Source of the DNA: Anaerolineae bacterium
GTDB lineage: Bacteria; Chloroflexota; Anaerolineae; UBA1429
Direction: 5' to 3'
DNA: 47,648 nt
NCBI GenBank assembly: GCA_021162655.1
Contig: JAGGYI010000083.1
Span: forward strand, 1-47,648
In this document: positions 1-47,648 of the stretch, piece by piece
Numbering within the stretch: position 1 is the stretch's first letter
How the letters are laid out: each line of letters opens with the position of its first letter
Notes under the pieces: model-generated
The model's database searches: none
Seen by the model: only the letters and a program-made list of their open reading frames with translations
What the model was told of the DNA's origin: nothing
Position numbers and translations under genes: made by a program

Positions 1-58
1 CCTTTAGGCCCATCCCCTCTCCTCCAACTTGGATAAATCTCTCAATCAATCAATGAAC

Positions 59-790
59 TCAACAGGCACCACGGGCGCCAAGAACGACGGGAATTGTCTT
101 CAGAATAATTTTCAAGTCTAGCCAAAGCGAACGTTTTTGGACATATTCGAGATCCAAGCGGACCATCTCGTCAAAAGAAAGCTCATTCCGGCCCCGCACT
201 TGCCAGAGCCCCGTCAGGCCCTGTTTCACTGCAAGGCGCCGCCGATGCCATGGCTTGTACTGTTGTACTTCATAAGGGATAGCGGGACGAGGCCCGACAA
301 AACTCATTTCTCCTCGCAAAATGTTAACAAGTTGAGGAAGTTCATCAAGGCTAGTCTTGCGCAAAAAGCGCCCTACTTTTGTCACTCGTGGATCTTGCTC
401 TAGCTTATAAAGCCCTTTTCGTCCCTCTGTAGCTTTGACCTCCCCATTAATCAACTTGGACATGTACTGTCGATGGAGCCTTTGGTCTGCTCCATGGTAC
501 ATTGTGCGGAATTTATAGAATTCGAAAACACGCTGTTCAGGATGGGGATCTGACAAACTCTGCTCCCCCAGTACTCGCTTCTGACGAAAGATCACAGGGC
601 CAGGAGAATCCAAGGCAACCGCTAAAGCAATTATCACCATCAAAGGAGCTAAAAGTACCAGTAGAATACTCGCCAAAACGACATCCAACAACCGCTTGGA
701 TAAGCGGTAGAACAAATCCGTAGCAAGTGGGCCAAAGCCCAGTTGAGAGGCTACAGAGATCTCCCGAGCGTGAAGCAGTTTCGTTGCCAC
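59..790 (-). CDS. Bacterial sugar transferase (undecaprenyl-phosphate phosphoglycosyltransferase type)
   Basis: The protein (about 243 aa) probably moves a sugar-1-phosphate from a nucleotide sugar to a polyprenyl phosphate at the inner face of the membrane, the first step of exopolysaccharide or O-unit synthesis. Visible signatures of the family are KRLLDVV leading into one hydrophobic segment (about residues 36-60), FRQKRV, FYKFRTM, the TSLDELPQL segment with the Asp-Glu dyad, MSFVGPRP and GLTGLWQVRGR. It lacks the large N-terminal multi-helix part of WcaJ-type enzymes, so it is the short monotopic form. I chose the GTG at 790 because AAGGGGGAG lies just upstream; an ATG at 808 is possible but has no Shine-Dalgarno. 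No other polysaccharide genes are in the window, although more could lie to the left. The family call is secure; the sugar is unknown. Confidence 0.9.
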   Translation of the reverse strand: MATKLLHAREISVASQLGFGPLATDLFYRLSKRLLDVVLASILLVLLAPLMVIIALAVALDSPGPVIFRQKRVLGEQSLSDPHPEQRVFEFYKFRTMYHGADQRLHRQYMSKLINGEVKATEGRKGLYKLEQDPRVTKVGRFLRKTSLDELPQLVNILRGEMSFVGPRPAIPYEVQQYKPWHRRRLAVKQGLTGLWQVRGRNELSFDEMVRLDLEYVQKRSLWLDLKIILKTIPVVLGARGAC

Positions 791-903
791 TTGCTCCCCC
801 TTGCACATTCAGGGTACGGTCTTAAGTCCACCTCTACTTTACCACCTCCATATGAAACCTCCATGAACACTCTTTGGAGCTCCGATAACAATTTGTTCAT
901 CAA

Positions 904-931
904 TAAAAAAGGGCTGCCCAGACAGCAGCCC
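904..931 (-). terminator. Intrinsic terminator of the sigma/anti-sigma/bactofilin operon
   Basis: GGGCTGC (911-917) and GCAGCCC (925-931) form a 7-bp stem with a 7-nt loop. Read on the minus strand, the hairpin is followed directly by a run of six T. It lies 20 bp after the bactofilin-like stop codon, and separates that operon from the sugar transferase. Confidence 0.85.
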
Positions 932-951
932 CAACTTAACGTCTACTAATG

Positions 952-1971
952 TTAGTTTTCTTTCTCCCCCAAAGTTTGCGGCAGTTCATGGCCTCCTCCC
1001 TTGAGCAAAACCAACTCAAGCGAAGTGCCAAAACGAGTAAGCACCACCGCTCCTATGCCCCAGGCGATTATTAACAAACTCAGCAAGGAACCTACATAGG
1101 GTATCCAACTCGGTAAAGCAAGCAAAAGGCTCCCTACTAATACTTCTCCCAAAGGCCCCCCTCCGTTTGTCCCCATAGTCTGGAAAAGCTGGTTCCCCAC
1201 AACCTTACCAGCCGCTGCCCAGCCCAAAAGCCCTGCCAAAAGCACCCCCAGAATGAGGCCAAAAGCAAGGGGGAGACCTATGCAAAGGATCGCCAGTAAA
1301 GGAACAAGCACCGCTATTAGTATCAATGTCAGAAGGCCTACCCCAAAGCTCAGTAATGCAGAGTGCCGAAGGACATGAGCAACACGGTCAACATGGGTGG
1401 GAAAGAAACTCACCACTAGGGCTACCAAAAAGAGCAAAAGTATCGTCACGCCTATCCTTCGAATAAAACGAAGAAACCATCGCCACATGTCCCAGCGATG
1501 CGCGGCCCTCTCTACTCCCGATTTATCCTGCGGCACGCCCTTCAACTGCTCACCCAAAACCCTAGGGAACTTGAGAGTGGGTGCATTGCCCAAGCCTATT
1601 GTCTCGTTCCCTTTGATCCGCGCCTTGGGATGACGTCGAAGATGCCCCAAAACTGTCAGATCTCCATGAATGACTGCACTGTCCGTCAGCTCAAGCACTC
1701 CTCCAAAGGAAACCACACTACCCCGAACTTCCCCTTCAATCCGAGCCTCACTTCCCATAAGTACTATGTCGCCCTCAACGAGGCTTTTTCTCTGGAGGTA
1801 CACTCGGCCTCCAAAAACCACTAAATCCTCCGAAAGTCTTTCTCCAGGACCCAGGGTGAACTCCTGCCCAAAGACGGTAACAGCATTCTCCCCTCTATCA
1901 GCCCAAACCGGCAAAGGAAAGGAAACCAAAAGCACTACAACAACGAGAACCTCCAAGAGGGCCTTCTTCAT
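952..1971 (-). CDS. Exported bactofilin-like protein with C-terminal membrane domain
   Basis: A 339-aa protein with a signal peptide (hydrophobic residues about 6-24 ending VWA|D), then a short beta-helix-like segment (about 40-125) with the repeating pattern LVEGDIVLMGSEARIEGEVR and SVVSFGGVLELTDSAVIHGD, typical of polymer-forming bactofilin/DUF583-like modules. After a charged linker come several hydrophobic helices (about 170-325) rich in Leu, Gly and Val. The layout suggests an extracytoplasmic beta-helix anchored in the membrane. It is the last gene behind an ECF sigma factor and its anti-sigma factor, so it is probably part of that envelope-stress regulon. The Shine-Dalgarno GGAGGGATGAG precedes ATG 1971. 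The role is inferred; bactofilins are normally cytoplasmic scaffolds, and this exported arrangement is a different architecture. Confidence 0.75.
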   Translation of the reverse strand: MKKALLEVLVVVVLLVSFPLPVWADRGENAVTVFGQEFTLGPGERLSEDLVVFGGRVYLQRKSLVEGDIVLMGSEARIEGEVRGSVVSFGGVLELTDSAVIHGDLTVLGHLRRHPKARIKGNETIGLGNAPTLKFPRVLGEQLKGVPQDKSGVERAAHRWDMWRWFLRFIRRIGVTILLLFLVALVVSFFPTHVDRVAHVLRHSALLSFGVGLLTLILIAVLVPLLAILCIGLPLAFGLILGVLLAGLLGWAAAGKVVGNQLFQTMGTNGGGPLGEVLVGSLLLALPSWIPYVGSLLSLLIIAWGIGAVVLTRFGTSLELVLLKGGGHELPQTLGEKEN

Positions 1972-2003
1972 CTTCTCATCCCTCCATCCTCCCAGGAGCT
2001 AGC

Positions 2004-2537
2004 TCACACCCGCCGCCCGCGATACCCTCGAAAGAGAACTATGTATAACCACAAAATCATCAAAAAGGCTGCCAAGCAAGACCAACTGATCAGCACAAGT
2101 CCCCCTCCGCTCTCAAAAAGCACCCGGAGCCACAGAACGAACACCTGCACGACAAGAACGCCTGTCCTGAACAGGCAATCCAACACTCGAAAAGCATCCC
2201 AAGCGCTCAAAACCGACCAAACTCTCCAGGCACCATCCCAGAAAACTACTCCCCAAACAAACAAAAGTGCCCCCAAAGCAAATCCTAACCCCCAAAACAA
2301 GAGCCTCTGCCTTCGGGCCCTGGCCTCCATTCGAGCCATAACCAAAGGGACAAGATCCCGAGGTGGAGACACCCTTTCAGCACCCTGCAACAGTTGGTCT
2401 GCAGCTAGCATCATTCCCCATTCTTTTGCACAATGAGGGCAGGACTGAAGGTGTTCTTCCAATTCTTCCCACTGTGCCTGAGTAAGAAGTCCGTCCAACT
2501 GTAAGGACATCCATTCAGAGGCTTGCTGGCAACGCAT
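2004..2537 (-). CDS. Zinc-finger anti-sigma factor (membrane)
   Basis: A 177-aa protein that starts with a zf-HC2 type anti-sigma domain: an N-terminal Cys3 and the HLQSCPHC motif (H-x3-C-x2-C, about residues 29-36), the zinc-binding signature of ZAS anti-sigma factors. The rest holds about three hydrophobic segments (about 78-100, 115-135 and 145-170), so it should sit in the cytoplasmic membrane with the zinc domain inside. It overlaps the end of the ECF sigma gene by 23 nt, which fits translational coupling and a sigma/anti-sigma pair. The start is supported by AAAGGAG seven bases before ATG 2537. By family knowledge it would hold the adjacent sigma factor until an envelope signal arrives; the signal cannot be told from sequence. 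Confidence 0.85.
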   Translation of the reverse strand: MRCQQASEWMSLQLDGLLTQAQWEELEEHLQSCPHCAKEWGMMLAADQLLQGAERVSPPRDLVPLVMARMEARARRQRLLFWGLGFALGALLFVWGVVFWDGAWRVWSVLSAWDAFRVLDCLFRTGVLVVQVFVLWLRVLFESGGGLVLISWSCLAAFLMILWLYIVLFRGYRGRRV

Positions 2538-3108
2538 CGCGCGACTCCTTTGAGACTTGCGTCTCTTCCGAAACTTGGAGAAGCTTGGCCATCATTTTCC
2601 TTGCCCGGTGTAAGCGAGACTTGATTGCACTTTGACTCGTTTCAAGCATTCTCGCCATTTCCTCATAGGAATACCCGTACCAATAGCGCAAAATAACAAC
2701 TACTCGATACTGAGGGGGCAACTTTGAAAGAATCCTCCGCACAGCCACCTGCTCTTCATGTTGGAGGAAGCGCTCCTCTGGTTGAGGGCGCCGGTCGGGC
2801 ATCCAACGCCACGACTTGATCCCCTCCAAAGAGACAAAACGCCCCTTTCTCTTTCTCAGCTGGTCGAGGCAATAGTGCGAAGCGATAGAGAGGATCCATG
2901 AGGAAAATTTGTAGCCAGGATCATAGGTATGTAAACGAGAGAATGCCCGTAAAAAGGTCTCTTGGGTTGCATCCTCCGCCTCGTCTGGGTCACCCAACAT
3001 TCGATAGGCCAAATTATATACGGGAGCCTGATACGCCCGAATCAACTGACAAAAGGCTTCTTTATCTCCCTTTTGAGCTAGCGAAACCCAGCGCTCCTCC
3101 TCTACCAT
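2515..3108 (-). CDS. ECF-family RNA polymerase sigma factor
   Basis: A 197-aa sigma-70 family protein of the ECF (RpoE/SigW-like) type. Region 2 is seen as AFCQLIRAYQAPVYNLAYRM, followed by DPDEAEDATQETFLRAFSRL and FSSWILSIASHYCLDQLRKR. Region 4 is seen as LSKLPPQYRVVVILRYWYGY and YEEMARMLETSQSAIKSRLH, the helix-turn-helix that reads the -35 element. Between them is a 30-residue basic linker. GTG at 3114 is an alternative start two codons upstream; ATG 3108 follows a G-rich stretch. It directs RNA polymerase to stress promoters and is probably controlled by the overlapping downstream anti-sigma gene. It is divergent from the deoxynucleoside kinase operon. Confidence 0.92.
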   Translation of the reverse strand: MVEEERWVSLAQKGDKEAFCQLIRAYQAPVYNLAYRMLGDPDEAEDATQETFLRAFSRLHTYDPGYKFSSWILSIASHYCLDQLRKRKGRFVSLEGIKSWRWMPDRRPQPEERFLQHEEQVAVRRILSKLPPQYRVVVILRYWYGYSYEEMARMLETSQSAIKSRLHRARKMMAKLLQVSEETQVSKESRDALPASL

Positions 3109-3193
3109 CCCCACCCCGCCAATCCCTTTACAGGCCTTTGATCCTCGCGTGTTTTACTACAATACGTAGATGCGTTAGCAAAGTTGCATCTTC

Positions 3194-3222
3194 TTGACAA
3201 AGCCCTTTCCTCCCCCTATTCT
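3194..3222 (+). promoter_or_regulatory. Sigma70-type promoter of the deoxynucleoside kinase operon
   Basis: TTGACA (3194-3199) and TATTCT (3217-3222) are separated by exactly 17 bp, placing the transcript start near 3229, about 16 nt before ATG 3245. The -35 is perfect; the -10 matches 4 of 6 bases. Confidence 0.55.
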
Positions 3223-3244
3223 CAAGAACTGGGAGAAAAAGATC

Positions 3245-4210
3245 ATGTCTAAAGAACATTATTACATCGCCATCGAAGGGCCCATCGGTGTAGGCAAAAC
3301 CACTCTCGCGCGGCTCATGCAGCCCGAGTTTGAAGCGCAACTTGTTCTAGAAGTTTTCGAGGAAAACCCTTTCCTCACCAAATTCTATATAGATAGAGAG
3401 GCTTACGCCTTCCAGACCCAAATCTTTTTTCTCCTTAGCCGTTACCGCCAGCACCGTGATTTAGCCTCAATGCTCCGTCAAGGAAACATCATTAGCGACT
3501 ATGCTTTCATCAAAGATTGGATCTTTGCCCACATCAACCTTCGAGGGGATGAACTTGAAACTTATGAACAGCTCTACCGTATCCTCTGCCAACATGTCGT
3601 CTCGCCAGATCTCATCGTTTATCTGGATGCTGACGTTTCCGTCTTGATGGAGCGCATCACTCTACGCGATCGAAGCTACGAACGCAACATCTCTCCCGAA
3701 TATCTCGAGGCCCTGCGCGGGGCCTACGAAACTTTCTTTGCCGATTACAGCGAATCCCCTGTGCTACGCATCGACACAAACCACCTCGATATCGTCCACA
3801 AGCCTGATGACCTCGATCAAGTGATTCAACGAGTACGCTCCGCCCTCAGGCATGGCACCCACCAGCCAGCCCTTCCCCAATTCGAGCCCTTATCTAGCGT
3901 GAGTGGAGCCTCTGCTAAAACACCGCGTAGGCTCTTCTCCCCTTACCCTCAGGGAGAGAAGGAGACCTCAACTCTGCTGCTTCATTTGGTAGAAAACACA
4001 AGCTCTCTACTGCACTCCCTCATCCAGCTATGGGTCCAGCACAATACTTTCGCCCAAGAGCCTGACCAGGCACTACAAAAAGCCCTTGGCCAGCTTTACC
4101 AAATGAGGGACCAATTAACCAAAACCATCGAGGATCTCTCACTCCTTGGCCAATGCGCTGGTTCCGATCCTTTTTCCTCAGAATCAACATCCCCTAACAA
4201 GAAGGCCTGA
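3245..4210 (+). CDS. Deoxynucleoside kinase with C-terminal extension
   Basis: A 321-aa P-loop kinase of the deoxynucleoside kinase family (dCK/dGK/dAK type), which phosphorylates salvaged deoxynucleosides. The P-loop is GPIGVGKTT (residues 12-20), the specificity segment is EENPFLTKFYIDREAYAFQT (39-58), and the lid arginines are in RDRSYERNISPEYL (141-154). The core ends near residue 200, as usual for the family. About 120 further residues follow: a Pro/Ser-rich linker, then a helical part (about 240-305) rich in Leu and Gln that I do not recognise. ATG 3245 is chosen because GGGAG precedes it and the P-loop then sits at the normal position. Its stop overlaps the start of the next kinase gene by one base. 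Tandem pairs in Bacillus and Lactobacillus work as different-specificity or heterodimeric kinases; the same is inferred here. Confidence 0.88.
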   Translation: MSKEHYYIAIEGPIGVGKTTLARLMQPEFEAQLVLEVFEENPFLTKFYIDREAYAFQTQIFFLLSRYRQHRDLASMLRQGNIISDYAFIKDWIFAHINLRGDELETYEQLYRILCQHVVSPDLIVYLDADVSVLMERITLRDRSYERNISPEYLEALRGAYETFFADYSESPVLRIDTNHLDIVHKPDDLDQVIQRVRSALRHGTHQPALPQFEPLSSVSGASAKTPRRLFSPYPQGEKETSTLLLHLVENTSSLLHSLIQLWVQHNTFAQEPDQALQKALGQLYQMRDQLTKTIEDLSLLGQCAGSDPFSSESTSPNKKA

Positions 4211-4851
4211 TGAAAGGAACAAAAGCGATCATCGCTATAGCAGGCAACATAGGAGCTGGCAAATCAACCCTAGCCCACCTCCTTGCTAAAACCAAAGGAT
4301 GGGAAGCCCATCTTGAATTAGCCAACGATAACCCTTACCTCGCAGACTTTTATCTTGATATGCGGAGGTGGAGCTTTCATTCACAGATATACTTCCTCGC
4401 CCGGAGGCTAAGACAGCAACTCGCTCTTGCTCACCTCTCCAAAACTGCCATCTTGGATCGAACACTTTATGAAGATGCCGAAGTTTTTGCCCGAAACCTT
4501 TACCTTCAGGGGCTAATGAGCCCCAGAGACTATCAAACATATAATGAGCTTTACCAAGCGGCCCGCCTTCTCGCGAGTCCCCCCACTCTGTTAATTTACC
4601 TCCGTGCTTCCGTAACGACTCTATTGAAACACATCCACAGCCGAGGGCGCCACTATGAACGTAGCATTTCGCCACAGTATTTGAGGCAATTAAACTCTCT
4701 CTACGAAGAATGGATTGAACGTTTCGATCTCTCGCCCATACTTGTCTTGCCTATGAATGAGCTGGATTTTGTCTTACATCCTGAAGAAGCTTCATGGGCA
4801 ATTCACCAGATCGTCACTAAACTCTACCAGTTGGGTATAGTGCCCATTTAA
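4210..4851 (+). CDS. Deoxynucleoside kinase (deoxyguanosine/deoxyadenosine kinase-like)
   Basis: A 213-aa deoxynucleoside kinase of ordinary length. The P-loop is GNIGAGKSTLA (about 12-22), the base-binding segment ELANDNPYLADFYLDMRRW, the DRT catalytic triplet in ILDRTLYEDAEVFARN (Asp-Arg pair that binds substrate), and the lid is RGRHYERSISPQYL. The DRxxYED form resembles bacterial dGK enzymes, whereas the preceding gene has SDYAFIKD at this place, so the two probably differ in substrate. Translation is coupled to the upstream kinase (TGATG overlap). Its 3' end overlaps the convergent phosphodiesterase gene by 4 bp. Role: purine deoxynucleoside salvage in the cytoplasm. Confidence 0.9.
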   Translation: MKGTKAIIAIAGNIGAGKSTLAHLLAKTKGWEAHLELANDNPYLADFYLDMRRWSFHSQIYFLARRLRQQLALAHLSKTAILDRTLYEDAEVFARNLYLQGLMSPRDYQTYNELYQAARLLASPPTLLIYLRASVTTLLKHIHSRGRHYERSISPQYLRQLNSLYEEWIERFDLSPILVLPMNELDFVLHPEEASWAIHQIVTKLYQLGIVPI

Positions 4852-5333
4852 AACTCGATGATCTCTGCCTCTCCCTTTTCTGTGTCATAGATTGCAATGC
4901 TTCGCACACCAAGCCGTCCCATAACTTCTCCAGGATTCAACAACAAAGTACGTCCCACCCATTCCTGGGCTCTTTGATGATTATGCCCATAACAGACCAA
5001 ATCATACTGCTGGCCTTTGGCCAGAGCTCGCCCTAGATGCGGATAATGAGTTAAGGCAATAGAGCGCCCCTCCAGTTCAAGCTCCCCAAATCCTCCCAAA
5101 ATCTCGACATTTCCTGCTTTGGCAGCATTTTGGCCAATAAGCAACTTGTCCCCATCGTTATTTCCCCAAACGAGATACACCTTCCCCGCAAAGCCTTGGG
5201 CAATTTCTGTAATAGTAAAAGGCGCACAGAGATCACCCAAACAAAGCAGAACTTCACAGCCTTGGAGCCTTTGCAGAGCTTCCCGCAAGGCCCAAATATT
5301 GTCGTGAATATCAGAAATCACTCCGATACGCAT
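4848..5333 (-). CDS. YfcE/MJ0936-type metallophosphoesterase
   Basis: A 161-aa calcineurin-like phosphoesterase of the small YfcE family. All metal-binding blocks are present: SDIHDN (D-x-H, residues 7-12), LGDLC (GD), WGNNDG (GNxD), LTHYPH (GH-like block) and CYGHNHQ (GHTH-like). The length equals the family norm. Related enzymes hydrolyse phosphodiesters in vitro, and the natural substrate is usually unknown. The start has AAAGGAGGAGG about 9 bases upstream. It lies alone on the minus strand between two plus-strand operons and overlaps the upstream kinase gene tail to tail by 4 bp. Confidence 0.88.
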   Translation of the reverse strand: MRIGVISDIHDNIWALREALQRLQGCEVLLCLGDLCAPFTITEIAQGFAGKVYLVWGNNDGDKLLIGQNAAKAGNVEILGGFGELELEGRSIALTHYPHLGRALAKGQQYDLVCYGHNHQRAQEWVGRTLLLNPGEVMGRLGVRSIAIYDTEKGEAEIIEF

Positions 5334-5401
5334 CGCCGTTCCCTCCTCCTTTGGAAGTTAATTTCATTCTACCACTTTGCCCCCAAGTGGGAAAGATATG
5401 C

Positions 5402-5430
5402 TTGACCATTTCAACAAGCTCCGGTATGAT
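5402..5430 (+). promoter_or_regulatory. Sigma70-type promoter of the glycan-processing operon
   Basis: TTGACC (5402-5407), a 17-bp spacer and TATGAT (5425-5430), each 5 of 6 to consensus. The predicted start near 5437 lies about 28 nt before ATG 5465 and heads a run of six co-directional genes. Confidence 0.7.
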
Positions 5431-5464
5431 CGTAAATTTAGAAAACTCAAAAGAGGCAAGTACT

Positions 5465-6679
5465 ATGGAGATATTAGTAAAAACCTTGACTCTTGAGGAA
5501 ATTCAACACGCCATTGACCAGGTCTCTCTCTATGGAGGGGGCCGAGTGTTTCTTCCAGAAGGAATTTGTCTTCTCCAGAATGCAATTCAAATGCGTAGCG
5601 GGGTTAGGCTAGAGGGAGTACCGGGGAAAACTATCTTGAAAAAGCTTCCCTCCACCTCAGCCCGGATCAAAGGCTACCTGGGGTACGGGCATTATGAAGT
5701 ACGGGTCCATGAACCCGCCAAATTCTCCAGAGGCATGGGTATTTATATCTATGATGAACAAGCTGGAGGATTTTACACCACCACTGCTACCATCCTTGAT
5801 ATTGTAGGAGACCGTCTCTACATCGATCAGATGCTCAACCATGACTATAGCGAAGAGCGAGGGGGCACCGTCGTCACCGTACACCCCCTCGTCTCTTTCC
5901 GTGGGGTCCGTCACGCCTCCATCGCCCATCTAGTACTCGACGGCAACCTGGAAGAGGAGCCCAACCATATCAATGGCTGCCGAGGAGGCAACGTTTACAT
6001 GCTTATGTCTCACGACATCACCGTTGAGCACGTCGAAGTGAAAAACTTTAACGGCGATGGTATTAGTTTCCAGCAGTGCACCGACGTCCGCGTTCGGCAA
6101 AGCTTCATCCACCACAACGCTGGCCATGGGCTCCATCCAGGAAGCGGCTCTGTACGTTACTGGCTTTTGGAAAACAAGATCACTCACAATCAGCAGTGCG
6201 GCATCTTTTATTGTCTTCGTACTACCCACTCCCTTTGTGCCCATAACGTCATCGAGAACAATGGCTCTGAAGGCATCTCTTTAGGCGAAAGGGACACTCA
6301 CCACCTCATTCAAAAAAACAAGATCGCTTCCAACGGAAGCTGTGGCATTTACTTCCGCCCCAGCCAGTTCCCGGCGGATTACACCGAGATCATTGAAAAT
6401 GAAATCTCAGACAATTGCACTGCCCAAGGAAAGGCCCAGATCACCATTTGCTCATCTCCCAAGTTCATCCAAATAGCAAGAAACTCTCTTTCGAGCAAAG
6501 AAGGCCTACTTTCTATTGAAGGGAACCCTTCAGAACTCTATATTAGCAACAACCAACCCGAGATCTACCCTGGAGCACGCCCCGGGGTACACCACGAGGA
6601 AGTAAAGTTACCTGTAGGCCCAGAAGTGGCCGGCCCAGATTCGGCCAGGCACCTCAATGTTCTTTTAACCACACTTTGA
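5465..6679 (+). CDS. Right-handed parallel beta-helix protein (polysaccharide lyase/hydrolase-like)
   Basis: A 404-aa protein whose N-terminus (LTLEEIQHAIDQVSLYGGGR then VFLPEGICLL) matches the start of pectate-lyase-3 type beta-helices, followed by many PbH1-like turns: HDITVEHVEVKNFNGDGISF, VRVRQSFIHHNAGHGL, WLLENKITHNQQCGIFY and CAHNVIENNGSEGISLGE, running to about residue 370. Such proteins bind or cleave acidic or decorated polysaccharides; the catalytic residues cannot be assigned by eye. No signal peptide is seen from ATG 5465 (preceded by AGAGG), and the upstream in-frame ATG at 5351 precedes the promoter and is rejected. It is the first gene of an operon with an SGNH hydrolase, a GH27 enzyme and a sulfatase, so an intracellular glycan role is inferred. 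Confidence 0.78.
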   Translation: MEILVKTLTLEEIQHAIDQVSLYGGGRVFLPEGICLLQNAIQMRSGVRLEGVPGKTILKKLPSTSARIKGYLGYGHYEVRVHEPAKFSRGMGIYIYDEQAGGFYTTTATILDIVGDRLYIDQMLNHDYSEERGGTVVTVHPLVSFRGVRHASIAHLVLDGNLEEEPNHINGCRGGNVYMLMSHDITVEHVEVKNFNGDGISFQQCTDVRVRQSFIHHNAGHGLHPGSGSVRYWLLENKITHNQQCGIFYCLRTTHSLCAHNVIENNGSEGISLGERDTHHLIQKNKIASNGSCGIYFRPSQFPADYTEIIENEISDNCTAQGKAQITICSSPKFIQIARNSLSSKEGLLSIEGNPSELYISNNQPEIYPGARPGVHHEEVKLPVGPEVAGPDSARHLNVLLTTL

Positions 6680-6687
6680 GGGTCCCA

Positions 6688-7725
6688 ATGGAACTAGTTA
6701 TCCCTTTTCCCGATTCTCGCATTCATGTCCACGGACTTGGGTGGTACGCAGAGACCCGTCCTTTTCTCTGGCGCTTTCCCCAAAGGTTTCATTCTGTTCT
6801 CCCTGAAGGCCTTTTCGAGGCTGGCAAGCAAACCGCTGGAGTACGGCTGAGGTTTCGCACCGATTCGGGTCACCTGAGCCTCAGAGCATCTTTCCCTTCC
6901 GAGCCTTACCCTCACCCTAACATGACCCGCTACACCGCCCAAGGGATCGCTACGTATGTGGGCGGACAGTGTTGGTCCTCAGTGATCCCTTCAGAGGGGG
7001 GAAAAGGCGAGGTGGAGGTTGTCCTTTTCCACCGAGCTCCTCGAAGGGAAAAAGAAGTTTGTCTTTATCTTCCTCTCTACGGCAGCATAGATATCCACGA
7101 ACTCATTCTGGATGCCGATGCCTCGCTGGCTCCTCCACGACCATATGCGCATCCGTTACCCGTCGTCTTTTACGGCACATCGATTACTCAGGGGGGATGT
7201 GCCTCACGTCCGGGGTTAAGCTACCAAGCCATGCTCTCTCGCCAATTGAACATCGACTATATCAACATGGGCTTCAGTGGCAGAGGAAAGTGCGAATCCC
7301 AGGTCGCCCTAATCCTCGCAGAACTCCGGACTAGCTGTTTTGTGTTAGACGTCGGACAGAACAACACCCCCGAAGAACTCGAACAACGCATAGGGCCTTT
7401 CATCGACATACTTCGGGAGGCACAACCCAAGACCCCTCTGCTCATCACGATACCTATTTTCTACAACGCCGAACTATGGTCCTCCGAATATGCCCAGGAG
7501 AGCGAGAAGAAACGCGAGATCATTCGCGATGCTGTCCTTCAGCGTAAGCAAGCAGGAGATACTCGAATTTTCCTCTTGGAGAAAGATCACTACTTGGGGG
7601 AATGGTTCACTGATGGCTCAGTGGATGGCGGACATCCAAACGATCTCGGCTTCTTTCACATGGCCAAAGGGATGGCCTCCCTCCTTTCTCAAATATTAGA
7701 CCTTCCCCAAAAGAGGAGTGCATAA
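6688..7725 (+). CDS. SGNH/GDSL-family hydrolase (putative carbohydrate esterase)
   Basis: A 345-aa two-domain protein. The N-terminal part (about 1-150) is beta-rich, like the N-terminal domain of CE2-type and related acetyl esterases. The C-terminal part is an SGNH fold: block I is FYGTSITQGG with nucleophile Ser165, block II is NMGFSGRG, block III is LDVGQNNT, and block V is DGGHPNDLG with the Asp-x-x-His pair. It likely removes an acyl group from a sugar. No signal peptide is seen, so it is cytoplasmic. ATG 6688 follows GAGGG, 8 bases after the stop of the beta-helix gene; a TTG at 6676 overlaps that stop and is less likely. Only 3 bp separate it from the GH27 gene. The acyl group and substrate are unknown. 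Confidence 0.83.
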   Translation: MELVIPFPDSRIHVHGLGWYAETRPFLWRFPQRFHSVLPEGLFEAGKQTAGVRLRFRTDSGHLSLRASFPSEPYPHPNMTRYTAQGIATYVGGQCWSSVIPSEGGKGEVEVVLFHRAPRREKEVCLYLPLYGSIDIHELILDADASLAPPRPYAHPLPVVFYGTSITQGGCASRPGLSYQAMLSRQLNIDYINMGFSGRGKCESQVALILAELRTSCFVLDVGQNNTPEELEQRIGPFIDILREAQPKTPLLITIPIFYNAELWSSEYAQESEKKREIIRDAVLQRKQAGDTRIFLLEKDHYLGEWFTDGSVDGGHPNDLGFFHMAKGMASLLSQILDLPQKRSA

Positions 7726-7728
7726 GCA

Positions 7729-9222
7729 ATGGGAAAATCCTCTTTTCGCACACATCTCGCCATGATTCCTCCCTGGAACGAGGGCCCCCCTCAAATCAAT
7801 GCTCCCCTCACTTGGGGTATCGGGGTGCGCTCTCAGACCTTTATCCCCATACCCACCTTAGGGCAAAGGCCCCTTTCCTATCACATCGAGGGACTGCCCC
7901 AAGGACTAAAGCTGGACCCACGGCAGGGAGTTATCACTGGCAGCGTTTCCAGCGAGCTTGAGGTGGAACCGCTTCTCACCGTAAGCAACGTGCATGGACA
8001 GGATTCCAAAAGCATCATTCTAAAAGCTGGGGCTGGGCTAGCTCTCACCCCGCCTATGGGATGGAATAGCTGGAACTGTTGGGGAGCAAAGATAGACGCC
8101 GGCAAAGTTCGGCGAAGCGCGGATGCTCTCATCACTTCAGGTCTGGCTGCTCATGGCTACAACTACGTAAACATAGACGATGGATGGCAAGGAGACCGCG
8201 GGGGACCTTTCCATGCCCTCCAAGGCAATTCCAAGTTCCCCGATATGGCTGCCCTTTGCTCCCATGTCCATAGCAAAGGGCTCCGCATAGGCATCTATTC
8301 CACCCCTTGGTCTAGATCTTACGCAGGCTACCTAGGAGGCTCCGAGGGGGAATGTATTGAAGACCTGGAAAGCATAGAGCCCTACCGCCTCCAGAAAAGG
8401 CGATACCTCTGTGCCCACTCTTTCGCCCAAGAAGATGCCCGCCAGTGGGCCGTGTGGGGTATCGATTACCTCAAATACGACTGGGCCCACTGGAAAGCCG
8501 AGACAGTTGAAGAAATGCACAACGCCCTCTGTCGATCGGGTCGAGACATCGTGTACAGCCTCTCAAACTCGGCCCCATTTGAGCAAGCGAGCGTTTGGGC
8601 CCGCCTGGCCAACTTGTGGCGAACTACAGGAGACATTCGCGATGATTGGCAAGTCCTTTCACGGATTGCCTTCAACCAAGACAAGTGGATCCCCTACGCT
8701 GGCCCGGGCCACTGGAACGACCCCGATATGCTCGTGGTAGGTAAACTGGGCTGGGGATCCCCCCGCGAGAATCGGCTCACGCCAGATGAACAGATCACCC
8801 ACATGACAATGTGGGCTCTTCTGGCTGCCCCTCTTCTCATAGGCTGCGATCTCGAGCAGCTCGACGAGCTAACCATCCGCCTACTCTGCAACGACGAAGT
8901 CCTAGCCATCGATCAAGATCCTCTGGGGCAACAAGCCCATTGTGTGCGAGAGCTCAAACGGCATGCAGCAGATGGTCGAATATTTTCCCACCAGATGGTT
9001 TACGCCAGAACACTTTACGATGGGTCCCTTGCTGTTGGCTTTTTCAACAGAGGACCTCAACCTGAGCGAATCAAAGTTTCCTGGGCAGAACTGGGGCTTC
9101 ACGGGCGTAAGCGAGTTCGAGATATTTGGGCCCAGCGAGATATTGGCTATCATGAAAAGGAAATCACGATGAATGTGCCCGCTCACGGAGCCCAGTTTGT
9201 TCGTATTTATAACCGAGTCTAA
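7729..9222 (+). CDS. Glycoside hydrolase family 27 (alpha-galactosidase-like) with N-terminal Ig-like domain
   Basis: A 497-aa GH27 enzyme that would release terminal alpha-galactose (or alpha-N-acetylgalactosamine). Residues about 18-100 form a small putative Ig (He_PIG-like) domain with GLPQGLKLDPRQGVITG. The barrel begins at TPPMGWNSWNCWG (108-119) and contains YNYVNIDDGW (144-153). The nucleophile is Asp251 in YLKYDWAHW, and the acid/base is Asp302 in LWRTTGDIRDDW. The C-terminus (about 405-497) is the usual beta-sandwich. The family normally has YLKYDNC; here Asn is replaced by Trp, so specificity may be altered. There is no signal peptide, in contrast to many secreted GH27 proteins. It is mid-operon, 3 bp after the SGNH gene. 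Confidence 0.9.
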   Translation: MGKSSFRTHLAMIPPWNEGPPQINAPLTWGIGVRSQTFIPIPTLGQRPLSYHIEGLPQGLKLDPRQGVITGSVSSELEVEPLLTVSNVHGQDSKSIILKAGAGLALTPPMGWNSWNCWGAKIDAGKVRRSADALITSGLAAHGYNYVNIDDGWQGDRGGPFHALQGNSKFPDMAALCSHVHSKGLRIGIYSTPWSRSYAGYLGGSEGECIEDLESIEPYRLQKRRYLCAHSFAQEDARQWAVWGIDYLKYDWAHWKAETVEEMHNALCRSGRDIVYSLSNSAPFEQASVWARLANLWRTTGDIRDDWQVLSRIAFNQDKWIPYAGPGHWNDPDMLVVGKLGWGSPRENRLTPDEQITHMTMWALLAAPLLIGCDLEQLDELTIRLLCNDEVLAIDQDPLGQQAHCVRELKRHAADGRIFSHQMVYARTLYDGSLAVGFFNRGPQPERIKVSWAELGLHGRKRVRDIWAQRDIGYHEKEITMNVPAHGAQFVRIYNRV

Positions 9223-9236
9223 TGAGGTGCAAGAAA

Positions 9237-9713
9237 ATGATTCGAGCATATAAACCGGAGGACCTACCCATTATCATGGATATAGGCAACAGGGCCTGGA
9301 GAGAAATCTACCGAATGTTTCGCGAAACGTATGGCGATGAGCTTTTTTCTCTCCTTGTTCCAAACGAGAAAACTGCCAAGGGAGAGCAGATCAAAGCTCA
9401 TTGTGAAAAACACCCTGAATGGGTCTTTATCTGTGAAGAAAAGGGTAAAATCGTGGGGTTTGTCACTTTTACCCTTGACTATGAGAAAAGAATCGGTGAA
9501 ATAAGGAACAACGCCCGAGATCCCGATTGTAAACTCAAAGGGATCGGCCAGCAGATGTATCAAGCCGTTTTTGACTACTTTCGCGCTCACGGGATGCTTT
9601 ATGCCAAGGTAGGCACGGGCCTAGATTACGCCCATGCGCCCGCCCGAAGAGCCTATGAGCGAGCCGGCTTTAACATCCATCATGAAGACATCACTTATTA
9701 CAAAAAGCTTTGA
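9237..9713 (+). CDS. GNAT-family N-acetyltransferase
   Basis: A 158-aa GNAT protein. The N-terminal strand and helix MIRAYKPEDLPIIMDIGNRA, the central VFICEEKGKIVGFVTF strand pair, and the acetyl-CoA pyrophosphate-binding segment (RDPDCKLKGIGQQMYQAV, a variant of Q/RxxGxG/A) are followed by ARRAYERAGFN, the usual last motif. It transfers an acetyl group from acetyl-CoA to an unknown amine. ATG 9237 is chosen because GAGGTG precedes it; an ATG at 9222 overlaps the GH27 stop. It sits inside the glycan operon, where an amino-sugar or antibiotic-like substrate is possible but not shown. Confidence 0.85.
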   Translation: MIRAYKPEDLPIIMDIGNRAWREIYRMFRETYGDELFSLLVPNEKTAKGEQIKAHCEKHPEWVFICEEKGKIVGFVTFTLDYEKRIGEIRNNARDPDCKLKGIGQQMYQAVFDYFRAHGMLYAKVGTGLDYAHAPARRAYERAGFNIHHEDITYYKKL

Positions 9714-9742
9714 CATCACAATAGCCACTAGGAGGTCCCAAA

Positions 9743-10975
9743 ATGCCTGCTTCGCAAAAACCCCAAGTGCGCGCTGTCTTTTGCGACCATCGAGCAACAG
9801 ACGAGGAGGTTTACTCCGCGCTCAAGAGAGCAACCGACCCTCTCACTAGAGCTTGGGCCAAGCTCGAAAAAGCGGAGCGGATCACTATAAAATTCAATCA
9901 GTGTATCGAGCCAAATAAACTTGTTCGTTTTCATGGCAATTTCCAAGAGTTGGTGGATCCTAAAGTTGCTAGAGCCCTATTGCGTCTCCTTCGTGAGAGG
10001 ACCCACGCCGAAATCATTTGCACGGATGTAAGTAGCCGGGCCCACAGCTCCGGACTCAAAGTAGAGGACACACTGAGCCTGCTTCCGGTCCTCCGAGAAT
10101 TCGATGTTCCTTTTATTAACGGGAACGAGCCTCCTCTAAAGACATACCCCGTTCCCGGAGGAGGGCTCATGTTCCGCCAATATTTGCTCTCGCCCGCTGC
10201 CGTAGAAACGGACGCCTTTATCTCGGTTCAGAAAATGAAGAACCATGCTTTCATGGGGATTACTCTCTGCCTCAAGAACCTTTTTGGGCTTCCCCCTACA
10301 GAACCCCATGGCCGCTCTCGGAGGTATTTCCATCACCTCGTCCGGCTTCCCTACGTCATTGCCGATTTGGGCCAGATCGTGCAACCCACATTGAGCGTCA
10401 TCGACGCCCTTGTTGGCCAAGCAGGGCGAGAATGGGGTGGCGAAGGGCGCATCTGCAACACTCTCATCGCAGGGGATCAAGTAGTAGCCACTGACGCCTG
10501 CGGCACATATCTCATGGGGCACGACCCCTTGGCAGATTGGCCCCAACCTCCTTTTCTTCGTGACCGCAATGCCCTCCTCGTCGCCCATGAGAGTGGCTTT
10601 GGCACCGCAGATCTCTCGGCCATTGATTTCCAGTCCGAAGTAGAACCACCCGTAGCCTCTTTCTTCACTTATGAGATCGATCCACAGGAGACAATCGCCG
10701 CTTGGCTGCGTTCCACCTGTGAGCAAGCCCTTTACTACCGAGACAATCGGGAAAAATTCATCGAAAAATATGCCGGAGAATACATCCTCCTTCAGGACTA
10801 TGAAGTCGTCTGGCACGATCGCTTTAGCGAATTCCACCAGAGCCGACGAGACCTTGCTGGCCCAAGGAAAAAAAGTGCCCTTTGGTTCAAACTCGTCGAT
10901 CCAGAAGAGGCTGAAGGGGAACATTTCGAAGTCTACGAACGCACTTTGGCCTTGCTGAAAGAAAAAGGATTCTAA
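9743..10975 (+). CDS. DUF362 domain-containing protein
   Basis: A 410-aa protein resembling the DUF362 family: an early ITIKFNQC segment, IICTDVSSRAHSSGLK, DAFISVQKMKNHAFMGITLC followed by LKNLFGLPP, SVIDALVGQAGREWGGEG and LIAGDQVVATDACGTYLMG are the typical conserved blocks. In other members this domain is joined to a ferredoxin module; here no CxxCxxC cluster is seen. The function of the family is not settled. The C-terminal part (about 310-410) is rich in aromatic and charged residues and may be specific to this subgroup. AGGAGG lies 7 bases before ATG 9743. It is 29 bp after the GNAT gene and 19 bp before the sulfatase, so it is in the same operon. Confidence 0.8.
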   Translation: MPASQKPQVRAVFCDHRATDEEVYSALKRATDPLTRAWAKLEKAERITIKFNQCIEPNKLVRFHGNFQELVDPKVARALLRLLRERTHAEIICTDVSSRAHSSGLKVEDTLSLLPVLREFDVPFINGNEPPLKTYPVPGGGLMFRQYLLSPAAVETDAFISVQKMKNHAFMGITLCLKNLFGLPPTEPHGRSRRYFHHLVRLPYVIADLGQIVQPTLSVIDALVGQAGREWGGEGRICNTLIAGDQVVATDACGTYLMGHDPLADWPQPPFLRDRNALLVAHESGFGTADLSAIDFQSEVEPPVASFFTYEIDPQETIAAWLRSTCEQALYYRDNREKFIEKYAGEYILLQDYEVVWHDRFSEFHQSRRDLAGPRKKSALWFKLVDPEEAEGEHFEVYERTLALLKEKGF

Positions 10976-10994
10976 ACAAGGAGCTTTGAGGAAA

Positions 10995-12488
10995 ATGGCA
11001 GAAGTGACAAGACCAAATATCCTTATCTTTATGAACGACCAAGAACAGGGCGCTGTATTGGACCCAGACCATCCCTGCCGCACTCCAAATGCAGATCGCC
11101 TTGCTAGGGAAGGTATCCGTTTTTCCCACACTTATACAATAGCAGCCCATTGCTGCCCCTCAAGGGCCACGTTCATGACGGGGCTCTATCCAAGCCACCA
11201 TGGGATTTTTAATAACGTGCTCACCGATACGGCCATCCATACCTCTCTCCCTGCCGGCATCGTGACATTCAGTGAGGTGCTCAAGCAGAACGGTTACGAA
11301 CTGGCCTTTTCAGGGAAATGGCATGTTTGCCGGGATGAACAGCCCAAGGATCGAGGCTGGAAGCAATACCGCGCTACAGCTATCGGAGGAGAGCAACACG
11401 GTCCCCGAGCTCAGCAGTTCTTTGAATTTGCCCACCAAGCCGCAGGGGAAAATGCTCCACGTCGCAGAGGTGAACTCCTGCGGCCAGGCTGGGGACGCTA
11501 CCGCCTTTATGGCACAAGTGAGCCCCGTCCAGAGACAGACCCCTTTACCCCAGGCGATCTTCTTACAGTCCAAACAGGTATTCAAGCCCTCTATGATCTC
11601 GCTCAACAGTCCAAACCTTGGTGCCTCTTCATAGGTCCCTCGGGGCCTCACGACCCCTACATCATCCCCGAAAAGTACGCTACAATGTACGACCCTTCCC
11701 AAGTAGAGCTGCCTCCCAGCTTTTACGACAACCTTCAAGACAAACCCCGCATTTACCAACGGCAAAGACGCTTTTGGTCTCAACTGACAGAAGAGGAATA
11801 CAGAGAAGCTATCGCTCATTATTGGGGCTATTGCACTATGCAGGACGATTTCCTCGGCATGGTTCTCGACGCGCTAGAAAAGACTGGGCAAGCCGAGAAC
11901 ACCTTGGTCATCTTTATGTCTGACCATGGAGATTATGTCGGGGCCCACGGCCTCTTTATGAAAGGGGTTGCCGCTTTCGATGAATGCTACCGCATCCCTT
12001 GTGTCATGCGCTGGCCCAAAGGGATCGCTAACCCTGGTCGCGTTGTCGATGAATTCGTTACCCTCGCAGACTTTGCTCCGACTTTTGCAGAACTGGCAGG
12101 CGCTAGCATGCCCCAAACTAGTGGACGTAGTTTACTCCCTTTGCTCAGGGGAGAAACCCCCTCCGACTGGCCCGATGCTGTCTACAGCCAGTTCAATGGC
12201 GTGGAGCTGTATTATTCTCAGCGCTTTGTGCTAACAAAGGAATGGAAATACGTCTACAACGGGTTTGACTTTGACGAGCTTTATAACCTTCAAGAGGATC
12301 CCCACTGCATGCGTAACCTGGCGGGAGATCCCCGTTACCGACCCATCATCGAGGAAATGTGCAAAAAGATGTGGCGCAAAGCATACCTGGAAAAAGATTT
12401 CATCTTTAACTCTTACCCTACAGTTAGCATGGCTCCCTTCGGGCCCCTTGCAGGGCTTCGAGATTGGGAAGGAGAACCCCAGGGGTAG
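10995..12488 (+). CDS. Sulfatase (arylsulfatase family, formylglycine-dependent)
   Basis: A 497-aa sulfatase of the alkaline phosphatase superfamily. The maturation motif C-x-P-S-R is at Cys53 (AHCCPSRATFMTG), which must be converted to formylglycine. The first metal-binding block is degenerate (LIFMNDQEQGAV instead of the usual DD), while the C-terminal metal block VIFMSDHGDYVGAHGLFMKG is intact, as are GKWHVC and FIGPSGPHDPY. The end region (DELYNLQEDP then RNLAGDP) is the usual sulfatase tail. No signal peptide is seen, so the enzyme appears cytosolic. It is the last gene of the operon begun by the beta-helix gene. ATG 10995 is preceded by GAGG; TTG 10986 is an alternative. The natural sulfate ester is unknown. 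Confidence 0.9.
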   Translation: MAEVTRPNILIFMNDQEQGAVLDPDHPCRTPNADRLAREGIRFSHTYTIAAHCCPSRATFMTGLYPSHHGIFNNVLTDTAIHTSLPAGIVTFSEVLKQNGYELAFSGKWHVCRDEQPKDRGWKQYRATAIGGEQHGPRAQQFFEFAHQAAGENAPRRRGELLRPGWGRYRLYGTSEPRPETDPFTPGDLLTVQTGIQALYDLAQQSKPWCLFIGPSGPHDPYIIPEKYATMYDPSQVELPPSFYDNLQDKPRIYQRQRRFWSQLTEEEYREAIAHYWGYCTMQDDFLGMVLDALEKTGQAENTLVIFMSDHGDYVGAHGLFMKGVAAFDECYRIPCVMRWPKGIANPGRVVDEFVTLADFAPTFAELAGASMPQTSGRSLLPLLRGETPSDWPDAVYSQFNGVELYYSQRFVLTKEWKYVYNGFDFDELYNLQEDPHCMRNLAGDPRYRPIIEEMCKKMWRKAYLEKDFIFNSYPTVSMAPFGPLAGLRDWEGEPQG

Positions 12489-12594
12489 GACTAGCGCCTG
12501 CCCCTCATGGTCACCTTTCCCAAAGTGACGTACACATAGATCATAGTTGACGCTAAATAACCTCTTTTTTACGGGGTCTTTGCGTTGCCCAAAG

Positions 12595-12600
12595 TATAAT
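12595..12600 (+). promoter_or_regulatory. Candidate -10 element ahead of the M42 peptidase gene
   Basis: A perfect TATAAT lies 38 bp before ATG 12639 in the 150-bp gap after the sulfatase. No good -35 is seen at 16-18 bp spacing, so this is only a candidate. No terminator was found in the gap. Confidence 0.3.
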
Positions 12601-12638
12601 AAATTGTCGATCAAAGAGACTTGGGCCAGGAGGGAAAC

Positions 12639-13697
12639 ATGCCTATGCAAATAAACATGCCCCGGGTTTTGGATTTTCTCACAGGGCTTTTGAACACTCC
12701 CAGCCCCACAGGCTATCACCAAGAAGTGAACGCCTATCTTTACCGTCTTTTGCAGTCTTTGAACTTCCCTGGCCTTATTCTAAAAGAGACCACCAAAGGT
12801 GCTCTCCTCGTCACACTAGAAGGACAACAGAGCACCTCTCCTCGTACTGTGGTAGCCCACGTAGATACGCTAGGAGCTATGGTGCGTGAGGTAAAAAGCA
12901 ACGGGCGGCTACTCCTCACTCAAATAGGCGGATATGCCTGGAATGCCGTCGAGGGGGAAAATGTTACCATCTACTGCATACGCAATGGGCGCCGCTACCG
13001 TGGCTCTATCCAAACAGTGAATCCCAGCATTCACACCAGCAAAGAGATGCGTAAAGGAAAGCGCGAGGACGAACGTATGGAAGTGCGTATCGACGCACGT
13101 ACCAAGAGCAAAGAGGAGACGCTGGCCTTGGGGATTGACGTAGGCGACTTTGTCTTCTTTGACCCACGCGTCGAGATCACCGACACTGGCTTTATCAAAA
13201 GCCGCCACCTGGACGATAAAGCCGGCGTTGCTGCCATGTATGGAGCCCTTCTTGCACTCAGAGAAGCAGACCTTCAACCTCGCCAACGGACCCACTTTTT
13301 CTTCAGCAACTACGAAGAGGTAGGCCACGGAGCCTCCGCCGGCATCCCTCCAGAGACAACCGAGCTTCTCGTCATTGACATGGCAGCAAGCACAACGGGT
13401 GAACATCAAAACTCGGATGAATTCTCTGTTGGTATCTGTGCCAAAGACTCCACAGGGCCCTACGACCTCGAAATGCGCAGAAAGCTCATCCAGCTCTGCG
13501 AAGAGCACAATATTCCCTACAAAGTTGATACCTATCCTCATTATGGCTCGGACGGGAGCGCCTTTCTCAGGGCAGGGGGAAACGTACGGGTTGGGCTCAT
13601 TGGGCCGGGAGTAGACGCCAGTCATGCTTACGAGCGAACCCACCGTGATAGCCTTGAGGCAACTATCCAGCTCCTCCTCCAATACCTGCTCTCATAG
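12639..13697 (+). CDS. M42-family metallopeptidase (glutamyl/tetrahedral aminopeptidase-like)
   Basis: A 352-aa di-metal aminopeptidase. The metal ligands and catalytic residues are visible in order: VAHVDTLGAMV (H-x-D), SRHLDDKAGVAAMYGALLAL (bridging Asp), NYEEVGHGAS (Glu pair), VIDMAAS (Asp) and DASHAYERTHRDSLEAT (His). The inserted beta domain between the first and second blocks is present, as in TET peptidases, which assemble into large tetrahedral particles that trim peptides. ATG 12639 has AGGAGGG four bases upstream; ATG 12645 is also possible. It appears to have its own promoter and is not closely tied to the operons on either side. Confidence 0.9.
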   Translation: MPMQINMPRVLDFLTGLLNTPSPTGYHQEVNAYLYRLLQSLNFPGLILKETTKGALLVTLEGQQSTSPRTVVAHVDTLGAMVREVKSNGRLLLTQIGGYAWNAVEGENVTIYCIRNGRRYRGSIQTVNPSIHTSKEMRKGKREDERMEVRIDARTKSKEETLALGIDVGDFVFFDPRVEITDTGFIKSRHLDDKAGVAAMYGALLALREADLQPRQRTHFFFSNYEEVGHGASAGIPPETTELLVIDMAASTTGEHQNSDEFSVGICAKDSTGPYDLEMRRKLIQLCEEHNIPYKVDTYPHYGSDGSAFLRAGGNVRVGLIGPGVDASHAYERTHRDSLEATIQLLLQYLLS

Positions 13698-13703
13698 TCC
13701 TGT

Positions 13704-13732
13704 TAGACAAAACTCCCGCTCCCTTGTATCAT
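13704..13732 (+). promoter_or_regulatory. Sigma70-type promoter of the URO-D-like gene
   Basis: TAGACA (13704-13709), 17 bp, TATCAT (13727-13732); each matches 5 of 6 consensus bases. The start near 13739 is about 17 nt before ATG 13756. Confidence 0.6.
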
Positions 13733-13755
13733 TGAGAAAAAGGCTGGAGGTCTCT

Positions 13756-14952
13756 ATGGATATTCGTCAGGGAGAGGGGTATTTTGAACCGGAGCTCACG
13801 CCTCGAGAGCGCTTTAACCGTACGATGCATTATCAGCACGTTGACTATGTCTCCCATTTGGAGTTTGGTTACTGGCCTGAGCTCAAGGAAGACTGGTGGA
13901 AAGAAGGATTTCTTCCAGCTTCCTTCAAACAGCCCGATGGCTCCATTCCAGACCGTTTGGTAGAGGAGTTCTTTGGCATCGAACAGTTTGAAACTTTTAA
14001 TGCCCGGATCGGAGCGCTCCCCTTACGTCCCATTGAAATTGTGGAAGAGACTGAAACAACTGTTACTTTTCGCGACGGTTTGGGTGTTCTACGGCAAGAG
14101 CAGCGTACAGGTACCCGCACTATCCCTCACTTTCTCGAATTCCCCATTCATGACCGTGCCTCTTGGGAAGCCTTCCGCGACGAGTTCCTTGATCCCAACC
14201 ACCCCGCCCGAGTTATTCCGGAGGAAGAGCTCCGCGAAAAAGAAGAGATGAGCCGCAAGAGTACCAACCCTGTGAGCACATCTTTTGGCTCTTTCATTGG
14301 CTGGATTCGAGATTGGATGGGTTTTGAAACCCTTGCTTACACATCCATGGACGATCCAGACCTTATTGAGGAGATGGTCATCCATCTCTCTGAGATGCTC
14401 CTCCAGCTTTTACCAGAGGTCCTAGTGCGTGGGCAATTCGATGCCGCCGCCGGCTGGGAGGACATCTGCTTCAATAGCGGTCCCATTCTTAACCCTCGCT
14501 TCTTTGCAGAGCGCATCATGCCCCACATGCGTCCTGTTATGCACATGCTTCGCCAACACGGCATCGACGTCATCTGGACAGATTGTGATGGCAACGTACA
14601 AAAGCTCATCCCCCTCTGGCTGGACGTAGGGTTGAACTGCATGTTCCCTCTGGAAGTCCATGCAGGGAACGACCCGGTTGCCCTTAAAAAAGAGTATGGC
14701 CGGGATCTCCTGATCCGCGGGGGGTTCAACAAGTTTGTCCTTTACGAGGGCCGAGAAGCCATTATTAAAGAACTCGAACGCTTGGAACCCGCTGTTGCCG
14801 AAGGAGGATTTATTCCCCATGTCGACCATCGCTGCCCTGGCGGCGTTTCCTTTGATACATATTGCTACTATATCTGGGAAAAATGCCACATGCTGGGTTG
14901 GCCAGAGGAAAAGATCAAATCCTTCCCTGCTTTACAGCACTGGAGCCCTTGA
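13756..14952 (+). CDS. Uroporphyrinogen decarboxylase superfamily protein (not HemE)
   Basis: A 398-aa TIM-barrel protein of the URO-D/MtaA/CmuA superfamily. It is longer than HemE (about 350 aa) and lacks the HemE N-terminal Arg-rich substrate motif. Typical of the divergent group are TPRERFNRTMHYQHVD at the start, DAAAGWEDICFNSGPILNP, WTDCDGNVQKLIPLWLDVGL and, near the end, GGFIPHVDHRCPGGVSFDTY. Members of this group include corrinoid-dependent methyltransferases, and others of unknown role often found beside sugar or C1 genes. No corrinoid protein gene is next to it. ATG 13756 has GGAGG six bases upstream; the longer reading from 13624 begins inside the M42 gene and is rejected. Confidence 0.82.
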   Translation: MDIRQGEGYFEPELTPRERFNRTMHYQHVDYVSHLEFGYWPELKEDWWKEGFLPASFKQPDGSIPDRLVEEFFGIEQFETFNARIGALPLRPIEIVEETETTVTFRDGLGVLRQEQRTGTRTIPHFLEFPIHDRASWEAFRDEFLDPNHPARVIPEEELREKEEMSRKSTNPVSTSFGSFIGWIRDWMGFETLAYTSMDDPDLIEEMVIHLSEMLLQLLPEVLVRGQFDAAAGWEDICFNSGPILNPRFFAERIMPHMRPVMHMLRQHGIDVIWTDCDGNVQKLIPLWLDVGLNCMFPLEVHAGNDPVALKKEYGRDLLIRGGFNKFVLYEGREAIIKELERLEPAVAEGGFIPHVDHRCPGGVSFDTYCYYIWEKCHMLGWPEEKIKSFPALQHWSP

Positions 14953-15059
14953 CGCCGATCCATCGGCCAAGAGCCCCTAGTTCAATCTTTGCTCGGTTAA
15001 ATCACTACGCACCTTCCCAGCACATGTAAAAAAACATTTGAAAGAAGGTCTCCCGGTAA

Positions 15060-16118
15060 ATGAAAAGCCAGATAATCCTTTTGCTCATAACATTGGCTAC
15101 CCTCCTAAGCGGCTGTACGAGCCTACCTGGAAGCTCTCCTATCGCCTCGCCGACTGCCCAGCCAAAGATCTCCCCACCGGCGAGTCCGGCAGAGGCAACG
15201 CCTACTCTTCCACCACCAGAGAAGATGCCTACAGCCAAGCCCCTTTGGTCGCCAACGCCTCCTCCTACCCCCACCCAGGCGCTCACGACCAAAACCGAAG
15301 CGTCGCCAACCCTAACGCCTTTCGACCCAGCTGTTGCAGCCCTTGTCAATGGCCAAGCCATCCAGATGGCCGATTACGAACAGCGCCTTTCCCAAGCCCA
15401 AGTTTACTTTGCTAAACAGCCCGGCTTTGACCCCCAGAGCCCAGAAGGGGAAAAAGCGCTCCAGCAACTGCGTGCCCAAGTGCTTCAATGGATGATCGAC
15501 CAAATACTCATCGAACAGGCAGCAGCCAAATTGGGCATTCAGATAACAGAACAACAAGTAGAAGAGCAGATCACCCGCATGAAAGGCTCCGATGAAGCCC
15601 GTTTCCAAAAGTGGCTGGCAGCCAATGGCCTCACCATTGAGGCACTGAAGCAGCAAGTGCGGATGGATTTAATCACTACAGCTGTTCGGGATCACGTCAC
15701 GGCCTCCGTCCCCCGCGAGGCTCCCCAAGTCCACGTACGCCACATTCTTCTCTCCCAAGAGAACGCGGCTCGCCAGGTATTACAAAAGCTACAACGTGGA
15801 GAAGACTTTGCACGTCTTGCCCAGGAATATTCCGAGGACGAGACCACTCGAACCAACGGAGGAGATCTTGGGTTCCTTCCCCGCGGGGTAATGCCCCCCG
15901 CCTTTGATCAAGCCGCTTTCTCCCTCCAGCCAGGTGAAATCAGTGGCATTGTACGTAGTGAGTTTGGTTACCATATCATTCAAGTCATTGAGGTAGCAGC
16001 AAAGCGCCCAGTCCCTGAGGAACTTTGGCCTATGGTGCAACAGCAAGCCTTTGAGAAATGGCTTGCCCAACAACGATCCCGTGCTCAAATCGTCCTCAAT
16101 CCTTCCCTGAAGCAGTGA
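15060..16118 (+). CDS. PpiC-type (parvulin) peptidyl-prolyl isomerase lipoprotein, SurA/PrsA-like
   Basis: A 352-aa lipoprotein: signal peptide and lipobox TLLSGC with lipidated Cys19 (MKSQIILLLITLATLLSGC), then a Pro/Thr/Ser-rich spacer (about 20-95), a SurA-type N-terminal chaperone helix region (about 100-215: NGQAIQMADYEQRLSQAQVY and onward), and one parvulin domain (about 222-320). The latter shows VRHILLSQEN, GEDFARLAQEYSED, GGDLGFLPRG, PAFDQAAFSLQPGEIS and FGYHIIQV. It should assist folding of exported proteins on the outer side of the membrane. It heads a run that continues into the MBL hydrolase and folate genes, with a 36-bp gap. Confidence 0.9.
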   Translation: MKSQIILLLITLATLLSGCTSLPGSSPIASPTAQPKISPPASPAEATPTLPPPEKMPTAKPLWSPTPPPTPTQALTTKTEASPTLTPFDPAVAALVNGQAIQMADYEQRLSQAQVYFAKQPGFDPQSPEGEKALQQLRAQVLQWMIDQILIEQAAAKLGIQITEQQVEEQITRMKGSDEARFQKWLAANGLTIEALKQQVRMDLITTAVRDHVTASVPREAPQVHVRHILLSQENAARQVLQKLQRGEDFARLAQEYSEDETTRTNGGDLGFLPRGVMPPAFDQAAFSLQPGEISGIVRSEFGYHIIQVIEVAAKRPVPEELWPMVQQQAFEKWLAQQRSRAQIVLNPSLKQ

Positions 16119-16154
16119 GAATAACCTCGCAATCACGAGGAGATAGTTTGCAAC

Positions 16155-16793
16155 ATGGAAATCACTTGGTATGGTCAATCCTGTTTTCGTTTACGAGACC
16201 ACGGACGCTCGGTCGTCACAGATCCTTACAGCCCGGAGATCGGTCTGAAACTTCCTCGGATCAGCGCAACGATCGTTACCGTCAGCCACCAACATGCAGA
16301 CCACAACCACGTCCAGGCTATTAGAGGGAAACCTTACATCATCTCCGGGCCAGGGGAATATGAGGTAGGAGGCATCTTTGTCATTGGCGTTGCCACGTAT
16401 CACGACACCAGAAAAGGTCAAGAAAGAGGCAAAAACACAGCCTATTTGATAGAGTTCGAGGACCTCACTATCTGTCATTTGGGGGATCTGGGTCATATCC
16501 CCTCTCAAGAGCAGATTGAACAGTTTAACGATATCGATATCTTACTTATCCCAGTGGGTGGAAGAACTACCTTGACAGGCACCCGCGCAGCAGAGGTAGT
16601 GAACCTGCTGGAACCCAAGATCGTCATCCCTATGCATTATAAAATCCCGGGGATCAAAGCCCGAATAGAGACAGCTTCACGTTTTCTCAAAGAGATGGCT
16701 GTTGAAAAACCAACAAAAGTGGAAACCTTGAAAATCACCAAAGGGCAACTCCCCGAGGAAACTCGTATCATTATCTTGGAGCCTAAACAATGA
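16155..16793 (+). CDS. MBL-fold metal-dependent hydrolase (UlaG/UPF0173-like)
   Basis: A 212-aa metallo-beta-lactamase-fold protein. The opening [15 protein letters not shown] is typical of the UlaG-like group, the main metal motif is [10 protein letters not shown] (H-x-H-x-D-H), and later ligands appear in LGDLGHIPS and [20 protein letters not shown] is another conserved block. The function is unknown for most of the group; hydrolysis of a phosphodiester or lactone is possible. Its stop overlaps the folE start by 4 nt, so the two are translationally coupled, a hint of a role near folate or pterin metabolism. This is inference only. Confidence 0.85.
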
Positions 16794-17386
16794 ACGAGAT
16801 CAGTCCTCAGGCCATCGACAAGGAGCGGATTCGTCGCGCTATCCGCGAGATTCTTATTGCAATCGGAGAGGATCCTGACCGCGAAGGTCTTTTGCGCACC
16901 CCCGAGCGCATCGCCGATATGTATGCCGAGATCTTTGCTGGACTTCACCAAGATCCAGCCAGTGTCCTCAGCGTCAGTTTTGAAGAAGACCACCGAGAGA
17001 TGGTGATTCTGCGCGACATTCCTTTTTATTCCATGTGCGAACATCACCTTCTCCCCTTTCACGGCAAGGCACACATCGGCTATATCCCCAAGGGAAAGGT
17101 CGTTGGCATCAGCAAGCTCGCTCGCGTCGTCGAGATCTTTGCCAGGCGTCCTCAACTACAAGAGCGCCTCACATCCCAGATTGCCGACGCCATAATGGAG
17201 TACATCCAACCCTATGGGGTGGGTGTCGTTGTAGAAGCAGAGCACCTCTGCATGACAATGCGAGGAATCAAAAAACCAGGTAGCCTAGTCGTCACCTCGG
17301 CAAATAGGGGAATCTTTTTGACAAGGAGAGAAACCAGAGCCGAGTTTCTTTCCCTCATCGATAAGCCTTGCGTCACCGGAGGATGA
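16790..17386 (+). CDS. folE: GTP cyclohydrolase I (type IA)
   Basis: A 198-aa enzyme that converts GTP to 7,8-dihydroneopterin triphosphate, the first step of folate synthesis. Zinc ligands and active-site blocks are clear: [20 protein letters not shown] (Cys-His-His), [32 protein letters not shown] and [13 protein letters not shown] (second Cys). [14 protein letters not shown] near the N-terminus is also typical. The length is normal for bacterial FolE. It overlaps the preceding MBL gene by 4 nt and is followed at 17 bp by a TPR lipoprotein and then folP-folK. Confidence 0.97.
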
Positions 17387-17403
17387 TAAAGGAGCCAGAT
17401 ATC

Positions 17404-18072
17404 ATGAAGAAAACCCTTCGCATCCTTGCCTTTGGGTTTATATTTGCTCTTACCCTCTGGGTAGGGATGGGTTGCTCCTCATCCACCACGCCCCTTCCCT
17501 CTAGTGATTCACAGGTTCTTCTTGAAGAAGCACAAAAAGCCATCGATGCCCAGGACTGGGAAACAGCGATCTCCAAACTCGAAGAAGTTTTGCGTTCCAC
17601 GCCAAACTCTGCCAAAGCTCACTTTCTTTTAGGGAACGTCTACGCCCAACAAGATCAATTTACCAAAGCAGAGGAACACTTCAATAAAGCCCTCGAGTTA
17701 GATCCCAAATATGTTGATGCGCGTTCTAACCTTGGGGTTGTCTACTACCGGCAAGGAAAGCTTCAAGAGGCGGAAAAAGCCTTCCGCACTGCCCTTACAC
17801 AAAGCCCTAACGATGCAGAGATTCACTACAACTTGGGGGGCGTTCTTGTAGCGCTCAACAAACTTGATGAAGCCATCAGCGAGTTTCGTCGGGCCCAGGA
17901 GATTAATCCCTCACTTGCGGAACCTTACTTGGGGCTGGGTAGCGTCTACAAAATGCAAAACAAAAGGGAAGAGGCCCTGGCCGCTTTCAAACGGTACTTG
18001 GAGCTATCTCAAGACCCTGTCTGGAAGGAAAAAGTCAAGCAGATGATCCAGGAAATGGGAGGGCAGCCGTGA
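17404..18072 (+). CDS. TPR-repeat lipoprotein
   Basis: A 222-aa lipoprotein: basic and hydrophobic signal peptide with a Cys at residue 24 (LWVGMGCSSS), then at least four 34-residue TPR units, for example AHFLLGNVYAQQDQFTKAEE, ARSNLGVVYYRQGKLQEAEK, IHYNLGGVLVALNKLDEAIS and PYLGLGSVYKMQNKREEALA. It probably serves as a protein-binding scaffold on the outer face of the membrane. ATG 17404 has GGAG nine bases upstream; earlier in-frame starts lie in the folE end. Its last codons overlap the GTG start of folP by 4 nt. Why an exported protein lies within a folate operon is unclear. Confidence 0.88.
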   Translation: MKKTLRILAFGFIFALTLWVGMGCSSSTTPLPSSDSQVLLEEAQKAIDAQDWETAISKLEEVLRSTPNSAKAHFLLGNVYAQQDQFTKAEEHFNKALELDPKYVDARSNLGVVYYRQGKLQEAEKAFRTALTQSPNDAEIHYNLGGVLVALNKLDEAISEFRRAQEINPSLAEPYLGLGSVYKMQNKREEALAAFKRYLELSQDPVWKEKVKQMIQEMGGQP

Positions 18073-19340
18073 GCCGTTATAATGTTCGCTTCCTCCGCTG
18101 CGACTCCTCTGAGGAACTCTCCAAGGAGCTCCAAACTATAGGGGTGGATCCTCAAGGCGTTACAATTATGACTCCGAAAGGGCGTTTCTACCTGATTAAA
18201 CTTGAGCGAGTTGGCTTTGCCGCTGCAAACATTCTTAAACAAGAGATGCTTGCCAAAGGAGGAGAAGCAGCTATCTCTGGAAGCATCTATTTCAGCAAAG
18301 AGGAAACCACTGATGCACTTCTCCTTACCACAGAACGCACATTAAAGCGAGTCATTCAGAACCTAAAAGCCCAACCTCTTCCCAGCCTTCAGGAAATGGC
18401 ACAAGAGCTCTCTACTGCTCTAGATCAGTACACCCAAAGATATGTTGCGCCCTCTTGCCGAATAGGTTCTAGAGAGTTTTTCTGGGGCGAAAGAACATAC
18501 ATCATGGGCATTATCAACGTCACTCCAGATTCTTTCTCTGGAGACGGACTCTTGCGCGACGCTTCCCCGGCGGAAATGATCGATAAAGCCGTTGAACAAG
18601 CGCTAGCCTTTATCGATCAAGGGGCTGACATTATTGACATAGGAGGAGAATCTACTCGCCCCGGAGCTTCTCCCATCGGTGCCGAGACCGAACGCGCACG
18701 CACTGAGCCTGTCATCCGCAAACTGCGAACTCTGACAGATGTTCCCATCTCTATCGACACATACAAAGCCCCTGTTGCCGAAGCCGCCCTGGATGCGGGC
18801 GCCGACTTGGTCAACGACGTCTGGGGTTTGCAGATGGACCCCCGAATGGGTCCTCTAGTAGCCCGACGTGCTGTACCCGTTGTTCTCATGCATAACCGAA
18901 GCAAACCCAAGAATGCTGCCCAGGAAGATCGCCTCGGAGGACGCTATATAGGGATTCACTACGATGACCTTATGGCCGATATTCTTCGCGAGCTACGGCA
19001 ACTGGTCGCCCAGGCTTTACAGTTTGGCATCGCGCCCGAACAAATCATCATCGACCCTGGTATCGGCTTTGGTAAAACAGTTGAGCAGAATCTCCAATTA
19101 CTCAATCATTTAGATGAGCTACGCGTACTAGGCTTTCCGATCCTCCTCGGCCCCTCCCGCAAATCTTTCATTGGCTACACTCTCGACCTACCCCCTGAGG
19201 AGCGGCTCGAGGGCACAGCCGCAGCCGTTGCCGTAAGCATTGTGCGCAACGGCGCTGATATTGTCCGCGTCCATGACGTTCAGGCGATCGCCCGGGTAGC
19301 AAAAATGACCGACGCCATCGTCAGAGCTGGATACCGATGA
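18069..19340 (+). CDS. folP: Dihydropteroate synthase with N-terminal extension
   Basis: This enzyme condenses para-aminobenzoate with 7,8-dihydropterin pyrophosphate. The catalytic barrel starts near residue 137 and contains IMGIINVTPDSFSGDG, IDIGGESTRPGA, SIDTYKAPVAEAALDAGADL then VNDVWG, IIIDPGIGFGKTVEQN and LLGPSRKSFIG. A normal DHPS has about 270-280 residues; this one has 423, with an extra N-terminal part of about 135 residues of alpha/beta character (RYNVRFLRC, IMTPKGRFYLIKLERVGFAA, STALDQYTQRY). Such extensions occur in some thermophiles and archaea, but its role is not known to me. The start is GTG, overlapping the TPR gene stop, and the stop overlaps folK by 4 nt. Confidence 0.95.
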   Translation: MSRYNVRFLRCDSSEELSKELQTIGVDPQGVTIMTPKGRFYLIKLERVGFAAANILKQEMLAKGGEAAISGSIYFSKEETTDALLLTTERTLKRVIQNLKAQPLPSLQEMAQELSTALDQYTQRYVAPSCRIGSREFFWGERTYIMGIINVTPDSFSGDGLLRDASPAEMIDKAVEQALAFIDQGADIIDIGGESTRPGASPIGAETERARTEPVIRKLRTLTDVPISIDTYKAPVAEAALDAGADLVNDVWGLQMDPRMGPLVARRAVPVVLMHNRSKPKNAAQEDRLGGRYIGIHYDDLMADILRELRQLVAQALQFGIAPEQIIIDPGIGFGKTVEQNLQLLNHLDELRVLGFPILLGPSRKSFIGYTLDLPPEERLEGTAAAVAVSIVRNGADIVRVHDVQAIARVAKMTDAIVRAGYR

Positions 19341-19834
19341 AGCAAGTTTTTCTTGGCTTGGGAGCCAACCTGGGGTCAAGGGAGAGAAATATCCACCAGG
19401 CTATTACAAAACTAGAAGAAAAGGGGAACAGGGTTCTTTCCCTTTCTCCCCTTTACGAAACCGAGCCCTGGGGCATTAAGGAACAGCCCCGATTCCTCAA
19501 TGCAGCCTGCCTCATCGAAACCCCTTATTCTCCTCAAGCCCTGCTCAAGGTACTCAAAACCATTGAAAAAGAGATGGGGCGAGTTCCCACCGTCCGCTAT
19601 GGACCTCGCCCTATTGACCTTGATATTCTTTTCTATGACATGCTCTGCCTCTGCTCGTCCGATCTCATCATCCCACATCCAGGAACACTAGAGCGTGCTA
19701 CGGTGCTCGTTCCTCTCGCCGATATCGCTCCCCACTTGAAACATCCCCTAACTGAACAAAGCATCTCAGAGCACCTCGCACAATTGGGCCCCGCTTCGGG
19801 GATTGCTCCCTACCCGCCAGGGTTATCCTCCTGA
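19337..19834 (+). CDS. folK: 6-hydroxymethyl-7,8-dihydropterin pyrophosphokinase
   Basis: A 165-aa HPPK that activates hydroxymethyl-dihydropterin with ATP for FolP. The motifs are FLGLGANLGSRERNI, LYETEPWG, FLNAACLIET, RYGPRPIDLDILFYD (the Asp-x-Asp that binds magnesium) and IPHPGTLERATVLVPLADIA. The length matches the family. It is translationally coupled to folP by a 4-nt overlap and ends the operon; its last 25 nt overlap the convergent kinase-ATPase gene. Dihydroneopterin aldolase (folB) is not in this cluster. Confidence 0.96.
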   Translation: MKQVFLGLGANLGSRERNIHQAITKLEEKGNRVLSLSPLYETEPWGIKEQPRFLNAACLIETPYSPQALLKVLKTIEKEMGRVPTVRYGPRPIDLDILFYDMLCLCSSDLIIPHPGTLERATVLVPLADIAPHLKHPLTEQSISEHLAQLGPASGIAPYPPGLSS

Positions 19835-22800
19835 ATCCCCTCCCCTCCCCTCAATCCCTGGAAAATCGTCCTCGAGCGATCCAACTCTTCCTCTGCCCGG
19901 CGCTCCTCCCCCATCTCCTTAAGCAACGAGCCTATTTCCTGATGGGTTTCAGCAGCATTCAAGCGATCCCCATGCTCTTCATAGATGCCCAGCGCCTCTT
20001 GCAAATACCGCTCAGCCACAGTCCAGCGCCCTTCCTGGCGAGCGATCCCTGCATACACCCGATATACGTCTGCAGTCCCCAGGGAGAACCCCTCTCGCTC
20101 AAAAAGACGGTTCGCCAAGCGGCAGTGCTCGCGTGCCTCCTCTCTCTGCCCCTGAGCCAAAGCAACCTCCGCCATGTGAAGATACGCAACACCTTGTTCA
20201 TGAACATCCCCAACACGTTGAAAGCGCTCTAACGCTTGTTGATAGCACTCCCTAGCCTCGCGATAGCGACCCAAGCGCTGGAAGGCAAACCCTAGGTTAT
20301 TGAGCCCCCTCCCTTCATCCAAAGGCTGCTGTAGACGCGCAAAAGTCTCCACACTCCGTTGATAGTACTCTATTGCTCGCTCGTACTCTCCCTGAGCATC
20401 CAGGATGATGCCCAAGTTGCCCCAAAGACGCGCACTAAGCAGTTCATTTCCTTGAGCGAGCTCTAGCGCCCCTGTCAACGTCTGCAGTGCCTCCTGCCAA
20501 GAGCCACTCTCAAAAAGGAAGAAACCCTTCATCAGCAATGCCGCTATCTGCTGTTCTTGATCCTCAATCTCTCGAGCAAGCTGATAGCTCTGCTCACCAA
20601 AGGAAAGGGCTTCCTTCCATCTTCCCCTGCGGCCATGAGCAACTCCCAAGTCAAGCAAAACACACGCTTCGGCATGCACATCCCGAATTTCGCGACTCAA
20701 TTCCAAGGCATCTTCCAAATCTTGAAAACCCTCTGCCCTTCCCATGAGAAGGAGGAGCTTACCGCGACGATGTAGCAATGCCAATCGCTTAGCAGGGTGC
20801 CCTAGATCTACCCGCGCCCATAGCTCCAGCGCTTGCTGGAGATAGTTTACCGCCTCCTCAACAGCAAACTCGGCCTCGGCTCTCTCCGCTGCCAAGCAGG
20901 CATAACGATACGCTTTCTCCTCATCCCCACCCAGCCCAAAATGGCGCGCAAGATCGTAAACATAAGGCCAGGGGTCAGTATCAGCAAAGGCTTCAAGCTT
21001 TCTCCCAACAAAGAGATGACTCTGGCGGCGCAGGGGAAGGGGCATTGATTCATAGATCGCCTGCTGCACCTTGGGATGGGAAAACTGATATCCCTCCCGA
21101 TCGGAAACGATAAGAGCATAATCTCGTTCCAGAGTGTACAACTGACGCTGTAATGTAAGGGGGGGATTTTGTAGGATAGCGGAAAGGAGATCGACATTTA
21201 ATCGATATCCCCCAATTGCCGCCCAATCAAGCAGCTCACGAAGGCCTTTTTCGACACGATCTACCCGACGCATAATGAGATCCATGATCGTCTCGGGCAA
21301 AAGCCCCTCTGAAGGAACGGAAACAAGGTTCCAAACCCCTCCCTTCTCTTGTAAGAGGCCCTGCTCCCGAAGCAGACGCAGCATCTCCAAAAGATAGAAG
21401 GGATTTCCTTTGGCCTCACGACAAAGAAATTCAACAAGAGTGTAATCTAATCGATCAGCGCCCAATGCGGCTGCGGCGAGCTCCTCCATATCCGCATCGT
21501 CTAAAGGACCAAGAGTAAGAACTTGGCCCAAATGCTCGCGACTCATTCTACGAAGCACATCCCGCAAAGGATGGGGTTTCCCCTCATCCGACACGAGTGC
21601 ATCTTCGGGACGATATGCCCCAAGTAAAAAGACCCTTCTCCCCTCTACATCCCGTGCAAGATAATGAAACAACTGCAAAGCCGTTGGGCTTGCCCATTGC
21701 ATGTCATCCAACACCAAGACGAGGCTCCATTGTTCAGCCAAAGCCCCAAAGAAACGAGCCATCAACCCAAAAACATGCGCCTGGGCATCAAGAGGAGAGG
21801 CCCGATTCAACCACGCAGGAGCAGGAGACGAAGCATCTAAATGAAGGATGCCAGCGATCTCCCGGTAAAGCTTCACAATGGAGCTATCATCCTCGGAGGC
21901 AAACCCCAACATAAAACCATATCGGCGCTCCAGCGCGCGCAAGATCTCGACAAATGGAGCATAAGGGTCGGGCACATCGCTATAGAGGCAATCCCCTTTG
22001 AGGAAGAGAGCATTCTGCGCCTCTGCCAAGCGTTCCACTTCGTGGATGAGGCGCGTCTTTCCCATGCCGGCTTCACCAGCGAGCAAGAGCGCAGTCCCCC
22101 TCCCAAGAGCAGCCCGCTTTAGAGCGTTCTCTAGAATCTCTAGCTCTGTCTTTCTCCCCACAAGAGGCAAAACTCTCGGCCGTTCGGAGGACAAAGGAAC
22201 TGCTACAGAAACAAAAGGCCTCTGCAAACACTCGGCCAGAGCTTCTTCTAGCTCCCCAGCGCTAGGAAACCGCCGGGCCGGATCCTTTTCCAAGAGCCGT
22301 AAGATGAGCGCATCCAAGGCAGGAGGCAGATCAGGAACCTGCGTCGAAGGTCTAGGAGGGGAACGATGCAAGTGTTGGGCAAGCACCTCTGTGAGGGAAT
22401 CTCCCACGAATGGGGGGTGCCCCACAACCATCTCAAATAACACAACTCCCAAAGAATAGAGGTCACTGCGGCCATCCACATGCTGCCCCGCAGCCTGTTC
22501 AGGGGAAAGATAAGAAACAGTGCCAATGACCGTACCTGTACGCGTCATCTGTGAGACACCGAGTAACCGAGCCAGGCCAAAGTCCGTCAATTTGGCTTGG
22601 CCATCTCGGCTAAAAAGCACATTTCCTGGTTTGACATCCCGGTGGACAATCTGGCGATCATGAGCATGCGCAAGGGCACGGGCAACTTCCTGGGCGATGC
22701 GCACGGCCTCTTGCCATTCCAACCTCCCCTCTCGCTGCAATCGCTCCTTAAGGCTACCTCCCTCCATCAGTTCCATAACAATATAACGCAAGCCCTCTTC

Positions 22801-23025
22801 TTGCCCTGCTGCATACATCCGCACAATGTTGGGATGGGCAAGCTGGACAAGGGCTTGCGCTTCTCGAACAAAACGAGCCACCAAGCCTGGCTCAGCCCGT
22901 TCAGAAAGCACTTTGACGGCAACTGTACGGCCTTGGGCATCCACTGCTCGATAGACTTCAGCCGCAGCACCGAGGCCTACTAGCTCAACGATCTCCAGCC
23001 CTGCAAAACGACGCCCTATAATCAT
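19810..23025 (-). CDS. Serine/threonine protein kinase fused to AAA ATPase and TPR repeats
   Basis: A 1071-aa cytoplasmic signalling protein. Residues 1-270 are a Hanks-type kinase: glycine loop GLGAAAEVY, AVKVL with Lys38, IVHRDVKPGNVLF, LTDFGLARL, GTVSYLSPEQ and RSDLYSLGVVLFE. Residues about 285-600 are an AAA/STAND-like ATPase of the MalT/PknK kind: VGRKTELEILENAL, Walker A AGEAGMGKTRLI, and Walker B LVLVLDDMQWAS. About 700-1060 are TPRs (for example RLWGNLGIILDAQGEYERAI and RGLNNLGFAFQRLGRYREAR). No transmembrane helix and no LuxR-type DNA-binding domain is seen. GGTGGAG precedes ATG 23025. It lies 25 bp behind the histidine kinase gene, so the two signalling systems are probably made together. 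The phosphorylation target is unknown. Confidence 0.93.
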   Translation of the reverse strand: MIIGRRFAGLEIVELVGLGAAAEVYRAVDAQGRTVAVKVLSERAEPGLVARFVREAQALVQLAHPNIVRMYAAGQEEGLRYIVMELMEGGSLKERLQREGRLEWQEAVRIAQEVARALAHAHDRQIVHRDVKPGNVLFSRDGQAKLTDFGLARLLGVSQMTRTGTVIGTVSYLSPEQAAGQHVDGRSDLYSLGVVLFEMVVGHPPFVGDSLTEVLAQHLHRSPPRPSTQVPDLPPALDALILRLLEKDPARRFPSAGELEEALAECLQRPFVSVAVPLSSERPRVLPLVGRKTELEILENALKRAALGRGTALLLAGEAGMGKTRLIHEVERLAEAQNALFLKGDCLYSDVPDPYAPFVEILRALERRYGFMLGFASEDDSSIVKLYREIAGILHLDASSPAPAWLNRASPLDAQAHVFGLMARFFGALAEQWSLVLVLDDMQWASPTALQLFHYLARDVEGRRVFLLGAYRPEDALVSDEGKPHPLRDVLRRMSREHLGQVLTLGPLDDADMEELAAAALGADRLDYTLVEFLCREAKGNPFYLLEMLRLLREQGLLQEKGGVWNLVSVPSEGLLPETIMDLIMRRVDRVEKGLRELLDWAAIGGYRLNVDLLSAILQNPPLTLQRQLYTLERDYALIVSDREGYQFSHPKVQQAIYESMPLPLRRQSHLFVGRKLEAFADTDPWPYVYDLARHFGLGGDEEKAYRYACLAAERAEAEFAVEEAVNYLQQALELWARVDLGHPAKRLALLHRRGKLLLLMGRAEGFQDLEDALELSREIRDVHAEACVLLDLGVAHGRRGRWKEALSFGEQSYQLAREIEDQEQQIAALLMKGFFLFESGSWQEALQTLTGALELAQGNELLSARLWGNLGIILDAQGEYERAIEYYQRSVETFARLQQPLDEGRGLNNLGFAFQRLGRYREARECYQQALERFQRVGDVHEQGVAYLHMAEVALAQGQREEAREHCRLANRLFEREGFSLGTADVYRVYAGIARQEGRWTVAERYLQEALGIYEEHGDRLNAAETHQEIGSLLKEMGEERRAEEELDRSRTIFQGLRGGEGIQEDNPGG

Positions 23026-23050
23026 TTACTCCACCGAGCATCTTCCCCTA

Positions 23051-24427
23051 TCAGCCAATCAGCTGCAAGGGAAGAAAGACGGAAAACGTCGTCCCCTCTC
23101 CGGGTGTAGAGGAAACTCTTACGTACCCTTTGTGGCCTTCTACAATGCTCTGCACAACCGAAAGCCCCAAACCGATACCAGAGGGCTTGGTCGTAAAAAA
23201 CGGTTCAAACAATTTATCTATATTCTCCTCAGGGATGCCCACGCCGGTATCACTCACCTCTATAACCACATATCCTCCCTCCTCTGCCCTACTGCGCAGA
23301 GTCAAAACGCCTCCTTCAGGCATCGCCTGGACGGCATTCGTAATGAGATTCAAAAAGACCTGCTGAAGCTGGTCGCCATCCGCCCGCAGAGGGCCAAGGG
23401 AAGGTTCCAACTCTTTGTGCACAGTAATAGATTCAGGCATAGAAACCCGCAAAAGTGTCTCTTCAAGAAGGGCATTCACATCCACGTCACTTAACCGACG
23501 CGGTCGATTCCTCGAAAAGAAAAGCAAATCGTTGATGATCTTGCTCTGCCGCTCGATTTCAGCATCAAGCTTGCCAAAGTAGCGCCGCAAGATCTCGGGA
23601 TTATCCAATTTGCCCAGCGAAACAAGGCGTTCAAGGTAATACAGGCTATTACGCATCACCATTAGAGGACTGCGCAATTCATGGGCCACACTAGCAGCCA
23701 GGCGACCCACCGCAGCGAGCCTCTCTGCCTGAATAAGCTGCTCCTGGGCTTCACGCAGTTCTTCCAACGTGGATTGCAATTGCTCATTACTCTCTTTCAG
23801 ATCCTCGTATAGCTTGGCACCACGAATGGCCATAGCAGCCTGGCTTGCCATCATCTGCAAAAGCCGCAAGTCCGCCTCAGAAAAATGCCTTGTCTCCATC
23901 CGAGTATCCACATAAATCGCCCCTAGCAACTCCCCACGAGCGATCAAAGGCACAGCTAGAACAGAGCGAATATCCTGAAGGATGATGCTCTGGCTTAGCT
24001 CAAACCGCTCATCTGCCTGGACATTCGTTGTTAAAATCGGTTCACGGGATTGCAAGACGCGTTCGATCAAACTAGAGCTAAAACCCTCTTTCTGGGCATC
24101 GAGCGCCGCGGAATCGAAACGCCTGGCAGCGGCAACATAATACCCCCCCTCCGGCCGCGCCAGCACAACAAAGCCTCTCTCCGCCTTGACCAATTCAAGA
24201 GCTTTGTCAATGATCGACTCTAACAAACAACCAAGCTCCGAGGCTCCAGTGAGATCTCGGGCCACTTCGTACAACGAAGAGAGCTCTTTGCGCTGACGCG
24301 TAAGCTGCCTGAAATCCTCCTGCAAAGAAAGAACCAACTCGGCCATCTCCTTTGCCGAGCGCACACCCTGCTCCCCAAGTCTCTCGAACTCGGCGGCCAA
24401 AACTTGAAGCTTGCGCAGGCTATCCAT
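23051..24427 (-). CDS. Soluble GAF-domain sensor histidine kinase
   Basis: A 458-aa kinase with no transmembrane segment. An N-terminal coiled coil (about 1-55) leads into a GAF domain (about 58-205: LLESIIDKALELVKAERGFV, IRSVLAVPLIARGELLGAIY), a second coiled coil (about 208-240), the HisKA helix with the phosphorylated His in SVAHELRSPLMVMR, and a HATPase domain with the N box FLNLITNAVQAM, G1 DTGVGIP, F box FEPFFTTK and G2 GIGLGLSVVQSI. The GAF domain probably senses a small ligand or redox state. ATG 24427 has GAGG seven bases upstream; a GTG four codons earlier overlaps the regulator stop. The neighbours are a receiver-only regulator upstream and a Ser/Thr kinase downstream. Confidence 0.92.
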   Translation of the reverse strand: MDSLRKLQVLAAEFERLGEQGVRSAKEMAELVLSLQEDFRQLTRQRKELSSLYEVARDLTGASELGCLLESIIDKALELVKAERGFVVLARPEGGYYVAAARRFDSAALDAQKEGFSSSLIERVLQSREPILTTNVQADERFELSQSIILQDIRSVLAVPLIARGELLGAIYVDTRMETRHFSEADLRLLQMMASQAAMAIRGAKLYEDLKESNEQLQSTLEELREAQEQLIQAERLAAVGRLAASVAHELRSPLMVMRNSLYYLERLVSLGKLDNPEILRRYFGKLDAEIERQSKIINDLLFFSRNRPRRLSDVDVNALLEETLLRVSMPESITVHKELEPSLGPLRADGDQLQQVFLNLITNAVQAMPEGGVLTLRSRAEEGGYVVIEVSDTGVGIPEENIDKLFEPFFTTKPSGIGLGLSVVQSIVEGHKGYVRVSSTPGEGTTFSVFLPLQLIG

Positions 24428-24435
24428 TCTCCGCC

Positions 24436-24819
24436 TCACATCCCAAATATTCCCGATACATCATCAGAAGCCAGAAGGACAGGAAGAAAAGTCGCTACAT
24501 CAAGAGGCTTGCGAAAGACAGCCTCCGCCCCCTCCTCCATTGCCCGAGCAGCCAATTCTCCCACCTCATATCCTGTAATCATAATCACCCGTACTGAAGG
24601 AGAGATCCGCTTGATTTCCTTTAACGTCTCCACTCCATCCAACCCAGGCATCCGGATATCAAGAAGGATCACGTCATATTTTTCTTCTCGACATTTGGCG
24701 ATTGCTTCCTCCCCCTGGGAAGCTACTTGAACGTGATACCCTTCCAACATGAGAATATCCATCATCGTCTCGCAAATTCCAGGATCATCATCGACCACTA
24801 GAATCTTGGGTTTGGACAT
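24436..24819 (-). CDS. Single-domain response regulator (CheY-like)
   Basis: A 127-aa receiver domain without an output domain. The acidic pocket VVDDDPG (Asp10-12), the phosphorylation site Asp54 in VILLDIRMPGLDG, the switch Thr in IMITGYE, and the conserved Lys in FRKPLD are all present. It most likely takes phosphate from the histidine kinase encoded directly after it and passes a signal by protein contact. It is the first gene of the three-gene signalling operon and is divergent from the subtilase gene. Confidence 0.92.
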   Translation of the reverse strand: MSKPKILVVDDDPGICETMMDILMLEGYHVQVASQGEEAIAKCREEKYDVILLDIRMPGLDGVETLKEIKRISPSVRVIMITGYEVGELAARAMEEGAEAVFRKPLDVATFLPVLLASDDVSGIFGM

Positions 24820-24886
24820 GCTATCCCTCCCCCTTCGCGCTTAACTATCCACCCAATTCTAACATAAAATGCTCTATAAAAACGTA

Positions 24887-24916
24887 AATATATCGTGAAC
24901 TTGGCCTTTTCAGCAA
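24887..24916 (-). promoter_or_regulatory. Candidate promoter of the regulator/histidine kinase operon
   Basis: On the minus strand TTGCTG (24916-24911), 18 bp, TATATT (24892-24887). The -35 is only 4 of 6. It would give a leader of about 60 nt before ATG 24819. Confidence 0.35.
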
Positions 24917-24925
24917 TCTTCCCTA

Positions 24926-24954
24926 TTGCCACAGCTAAGCTTGGCGTGTAAAAT
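24926..24954 (+). promoter_or_regulatory. Sigma70-type promoter of the subtilase gene
   Basis: TTGCCA (24926-24931), 17 bp, TAAAAT (24949-24954); each 5 of 6 to consensus. The start near 24961 lies about 33 nt before ATG 24994, which has GAGGAG upstream. Confidence 0.65.
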
Positions 24955-24993
24955 GAAAAAAGTCAAGCGCTATCTTGCCAAGAGGAGCTTCTG

Positions 24994-27900
24994 ATGAGGC
25001 GTTTTCTGTTCACATTGATGCTGTTCACCTTTATCTTAGCCTTACCTGTCCTTGCCCAGAATCCGTCTTTATCCAAGCCCCTCGCAGATAGCAAAACGAG
25101 CGCTCTGCGTGCATTAAACTCACTTCCTGTTCAGGCTAGAGCTAAAATAGATCCCCGGCTACTCAAACAACTTTTACAAGCCCAAAAAGAAGCCTCACGG
25201 CAAGGGCTTGCCAAACCCAAGTCCACGACCTTTTTGGTTTACCTCAAAAAGCAAGCTACCTTGGCCAGCCTCTGTAGCACTTCGAACATCCAGACTCGCC
25301 GCCAGCTCATTGTCGCCCGTCTTCAAGCAACAGCCCAACGTTCCCAGGCGGGGCTAATTCCATTACTCGAAAGCAATTTACAGAAAGGGCATATCAGCCG
25401 TTATAAAAGCTACTGGATCTTTAACGGCTTCGCCGTAGATGGAGACCTGCACGCTGCCCTAGAACTAGCCAGGCGCCCAGAAGTCGCGGCTCTTTTGCCT
25501 AACCGCACTCATCAGCTTCCCCCAACAAAAGCACTCTCCACCGAAAACATAGAATGGAACATCACCCATATAGGGGCAGACCGAGTTTGGAACGCCTTGG
25601 GGATCACAGGGAGAGGCGTGGTCGTTGCCAATATGGACTCTGGTGTTGATTGGACACACCCAGCCCTTCAGCGCAAATATCGCGGCTATAACCCGGCCAA
25701 TCCCGCAGCTTCCACACACGACTACAACTGGTTCGATGCAACGGGCACTTATCCCAATGCTCCTGGCCCCACTCGTCCTCACGTCAGCGCTTGGTCAGAC
25801 CATGGCACCCACACAATGGGTATCATCCTTGGGTCCACTGAAGATGGAGAAAACATTGTGGGTGTCGCTCCTGGAGCTCAATGGATTGCCGTCAAAGTCT
25901 TTGACGATAACGGAGAGACCACCGACGAATGGATCCATGCAGGCTTTCAATGGATCCTCGCTCCCACAGACCTACATGGCGAGAATCCGGATCCCTCCAA
26001 GGCTCCCGATATCGTCAATAATTCCTGGGGAAGCGAAAATGGTTGGGACTCTACCTTTTACCAAGACCTTCTCGCTCTTCAAAACGCCGGAATCCTCACC
26101 GTCTGGGCTGCCGGAAACTCGGGCCCCAGCTCACAGACGATCAATGCACCAGCGAGCTTCCCGCACGCCTTTGCTGTAGGAGCCGTCGATGCTCAAGACG
26201 AAATAGCGCCCTTTAGCAGCCGCGGTCCCTCTCCATGGGGAGAGATCAAACCAGAAGTTGTTGCCCCTGGTGTCAACATTCGCTCCACCATCGCTGGGGG
26301 CCTCTACGGAGTCCTAGAGGGAACCTCGATGGCTACTCCCCATGTTGCTGGCCTCATGGCTCTTATCCAAGAGGCTTCAAACCATACTCTCAGTATCGAA
26401 GCAACAGAATATATCATCACCAGCACTGCCAAAGACTTGGGGACCCCTGGAGAGGATAATGACTATGGGTATGGTCTCATCGATGCTTTCCAGGCTGTGA
26501 GCACGGTCTTTCAAGGGGGAACATTCCGCGGATGCGTACGCGACGCCGAAACAGGCGCGCCCATTGGAGGGGCTACCATCATTATGAGGAACCTCTCCAC
26601 AGGAGGTCAAGCCCGAACAACCACTGCATCCGATGGAACTTATTCCTTCTCCGTGGCAACAGGCTTTTACGATGTCACTGCCTCTCACTTTGGCTATTTT
26701 GATGAGGTCGCTCACAACATTGAGATTAAAAGCCAGATGGTCACCCAGCTCGACTTTGCCCTTACCCCTCAACCCAAAGGGGTTATCCGTGGGCAAATCA
26801 CCTGTCCAGGTTCAGATACTCTGCCCGATATCCTTATTTCGGTGCTGGGCACTCCTCTCACCACTCAGGCAAACGCTCAGGGATTCTACTCGCTTACTGT
26901 ACCAGTGGGTACGTACACTCTTCGAATTCGACCGCTGAACCCTGGCTACCGAGGGATAGAAGTGGGCCAGGTTCATGTGCGCGACGGGGCAAACACAACG
27001 GTAAATAGCGAGCTTCTGACTGCCCCTAAAATCCTTCTAGTCGATGCCGATGCTTGGCTCACCAGCGGCCAGCTTAGATACTATCAATCATTGCTTAATA
27101 CCGCACTCTACGGCTACGACGAGCGACTCGTCCGCAAATTTCCGACGGATAACCCCTCTGTTGATGACCTTCGACAATATGACATAGTCATTTGGGTTCA
27201 ACCCCTCACTTCTCCTGGGTATATCAATGCCTGGGATGCTTTAGGAGCCTATCTTGACCAGGGTGGCAAACTACTCATTAGTGGCCAAGACATCGGCTAC
27301 TGGGATTGGCAATGTGGGTGTGCCCCCCAGAACTATGCTAAATACCTCCACGCAAGCTATTTGCCCGATGACGGCGGGCTAGGGGACCTACTTGGCACCC
27401 CTACGGGACCGCTCGCAGGGATCCGGCTTTCTCTAAACACAAACGACAGCGCTCGAAACCAGAACTCTGTTGACTTGATCTCGGCTACCGACGCATTCGC
27501 CCAGCCCATCCTGCGCTATGAATCCGGCGAAGTTGTCGGCCTCTATATCGAAAACTGCCAGAACTCGATCATCTATCTAAGCTTTGGCCTAGAAGGCATT
27601 GGGCCTACCTCCGCCCGCCAACAAGCATTCGAAAAGCTGCTTACCCTGCTCTCACAAGCAAAACTTCCTCACACCCAGATTCGGATTCACCCTTCTACCC
27701 AGGGGGTACTTTTAGGGCACCACACCTCCTACGCTCTCCAACTCGTTAACCAGGATACTAGGCCCCTTTCTCAAACATACCGCTTATCGGCAGATTCCGC
27801 CTGGCCAGCTTGGTTCGCCCAGATGACAAACTCTGTTCCCATCACCCAGACCCGTCCCCTCTCCCCTTGCGAAGACATCGATCTTCGCCTAATGCTTGAG

Positions 27901-30900
27901 ATACCCCTCACCGCTGCTCCTCAGGAAACACACATCATTACAGCGCATATCTCTCCCCAGAATGCTGGCCCCGATGAAATTATCCGGACCGTCGAGGCAA
28001 TCGCTGTCCCTCCTTGGCAAGAATTGCCCAACCCCCCCACCCCCCGCTCTCGGTTATCCGGTGCCGCCTTGGGATGCTCTATTTATACGATAGGGGGATA
28101 CTATAGCCATAATAATTCCGACACTGTCACGAATGTGGTCGAGATCCTCGACCTAGTCTCAGGAACATGGTACAGAGGCTCTCCAAAACCGAGTGCGACA
28201 GCCAATAGTGGGATCGCTCTATTAGACGGGCAACTCTATCTCTTAGGAGGCTATTCCGAAACAGCCCCTGGGAATTATGTCAATACAGTTGAAATCTATG
28301 ACCCGGCTGAAGATCAGTGGAGCTCCGGTACCCCTCTCCCCATTCCCCTAAGTGGAATGGCCACAGCGGTTTTAGACGGCAAGATCTACATCTTTGGCGG
28401 AAACAGTGCCGAAGGGGCAAGCAACAAAGCTTACGTGTATGACCCTTACTTTGATCAATGGACTAGAATCGCCAACATCCCGGGTACTGGGGTTGCCTTT
28501 GCTCAAGCCGTCAGCCTCAATGGAGCCATCTACCTAGCTGGGGGATGGCCTGAACAAAAGAGTCTTCTTCGCTATGATCCTCAGAGTGACTCCTGGACCA
28601 TCCTCCAATCGATGCACCAGGGAAGGCATAGCTTCGCTATGGCTACCGATGGGCGCCACATTTTTGTAGCTGGAGGAGGCAAACTTTTGGATGGCCTCGC
28701 CTCTGTCGAGCGCTATGACCCCCTCACAAATCGGTGGACTGTCTTCCCGAGCCTTCACTTTAGCAGACGAACTGGCGCTATAGGGGTCTATGCCGATGGC
28801 AAGTTCTACGTCATCGGGGGTATCGACCAGCAATCGCCAGCCGAGGCGATCGAATTCATGGATATTGACTCCCCTCTAAACCGTTCTCGCTTCCTAGTAA
28901 ACAACGCCCCCTATACTCTTTCACACCCTGGAGACATTCTCTCCTATACCCTTACGCTCAACAATCCCGAAACAACCACCATCTCGGCAAGTTGGCAACA
29001 TACATTTCCAAGCGCGCTCAACTACCTCGAAGGCTCCATTACAGGGGGAGCACACTATAACCCTTCATCCCGCACCCTCTCATGGGAGGGATCCATCCCA
29101 CCGCAAGGGAAACTCTCCTTTTCCTTCCTTGCCCAAGTCCAAGCGGATACGCCCAGTGGCACGACGGTTACCAGCACAGTACTCCTTGATAACGGCGGGT
29201 GTGCGCCTCTTACCTTGAGTACCCATGCATATGTAGCATTACCCTCTCTGAGTGCTTCGACGAAACAGGTAAACAAAGCCCGTGTAGCTCCTGGGGATAC
29301 ATTGCATTACTCGGTCGCTATCATCAACGATTCTCCCTACACCATTCCTCATGCTTCCCTTATCGACCCTATTCCCACGTACACCACGTATATCAGTGGA
29401 AGCGTAGTAGGCGGCACGTACAACCCCACTTTGAAGCGCATTGAATGGGAAGGGAGTTTGCCTCCTGGGACATCCGATGGGGTTGAAGAGCCTTCTTTCA
29501 ACTGGATAGACGCAACAGGGGGAACATCCTTGAACCTGGGAGACGATTCGTGTGTGGGCCCTTTGGACTTGGGCTTTAACTTTGAGTTTTATGGGCAGAG
29601 CTATTCGCAGATTTATGTCAATAGCAATGGAATGATTCTCTTCGAAAAATGTAATTCTAGCTATTCGAACGTTTCCATTCCTCGCCCAGAAGAACCCAAC
29701 GCCTTCATTGCTCCTTTCTGGGATGACCTCCGCCCTGGGGCAGAGTCAGGCAAAGTCTATATGGCCACCTTTGGCCAAGAGCCAAATCGCTACGCCGTAA
29801 TCGAGTGGCACCAGGTTTACCCCTATGGAGAATCTTTGCCCCAAACATTCGAGGTCATTCTCTATGAAGGCACTAACCGCATTCTTTTCCAATACCTTAA
29901 AATGACAGGAGACAGAGGCCTGGGGAGTTCTGCCACAGTGGGCATCGAAAACCAAGACGGAAGCAAAGGAGTTCTATATCTTTTCAACGGCTCCCCCTCG
30001 AATCACTCTATCCACGACGGCTTGCTCTTGGAGATGAAACATAGCAGTACGCGTAATGCTGTTAGTCATATCGTCTCTTACGACGTGCGCGTAAATGAAT
30101 CTCTCCCGCCTTTAACCACTATTACGAATACTGCCTGGATCGATGATGGTTTTGCCATTCATCAACGGACTGTTACATCCACGATTTCGAGCCCCTCTTT
30201 CGCCACTTCGCGCATAACTGCCTCACCAGAAACTGTTCTGGCGGGAGGAACGATCACTTTCACCGTGCATCTCATCAACACGGGGGACATTACTTCCACA
30301 AACACCAGCCTTGTGATTCCTCTCCCTCCTGAGCTCTCCTACCTCTCGGGGAGCCTCCAAGGAGCAGGTGCTACTTACAACGAACAAAGCCGCCAGATCG
30401 AATGGCACGGCACAGTACCTTTAAACCCCTCAGGAGTAGAGATCCGCTACCAAGCAAACGTCACCGACAACCTGCCTATAAACACTTGGATCACCCAAAC
30501 GGCAACGGTTTTTGAACAGGGGCGGCTCATGAATACGCTGCAAACAAGGATCCTTGTCAACAGCGTTGGCCTCGTCGGGGAAAAGATTTCCTCTTCTCCC
30601 CAAGTCCTGGCAGGGTCTTCTTTCACTTACACTATCACCGTCTCGAACGCCGGCCTTTACTTGGCTCCATACCTCGTCATTTCAGATCCCCTTCCCTCTT
30701 TTACAGAATTAATCACAGGCACTCTTGAAGGGGGCACTTATAACCCGGCGGAGAGGACGATACTTTGGAACGGAGCGCTTGCCTCCCGAGAAGGACACGT
30801 ATTACAATTTCAAGTGTATATTCCCAAGAATACTCCTAATGGCACCTGCATCACCAACACTGCTTTCGTTCACGATAGCTATGGTCCTCCCCTTCTTCTT

Positions 30901-31323
30901 TCCTCCCCCATCACCGTAAAACGAGGAGATCTTTGCCATTCGGAGATATCTTCTCAACCAACTCAGGTGCTCCCAGGAGGCACAGTAACACACACCATCC
31001 GTTTAACCAACACGGGAGATGCCCCTATCGGTGCCACTGTTTCCTGCAAGCCTCCCTCTCCCCTGATGCTGCTCCCTAGCACACTCTATGCTTCCTCTGG
31101 AGAAGTGAACATTGAGCAGGATTCCGTTCACTGGCAAGGGACAGTGCTTGCACGAGGGCTCATTATCATTCGCTTTACTACCCTAGTGCCCCCGAGGGCG
31201 TCCGTGCAGACGGTGAACCTGGAGGCTTTCATTGAGGATGAAGGCGGACTCACGAATACCATTCAATCGATGTTCGCCATTAGAGGAGCGTCCCTGCAGC
31301 TTCTCCCCCTCATCTTTAGATGA
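24994..31323 (+). CDS. Giant secreted subtilisin-like (S8) protease with Kelch, nidogen-like and DUF11 domains
   Basis: A 2109-aa exported protein. Residues 1-21 are a signal peptide (ending VLAQN), about 65-175 a propeptide, and about 195-500 an S8 protease with the full catalytic set Asp215 (NMDSGVDW), His270 (DHGTHTMG), Asn375 (WAAGNSG) and Ser445 (GTSMATPHVAG). Then follow two carboxypeptidase-regulatory-like beta domains (about 508-585 and 592-672), an alpha/beta domain starting PKILLVDADAW (about 678-890), a beta sandwich, about five to six Kelch blades (about 1010-1290, with repeats such as IYIFGG, FYVIGGI), and five DUF11-like repeats to the end. The second DUF11 repeat is interrupted by a nidogen-like module (about 1490-1690). 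No transmembrane anchor or LPxTG is seen; the last residues are LPLIFR. Likely role: extracellular proteolysis and surface or matrix binding. Confidence 0.93.
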   Translation: MRRFLFTLMLFTFILALPVLAQNPSLSKPLADSKTSALRALNSLPVQARAKIDPRLLKQLLQAQKEASRQGLAKPKSTTFLVYLKKQATLASLCSTSNIQTRRQLIVARLQATAQRSQAGLIPLLESNLQKGHISRYKSYWIFNGFAVDGDLHAALELARRPEVAALLPNRTHQLPPTKALSTENIEWNITHIGADRVWNALGITGRGVVVANMDSGVDWTHPALQRKYRGYNPANPAASTHDYNWFDATGTYPNAPGPTRPHVSAWSDHGTHTMGIILGSTEDGENIVGVAPGAQWIAVKVFDDNGETTDEWIHAGFQWILAPTDLHGENPDPSKAPDIVNNSWGSENGWDSTFYQDLLALQNAGILTVWAAGNSGPSSQTINAPASFPHAFAVGAVDAQDEIAPFSSRGPSPWGEIKPEVVAPGVNIRSTIAGGLYGVLEGTSMATPHVAGLMALIQEASNHTLSIEATEYIITSTAKDLGTPGEDNDYGYGLIDAFQAVSTVFQGGTFRGCVRDAETGAPIGGATIIMRNLSTGGQARTTTASDGTYSFSVATGFYDVTASHFGYFDEVAHNIEIKSQMVTQLDFALTPQPKGVIRGQITCPGSDTLPDILISVLGTPLTTQANAQGFYSLTVPVGTYTLRIRPLNPGYRGIEVGQVHVRDGANTTVNSELLTAPKILLVDADAWLTSGQLRYYQSLLNTALYGYDERLVRKFPTDNPSVDDLRQYDIVIWVQPLTSPGYINAWDALGAYLDQGGKLLISGQDIGYWDWQCGCAPQNYAKYLHASYLPDDGGLGDLLGTPTGPLAGIRLSLNTNDSARNQNSVDLISATDAFAQPILRYESGEVVGLYIENCQNSIIYLSFGLEGIGPTSARQQAFEKLLTLLSQAKLPHTQIRIHPSTQGVLLGHHTSYALQLVNQDTRPLSQTYRLSADSAWPAWFAQMTNSVPITQTRPLSPCEDIDLRLMLEIPLTAAPQETHIITAHISPQNAGPDEIIRTVEAIAVPPWQELPNPPTPRSRLSGAALGCSIYTIGGYYSHNNSDTVTNVVEILDLVSGTWYRGSPKPSATANSGIALLDGQLYLLGGYSETAPGNYVNTVEIYDPAEDQWSSGTPLPIPLSGMATAVLDGKIYIFGGNSAEGASNKAYVYDPYFDQWTRIANIPGTGVAFAQAVSLNGAIYLAGGWPEQKSLLRYDPQSDSWTILQSMHQGRHSFAMATDGRHIFVAGGGKLLDGLASVERYDPLTNRWTVFPSLHFSRRTGAIGVYADGKFYVIGGIDQQSPAEAIEFMDIDSPLNRSRFLVNNAPYTLSHPGDILSYTLTLNNPETTTISASWQHTFPSALNYLEGSITGGAHYNPSSRTLSWEGSIPPQGKLSFSFLAQVQADTPSGTTVTSTVLLDNGGCAPLTLSTHAYVALPSLSASTKQVNKARVAPGDTLHYSVAIINDSPYTIPHASLIDPIPTYTTYISGSVVGGTYNPTLKRIEWEGSLPPGTSDGVEEPSFNWIDATGGTSLNLGDDSCVGPLDLGFNFEFYGQSYSQIYVNSNGMILFEKCNSSYSNVSIPRPEEPNAFIAPFWDDLRPGAESGKVYMATFGQEPNRYAVIEWHQVYPYGESLPQTFEVILYEGTNRILFQYLKMTGDRGLGSSATVGIENQDGSKGVLYLFNGSPSNHSIHDGLLLEMKHSSTRNAVSHIVSYDVRVNESLPPLTTITNTAWIDDGFAIHQRTVTSTISSPSFATSRITASPETVLAGGTITFTVHLINTGDITSTNTSLVIPLPPELSYLSGSLQGAGATYNEQSRQIEWHGTVPLNPSGVEIRYQANVTDNLPINTWITQTATVFEQGRLMNTLQTRILVNSVGLVGEKISSSPQVLAGSSFTYTITVSNAGLYLAPYLVISDPLPSFTELITGTLEGGTYNPAERTILWNGALASREGHVLQFQVYIPKNTPNGTCITNTAFVHDSYGPPLLLSSPITVKRGDLCHSEISSQPTQVLPGGTVTHTIRLTNTGDAPIGATVSCKPPSPLMLLPSTLYASSGEVNIEQDSVHWQGTVLARGLIIIRFTTLVPPRASVQTVNLEAFIEDEGGLTNTIQSMFAIRGASLQLLPLIFR

Positions 31324-31359
31324 GAACCTCAAAACACTACAATAAGGAAGGATGAACCT

Positions 31360-32349
31360 ATGAAAATTGGAGTGCGAACACACAACGGCGAAGAAAGAAG
31401 GTTGATCCTAGCTGAACAGCTTGGTGCTCAAGGGGGTAGTATTTGGGCCTGGGCTCTTCCAGGCTTTCGAGAGAACTGTGTCCCTGACCTGGACGGTATC
31501 TACCAAATGCGCGAACGCTTCGAAGCTCATAACCTTGCCCTAACAGGGATAGGGCTAGGGGCGGACTGTCTGAAAAATCAACTCTTGGGCCTACCTGAAA
31601 GAGACCGGGAAATCGACAACGTCTGCGAGACGATTCGGCGCATTGGTCAGGTGTACAAAGACAAACCCGCTGCAGAGAGTCCCGTCATTATCCTTGATCA
31701 ACGAGTGACCTATTGGGCAAAGGGCGGATGGACGGGAGGAGCTCGAGTGCTAGGACGTGGGGGAGTGCTCTTCTATGACTTTGATGCCTCTCGAGATGCC
31801 CATTTGCAGGATGCTCCGGCCGGACACGTATCCCTAGAGGAGGTTTGGGAGCGCATTGCCTATCTCTACGAACGTATCGTCCCCGTTGCAGAAGAAGCGG
31901 ATATTCGCCTCGCCACTCATCCCGACGATCCTCCCCTTCCAGAATATCGGGGTGCGGCTCACGCTCTGAACAGCTTGGCCGGTTTTAAGAAACTCTTTGA
32001 AATGTTCCCCAGCCCTTACAATGGCATGCTTCTGTGCTTAGGCTGCATGCAAGAGGCAGGTGAGGACCCCATCCAAGTCATCCGCTACTTTGGCAAGCAA
32101 AACAGGATATTCTATGTGCACTTTCGCAACGTCAAAGGGCGCGTTCCACACTACACAGAAGTTTTTCCCAACTTGGGAGACCTGGACATGGTCCAAGCAA
32201 TAAAGGCCTTCTGGGAGGTAGGGTATCAAGGCTTTCTCGTTCCTGATCATCAGTTTGGCATCCTTGGAGACGACGATTGGAATACCATAAGCCGCGCATG
32301 GCAGATCGGCTACATCACAGCCCTCATCCAAGCAACTGCTCCCTCTTGA
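31360..32349 (+). CDS. Mannonate dehydratase (UxuA)-like TIM-barrel protein
   Basis: A 329-aa protein resembling the UxuA family, which dehydrates D-mannonate to 2-keto-3-deoxy-gluconate. The metal-site blocks are recognisable: RLATHPDDPPLPEYRG (His), GMLLCLGCMQEAG (Cys), FYVHFRNVKG (His) and VPDHQFG (Asp-His). It is shorter than E. coli UxuA (about 394 aa) and lacks part of the inserted region, so the substrate may differ. AAGGAAGG precedes ATG 31360. It stands 37 bp behind the subtilase gene without an obvious terminator, but a functional link there is unlikely. A sugar-acid role would fit with the DapA/IlvD cluster 8 kb downstream. Confidence 0.8.
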   Translation: MKIGVRTHNGEERRLILAEQLGAQGGSIWAWALPGFRENCVPDLDGIYQMRERFEAHNLALTGIGLGADCLKNQLLGLPERDREIDNVCETIRRIGQVYKDKPAAESPVIILDQRVTYWAKGGWTGGARVLGRGGVLFYDFDASRDAHLQDAPAGHVSLEEVWERIAYLYERIVPVAEEADIRLATHPDDPPLPEYRGAAHALNSLAGFKKLFEMFPSPYNGMLLCLGCMQEAGEDPIQVIRYFGKQNRIFYVHFRNVKGRVPHYTEVFPNLGDLDMVQAIKAFWEVGYQGFLVPDHQFGILGDDDWNTISRAWQIGYITALIQATAPS

Positions 32350-32492
32350 AAAGAGCAGGAACACTGTTTTTAGGGAAGACGTCTTAATTACAGAAAGTCT
32401 ATCTTTACTCTGTCCCTTTTTCACTCTATTTTAACCCTGATAGACTAACCTAAATGATAGGGCAGATTTAGGCAAATAAAGGAGAGCTTGAG

Positions 32493-33332
32493 ATGCACCA
32501 AAAGCTAAAAAAGGCTCTTGGGGGAATTCTGGGAATTCTTCTCTTGGTGCTTATCTATAGCTTTGCACCCAGCCGTGCTATTGCTCATCAACTTCTCTCG
32601 GTGTTTCGAGTCCGGAAGGTCGCAATCATTCCCTTAAACGTGGACACAAAAGAACTGGACCAGCGCCTCGACACCTTGACCAAGGAATTGGAGAGAATCT
32701 TCCCTGAACCCCAAGTCACCGTCGATGCGCCCATTCAAAAGGTTGACTCCCTTGAAGAAGCTAAACAGCTAGCTGGATTCCCCGTGAGATGGCCCTCTTA
32801 TTGGCCCGAGCCCTCTCCGCCACACATCCAAGTAGAAGGACGTAGTGAATACACCTTACCCATTACAGGAGAAGATCTCGCGACGCTCCTTGAATTGGCC
32901 GGGATGAGACCCAAGATCCCCCGAGAACTGCACGGGACTATCACCGTTCGCATTCCCGCTATTGTCTACTTACAGGGGCGACGCCTCACGCTCTGGGAAG
33001 TCTACAATCCCTCCATTGAATACCCTCAAGAGCTCAATCCCCAGATTCTTGGTGAGGCTAGCCTGCGTCTTCTAGGTGTTCCGCCTTCACAGGCCCGCCG
33101 CATCGCTAAAGGGATCGACTGGACAAGCACCTTCATTCTTCCCATCCCCACCCAGATCAGCCGGTTCGACGAGCTCGAGATTGCAGGGGCTAAAGCTATC
33201 CTCCTCCATGCACGCAATCCTGGAGAAGCCTCCCCCTTGACCCTTCTCTGGGTCAAAGATGACGTCCTTTATTTCCTCTCGGGGCCCACTTCTTCGAACG
33301 GAATCATCCAAATTGCCGAGTCCCTGTTTTAG
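32493..33332 (+). CDS. Membrane-anchored DUF4367-like protein of unknown function
   Basis: A 279-aa protein with one N-terminal hydrophobic segment (about 11-33), so it is anchored with its bulk outside. The segment LEEAKQLAGFPVRWPSYWPE and the end (AILLHARNPGEASPLTLLWV then KDDVLYFLSGP) resemble DUF4367-type domains often found beside ABC exporters or anti-sigma systems. The middle part (GTITVRIPAIVYLQGRRLTL) has no feature I recognise. AAAGGAG lies 8 bases before ATG 32493. It precedes an ABC ATPase and permease by 38 bp, so it is probably an extracytoplasmic partner or cargo sensor of that exporter. This is inferred from position. Confidence 0.65.
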   Translation: MHQKLKKALGGILGILLLVLIYSFAPSRAIAHQLLSVFRVRKVAIIPLNVDTKELDQRLDTLTKELERIFPEPQVTVDAPIQKVDSLEEAKQLAGFPVRWPSYWPEPSPPHIQVEGRSEYTLPITGEDLATLLELAGMRPKIPRELHGTITVRIPAIVYLQGRRLTLWEVYNPSIEYPQELNPQILGEASLRLLGVPPSQARRIAKGIDWTSTFILPIPTQISRFDELEIAGAKAILLHARNPGEASPLTLLWVKDDVLYFLSGPTSSNGIIQIAESLF

Positions 33333-33370
33333 AGCCCACCTTACTGATGGACACTTTGGAAAGAGGGCAA

Positions 33371-34309
33371 ATGTTCCCAGCTATAGAGGCCAGGGGGTTA
33401 CGCAAAGTTTATGGAGAAAAGGTAGCTGTTGAAAACCTCACCCTGACAGTAGAAATGGGGGAGACCTTTGGGTTCCTTGGCCCTAATGGCGCAGGGAAAA
33501 CGACTTCCATGAAAATGCTCTTGGGATTGGTCACTCCCTCCTCAGGTACTGGTAGAATCCTTGGCTTTCCCCTCGATGACCCTCGCTCTCGACAGCAAGT
33601 GGGCTTTTTACCCGAGCATCTTCGCTTCCCTCCCTGGATGCAGGCAGCAGAGTTCCTCGACTTTACTGCCCGCTTTTTCAAGCTCCCCACCCGGGTTCGC
33701 CACAAACGCATTTCAGAACTTTTGGAACTCGTTCAGCTACAAGAAGCTGCCAAGCAGCCCCTGGGCACGTTCTCCAAAGGGATGCTCCAACGAATCGGTC
33801 TTGCCCAGGCACTCATTAACAAGCCCAAAGTTCTTTTCCTCGACGAGCCCACATCCGGTCTAGATCCTCTAGGCCATCGCCTTGTTCGGCAAATTATCTG
33901 TTACTTGAGGGAACAGGGAACTACCATCTTTCTTAACTCTCACCTTCTCAGCGAGGTTGAACGCACTTGTACTCGAGTTGCCCTAATTGTCCAAGGTCGA
34001 GTCCGCAAAGTGATAGACCTAACGACTATGACACCCAACACGCTTCGAGTCAGGATCAAAGCAGAGCCCCTTAGTGAGAACCTTATCCAAGGCCTCAAAC
34101 GCTGGAGCGCCTCAATCAATGTTTCTAGAACAGATGGTACCCTTACCCTAGCCCTCTCTAATTCCAAGGAAATCCCTGCAATTGCACGTTGGCTCATCTC
34201 GAAAGGGATAGATCTGTATGAAATCTCGCCACTTCGAGATTCTCTCGAAGAACTTTTTATCGCTATCGTCGGAGAGGAAAATGTACCAGGCTCTCCTTCT
34301 GATCAGTGA
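33371..34309 (+). CDS. ABC transporter ATP-binding protein (DrrA/CcmA type)
   Basis: A 312-aa ATPase of the exporter group that pairs with a separate permease. Walker A is FLGPNGAGKTTSMKMLLG, the Q-loop is in QQVGFLPEHLRF, the signature is LGTFSKGMLQRIGLAQAL, Walker B is PKVLFLDEPTSGLDPLG, and the switch His is in FLNSHLLSEVE. A C-terminal domain of about 90 residues follows, as in NatA/DrrA proteins. ATG 33371 is chosen because AGAGGG precedes it; ATG 33347 has no Shine-Dalgarno. Its 3' end overlaps the permease gene by 29 nt, which supports coupled synthesis. The substrate is unknown. Confidence 0.93.
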   Translation: MFPAIEARGLRKVYGEKVAVENLTLTVEMGETFGFLGPNGAGKTTSMKMLLGLVTPSSGTGRILGFPLDDPRSRQQVGFLPEHLRFPPWMQAAEFLDFTARFFKLPTRVRHKRISELLELVQLQEAAKQPLGTFSKGMLQRIGLAQALINKPKVLFLDEPTSGLDPLGHRLVRQIICYLREQGTTIFLNSHLLSEVERTCTRVALIVQGRVRKVIDLTTMTPNTLRVRIKAEPLSENLIQGLKRWSASINVSRTDGTLTLALSNSKEIPAIARWLISKGIDLYEISPLRDSLEELFIAIVGEENVPGSPSDQ

Positions 34310-35123
34310 ATTAACTTTTCATGAGGCTAAGCGCCGACGCACCTTTTGGCTTGCCGGAGGACTAGGCTTCCTCTTTATCGCTCTTTATGCCCTAGGCTTT
34401 TTCTTCGTCTACAAAGAGATGCGCCAGAGCCTCCCAAAAGGATTTGATCTCGCTTTGACCAGCGGATTCAGCTTCTTTCTAACCGCTGGGTTCTATGGAA
34501 TCAGCTTCCTAGGGGTAATGTTAGCGGTACTTGCCTCGGCTACCGTCTTTGCGGGGGATATCCAATCCCAAACCATCCAACTCTTGGCCACCAAACCCCT
34601 CCCTCGGCATTGTATAGTTCTAGGGAAATGGCTGGGCTTGGGAGTTCTGCTTTCCATCTATATCAGTGCCCTATCTCTGGGACTCGTCCTCGCCACTTAC
34701 CTCATTGCGCGCTACATTCCTCCCAATGTCTTCGCCGGCATCCTTCTACTCATCATGGAAGCCCTCGTCATGCTTACCATTGGAATTCTTGCAGGAACCC
34801 ATTTGAACATGATTGGTAGCGGCATTCTCTCTTTTATGCTCTATGGGCTCGCTTTCATCGGTGGATGGACTGAGCAAATTGGCTCTTTTAGCGCTAACGA
34901 AACAGCCACCGACATTGGCATCCTCATCAGCCTCATAGTGCCCAGCGAGGCCATGTGGAGGATGGCTTCCTATCTTTTACAACCTCCTGCCCTTCGTTCC
35001 CTAAGCCTCTCTCCATTCTCTATCGCCTCTGCGCCCAGCCTGGCCATGCTCCTTTACACGATCATCTACATAGCTGGGCTCCTTATCTGGGCTATCCGCA
35101 CATTCGCCCAGCGCGACCTGTGA
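34281..35123 (+). CDS. ABC-2 type transporter permease
   Basis: A 280-aa membrane protein with six likely helices (about 25-46, 66-95, 110-130, 135-160, 165-195 and 250-275). The block VFAGDIQSQTIQLLATKPLP between helices 2 and 3 is the typical ABC-2 (NatB/CcmB-like) coupling segment. ATG 34281 is chosen since GGAGAGG precedes it. The gene overlaps the ATPase by 29 nt, so the two form one exporter of unknown substrate; an additional accessory gene lies upstream. No terminator for this strand was seen after it. Confidence 0.9.
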   Translation: MYQALLLISELTFHEAKRRRTFWLAGGLGFLFIALYALGFFFVYKEMRQSLPKGFDLALTSGFSFFLTAGFYGISFLGVMLAVLASATVFAGDIQSQTIQLLATKPLPRHCIVLGKWLGLGVLLSIYISALSLGLVLATYLIARYIPPNVFAGILLLIMEALVMLTIGILAGTHLNMIGSGILSFMLYGLAFIGGWTEQIGSFSANETATDIGILISLIVPSEAMWRMASYLLQPPALRSLSLSPFSIASAPSLAMLLYTIIYIAGLLIWAIRTFAQRDL

Positions 35124-35125
35124 AA

Positions 35126-35158
35126 CAAAAAAAGGGCCAACTGCATACAGTTGGCCCT
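35126..35158 (-). terminator. Intrinsic terminator of the SH3b-domain gene
   Basis: An 11-bp perfect stem AGGGCCAACTG/CAGTTGGCCCT (35133-35143 and 35148-35158) with a 4-nt loop. On the minus strand it is followed by seven T, 18 bp after the SH3b stop. It lacks a T-run on the plus strand. Confidence 0.85.
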
Positions 35159-35175
35159 CCGCCATCGTCAAAAGA

Positions 35176-35757
35176 TCATACAGGAGTCAGATACATGCTT
35201 GCAGCCCAGAGGTAAATCCCATCGATGGCTACCTGAGTCCATTGAAGACCACCACTCCACTGGGTTAAACCAGTAGGCTGAAGCACCGTGCCATAGGGAA
35301 CAATCCGCCACACCGGGTACCAAAGACCAGGACCTGAACGCAGGCGAAGCCCTATAGGGGCAATTACTTTCAGTCCACTTTCACCGGAGGGAGAATACCC
35401 TCCATAGTTCGCCAGGTAGGCAGAGGCGCAAAATCCCTCATAATACCGTCCCCAGCGATAAACGCGCACGTACGTCCAGCTAATCCCCTGATTCCAAACA
35501 GGGCCTCCTCCTGGGTAAACCTTTTCGCCATTCCAGAGGACTAGGATCACCGGTGCCGCCAGGCTAGGCCCCTCTCGTAACCTCAATCCATACACTGCCC
35601 GTACTCGGGTAGGCGCTCCCCATGTGGGAGGAGCAGTGAGAACGGGAGTGCTCCCACTGCCTGGGCTAGGTGGAGCAGCTGAAACAAGCATAGGCAATAG
35701 AACCATGCTACTTAACACACCTAGCCAGAGAATCAGACGAATAATCCGCTTCTTCAT
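35176..35757 (-). CDS. Secreted bacterial SH3-domain (SH3b) protein
   Basis: A 193-aa exported protein: signal peptide (about 1-26, ending VSA|APP), a Pro/Gly/Ser-rich stretch, then two SH3b-like repeats. The first has VYGLRLREGPSLAAPVILVL with YPGGGPVWNQGISWTYVRVY, the second IGLRLRSGPGLWYPVWRIVP with LQWTQVAIDGIYLWAASMYL. The LRxGP and the W(T/Q)xV patterns are the SH3_3 signatures, associated with cell-wall or peptide binding outside the cell. ATG 35757 is chosen because AAAGGAG lies 8 bases upstream. It has its own terminator. The ligand is unknown. Confidence 0.85.
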   Translation of the reverse strand: MKKRIIRLILWLGVLSSMVLLPMLVSAAPPSPGSGSTPVLTAPPTWGAPTRVRAVYGLRLREGPSLAAPVILVLWNGEKVYPGGGPVWNQGISWTYVRVYRWGRYYEGFCASAYLANYGGYSPSGESGLKVIAPIGLRLRSGPGLWYPVWRIVPYGTVLQPTGLTQWSGGLQWTQVAIDGIYLWAASMYLTPV

Positions 35758-35900
35758 CGGCACCGCTCCTTTCACCCTTTGGCGCTCTCCAGTTTCTTCC
35801 TATCGAAATACCCTTAGAGGCTCTTCATCACGTCTTAAAAAGTCCTTGCCATCCTTTCCCTGGCCTCTCTATCCTAACACGTCTTAAAGCCATTGTCAAC

Positions 35901-35935
35901 AAAAAAGGTGATCCGCTCTTGCCAAGCGAATCACC
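35901..35935 (-). terminator. Intrinsic terminator of tRNA-Glu
   Basis: GGTGATCCGCT (35907-35917) pairs with AGCGAATCACC (35925-35935) with one wobble on the minus-strand transcript. It is followed by six T on the minus strand and lies about 20 bp downstream of the tRNA 3' end. Confidence 0.8.
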
Positions 35936-35957
35936 ACCAGCTATAATAATTCTCTAG

Positions 35958-36031
35958 TACCGCATGGGGGATTCGAACCCCCGATCTCCTCCTTGAGAGG
36001 GAGGTGTCCTAGTCCACTAGACGAATGCGGC
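35958..36031 (-). tRNA. tRNA-Glu (anticodon CTC)
   Basis: The 74-nt minus-strand sequence folds as a cloverleaf: acceptor GCCGCAT/ATGCGGT (first pair G-U), D arm with AGTGGACTAGG, anticodon stem CCTCC/GGAGG around the loop CTCTCAA with CTC as anticodon, and T arm GGGGGTTCGAATCCCCC. CCA is not encoded. It reads the glutamate codon GAG. A hairpin terminator follows and a promoter precedes it. Confidence 0.95.
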
Positions 36032-36044
36032 ACAGGGCTTTTCT

Positions 36045-36072
36045 ATAATAACAAAAACCATTACCTTGTCAA
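36045..36072 (-). promoter_or_regulatory. Promoter of tRNA-Glu
   Basis: On the minus strand TTGACA (36072-36067), 16 bp, TATTAT (36050-36045). The predicted start is only a few bases before the tRNA 5' end at 36031. Confidence 0.65.
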
Positions 36073-36092
36073 ATTCCAGGGGAGAATCCGCA

Positions 36093-36503
36093 ATGTGGGC
36101 CAAGCTGACCATCCGAACCAGCACAAAAACAGAACTTGTCGATATAACCACTCAGGTTCAGGAGATCGTTCAAAGGAGCTCTGTAAGAGATGGAATCTGC
36201 TATCTCTTTATTCCACACACTACAGCAGGTCTCACCCTAAACGAGAATTGGGATCCTTCCGTCCGTGAAGATATCATCAGGACTCTCAACAAACTCGTTC
36301 CACAAGCAGGCGATTATCGCCATGTAGAGGGAAATTCGCCCGCCCACATCAAAGCTTCACTGATGGGCTTCTCTGCCATGATCCCCATAAGAAATTCCCA
36401 CTTGCTCTTGGGCACTTGGCAGGGCATCTACCTAGCTGAGTTTGACGGCCCTCGCCAGCGCAACGTTTGGGTTCACGTCGCCCCCTTGAATCAGTCTCCT
36501 TGA
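36093..36503 (+). CDS. YjbQ/UPF0047 family protein
   Basis: A 136-aa protein of the YjbQ (secondary thiamine-phosphate synthase-like, UPF0047) family. The conserved blocks are FIPHTTAGLTLNENWDP, GNSPAHIKASLMG and LGTWQGIYLAEFDGPRQRNV. Members bind a metal ion and form trimers; a weak thiamine-phosphate synthase activity has been reported for some, but the true role is uncertain. ATG 36093 is chosen since GGGGAG lies 8 bases upstream; the longer reading from 36066 overlaps the tRNA promoter. It precedes the TIGR03960 gene by about 80 bp. Confidence 0.9.
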   Translation: MWAKLTIRTSTKTELVDITTQVQEIVQRSSVRDGICYLFIPHTTAGLTLNENWDPSVREDIIRTLNKLVPQAGDYRHVEGNSPAHIKASLMGFSAMIPIRNSHLLLGTWQGIYLAEFDGPRQRNVWVHVAPLNQSP

Positions 36504-36581
36504 CATTCCTTCTTTTGGTCCCCCTTGCGGAAAAAGCTATAATATTTGACGATTCTACTTAAAATTCCTGGGAGCTTGAGC

Positions 36582-38438
36582 GTGCAGATCTCTGAGGAGA
36601 CCCTTCAACGCCTTTTGGCATGCGTGCAAAAACCCGCTCGCTACGTGGGGCAAGAATGGAATAGCATTACCAAAGACTGGGCGACGGTCACGGTCAAAGT
36701 CGCTCTGGCTTATCCCGATATCTATGAGATCGGCATGTCGAACCTGGGACTAACCATTCTCTACGATCTCGTGAACCGAGAACCAGATATGCTTGCTGAA
36801 CGAGTGTATGCCCCTTGGCATGATATGGAATCCGTTATGCGCTCCGCAGGAATCCCTCTCTTTTCTCTAGAGACCCGACATCCCCTCGCTGAATTCGACG
36901 TCCTCGGCTTCAGCTTGCAGCACGAACTCACTTACACCAATGTGCTCAACATGCTTGACCTCGCCCAGATCCCTGTTCTCGCTCGGGAGCGAACGAACAA
37001 GGTGCCTTTGGTCATTGCCGGCGGGAGCTGTACATACAACCCCGAACCAATGGCCGACTTTATCGACCTCTTTGTCATTGGAGAGGGAGAAGAGGTTCTT
37101 TTAGAACTCCTCAGGGCGATCAAGACATGGAAAGAGGATCCCCTTTCTCCTAGCAAAGAAGAACTCCTGCGTCGTTTGGTCCATATCCCAGGTGTATACA
37201 TCCCTAGGTTCTACCAAACACGCTACGCCAACGATGGAACACTCACGGAGCTAAGCCCCTCTATTCCGGAAGCCCCCCCAAGGGTGCGTAAACGCATCAT
37301 CCCAACATTAGGCCCAGTGCCCACACGCCCTGTGCTACCCCACATTCAGGTTGTACACGATCGAGGAATGGTCGAAATTCAGCGGGGCTGTAGTCGGGGA
37401 TGCCGCTTCTGTCAAGCGGGAATCATCTATCGTCCTATCCGGGAGCGCCCAGTGCAAGAGGTTCTGGAAGCCATCGATGAGCTCGTAGCACACACGGGCT
37501 ACGAAGAAGTGGGCCTCGTCTCCCTCAGCAGTAGCGATCATAGTGGGATCGCCAAGATTGTCGAGGAAGCAATGGCTCGCCACAGGGAGGACGGACTGGC
37601 TATCTCCCTCCCCTCCTTACGGCTCGACTCCTTCTCCATACAGCTGGCTGAAATGATCCAACAGACCCGTAAAACGGGGCTCACCTTTGCTCCAGAAGCG
37701 GGCAGCCAAAGGCTGCGCAACGTCATTAATAAAGGCATCGAAGAGGAAGAGATTTTTCGAACGATCGAGGCTGCTTTCAAAAGCGGCTGGAATCGGATCA
37801 AACTCTATTTTATGATAGGGCTTCCCACTGAAACGGATGAAGACGTTCTCGCTATCGCCCAGCTCGTCCGCAGGATTTACCACCAGGGAAAAGCTCTACG
37901 TCAAAGGAGAATTGAACTCAACCTCAGTGTTGCCACTTTTGTTCCCAAACCTCACACCCCCTTCCAATGGGTGCCTCTAGCCTCTCGAGAAACAATTATG
38001 CACCGTCAACAGCTGCTACGGGAAAATATCCGAGAACGTAGGGTACACCTCAGTTACCATGATTGGCAAAGCACCTGGCTAGAAGCAATTTTCAGCCGCG
38101 GTGATCGCCGTCTGGGCCCCGTGATTTACCGCGCATGGCGCTCTGGGGCATCTTTTGATGCCTGGAATGAGCATTTTGATCCCCACCTCTGGGAACAAGC
38201 CTTCCAAAAGGAAAAGATAGACCCCTCCTCTTACCTTCGTGAGCAAGCGCCTAACGAACTCTTGCCTTGGGAGCACATCGACACAGGGGTCACCAAAGAT
38301 TTTCTCTGGAGAGAATACGAACGAGCCCTCCGGGGAGACCTCTCCCCAGATTGCCGTCAGAGATGCCATAACTGTGGGATCCTCCAAGCTTTTGCCAAAG
38401 AGCGAAAGCGCTCTAAAAACACCTGGGGGTGCCCATAA
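36582..38438 (+). CDS. TIGR03960-family radical SAM protein
   Basis: A 618-aa radical SAM enzyme of the conserved but uncharacterised TIGR03960 group. The N-terminal part (about 1-240) resembles a B12-binding-like Rossmann domain (VALAYPDIYEIGMSNLGLTI, HELTYTNVLNMLDLAQIPV). The [4Fe-4S] triplet is Cys270, Cys274 and Cys277 in GCSRGCRFCQAG. Further SAM-barrel blocks are LSSSDHSGI, FAPEAGSQRLRNVINKG and WNRIKLYFMIGLPTET. The start is uncertain; GTG 36582 has GGGAG seven bases upstream, while earlier TTG codons have none. The next gene is its usual partner, a TIGR03936/DUF2344 protein; in other genomes the pair often lies beside ribosomal or RNase genes, so an RNA or ribosome modification is often guessed. 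Confidence 0.9.
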   Translation: MQISEETLQRLLACVQKPARYVGQEWNSITKDWATVTVKVALAYPDIYEIGMSNLGLTILYDLVNREPDMLAERVYAPWHDMESVMRSAGIPLFSLETRHPLAEFDVLGFSLQHELTYTNVLNMLDLAQIPVLARERTNKVPLVIAGGSCTYNPEPMADFIDLFVIGEGEEVLLELLRAIKTWKEDPLSPSKEELLRRLVHIPGVYIPRFYQTRYANDGTLTELSPSIPEAPPRVRKRIIPTLGPVPTRPVLPHIQVVHDRGMVEIQRGCSRGCRFCQAGIIYRPIRERPVQEVLEAIDELVAHTGYEEVGLVSLSSSDHSGIAKIVEEAMARHREDGLAISLPSLRLDSFSIQLAEMIQQTRKTGLTFAPEAGSQRLRNVINKGIEEEEIFRTIEAAFKSGWNRIKLYFMIGLPTETDEDVLAIAQLVRRIYHQGKALRQRRIELNLSVATFVPKPHTPFQWVPLASRETIMHRQQLLRENIRERRVHLSYHDWQSTWLEAIFSRGDRRLGPVIYRAWRSGASFDAWNEHFDPHLWEQAFQKEKIDPSSYLREQAPNELLPWEHIDTGVTKDFLWREYERALRGDLSPDCRQRCHNCGILQAFAKERKRSKNTWGCP

Positions 38439-38440
38439 AG

Positions 38441-39115
38441 ATGCGTCACCAAGTCACCCAACGTCTTCGGGTTACATTCGGGATTCACGGCCCTTTGATT
38501 TACCTTTCCGTGCTTGATCTCGGCCGGCTCTGGATTCGTCTTTTACGACGCGCCAGAGTGCCTGTGGCTTATACTCAAGGTTTTTCCCCACACCCTCGTC
38601 TTCAATTCGCAGCTGCCCTGCCCGTAGGCTATAGCAGCGAATGCGAGCTGGTCGATATCTTTCTTGCCCAGGAACTGACTCCTGCAGAGTTCCTACAAAT
38701 GACAAGGCCACAAGCCCCCCTAGGATTGACGATCCAGCATGTCGAGAACGTCCCTTTAAAAGCAAAATCTCCCCAGGCGAACATGCAGAAAGCCCACTAC
38801 CGAGTTCTCCTGCAATCCCCACTCTCCCCAAAAGAAATCGAAGCAAAAGTGCAGGCCCTTCTAAGCCGGCAGAGCATCATCCGGCAAAGGCGAAAAAAAG
38901 GACGCAAAGTGGATTACGACCTACGTCCTCTCATTTATGAGATCCGGTACGTCAAGTACCAAGGGAACCTACACCAATTGCACATGGTCTTACGCTGCGG
39001 CCCGAAAGGCTCAGGAAGGCCAGAGGAAATCCTTTCCGCTCTAGAAATACCTGTTGACTATTACACAATCTGCCGCACTCGACTTATTTGGGATTTGGAG
39101 GAAAATGCTCAATGA
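38441..39115 (+). CDS. TIGR03936/DUF2344 radical-SAM-linked protein
   Basis: A 224-aa protein matching the DUF2344 family that almost always accompanies or is fused to TIGR03960 radical SAM proteins. The pattern LRVTFGIHGPLIYLSVLDLG, RARVPVAYTQGFSPHPRLQF then AALPVGYSSECELVDIFL is its signature. The end (GRPEEILSALEIPVDYYTIC) also fits. The function is unknown; it is likely a substrate-binding or docking partner. ATG 38441 lies 2 bp after the radical SAM stop; GTG 38429 is an alternative that overlaps it. The stop overlaps the HIT gene by 4 nt. Confidence 0.92.
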   Translation: MRHQVTQRLRVTFGIHGPLIYLSVLDLGRLWIRLLRRARVPVAYTQGFSPHPRLQFAAALPVGYSSECELVDIFLAQELTPAEFLQMTRPQAPLGLTIQHVENVPLKAKSPQANMQKAHYRVLLQSPLSPKEIEAKVQALLSRQSIIRQRRKKGRKVDYDLRPLIYEIRYVKYQGNLHQLHMVLRCGPKGSGRPEEILSALEIPVDYYTICRTRLIWDLEENAQ

Positions 39116-39612
39116 AACGTATCTGGTCACCTTGGCGAATCGAATATATCAGACAGGAAAAACCCCAAGGATGCATCTTTTGCCTCAAAGCTGCCGAGAA
39201 CCAAGATCGCAAAAACCTCATCCTTTACCGAGGCAAGCTTTGCTACGTCATGCTGAATCGCTACCCTTACACCAACGGACACCTCATGGTTATCCCTTAC
39301 GAACATGTCGATAGCCCCACAAAACTCCCTCCAGAAACGCTGACAGAGATGATGCTGACAATGAATATCTGTCTCCAAGTCCTCCAAAAGGCAATGAATC
39401 CCGATGGTTTCAACATTGGAATCAACCTAGGTGCTGCCGCAGGAGCAGGTATCAAAGACCACCTCCACATTCACATTGTCCCCCGTTGGATTGGTGATAC
39501 AAATTTCATGCCTGTCCTCGACGACACCCGTATCATCGTTGAAGCGCTTGACGAATGCTATAACCAACTTGAACCTCTTTTTGCAGAATACTCCTCCGGC
39601 TCGCAGGAATGA
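39112..39612 (+). CDS. HIT-family nucleotide hydrolase/phosphorylase (Ap4A-type)
   Basis: A 166-aa HIT protein. It opens with IWSPWRIEYIRQE and then CIFC, the pattern of actinobacterial and Chloroflexi Ap4A-type HIT proteins, and carries the catalytic His triad HLHIHIVPRW (H-x-H-x-H). NRYPYTNGHLMVIPYEHV is the usual preceding block. It likely splits dinucleoside polyphosphates or related AMP conjugates. GGAGG lies upstream of ATG 39112, and the gene is coupled to the DUF2344 gene by a 4-nt overlap, so it seems to be part of the same unit as the radical SAM pair. Confidence 0.92.
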   Translation: MKRIWSPWRIEYIRQEKPQGCIFCLKAAENQDRKNLILYRGKLCYVMLNRYPYTNGHLMVIPYEHVDSPTKLPPETLTEMMLTMNICLQVLQKAMNPDGFNIGINLGAAAGAGIKDHLHIHIVPRWIGDTNFMPVLDDTRIIVEALDECYNQLEPLFAEYSSGSQE

Positions 39613-39720
39613 AACTTGGTCTCATCAACAAGAAACTTGGGCCTTTACAAACCCCTTTGTTTGAGTAAGATGAGAAACCAATCTTAGGAGCAGGAAAATG
39701 TGAAGTGAAAGGAACGGGTC

Positions 39721-40629
39721 ATGGCGCAAAACTTCCGGGGGATCTTTGCCATCATTCAGACCCCCTTCGATGAGAAGGGAACCCTTGTTTGGGAGGACTT
39801 TGAACGCGAATGCGATTGGCTCGCGCGATCTGGAGCCCACGGTTTAGTCTGGCCAGTTATGGCCAGCGAGTATCCTCTCATTTCCTATCCCGAGCGAGTT
39901 CAAGGGATGCGCCTCGCGGTCCAAGTGGTGAACAAACGCATCCCAGTAGTCATTGGGGTTGCCGATACAAGCAAAGCAGGGGCGGTCGCGCTGGCTGAAG
40001 AAGCTGGGCGAGCTGGCGCGGATGCCATCATTGCCATGCCTCCATGGCACATTAAACTCGCAACCCGTGAGCTCGTCGAAGATTACTATTACGCTCTTGC
40101 GCAAGCTGCTGGGCTCCCTGTCATTGTGCAGAATTGTGACCCTCCATTGGGATCTGGTCTACCAGCAGAGTTTGTCGTTGAACTATGCGAGAAGATTCCT
40201 CTCGTCCAATACCTCAAGGAAGAAAAATCTCCTCAGGGGCATGCGATCAGCCAAGTCCTCTCTCTAGCCTCGCCAGCCGTCAAAGGGGTCTTCTCGGGTG
40301 CCTCAGCTGATTGGCTGATTAGCGAGTATGAGCGAGGCGTTTGTGGGAACATGCCCGCCTGCGTCACTCCCGATATCGACGCCCAAATTTGGAACCTGCT
40401 AGAAGAAGGTAAAAAAGAAGAGGCTCGACGCCTACACAACCTCAAAGTCGTTCTGGACAATGCTCTTCGCTGTATGCCTTCCCGACGAGCAAGAAAAGAA
40501 GTCCTCGTTCGTCGGGGGGTAATTTCCTCCCCTTACGGCCGCAATTTGGGGGCTGCCAAGCTCGATGAGGTGGACCTTGCTGAATTGGACTATGCTCTGA
40601 GCTTGTTAGAGCCCTACTTTACCGTTTGA
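39721..40629 (+). CDS. DapA/NanA-superfamily lyase, probably a sugar-acid enzyme rather than DHDPS
   Basis: A 302-aa class I aldolase-fold protein. The Schiff-base Lys is Lys166 in LVQYLKEEKSP. Where DHDPS and N-acetylneuraminate lyase have a Tyr (YNxP), this protein has Gln137 (VIVQNCDPP), and the usual GTTGE loop is replaced by VMASEYPLIS. These changes argue against DHDPS. From memory, L-2-keto-3-deoxyarabonate dehydratase also has Gln in place of Tyr and a Glu two residues after the Lys (here Glu168), so it is a candidate. The next gene, 26 bp on, is an IlvD/Edd sugar-acid dehydratase, which fits that route. AAAGGA precedes ATG 39721. Confidence 0.82.
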   Translation: MAQNFRGIFAIIQTPFDEKGTLVWEDFERECDWLARSGAHGLVWPVMASEYPLISYPERVQGMRLAVQVVNKRIPVVIGVADTSKAGAVALAEEAGRAGADAIIAMPPWHIKLATRELVEDYYYALAQAAGLPVIVQNCDPPLGSGLPAEFVVELCEKIPLVQYLKEEKSPQGHAISQVLSLASPAVKGVFSGASADWLISEYERGVCGNMPACVTPDIDAQIWNLLEEGKKEEARRLHNLKVVLDNALRCMPSRRARKEVLVRRGVISSPYGRNLGAAKLDEVDLAELDYALSLLEPYFTV

Positions 40630-40655
40630 GCACTTACTAGAACCAGGAGGCCCTT

Positions 40656-42359
40656 ATGGCAAAAGGAGGACGCATTAGCCGGGCTTGGGTTGACGCAGAT
40701 AACCCTCTCCCTATGGAACGCCGTGGGCACCTGCGGGCGATGGGCTTTACCGATTTCGATATGGCACGCCCCTTTATCGGGGTTTGCAACCCATGGAGCG
40801 AACTTAACCCTGGGCATTGGCATTTCCGCACCCTTGCGGAAGCAGTCAAGAGAGGCATTTGGGCAGCCGGAGGTTTTCCTCTCGAATTCCCCACCATTTC
40901 GATGTGTGAGGTATTCCACAACATTTCTACTCTCATCTATCGCAACTTGATGGCCATCGATACAGAGGAATTCATCACTTCAATGCCCTTCGACGGAGTC
41001 GTGCTCCTTTCTACCTGTGACAAAGACGTTCCCGCCCAAGCGATGGCCCTTGCTACCGCCAATAAACCCGCCATCATCGTTACTGGCGGAACCCGCTTGG
41101 CTGGCTATTACCATGGAGAAACTATCGCCTGTTCCACCGACACCCAGAAATTCCAGTGGAACTATAAGGCCGGCACAGCAAGCGCCGAGGAATTACGCGA
41201 AGTAGAAATGAATGGCTTTTTCAACACTTGCGGCGCGTGTGGGGTCATGGGCACAGCAAACAGTGTACAATCGATGGCTGAGGCACTAGGGCTAACCCTT
41301 CCGGGCTGCGCCTCCATCCCCGCCGTTTACGCTCAGCGCATCCACATCGCAGAGGCGACCGGCCGCAAAATCGTCGAGCTGGTAGAACGCAACATTCGCC
41401 CTTCAGACATTCTCACCCGCCCTGCCTTTGAAAACGCCATTCGAGTGCTGATGGCCACAGGAGCAAGCACCAACTTGGTCATCCACCTCATTGCCATCGC
41501 GCGCAGAGCAGGGGTTGACCTCACTCTTGACGACTTTGACCGGCTCGGCCGGGAGACCCCCTTTATCGCCAATGTAAAACCAAGTGGCGCCTATACGGTC
41601 GAAGAGCTCTACCGAGCCGGCGGCATCGCCGCAGTAATGAAAGAGCTTGAGCCCCTTCTTGACACTTCTGTCATGACAGCCAGCGGGCAGACCCTAAAAG
41701 AGAACCTTAAAGGAGTCCGCGTTCGTGATAGGCGCATCATCCGGCCCCTAGATGATCCCCTCTCCCCTGACGGAGGGCTACGCATTCTCCATGGGAGCCT
41801 CGCTCCTGATGGAGCAGTTATCAAAACGGCCGCAGCCTCTCCCAAGCTCCTACGGCACAAGGGACCCGCAGTGGTCCTTAAGAGCCTCGTTCAAGAGGAT
41901 ATCGACCGAGACTTGGCTCACATCACCCCAGATCATATCATTGTAAACCGCTACATGGGCCCAAAAGGAGCACCTGGCATGCCTGAGGTTGGCCCAACAG
42001 GACTACCCCGGCATTTGCTCCGCCAGGGAGTTCGCGACCTCGTCCGCTTGACAGATGCGCGTATGAGTGGCACATCTTATGGCACAGTAGTGTTACACAT
42101 TGCTCCAGAAGCCGCGGTAGGGGGACCACTAGCCATAGTAGAAGATGGCGACATGATCGAACTAGATGCTTATAAAGGAGTCCTCAATCTCCTTGTAGAT
42201 GAGCGTGAAATTCAGCGCCGCCTGGAACGATGGCGCCCCCCAAAGCCAGCGTATACAAGTGGCTACCGAGCACTATGGATCGACCAAGTAACCCAAGCCC
42301 CTGAGGGTTGCGACTTTCAATTTTGCATTGACAAAGATTGGCTGACAAAGCGTCTCTGA
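40656..42359 (+). CDS. IlvD/Edd-family dehydratase (sugar-acid type, arabinonate dehydratase-like)
   Basis: A 567-aa Fe-S dehydratase. Cluster ligands are Cys44 (GVCNPWSELNPGH), Cys121 (STCDKDVPAQ) and Cys192 or Cys195 (TCGACGVMGTANS). Further conserved blocks are HGSLAPDGAVIKTAA, GPKGAPGMPEVGPTG and TDARMSGTSYGTVVLHIAPE. The CNPWSELNPGHWH opening is of the sugar-acid (L-arabinonate/D-xylonate/galactonate) group rather than of IlvD dihydroxy-acid dehydratase. It would convert an aldonate to its 2-keto-3-deoxy form, the substrate type for the upstream DapA-like enzyme. GGAGG precedes ATG 40656. The exact sugar acid is not known. Confidence 0.92.
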   Translation: MAKGGRISRAWVDADNPLPMERRGHLRAMGFTDFDMARPFIGVCNPWSELNPGHWHFRTLAEAVKRGIWAAGGFPLEFPTISMCEVFHNISTLIYRNLMAIDTEEFITSMPFDGVVLLSTCDKDVPAQAMALATANKPAIIVTGGTRLAGYYHGETIACSTDTQKFQWNYKAGTASAEELREVEMNGFFNTCGACGVMGTANSVQSMAEALGLTLPGCASIPAVYAQRIHIAEATGRKIVELVERNIRPSDILTRPAFENAIRVLMATGASTNLVIHLIAIARRAGVDLTLDDFDRLGRETPFIANVKPSGAYTVEELYRAGGIAAVMKELEPLLDTSVMTASGQTLKENLKGVRVRDRRIIRPLDDPLSPDGGLRILHGSLAPDGAVIKTAAASPKLLRHKGPAVVLKSLVQEDIDRDLAHITPDHIIVNRYMGPKGAPGMPEVGPTGLPRHLLRQGVRDLVRLTDARMSGTSYGTVVLHIAPEAAVGGPLAIVEDGDMIELDAYKGVLNLLVDEREIQRRLERWRPPKPAYTSGYRALWIDQVTQAPEGCDFQFCIDKDWLTKRL

Positions 42360-42384
42360 AAAAACTCTCAAAAGGAGATCAACA

Positions 42385-42894
42385 TTGGATACCGGAGAGA
42401 AAACCCTAGCCGAAATACAACTTCAACGGGCAGGGGTCATCCAGTTTGACCCAAAACGTTGCCTAACCTGCCGAGAGTGCGAGGTCGCTTGTTCGCTTGC
42501 TCATGAAGGAGAATGCAATCCCGCTCTCTCACGCATCCAGATCCGCTTTGACGATTTCGTTCCCGGCTTTCCTGATGCATTTGTCTGCAAGCAATGTGAT
42601 TGGCCTGCCTGCTACTATGCGTGTGCAGCCACCTGGGAAGAACCAGCGATCTTTATCGACCCTCAAACCGGGGCACGTTACATCGATGAAAGCAAATGCC
42701 GAGGGTGCGGAATCTGCCTCCAAGCTTGTCCTCTAACGCCAGAAAGATCTGTCATCTTTAGCAAACGGGTGGGACGCAAGCGTATTTACTTCAAGTGTGA
42801 TCTCTGCAAAGACCGTCCCGAAGGCCCACTTTGTGTTTCCGTGTGCCCCAGCCATGCACTTACTTTTATCCCCGCAGAAAAGAGACGCAGATAG
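42385..42894 (+). CDS. Four-cluster [4Fe-4S] ferredoxin (HycB/AOR-accessory type)
   Basis: A 169-aa electron carrier with 16 cysteines in four groups: CLTCRECEVAC, CKQCDWPACYYAC, CRGCGICLQAC and CDLCKDRPEGPLCVSVC. This is the layout of HycB/DmsB-like subunits and of the small ferredoxin subunit linked with aldehyde:ferredoxin oxidoreductases. The start is TTG 42385 (AAAGGAG 8 bases upstream); no other in-frame ATG exists. The gene is 25 bp after the IlvD/Edd gene. No oxidoreductase catalytic subunit is in the window, so it may serve one encoded elsewhere, perhaps oxidising an aldehyde intermediate of sugar-acid breakdown. This is inference. Confidence 0.9.
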   Translation: MDTGEKTLAEIQLQRAGVIQFDPKRCLTCRECEVACSLAHEGECNPALSRIQIRFDDFVPGFPDAFVCKQCDWPACYYACAATWEEPAIFIDPQTGARYIDESKCRGCGICLQACPLTPERSVIFSKRVGRKRIYFKCDLCKDRPEGPLCVSVCPSHALTFIPAEKRRR

Positions 42895-42930
42895 AAAAAA
42901 ATCGACGGGGCCTCTCGGGGAGGCCCCGTC
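42895..42930 (-). terminator. Intrinsic terminator of the lactonase gene
   Basis: A 10-bp perfect GC-rich stem GACGGGGCCT/AGGCCCCGTC (42904-42913 and 42921-42930). On the minus strand a T-rich run follows. It lies 6 bp past the lactonase stop codon and faces the ferredoxin stop. Confidence 0.88.
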
Positions 42931-42936
42931 CTCTGA

Positions 42937-44013
42937 CTAAAGGGCATAGAACTTAATGCATACTGGGATAGGGGCTTCTGTGATCTCTCCCGTAAAGGAG
43001 AGGAGTCCAGTTTCTCGGTTAACCGTGTAGGCAACGATGTTATCGCTCTTTTGATTTGCTACCAAGAGCAACTCACCGTCGGGCGAAAGGGCGAAATTTC
43101 TAGGAAAGCTCCCACGGGTCGGCTCGTGGCCCACACAACTGAGCTTGCCCGTCTCCTTCTCCACCGCAAAGATCACGATGCTATCGTGTCCCCTATTTGA
43201 CCCATAGACGAATCGTCCATCCAACGAAACGTGCACATCCGCACAATAGCTCGTCCCCTCAAAGCCTTCAGGCAATGCGGTAATCGTCTGCACTTCCTGG
43301 AGGATCCCTCTCTCCGCATCATAATGAAAGACCGCCATCGTCGAGTCGAGCTCGTTGATGACATAGACGTACCTACCGTTGGGATGAAAAGCTATATGCC
43401 TGGGCCCAGCTCCAGGCGCCAACTGCGCCCAGGGAGTCTCGTTGGGCAAAAGCTTTCCCTTCTGGGGATCCAACTTGTAAACCATCACCCGATCAAGACC
43501 CAAATCGGCCGCCAAAATATAGCGGTTCTGAGGATCGGGAAGAATACTATGAGCATGTGCCTTTTCTTGACGGTTAGGATCCGCACCCTTGCCCTCGTGC
43601 TGAACAGAATCGCTAGCCGGCTCTAGTGCTCCATCCTCACGGATGGGAAGGACGGCTACACTCCCTCCAACATAGTTGGCAACAAAGGCGAACTTGCCCG
43701 TCTTGTCTACACTTACATAGCAGGGCCCTTCCCCTTGAGAAAGCTGCTGATTCAGAAAACGCAGTTTGCCCGTCTCAGGATCGATGGCGAAAGCGCTAAC
43801 TCCTCCACTGGGCTTGCCTTCCAGCTCTCCCACCTCGTTCACAGAATAGAGATAGCGCCCACTCGGATGAATGGCAAGAAAAGACGGACTGACTATGGGA
43901 GTCACATCAACAAGTTCCAGCTTCCCCTTGGCAAGGTCCACACGGTAGAGATAGATCCCCTCTCCTTCCTTTCGAGTATACGTCCCCACATAAACGAGCA
44001 TCTCTGGAGCCAT
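42937..44013 (-). CDS. Lactonase family beta-propeller (6-phosphogluconolactonase YbhE-like)
   Basis: A 358-aa seven-bladed propeller of the lactonase (YbhE/Pgl) family: VYVGTYTRKEGEGIYLYRVD opens it, then repeated blades with LAIHPSGRYLYSVNE, GPCYVSVDKTGKFAFVANYV, DLGLDRVMVYKLDPQKGKL, GPRHIAFHPNGRYVYVINEL and RNFALSPDGELLLVANQKSD. Members hydrolyse 6-phosphogluconolactone or other sugar lactones. ATG 44013 follows GGAGG; the longer reading from 44079 overlaps the promoter. It is convergent with the DapA/IlvD/ferredoxin genes, and an aldonolactonase step would complete their route, which is a reasonable guess but not shown. Confidence 0.9.
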   Translation of the reverse strand: MAPEMLVYVGTYTRKEGEGIYLYRVDLAKGKLELVDVTPIVSPSFLAIHPSGRYLYSVNEVGELEGKPSGGVSAFAIDPETGKLRFLNQQLSQGEGPCYVSVDKTGKFAFVANYVGGSVAVLPIREDGALEPASDSVQHEGKGADPNRQEKAHAHSILPDPQNRYILAADLGLDRVMVYKLDPQKGKLLPNETPWAQLAPGAGPRHIAFHPNGRYVYVINELDSTMAVFHYDAERGILQEVQTITALPEGFEGTSYCADVHVSLDGRFVYGSNRGHDSIVIFAVEKETGKLSCVGHEPTRGSFPRNFALSPDGELLLVANQKSDNIVAYTVNRETGLLSFTGEITEAPIPVCIKFYAL

Positions 44014-44050
44014 CGTTCCGCCTCCACTTAAGATTCTAAAAACACATCCC

Positions 44051-44079
44051 AGTATAACCTCTCCCGTCCCTTCCGGCAA
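44051..44079 (-). promoter_or_regulatory. Sigma70-type promoter of the lactonase gene
   Basis: On the minus strand TTGCCG (44079-44074), 17 bp, TATACT (44056-44051). The start near 44044 gives a leader of about 30 nt to ATG 44013. Confidence 0.6.
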
Positions 44080-44171
44080 TCCCGAGTTCCCCTTCCTACG
44101 GACGCACCACTTTCCCCATCCTTAAAGCCTTCGAGAACGATTCACAACAACACAATCTGCCCCCCGACAGT

Positions 44172-44189
44172 ACCTGACCAAAGTCAGGT
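44172..44189. repeat. Perfect inverted repeat in the lipoprotein upstream region (candidate operator)
   Basis: ACCTGAC (44172-44178) and GTCAGGT (44183-44189) form a perfect 7-bp inverted repeat with a 4-nt centre. It ends at or just before a TATACAAT-like -10 (44189-44196), about 50 bp before the lipoprotein ATG 44238. No T-run fits a terminator. Confidence 0.45.
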
Positions 44190-44237
44190 ATACAATATTT
44201 TTAGAGATTACATCACTTGATTGGGGAGGGAAACCCT

Positions 44238-44954
44238 ATGAAAAATCTGTTATTGCTAATACCCCTTGTCTTGCTTTCAGTCGCCGGTTGTGCAAAACCC
44301 TCATCCTCCACACCATCTGCTGCCCTCTTGCATCCCACCTATACCCCATACCCGACGCCCAAGCCATTGGCTACCTGGACCCTCTACCCAACTTACACCC
44401 CTCCTCCTACCTTTACCCCTTGGCCCACTTATACACCATACCCTACCTACACCCCGCCTAAAGCCACAAGCACACCTTCCCCGAGTGCCACTCCCAAGCG
44501 CAAAATCGGCACAAGGAAAAACCCTGTTCCTCTTGGGGAATGGGTCACTGTAAAAAAAGATGATAAGGTCCTTCGAGGGCGGATCGCCAAAGTCATCAAA
44601 GACCAAGAAGCCGTAAAAAAACGCTTGCGGAGCGACAATATGTTCAACAAAGTACCGGCTGAAGGGTACAAGGGTATTCTGATATATTTTGTCTGTGAAT
44701 ATGTCAGTGGCCCAGAGGATGAAACTGTAAGCGTTTCTTCCTCGGATTTCGATTTCCTTTGCGGAGACGGTAAATTCTACGAAGCACCCTTTGCTGTCCT
44801 AAACGACGAATTTGGCGGGACCGGCTACCCTGGTGCCACCTTCGAGGGATGGCTGTATCGCGGTTGCGCAGTGACCAACAAGCCGGACTTCCTTATCTGG
44901 AAAACCTCATGGTTAACCGGGCTAGGCGAAGGTATCTGGATGGCGTTGGAGTGA
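44238..44954 (+). CDS. Lipoprotein with Tyr/Thr/Pro-rich repeat linker and DUF4352-like domain
   Basis: A 238-aa lipoprotein. The signal peptide ends at the lipobox LSVAGC (Cys18), followed by a low-complexity linker (about 33-85) made of PTYTPYPT, YPTYTPPPTFTPWPTY and similar units. After a basic turn comes a folded domain (about 93-238) that begins NPVPLGEWVTVKKDDKVLRG and contains GYKGILIYFVCEYVSGPEDE and CGDGKFYEAPFAVLNDEF; this resembles DUF4352-like extracellular Ig domains. ATG 44238 has GGGAGG upstream; an earlier start at 44217 lacks one. It is monocistronic between the lactonase promoter region and tRNA-Arg. Likely a surface-exposed binding protein; the ligand is unknown. Confidence 0.82.
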   Translation: MKNLLLLIPLVLLSVAGCAKPSSSTPSAALLHPTYTPYPTPKPLATWTLYPTYTPPPTFTPWPTYTPYPTYTPPKATSTPSPSATPKRKIGTRKNPVPLGEWVTVKKDDKVLRGRIAKVIKDQEAVKKRLRSDNMFNKVPAEGYKGILIYFVCEYVSGPEDETVSVSSSDFDFLCGDGKFYEAPFAVLNDEFGGTGYPGATFEGWLYRGCAVTNKPDFLIWKTSWLTGLGEGIWMALE

Positions 44955-44992
44955 TCATCAACATGGAGAGGCATAGCTAGATCAAGGCCACT

Positions 44993-45032
44993 AAAACGGT
45001 GGCCAGGAAACGAAACTCGTTTCCTGGCCACC
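44993..45032 (-). terminator. Intrinsic terminator of tRNA-Arg
   Basis: A perfect 16-bp stem GGTGGCCAGGAAACGA/TCGTTTCCTGGCCACC (44998-45013 and 45017-45032) with a 3-nt loop. On the minus strand it is followed by GTTTTAG. It lies 6 bp after the tRNA 3' end. Confidence 0.85.
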
Positions 45033-45038
45033 ATGCAG

Positions 45039-45112
45039 CGCGCCCAGCAGGACTCGAACCTGCAACCAACGGATTCGAAGTCCGGCACTCTATCCAATTG
45101 AGCTATGGGCGC
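45039..45112 (-). tRNA. tRNA-Arg (anticodon TCG)
   Basis: A 74-nt minus-strand cloverleaf: acceptor GCGCCCA/TGGGCGC, D arm GCTCAATTGGATAGAG, anticodon loop CTTCGAA with TCG as anticodon, and T arm GCAGGTTCGAGTCCTGC. One C-U mismatch lies at the first anticodon-stem pair. CCA is not encoded. It decodes CGA (and probably other CGN codons if modified). Confidence 0.95.
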
Positions 45113-45123
45113 ACGCAACTTTG

Positions 45124-45152
45124 ATTTTAGTGAGCTTCTCTTCCCCCGTCAA
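45124..45152 (-). promoter_or_regulatory. Promoter of tRNA-Arg
   Basis: On the minus strand TTGACG (45152-45147), 17 bp, TAAAAT (45129-45124). The start near 45117 lies about 5 nt before the tRNA 5' end. Confidence 0.75.
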
Positions 45153-45469
45153 ATGCGAGCATGTTACCACACTGGAAGAGGTCACTTGAAAATGAAAAAA
45201 AACTCTATACTCATACGAGATCCTGAATGGATAAATCGCCAAAGGCGTTGAGCGGCGGCCAAGAGCACTATAAGAAAAGAGACAAACTATCTCTATCCAA
45301 CGGAATAGTTCACCCATTAATAACTTGCTTAGAGAAAGTAATTTCTGATATAATAAATTAACATGATCATGGGAGGAAAATAAGATCAGCGTCGAGGAAC
45401 CCAATCTACTTTGAAGATGTCTTCATCCGCACATGCGTGAAACGCTGGTGCTACAGACAGAGGAAAAAG
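45153..45469. other. Intergenic region between tRNA-Arg and the CRISPR-Cas genes
   Basis: This stretch holds no convincing gene. It contains the cas promoter at 45325 and, after it, an untranslated leader of about 110 nt with a GGGAGGAAAATAAG motif (45372-45385) that looks like a Shine-Dalgarno but is not followed by a usable start. I see no direct repeats of CRISPR type. The AT-rich part 45181-45360 may be leader sequence or intergenic filler. Confidence 0.5.
45325..45354 (+). promoter_or_regulatory. Extended -10 promoter of the cas operon
   Basis: TTGCTT (45325-45330), 18 bp, TATAAT (45349-45354), the last with TG one base upstream (TGATATAAT, an extended -10). The predicted start near 45361 lies about 110 nt before cas6. 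Confidence 0.7.
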
Positions 45470-46282
45470 ATGCGAATAAAAATTCAACTAAATGCCATTG
45501 ATAAAGCTATCATCCTACCCATACATTACAATGCGACCATCCAAGGGTTCATCTACCAACACCTTGAGGCCAGTCTCGCTCAATGGATTCATGACCATGG
45601 ATGGGCGGATGCTAAACGGCATTTAAAATTGTTTACCTTCTCCCGGCCACATGGAACCTTCCACCGGCGAGGAGGCACCCTATACTTTCCAGAGCATCTA
45701 ACCCTGACCATCGCCTCCCCTATGGACACCCTTCTCGAATCGCTAGCCCTTCATCTGATGCAAACAAGGATAGTGCGGTTGGGAGAAACACGCGCAGAGT
45801 TGGCATCTATTGAGGTCATTGCTCCTGCTCAGTATCAATGCCCGGTATTCTTGAAGGCACTCTCTCCAATTACAGTCTACAGCACTCTCGAGACCTTGGA
45901 GGGCCACAAGAAAACTTATTATTACGCTCCCCAAGAGCCCGAGTTCGCCAAGCAAATACTAGCCAACTTGCAGCGCAAAATACGTGCCTGGTCGGGAGTA
46001 GACATTTCCTTTGACGACGCCAACTTTCGCCCCGTAAAGGTAAGCAACCGCAACCTGGTGGTAGCTCGCTACAAGAGCACCATCATCAAAGGCTGGACCG
46101 GCATTTACGAATTGAGTGCACCCGAGCCCTACTTTCATATGGCCCTGAACGCAGGCCTAGGCGCAAAAAACAGCCAGGGATTTGGGTTTGTAGAAGTATG
46201 GGAACCGAAAAGTTCCAGCAAGACTAAGAAGCGCAAACAGGTTTTATACGGAGAGGGACCAAAGCTTGTTTCGGTGACTTAG
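45470..46282 (+). CDS. cas6: CRISPR-associated endoribonuclease Cas6
   Basis: A 270-aa Cas6 that cuts the CRISPR precursor RNA inside its repeats. Two ferredoxin-like halves are recognisable: the N-terminal MRIKIQLNAIDKAIILPIHY with FIYQHLEASLAQWIHDHGW (His31, His41 or His43 are candidate catalytic residues), the middle FTFSRPHGTFHRRGG region, and the C-terminal glycine-rich loop LGAKNSQGFGFVEVW that marks the family. ATG 45470 is chosen because AGAGG precedes it; an upstream reading from 45437 adds an Arg/Lys-rich piece without support. It is the first gene of a type I operon and lies 27 bp before cas8b. Confidence 0.93.
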   Translation: MRIKIQLNAIDKAIILPIHYNATIQGFIYQHLEASLAQWIHDHGWADAKRHLKLFTFSRPHGTFHRRGGTLYFPEHLTLTIASPMDTLLESLALHLMQTRIVRLGETRAELASIEVIAPAQYQCPVFLKALSPITVYSTLETLEGHKKTYYYAPQEPEFAKQILANLQRKIRAWSGVDISFDDANFRPVKVSNRNLVVARYKSTIIKGWTGIYELSAPEPYFHMALNAGLGAKNSQGFGFVEVWEPKSSSKTKKRKQVLYGEGPKLVSVT

Positions 46283-46309
46283 CACAAGATTCCCAAAGGG
46301 GGCAGAAAG

Positions 46310-47648
46310 ATGTTAGAAGCATTGCGAAAGCTTGGTGAAATCCGGGGCGGACCGGCACAGCATGACGTGCTTAGCGCCTCACACATTATCATTGTAGACA
46401 TTTCCTTCCATACAGGAGAGATTTTAGGTGTATCTCTGCGAAATTTCGAATCACATCATGCAGAGAAATGTCTGTACACACAACACAGTGCCAATCGAAC
46501 GCCGGTTGTGCCCACTATCAAAATAGCGCTTCGGGATTTGGAGAAAGCAGAGGGGCACCTACGCCTCAAAAGATCCTTATACCAAAAGATGAAGAGAAGC
46601 ATTACGCGACTGTCCAAGGCAATAGAAGTGCCCATCGATTCGGAATCCGTTCTTAGTAGAATCGAAATGGAAATAGGGCGAATCTTATCTCCAAAGATAA
46701 CTGGACTAGCAGCTACCTTGACATTTAATGGAAAATTTATGAGCGAAATTCCCGTCATTCAGGAGCACTTTGGCAAGAGTAGGCGAAAACGAGCATCTAA
46801 AAGTTTTTCAAAAGGCATATGTGCTGTCTGTGGCAAGATCAAAGAAGTTAGCGGTGACATCTCTCCCTTCACATTTTACACCATCGACAAGCCCGGCTAT
46901 GTGGTTGGCGGCTTTGACAAGTCTTTAGCCTACAAAGCCTTTCCCTTGTGCTACGACTGCCGAGACCTCATTCAAAGGGGCCGCCAGCATGTGGAAGAGA
47001 ACCTCAAGTTCTCCTTCGTGTCTCAGTCTCATATCCAATATCTACTCATTCCTGACTTTATCTTTGGCACGGAACCCGTGCACCAAGAAGTATTGGACAT
47101 TCTCACCAAGGAACGAACTCAGCGCCAGCGGCGCTTGCACTCCCTCAAGCACCAAGAACTGCGGCGGATCACCGATGACGAAGAGGACATCCTGAGCCTG
47201 CTCAGCGAAGAGCAGGACGTAATGACATTCCATTTCCTCTTTATGACTCACCAACAAAGCCGAGAGACCATCGAGCTCTACATCCAGGACGTATATCCCT
47301 CCCGCCTGCGGGCATTGCTGGATGCCAAGGTCACTGTGGAACGCCTCATGCGCCTACCGCGAGAGGATGGCACATGGCGAGAGTACACTTTCACTTATGC
47401 TACGGTGTATCGCTTCTTCTCCAAGGCCGATCCTACCAAACGAGATCCGGACCTATTACGTCATTTCTACGATCTAGTGGATCGTACCTTCCGAGGGGTG
47501 CCCGTATCCATTCGCTATCTAATCCCCTTTTTGGTTCGGCAAATCCGTCACGATGTGGTCACCCCCGATCGGAGAGATCAGGGACAATACCGTTTCACCA
47601 TTCAAGATGCTTTGGCTACGTTGCTATTTGTACAGCTTGTGACACAAA
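46310..47648 (+). CDS. cas8b: Type I-B CRISPR-associated protein Cas8b (Csh1/TM1802-like), partial at window edge
   Basis: The reading frame is open from ATG 46310 to the last base (446 codons), so the 3' end is outside the window. A zinc-finger-like pair CAVC (Cys171, Cys174) and CYDC (Cys214, Cys217) sits in the middle, as in the TM1802/Csh1 large subunits of type I-B Cascade. SASHIIIVDISFHTGEILG at the N-terminus and the later HFLFMTHQQSRETIELYIQD segment also suit that group. A GGGGG-rich Shine-Dalgarno lies 9 bases upstream. As large subunit it would recognise the PAM in target DNA. Assignment to I-B rests on the Cas6-Cas8b order and the Cys pattern; cas7, cas5 and cas3 should follow to the right. 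Confidence 0.83.
   Translation, partial: MLEALRKLGEIRGGPAQHDVLSASHIIIVDISFHTGEILGVSLRNFESHHAEKCLYTQHSANRTPVVPTIKIALRDLEKAEGHLRLKRSLYQKMKRSITRLSKAIEVPIDSESVLSRIEMEIGRILSPKITGLAATLTFNGKFMSEIPVIQEHFGKSRRKRASKSFSKGICAVCGKIKEVSGDISPFTFYTIDKPGYVVGGFDKSLAYKAFPLCYDCRDLIQRGRQHVEENLKFSFVSQSHIQYLLIPDFIFGTEPVHQEVLDILTKERTQRQRRLHSLKHQELRRITDDEEDILSLLSEEQDVMTFHFLFMTHQQSRETIELYIQDVYPSRLRALLDAKVTVERLMRLPREDGTWREYTFTYATVYRFFSKADPTKRDPDLLRHFYDLVDRTFRGVPVSIRYLIPFLVRQIRHDVVTPDRRDQGQYRFTIQDALATLLFVQLVTQ

What the first reader, a model, noticed from the sequence alone, without database searches (positions are those of the whole stretch)
39721..44013. Possible oxidative sugar-acid pathway with an altered DapA-family active site
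A DapA-family protein, an IlvD/Edd sugar-acid dehydratase and a four-cluster ferredoxin lie in a row, and a lactonase is convergent. The DapA-like enzyme keeps Lys166 but has Gln137 where DHDPS has Tyr and lacks the GTTGE loop. From memory this matches L-2-keto-3-deoxyarabonate dehydratase rather than DHDPS, so the set could run lactone, aldonate, keto-deoxy acid, and then a semialdehyde. The last oxidation would then need an enzyme such as an aldehyde oxidoreductase, for which the ferredoxin may serve as partner.
Basis: partly seen in the sequence, partly recalled or inferred. Interest (0 to 1): 0.6.

Follow-up and report, generated by a model that had tools for sequence, protein, structure and literature searches.

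The report
Anaerobic sugar-acid breakdown operon with tungsten-enzyme subunit
In an uncultured Chloroflexota bacterium, three adjacent genes look like one pathway that dehydrates a sugar acid twice and then oxidises the resulting aldehyde with a probable tungsten enzyme, using oxygen-sensitive or altered versions of enzymes known from air-breathing bacteria; no step has been tested in the laboratory.

Summary
DapA-like 39721-40629, IlvD/Edd 40656-42359 and a four-cluster Fe-S protein 42385-42894 are tightly spaced with ribosome-binding sites; a convergent lactonase follows. The DapA-like enzyme is not DHDPS. It has Lys166 and Gln137, and also Glu168, the aligned counterpart of Glu173, the C3 base of L-2-keto-3-deoxyarabonate (L-KDA) dehydratase. 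It lacks that enzyme's second base (Glu200) and forms a separate clade, so it probably works like L-KDA dehydratase without being one. The IlvD/Edd protein is not the BCAA enzyme. It is sister to the [2Fe-2S] sugar-acid dehydratases but carries the cysteine set of [4Fe-4S] members. The Fe-S protein is best read as the small subunit of an aldehyde oxidoreductase (AOR): its orthologs sit directly upstream of an AOR gene in two genomes, and all 7 genomes with it, of 396 searched, carry that AOR. In this genome that AOR is on another contig without a small subunit of its own. The genome shows no aldehyde dehydrogenase except ProA. Weak points: the lactonase link, the exact L-KDA assignment, unknown substrates, and a class II aldolase beside the AOR that allows aldol cleavage instead.

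The parts
39721..40629 (+). DapA-family (class I, Schiff-base) enzyme of the 'Gln type': Gln137, Lys166, Glu168; predicted keto-deoxy acid dehydratase
   Evidence: PF00701; residues against E. coli DapA and L-KDA dehydratase; tree
40129..40131 (+). codon of Gln137 (Tyr133 in E. coli DHDPS; Gln143 in A. brasilense L-KDA dehydratase)
   Evidence: role of Gln143 from PMC9795676
40216..40224 (+). codons of Lys166-Glu167-Glu168; Lys166 = Schiff-base Lys171, Glu168 = catalytic Glu173 of L-KDA dehydratase
   Evidence: PMC9795676
40656..42359 (+). IlvD/Edd aldonate dehydratase of a separate clade with the [4Fe-4S]-type cysteine pattern (Gly53, Cys84, Cys121, Cys192, Cys195)
   Evidence: PF00920/PF24877, NF004784 over cut-off; cysteines and trees
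40905..40907 (+). codon of Cys84, at the Cys-Asp-Gly position of IlvD/Edd enzymes; absent from the [2Fe-2S] sugar-acid dehydratases
   Evidence: PMC5770437
42385..42894 (+). four-[4Fe-4S] small subunit (AorA/WorS type) of a probable tungsten aldehyde oxidoreductase whose large subunit is on another contig (C141)
   Evidence: best PDB matches are small subunits of the AOR family; adjacency and co-occurrence
42904..42930 (.). 11-bp GC-rich hairpin with T-run on the - strand; shared end of the operon and the convergent lactonase gene
42937..44079 (-). seven-bladed beta-propeller lactonase (PF10282), convergent; possible but unproven member of the pathway (ATG start at 44013)
   Evidence: distribution

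Best explanation
The three co-directional genes are an operon for anaerobic oxidative breakdown of an aldonic acid. (1) The IlvD/Edd protein dehydrates the aldonate to a 2-keto-3-deoxy acid, probably with an oxygen-labile [4Fe-4S] cluster. (2) The DapA-like enzyme binds this acid as a Schiff base on Lys166; Glu168, positioned by Gln137, removes the C3 proton and the C4 hydroxyl leaves. This is L-KDA-dehydratase-like dehydration, not aldol chemistry, and gives a keto-acid semialdehyde (alpha-ketoglutaric semialdehyde if the substrate has five carbons). (3) The four-cluster Fe-S protein is the small subunit of an AOR whose large subunit is encoded on contig C141; the pair oxidises the aldehyde and passes electrons to ferredoxin, in place of the NAD(P)-dependent semialdehyde dehydrogenase that was not found in the genome. 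Shown here by sequence: gene arrangement, residues, clade positions, co-occurrence of Fe-S protein and AOR, and absence of other aldehyde dehydrogenase hits. Inferred: substrates, the order of steps, cluster type, the metal, and that the AOR acts on this pathway's product.
For: Residues: Gln137/Lys166/Glu168 are invariant in 37 of 37 sampled Gln-type sequences and in 6 of 6 L-KDA dehydratases; 9 of 9 sampled Tyr-type enzymes have Tyr and no Glu at K+2. Profile search puts L-KDA dehydratase first (123 bits against 99 for the next). Sugar-acid context of relatives: IlvD next to DapA in G593 and G584; proteobacterial Gln-type relatives lie next to enolase-family dehydratase genes, mostly with 2-dehydro-3-deoxygalactonokinase, SMP-30 lactonase and/or sugar transporter genes; E. 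coli yagE-yagF has the same gene order. A separate true IlvD lies with ilvB, ilvC and citramalate synthase. Fe-S protein: directly upstream of the AOR_C141-type gene in G611 and G674; in 396 genomes of the class all 7 genomes with it have this AOR (8 in all; hypergeometric p=3e-14; p=2e-4 within the family alone). In this genome the AOR neighbours an M19 peptidase and an HpaI-type aldolase whose orthologs (59-62%) flank the Fe-S gene in G541 and G566, and no Fe-S subunit was found in the 18 kb around the AOR. The only Aldedh-family hit is ProA.
Against: Glu200, the C5 base of L-KDA dehydratase, is Ser195 here and is absent from all 37 sampled Gln-type sequences. The Fe-S gene is not next to DapA/IlvD in any relative seen, and IlvD neighbours vary. 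An HpaI-family class II aldolase is next to the AOR gene, which fits aldol cleavage. In several proteobacteria the Gln-type enzyme sits with a kinase (and in Variovorax a KDPGal aldolase) for the De Ley-Doudoroff route, where a second dehydratase would not obviously be needed. The genome is a draft of 322 contigs (95.7% complete). No alpha-ketoglutarate-specific evidence exists.
Confidence: 0.42

Rival explanations
1. Aldol-cleavage (Dahms/non-phosphorylative Entner-Doudoroff-like) route: IlvD makes a 2-keto-3-deoxy acid, which is cleaved to pyruvate and an aldehyde (glycolaldehyde, glyceraldehyde or lactaldehyde) by the HpaI-family aldolase next to the AOR gene, or by the DapA-like enzyme itself; AOR plus Fe-S subunit oxidises that aldehyde.
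For: HpcH/HpaI aldolase (best NCBIfam models 4-hydroxy-2-oxoheptanedioate, 2-dehydro-3-deoxyglucarate and KDR aldolase, all below cut-off) directly before AOR_C141, and its ortholog beside the Fe-S gene in G541/G566; E. coli yagE-yagF is an aldolase plus dehydratase pair; AOR-family enzymes with glycolytic roles are known (PMC13328260).
Against: The DapA-like enzyme has lost the Tyr used in aldol chemistry and has a Glu at K+2 (role of Tyr from PMC9795676); the aldolase is not in this window and is seen near the AOR or Fe-S gene in only three genomes.
Confidence: 0.25
2. The Fe-S gene is only a neighbour: DapA and IlvD form a two-gene sugar-acid step and the Fe-S protein serves an unrelated AOR reaction such as aldehyde detoxification.
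For: The Fe-S gene is next to DapA/IlvD only in this genome; G602, G423 and G508 have the IlvD type without this Fe-S protein or AOR.
Against: 25-bp spacing with its own ribosome-binding site; 6 of 8 genomes with this AOR have this IlvD type (p=5e-10 over 396, but only p=0.05 within the family), and all six same-family genomes with this AOR have this DapA type (p=0.001).
Confidence: 0.2
3. The DapA-like enzyme is a Schiff-base lyase or dehydratase for a different keto acid (hexose-derived, deoxy-sugar or amino-sugar), so the product is not a semialdehyde and the AOR is not the next step.
For: Glu200, needed to form the C5 aldehyde in L-KDA dehydratase, is missing in the whole sampled Gln-type group; no Gln-type relative outside the L-KDA dehydratase clade that I found has a reported function.
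Against: IlvD of the sugar-acid group is adjacent and relatives sit in sugar-acid operons.
Confidence: 0.13

Closest known systems
L-2-keto-3-deoxyarabonate dehydratase (A. brasilense; PDB 3FKK, 7C0C-7C0E; DHDPS/NAL family)
   Same: Schiff-base Lys, Gln in place of the aldolase Tyr, Glu at K+2 (Glu173), Ser-Glu in place of the GTTGE loop; best solved relative by profile
   Different: 23-28% identity; separate clade (100/100 for each); no Glu200
E. coli YagE-YagF (2-keto-3-deoxygluconate aldolase and D-xylonate dehydratase)
   Same: DapA-family gene followed by IlvD/Edd-family sugar-acid dehydratase gene
   Different: YagE is a Tyr-type aldolase; YagF belongs to a distant IlvD/Edd branch; no AOR subunit
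[2Fe-2S] sugar-acid dehydratases (L-arabinonate dehydratase RlArDHT 5J83/5J84; PuDHT; CcXyDHT)
   Same: nearest sister group of the window's IlvD/Edd protein; catalytic Ser and CDK motif kept
   Different: first cluster Cys replaced by Gly53; extra Cys84 and Cys192; motifs CDKDVP and GACGVM instead of CDKTTP and GHCM/GTCNT
AorA small subunit of Aromatoleum AOR (8C0Z) and WorS subunits of two-subunit (Class II) tungsten oxidoreductases
   Same: four-[4Fe-4S] ferredoxin-like subunit; top four PDB matches are small subunits of AOR/WOR-family entries; upstream of an AOR gene in two genomes
   Different: in this genome its gene is apart from the AOR gene and sits behind sugar-acid genes
Weimberg-type (Route II) pathway of L-arabinose/D-xylose
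   Same: lactonase, IlvD/Edd aldonate dehydratase, DapA-family keto-deoxy acid dehydratase
   Different: no alpha-ketoglutaric semialdehyde dehydrogenase found; AOR proposed instead

Membership tests
L-2-keto-3-deoxyarabonate dehydratase | Schiff-base lysine (Lys171) | tested here: met
   Lys166
L-2-keto-3-deoxyarabonate dehydratase | Gln143 in place of the aldolase Tyr | tested here: met
   Gln137
L-2-keto-3-deoxyarabonate dehydratase | Glu173, base for the C3 proton | tested here: met
   Glu168; also in 37/37 sampled Gln-type sequences, although PMC9795676 calls it unique to L-KDA dehydratases
L-2-keto-3-deoxyarabonate dehydratase | Glu200, base for the C5 proton | tested here: not met
   Ser195; 0/37 Gln-type sequences have Glu there, 6/6 L-KDA dehydratases do
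L-2-keto-3-deoxyarabonate dehydratase | falls in the L-KDA dehydratase clade | tested here: not met
   separate clades, each 100/100; still separate without active-site columns
L-2-keto-3-deoxyarabonate dehydratase | activity on L-2-keto-3-deoxyarabonate | not testable with these tools
   needs purified enzyme
DHDPS (DapA) | Tyr133, Arg138, Thr44/Thr45; NCBIfam dapA cut-off | tested here: not met
   Gln137, Pro142, Met47/Ala48; 66 bits against a cut-off of 206
[2Fe-2S] sugar-acid dehydratase (SADHT) | three cluster cysteines including Cys59/60 and the GCDKTT motif | tested here: not met
   Gly53 at the first site; TCDKDV motif; definitions from PMC9314677 and PMC5770437
[2Fe-2S] sugar-acid dehydratase (SADHT) | nearest clade in a tree of the family | tested here: met
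   sister group, 100/99
[4Fe-4S]-type IlvD/Edd | Cys at the CDG position, CDK Cys and third Cys; no Cys59 | tested here: met
   Cys84, Cys121, Cys195, Gly53 in 9/9 orthologs; Cys84 is followed by Glu-Val, not Asp-Gly, and E. coli IlvD itself has Asp at that site
[4Fe-4S]-type IlvD/Edd | cluster type by spectroscopy | not testable with these tools
   needs EPR/Mossbauer on anaerobically purified protein
AOR/WOR small subunit (AorA/WorS) | four [4Fe-4S] motifs | tested here: met
AOR/WOR small subunit (AorA/WorS) | best sequence relatives are AOR/WOR small subunits | tested here: met
   8C0Z chain C first, then 9MQX chain E, 6X6U and 6X1O chain B; the large subunits of the same four entries match AOR_C141
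AOR/WOR small subunit (AorA/WorS) | gene adjacent to an AOR large-subunit gene | tested here: inconclusive
   yes in G611 and G674; not in the window, the AOR of that type is on contig C141

The most novel reading that the evidence does not exclude
A fully anaerobic, ferredoxin-reducing version of the Weimberg-type sugar-acid pathway: a [4Fe-4S] aldonate dehydratase that branches as sister to the [2Fe-2S] enzymes, a new class of Gln/Glu Schiff-base keto-deoxy acid dehydratases (a large uncharacterised group spread over Chloroflexota and proteobacterial sugar-acid operons), and a two-subunit tungsten AOR doing the last oxidation instead of an NAD(P) dehydrogenase.
Probability: 0.3. Interest if true: 0.75.

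Novelty: new variant of a known kind. Interest (0 to 1): 0.55.

Why it matters
Only five of 92 clades of tungsten oxidoreductases have a defined physiological role (PMC13328260); a small-subunit gene placed in a sugar-acid operon gives a testable substrate class for one more. The group of DapA-family enzymes with Gln and Lys-x-Glu contradicts the statement that the catalytic Glu173 is unique to L-KDA dehydratases (PMC9795676). It suggests that many proteins annotated only as 'dihydrodipicolinate synthase family' in sugar-acid operons share this chemistry. The IlvD/Edd clade with a [4Fe-4S] cysteine set next to the [2Fe-2S] sugar-acid dehydratases bears on how the cluster type changed in that family.

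Tried and rejected
DHDPS role: rejected (other gene passes the dapA cut-off; no DapB hit; residues). BCAA dihydroxy-acid dehydratase role for the window's IlvD: rejected, the true one is in an ilvD-ilvB-ilvC-citramalate synthase cluster. L-arabinonate dehydratase equivalog: score 663 against cut-off 882. Lactonase as a fixed partner: not next to the module in relatives, and present in genomes without it. Structure prediction gave a fair TIM-barrel model (pLDDT 79), but the fold search ranks DHDPS, NAL and L-KDA dehydratase about equally, so it does not decide function. A paper search for an AOR acting on alpha-ketoglutaric semialdehyde found none. First gene calls by longest ORF were wrong in GC-rich loci and were replaced by tblastn and codon-scored calls.
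Full report
Observation. DapA-like, IlvD/Edd and Fe-S genes run in one direction with gaps of 26 and 25 bp, each downstream gene having a good ribosome-binding site; the lactonase gene converges on them across a GC-rich hairpin. The Fe-S protein has four full [4Fe-4S] motifs. The genome is a draft of 3.1 Mb in 322 contigs, 95.7% complete; the phylum Chloroflexota is inferred from named relatives.

The DapA-like enzyme. Alignment to E. coli DapA, NanA and YagE and to the solved A. brasilense L-KDA dehydratase (numbering checked against the published residues) gives Lys166 = Lys171, Gln137 = Gln143 (Tyr133 in DHDPS) and Glu168 = Glu173; the GTTGE loop is VMASE. According to PMC9795676, Glu173 and Glu200 are the two catalytic bases of L-KDA dehydratase and Glu173 is not conserved in any other DHDPS/NAL enzyme. 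Here Glu173 is conserved in all 37 sampled Gln-type sequences, the window protein included, while Glu200 is absent from all of them; an acid at position 202 (Asp207 in L-KDA dehydratase) is kept in 36 of 37 and is a candidate substitute, untested. Trees separate Tyr-type from Gln-type enzymes (100/99 with the active-site columns and long branches left out), with L-KDA dehydratases and the window's own group as distinct 100/100 clades inside the Gln type. A profile of the window's group finds L-KDA dehydratase first among solved structures, 123 bits against 99 and 90 for the next two. So it works, most likely, like L-KDA dehydratase, but two defining features fail and I do not file it there.

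What it is not. The genome has eight DHDPS-family hits; one of them passes the NCBIfam dapA cut-off. No DapB_C match was found while 11 of 14 control genomes gave one. A true IlvD lies with ilvB, ilvC and citramalate synthase on contig C318, so the window's IlvD is not the BCAA enzyme.

The IlvD/Edd enzyme. It scores over the cut-off of NF004784 and below that of L-arabinonate dehydratase. Nine genomes of the 396 searched hold a 79-100% identical form, after which identity drops to 54%. All nine have Gly where the [2Fe-2S] pentonate dehydratases have the first cluster Cys, and Cys at the position of the Cys-Asp-Gly motif; all 17 sampled sugar-acid relatives show the reverse. In the tree the nine form the sister group of the [2Fe-2S] sugar-acid dehydratases (100/99), with the Cys-Asp-Gly enzymes outside (E. 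coli IlvD itself has Asp at that site). PMC5770437 and PMC9314677 define the [2Fe-2S] class by the cysteine and motifs that are missing here. A [4Fe-4S] cluster is therefore predicted, not shown; whether the pattern was retained or regained cannot be decided.

The Fe-S protein. Its four best PDB matches are small subunits of AOR/WOR-family entries. Close orthologs (65-75%) exist in six other genomes of the 396; in G611 and G674 they lie directly upstream of an AOR gene of the type found in this genome on contig C141. All seven genomes with the Fe-S protein have this AOR type, which occurs in only eight genomes (p = 3e-14; within the family alone p = 2e-4). In this genome AOR_C141 follows an M19 peptidase and an HpaI-type aldolase and no Fe-S subunit was found in the 18 kb around it, while in G541 and G566 orthologs of that peptidase and aldolase (59-62%) flank the Fe-S gene. 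These lines agree that the window's Fe-S protein is the small subunit of AOR_C141. The metal (tungsten) is inferred from the family. Six of the eight AOR genomes also have the IlvD type, and all six same-family genomes with the AOR have the window's DapA type; these links are weaker after allowing for kinship (p = 0.05 and 0.001), and DapA was searched in only 30 genomes at this depth.

Pathway. The genome has about eight AORs and only ProA, beside ProB, as an Aldedh-family gene. If a semialdehyde or aldehyde is formed, an AOR is the likely oxidant. I favour the dehydration route because of Gln137/Glu168. The alternative is cleavage by the HpaI-type aldolase beside AOR_C141, with the AOR oxidising the small aldehyde. 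Relatives of the window's DapA type sit next to IlvD (G593, G584), in tandem pairs (G584, G611), or next to an SDR dehydrogenase, in some loci near an enolase-family dehydratase. Proteobacterial Gln-type relatives sit next to enolase-family dehydratase genes, mostly with 2-dehydro-3-deoxygalactonokinase, lactonase and/or sugar transporter genes. So the sugar-acid setting is solid while the substrate is open. The lactonase is a plausible but unproven member: relatives of at least 50% identity occur in 7 of the 9 IlvD-type genomes (this one included) and in 3 of 10 others, and in none of those relatives was it seen beside the module.

Literature. L-KDA dehydratase mechanism and Weimberg enzymes: PMC9795676 and PMC6336799. 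Filament-forming AOR small subunit AorA: PMC10413684. Classes of tungsten oxidoreductases, with few clades of known role: PMC13328260. A search for papers joining an AOR with alpha-ketoglutaric semialdehyde found none in the open-access library; absence there is weak evidence.

Verdict. Observation confirmed; interpretation partly supported and in two respects strengthened (Glu168, AOR subunit); the exact L-KDA assignment and the lactonase link are not supported. New variant of a known kind.

Noticed in passing
window 31360-32349 (+): UxuA-like (D-mannonate dehydratase family, PF03786, 144 bits) protein, shorter and below the NCBIfam uxuA cut-off; a second possible sugar-acid dehydratase in the window.
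   Followed up: no
window 5351-12488 (+): Run of carbohydrate-active genes: right-handed beta-helix protein, SGNH/GDSL esterase, alpha-galactosidase (Melibiase_2), then a DUF362 protein and a sulfatase.
   Followed up: no
window 45437-47648 (+): Cas6 followed by a Cas8b/TM1802-type gene cut by the contig end: start of a type I CRISPR-Cas operon; no repeat array found in 44900-47648.
   Followed up: partly
L063 (G000:C79, about 8001-8892, - strand) and L003/L060 (G000:C85): Two further DHDPS-family genes of this genome appear broken: one of Gln type is split by a frame change, one of DHDPS type has two TGA codons inside the match.
   Followed up: no
L210, L211, L212, L214, L215: In Chloroflexota, several AOR genes (with small-subunit genes) lie beside sugar genes such as SMP-30 lactonase, Gfo/Idh dehydrogenase, sugar ABC transporters, carbohydrate kinase or enolase-family dehydratase, judged by eye from the translations, suggesting a wider link of AORs with sugar oxidation.
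   Followed up: partly
L071 3952-5352 (-) and L257 6520-7815 (-): A GH4 glycosidase (alpha-galactosidase-like in this genome) lies near the AOR_C141-type gene here, and a similar-looking gene (by eye) lies beside it in G401.
   Followed up: no
L149 11514-12512 (+): In G541 the close IlvD ortholog is followed by a Tyr-type DapA-family protein just over the dapA cut-off, so the partner of this IlvD differs between genomes.
   Followed up: partly
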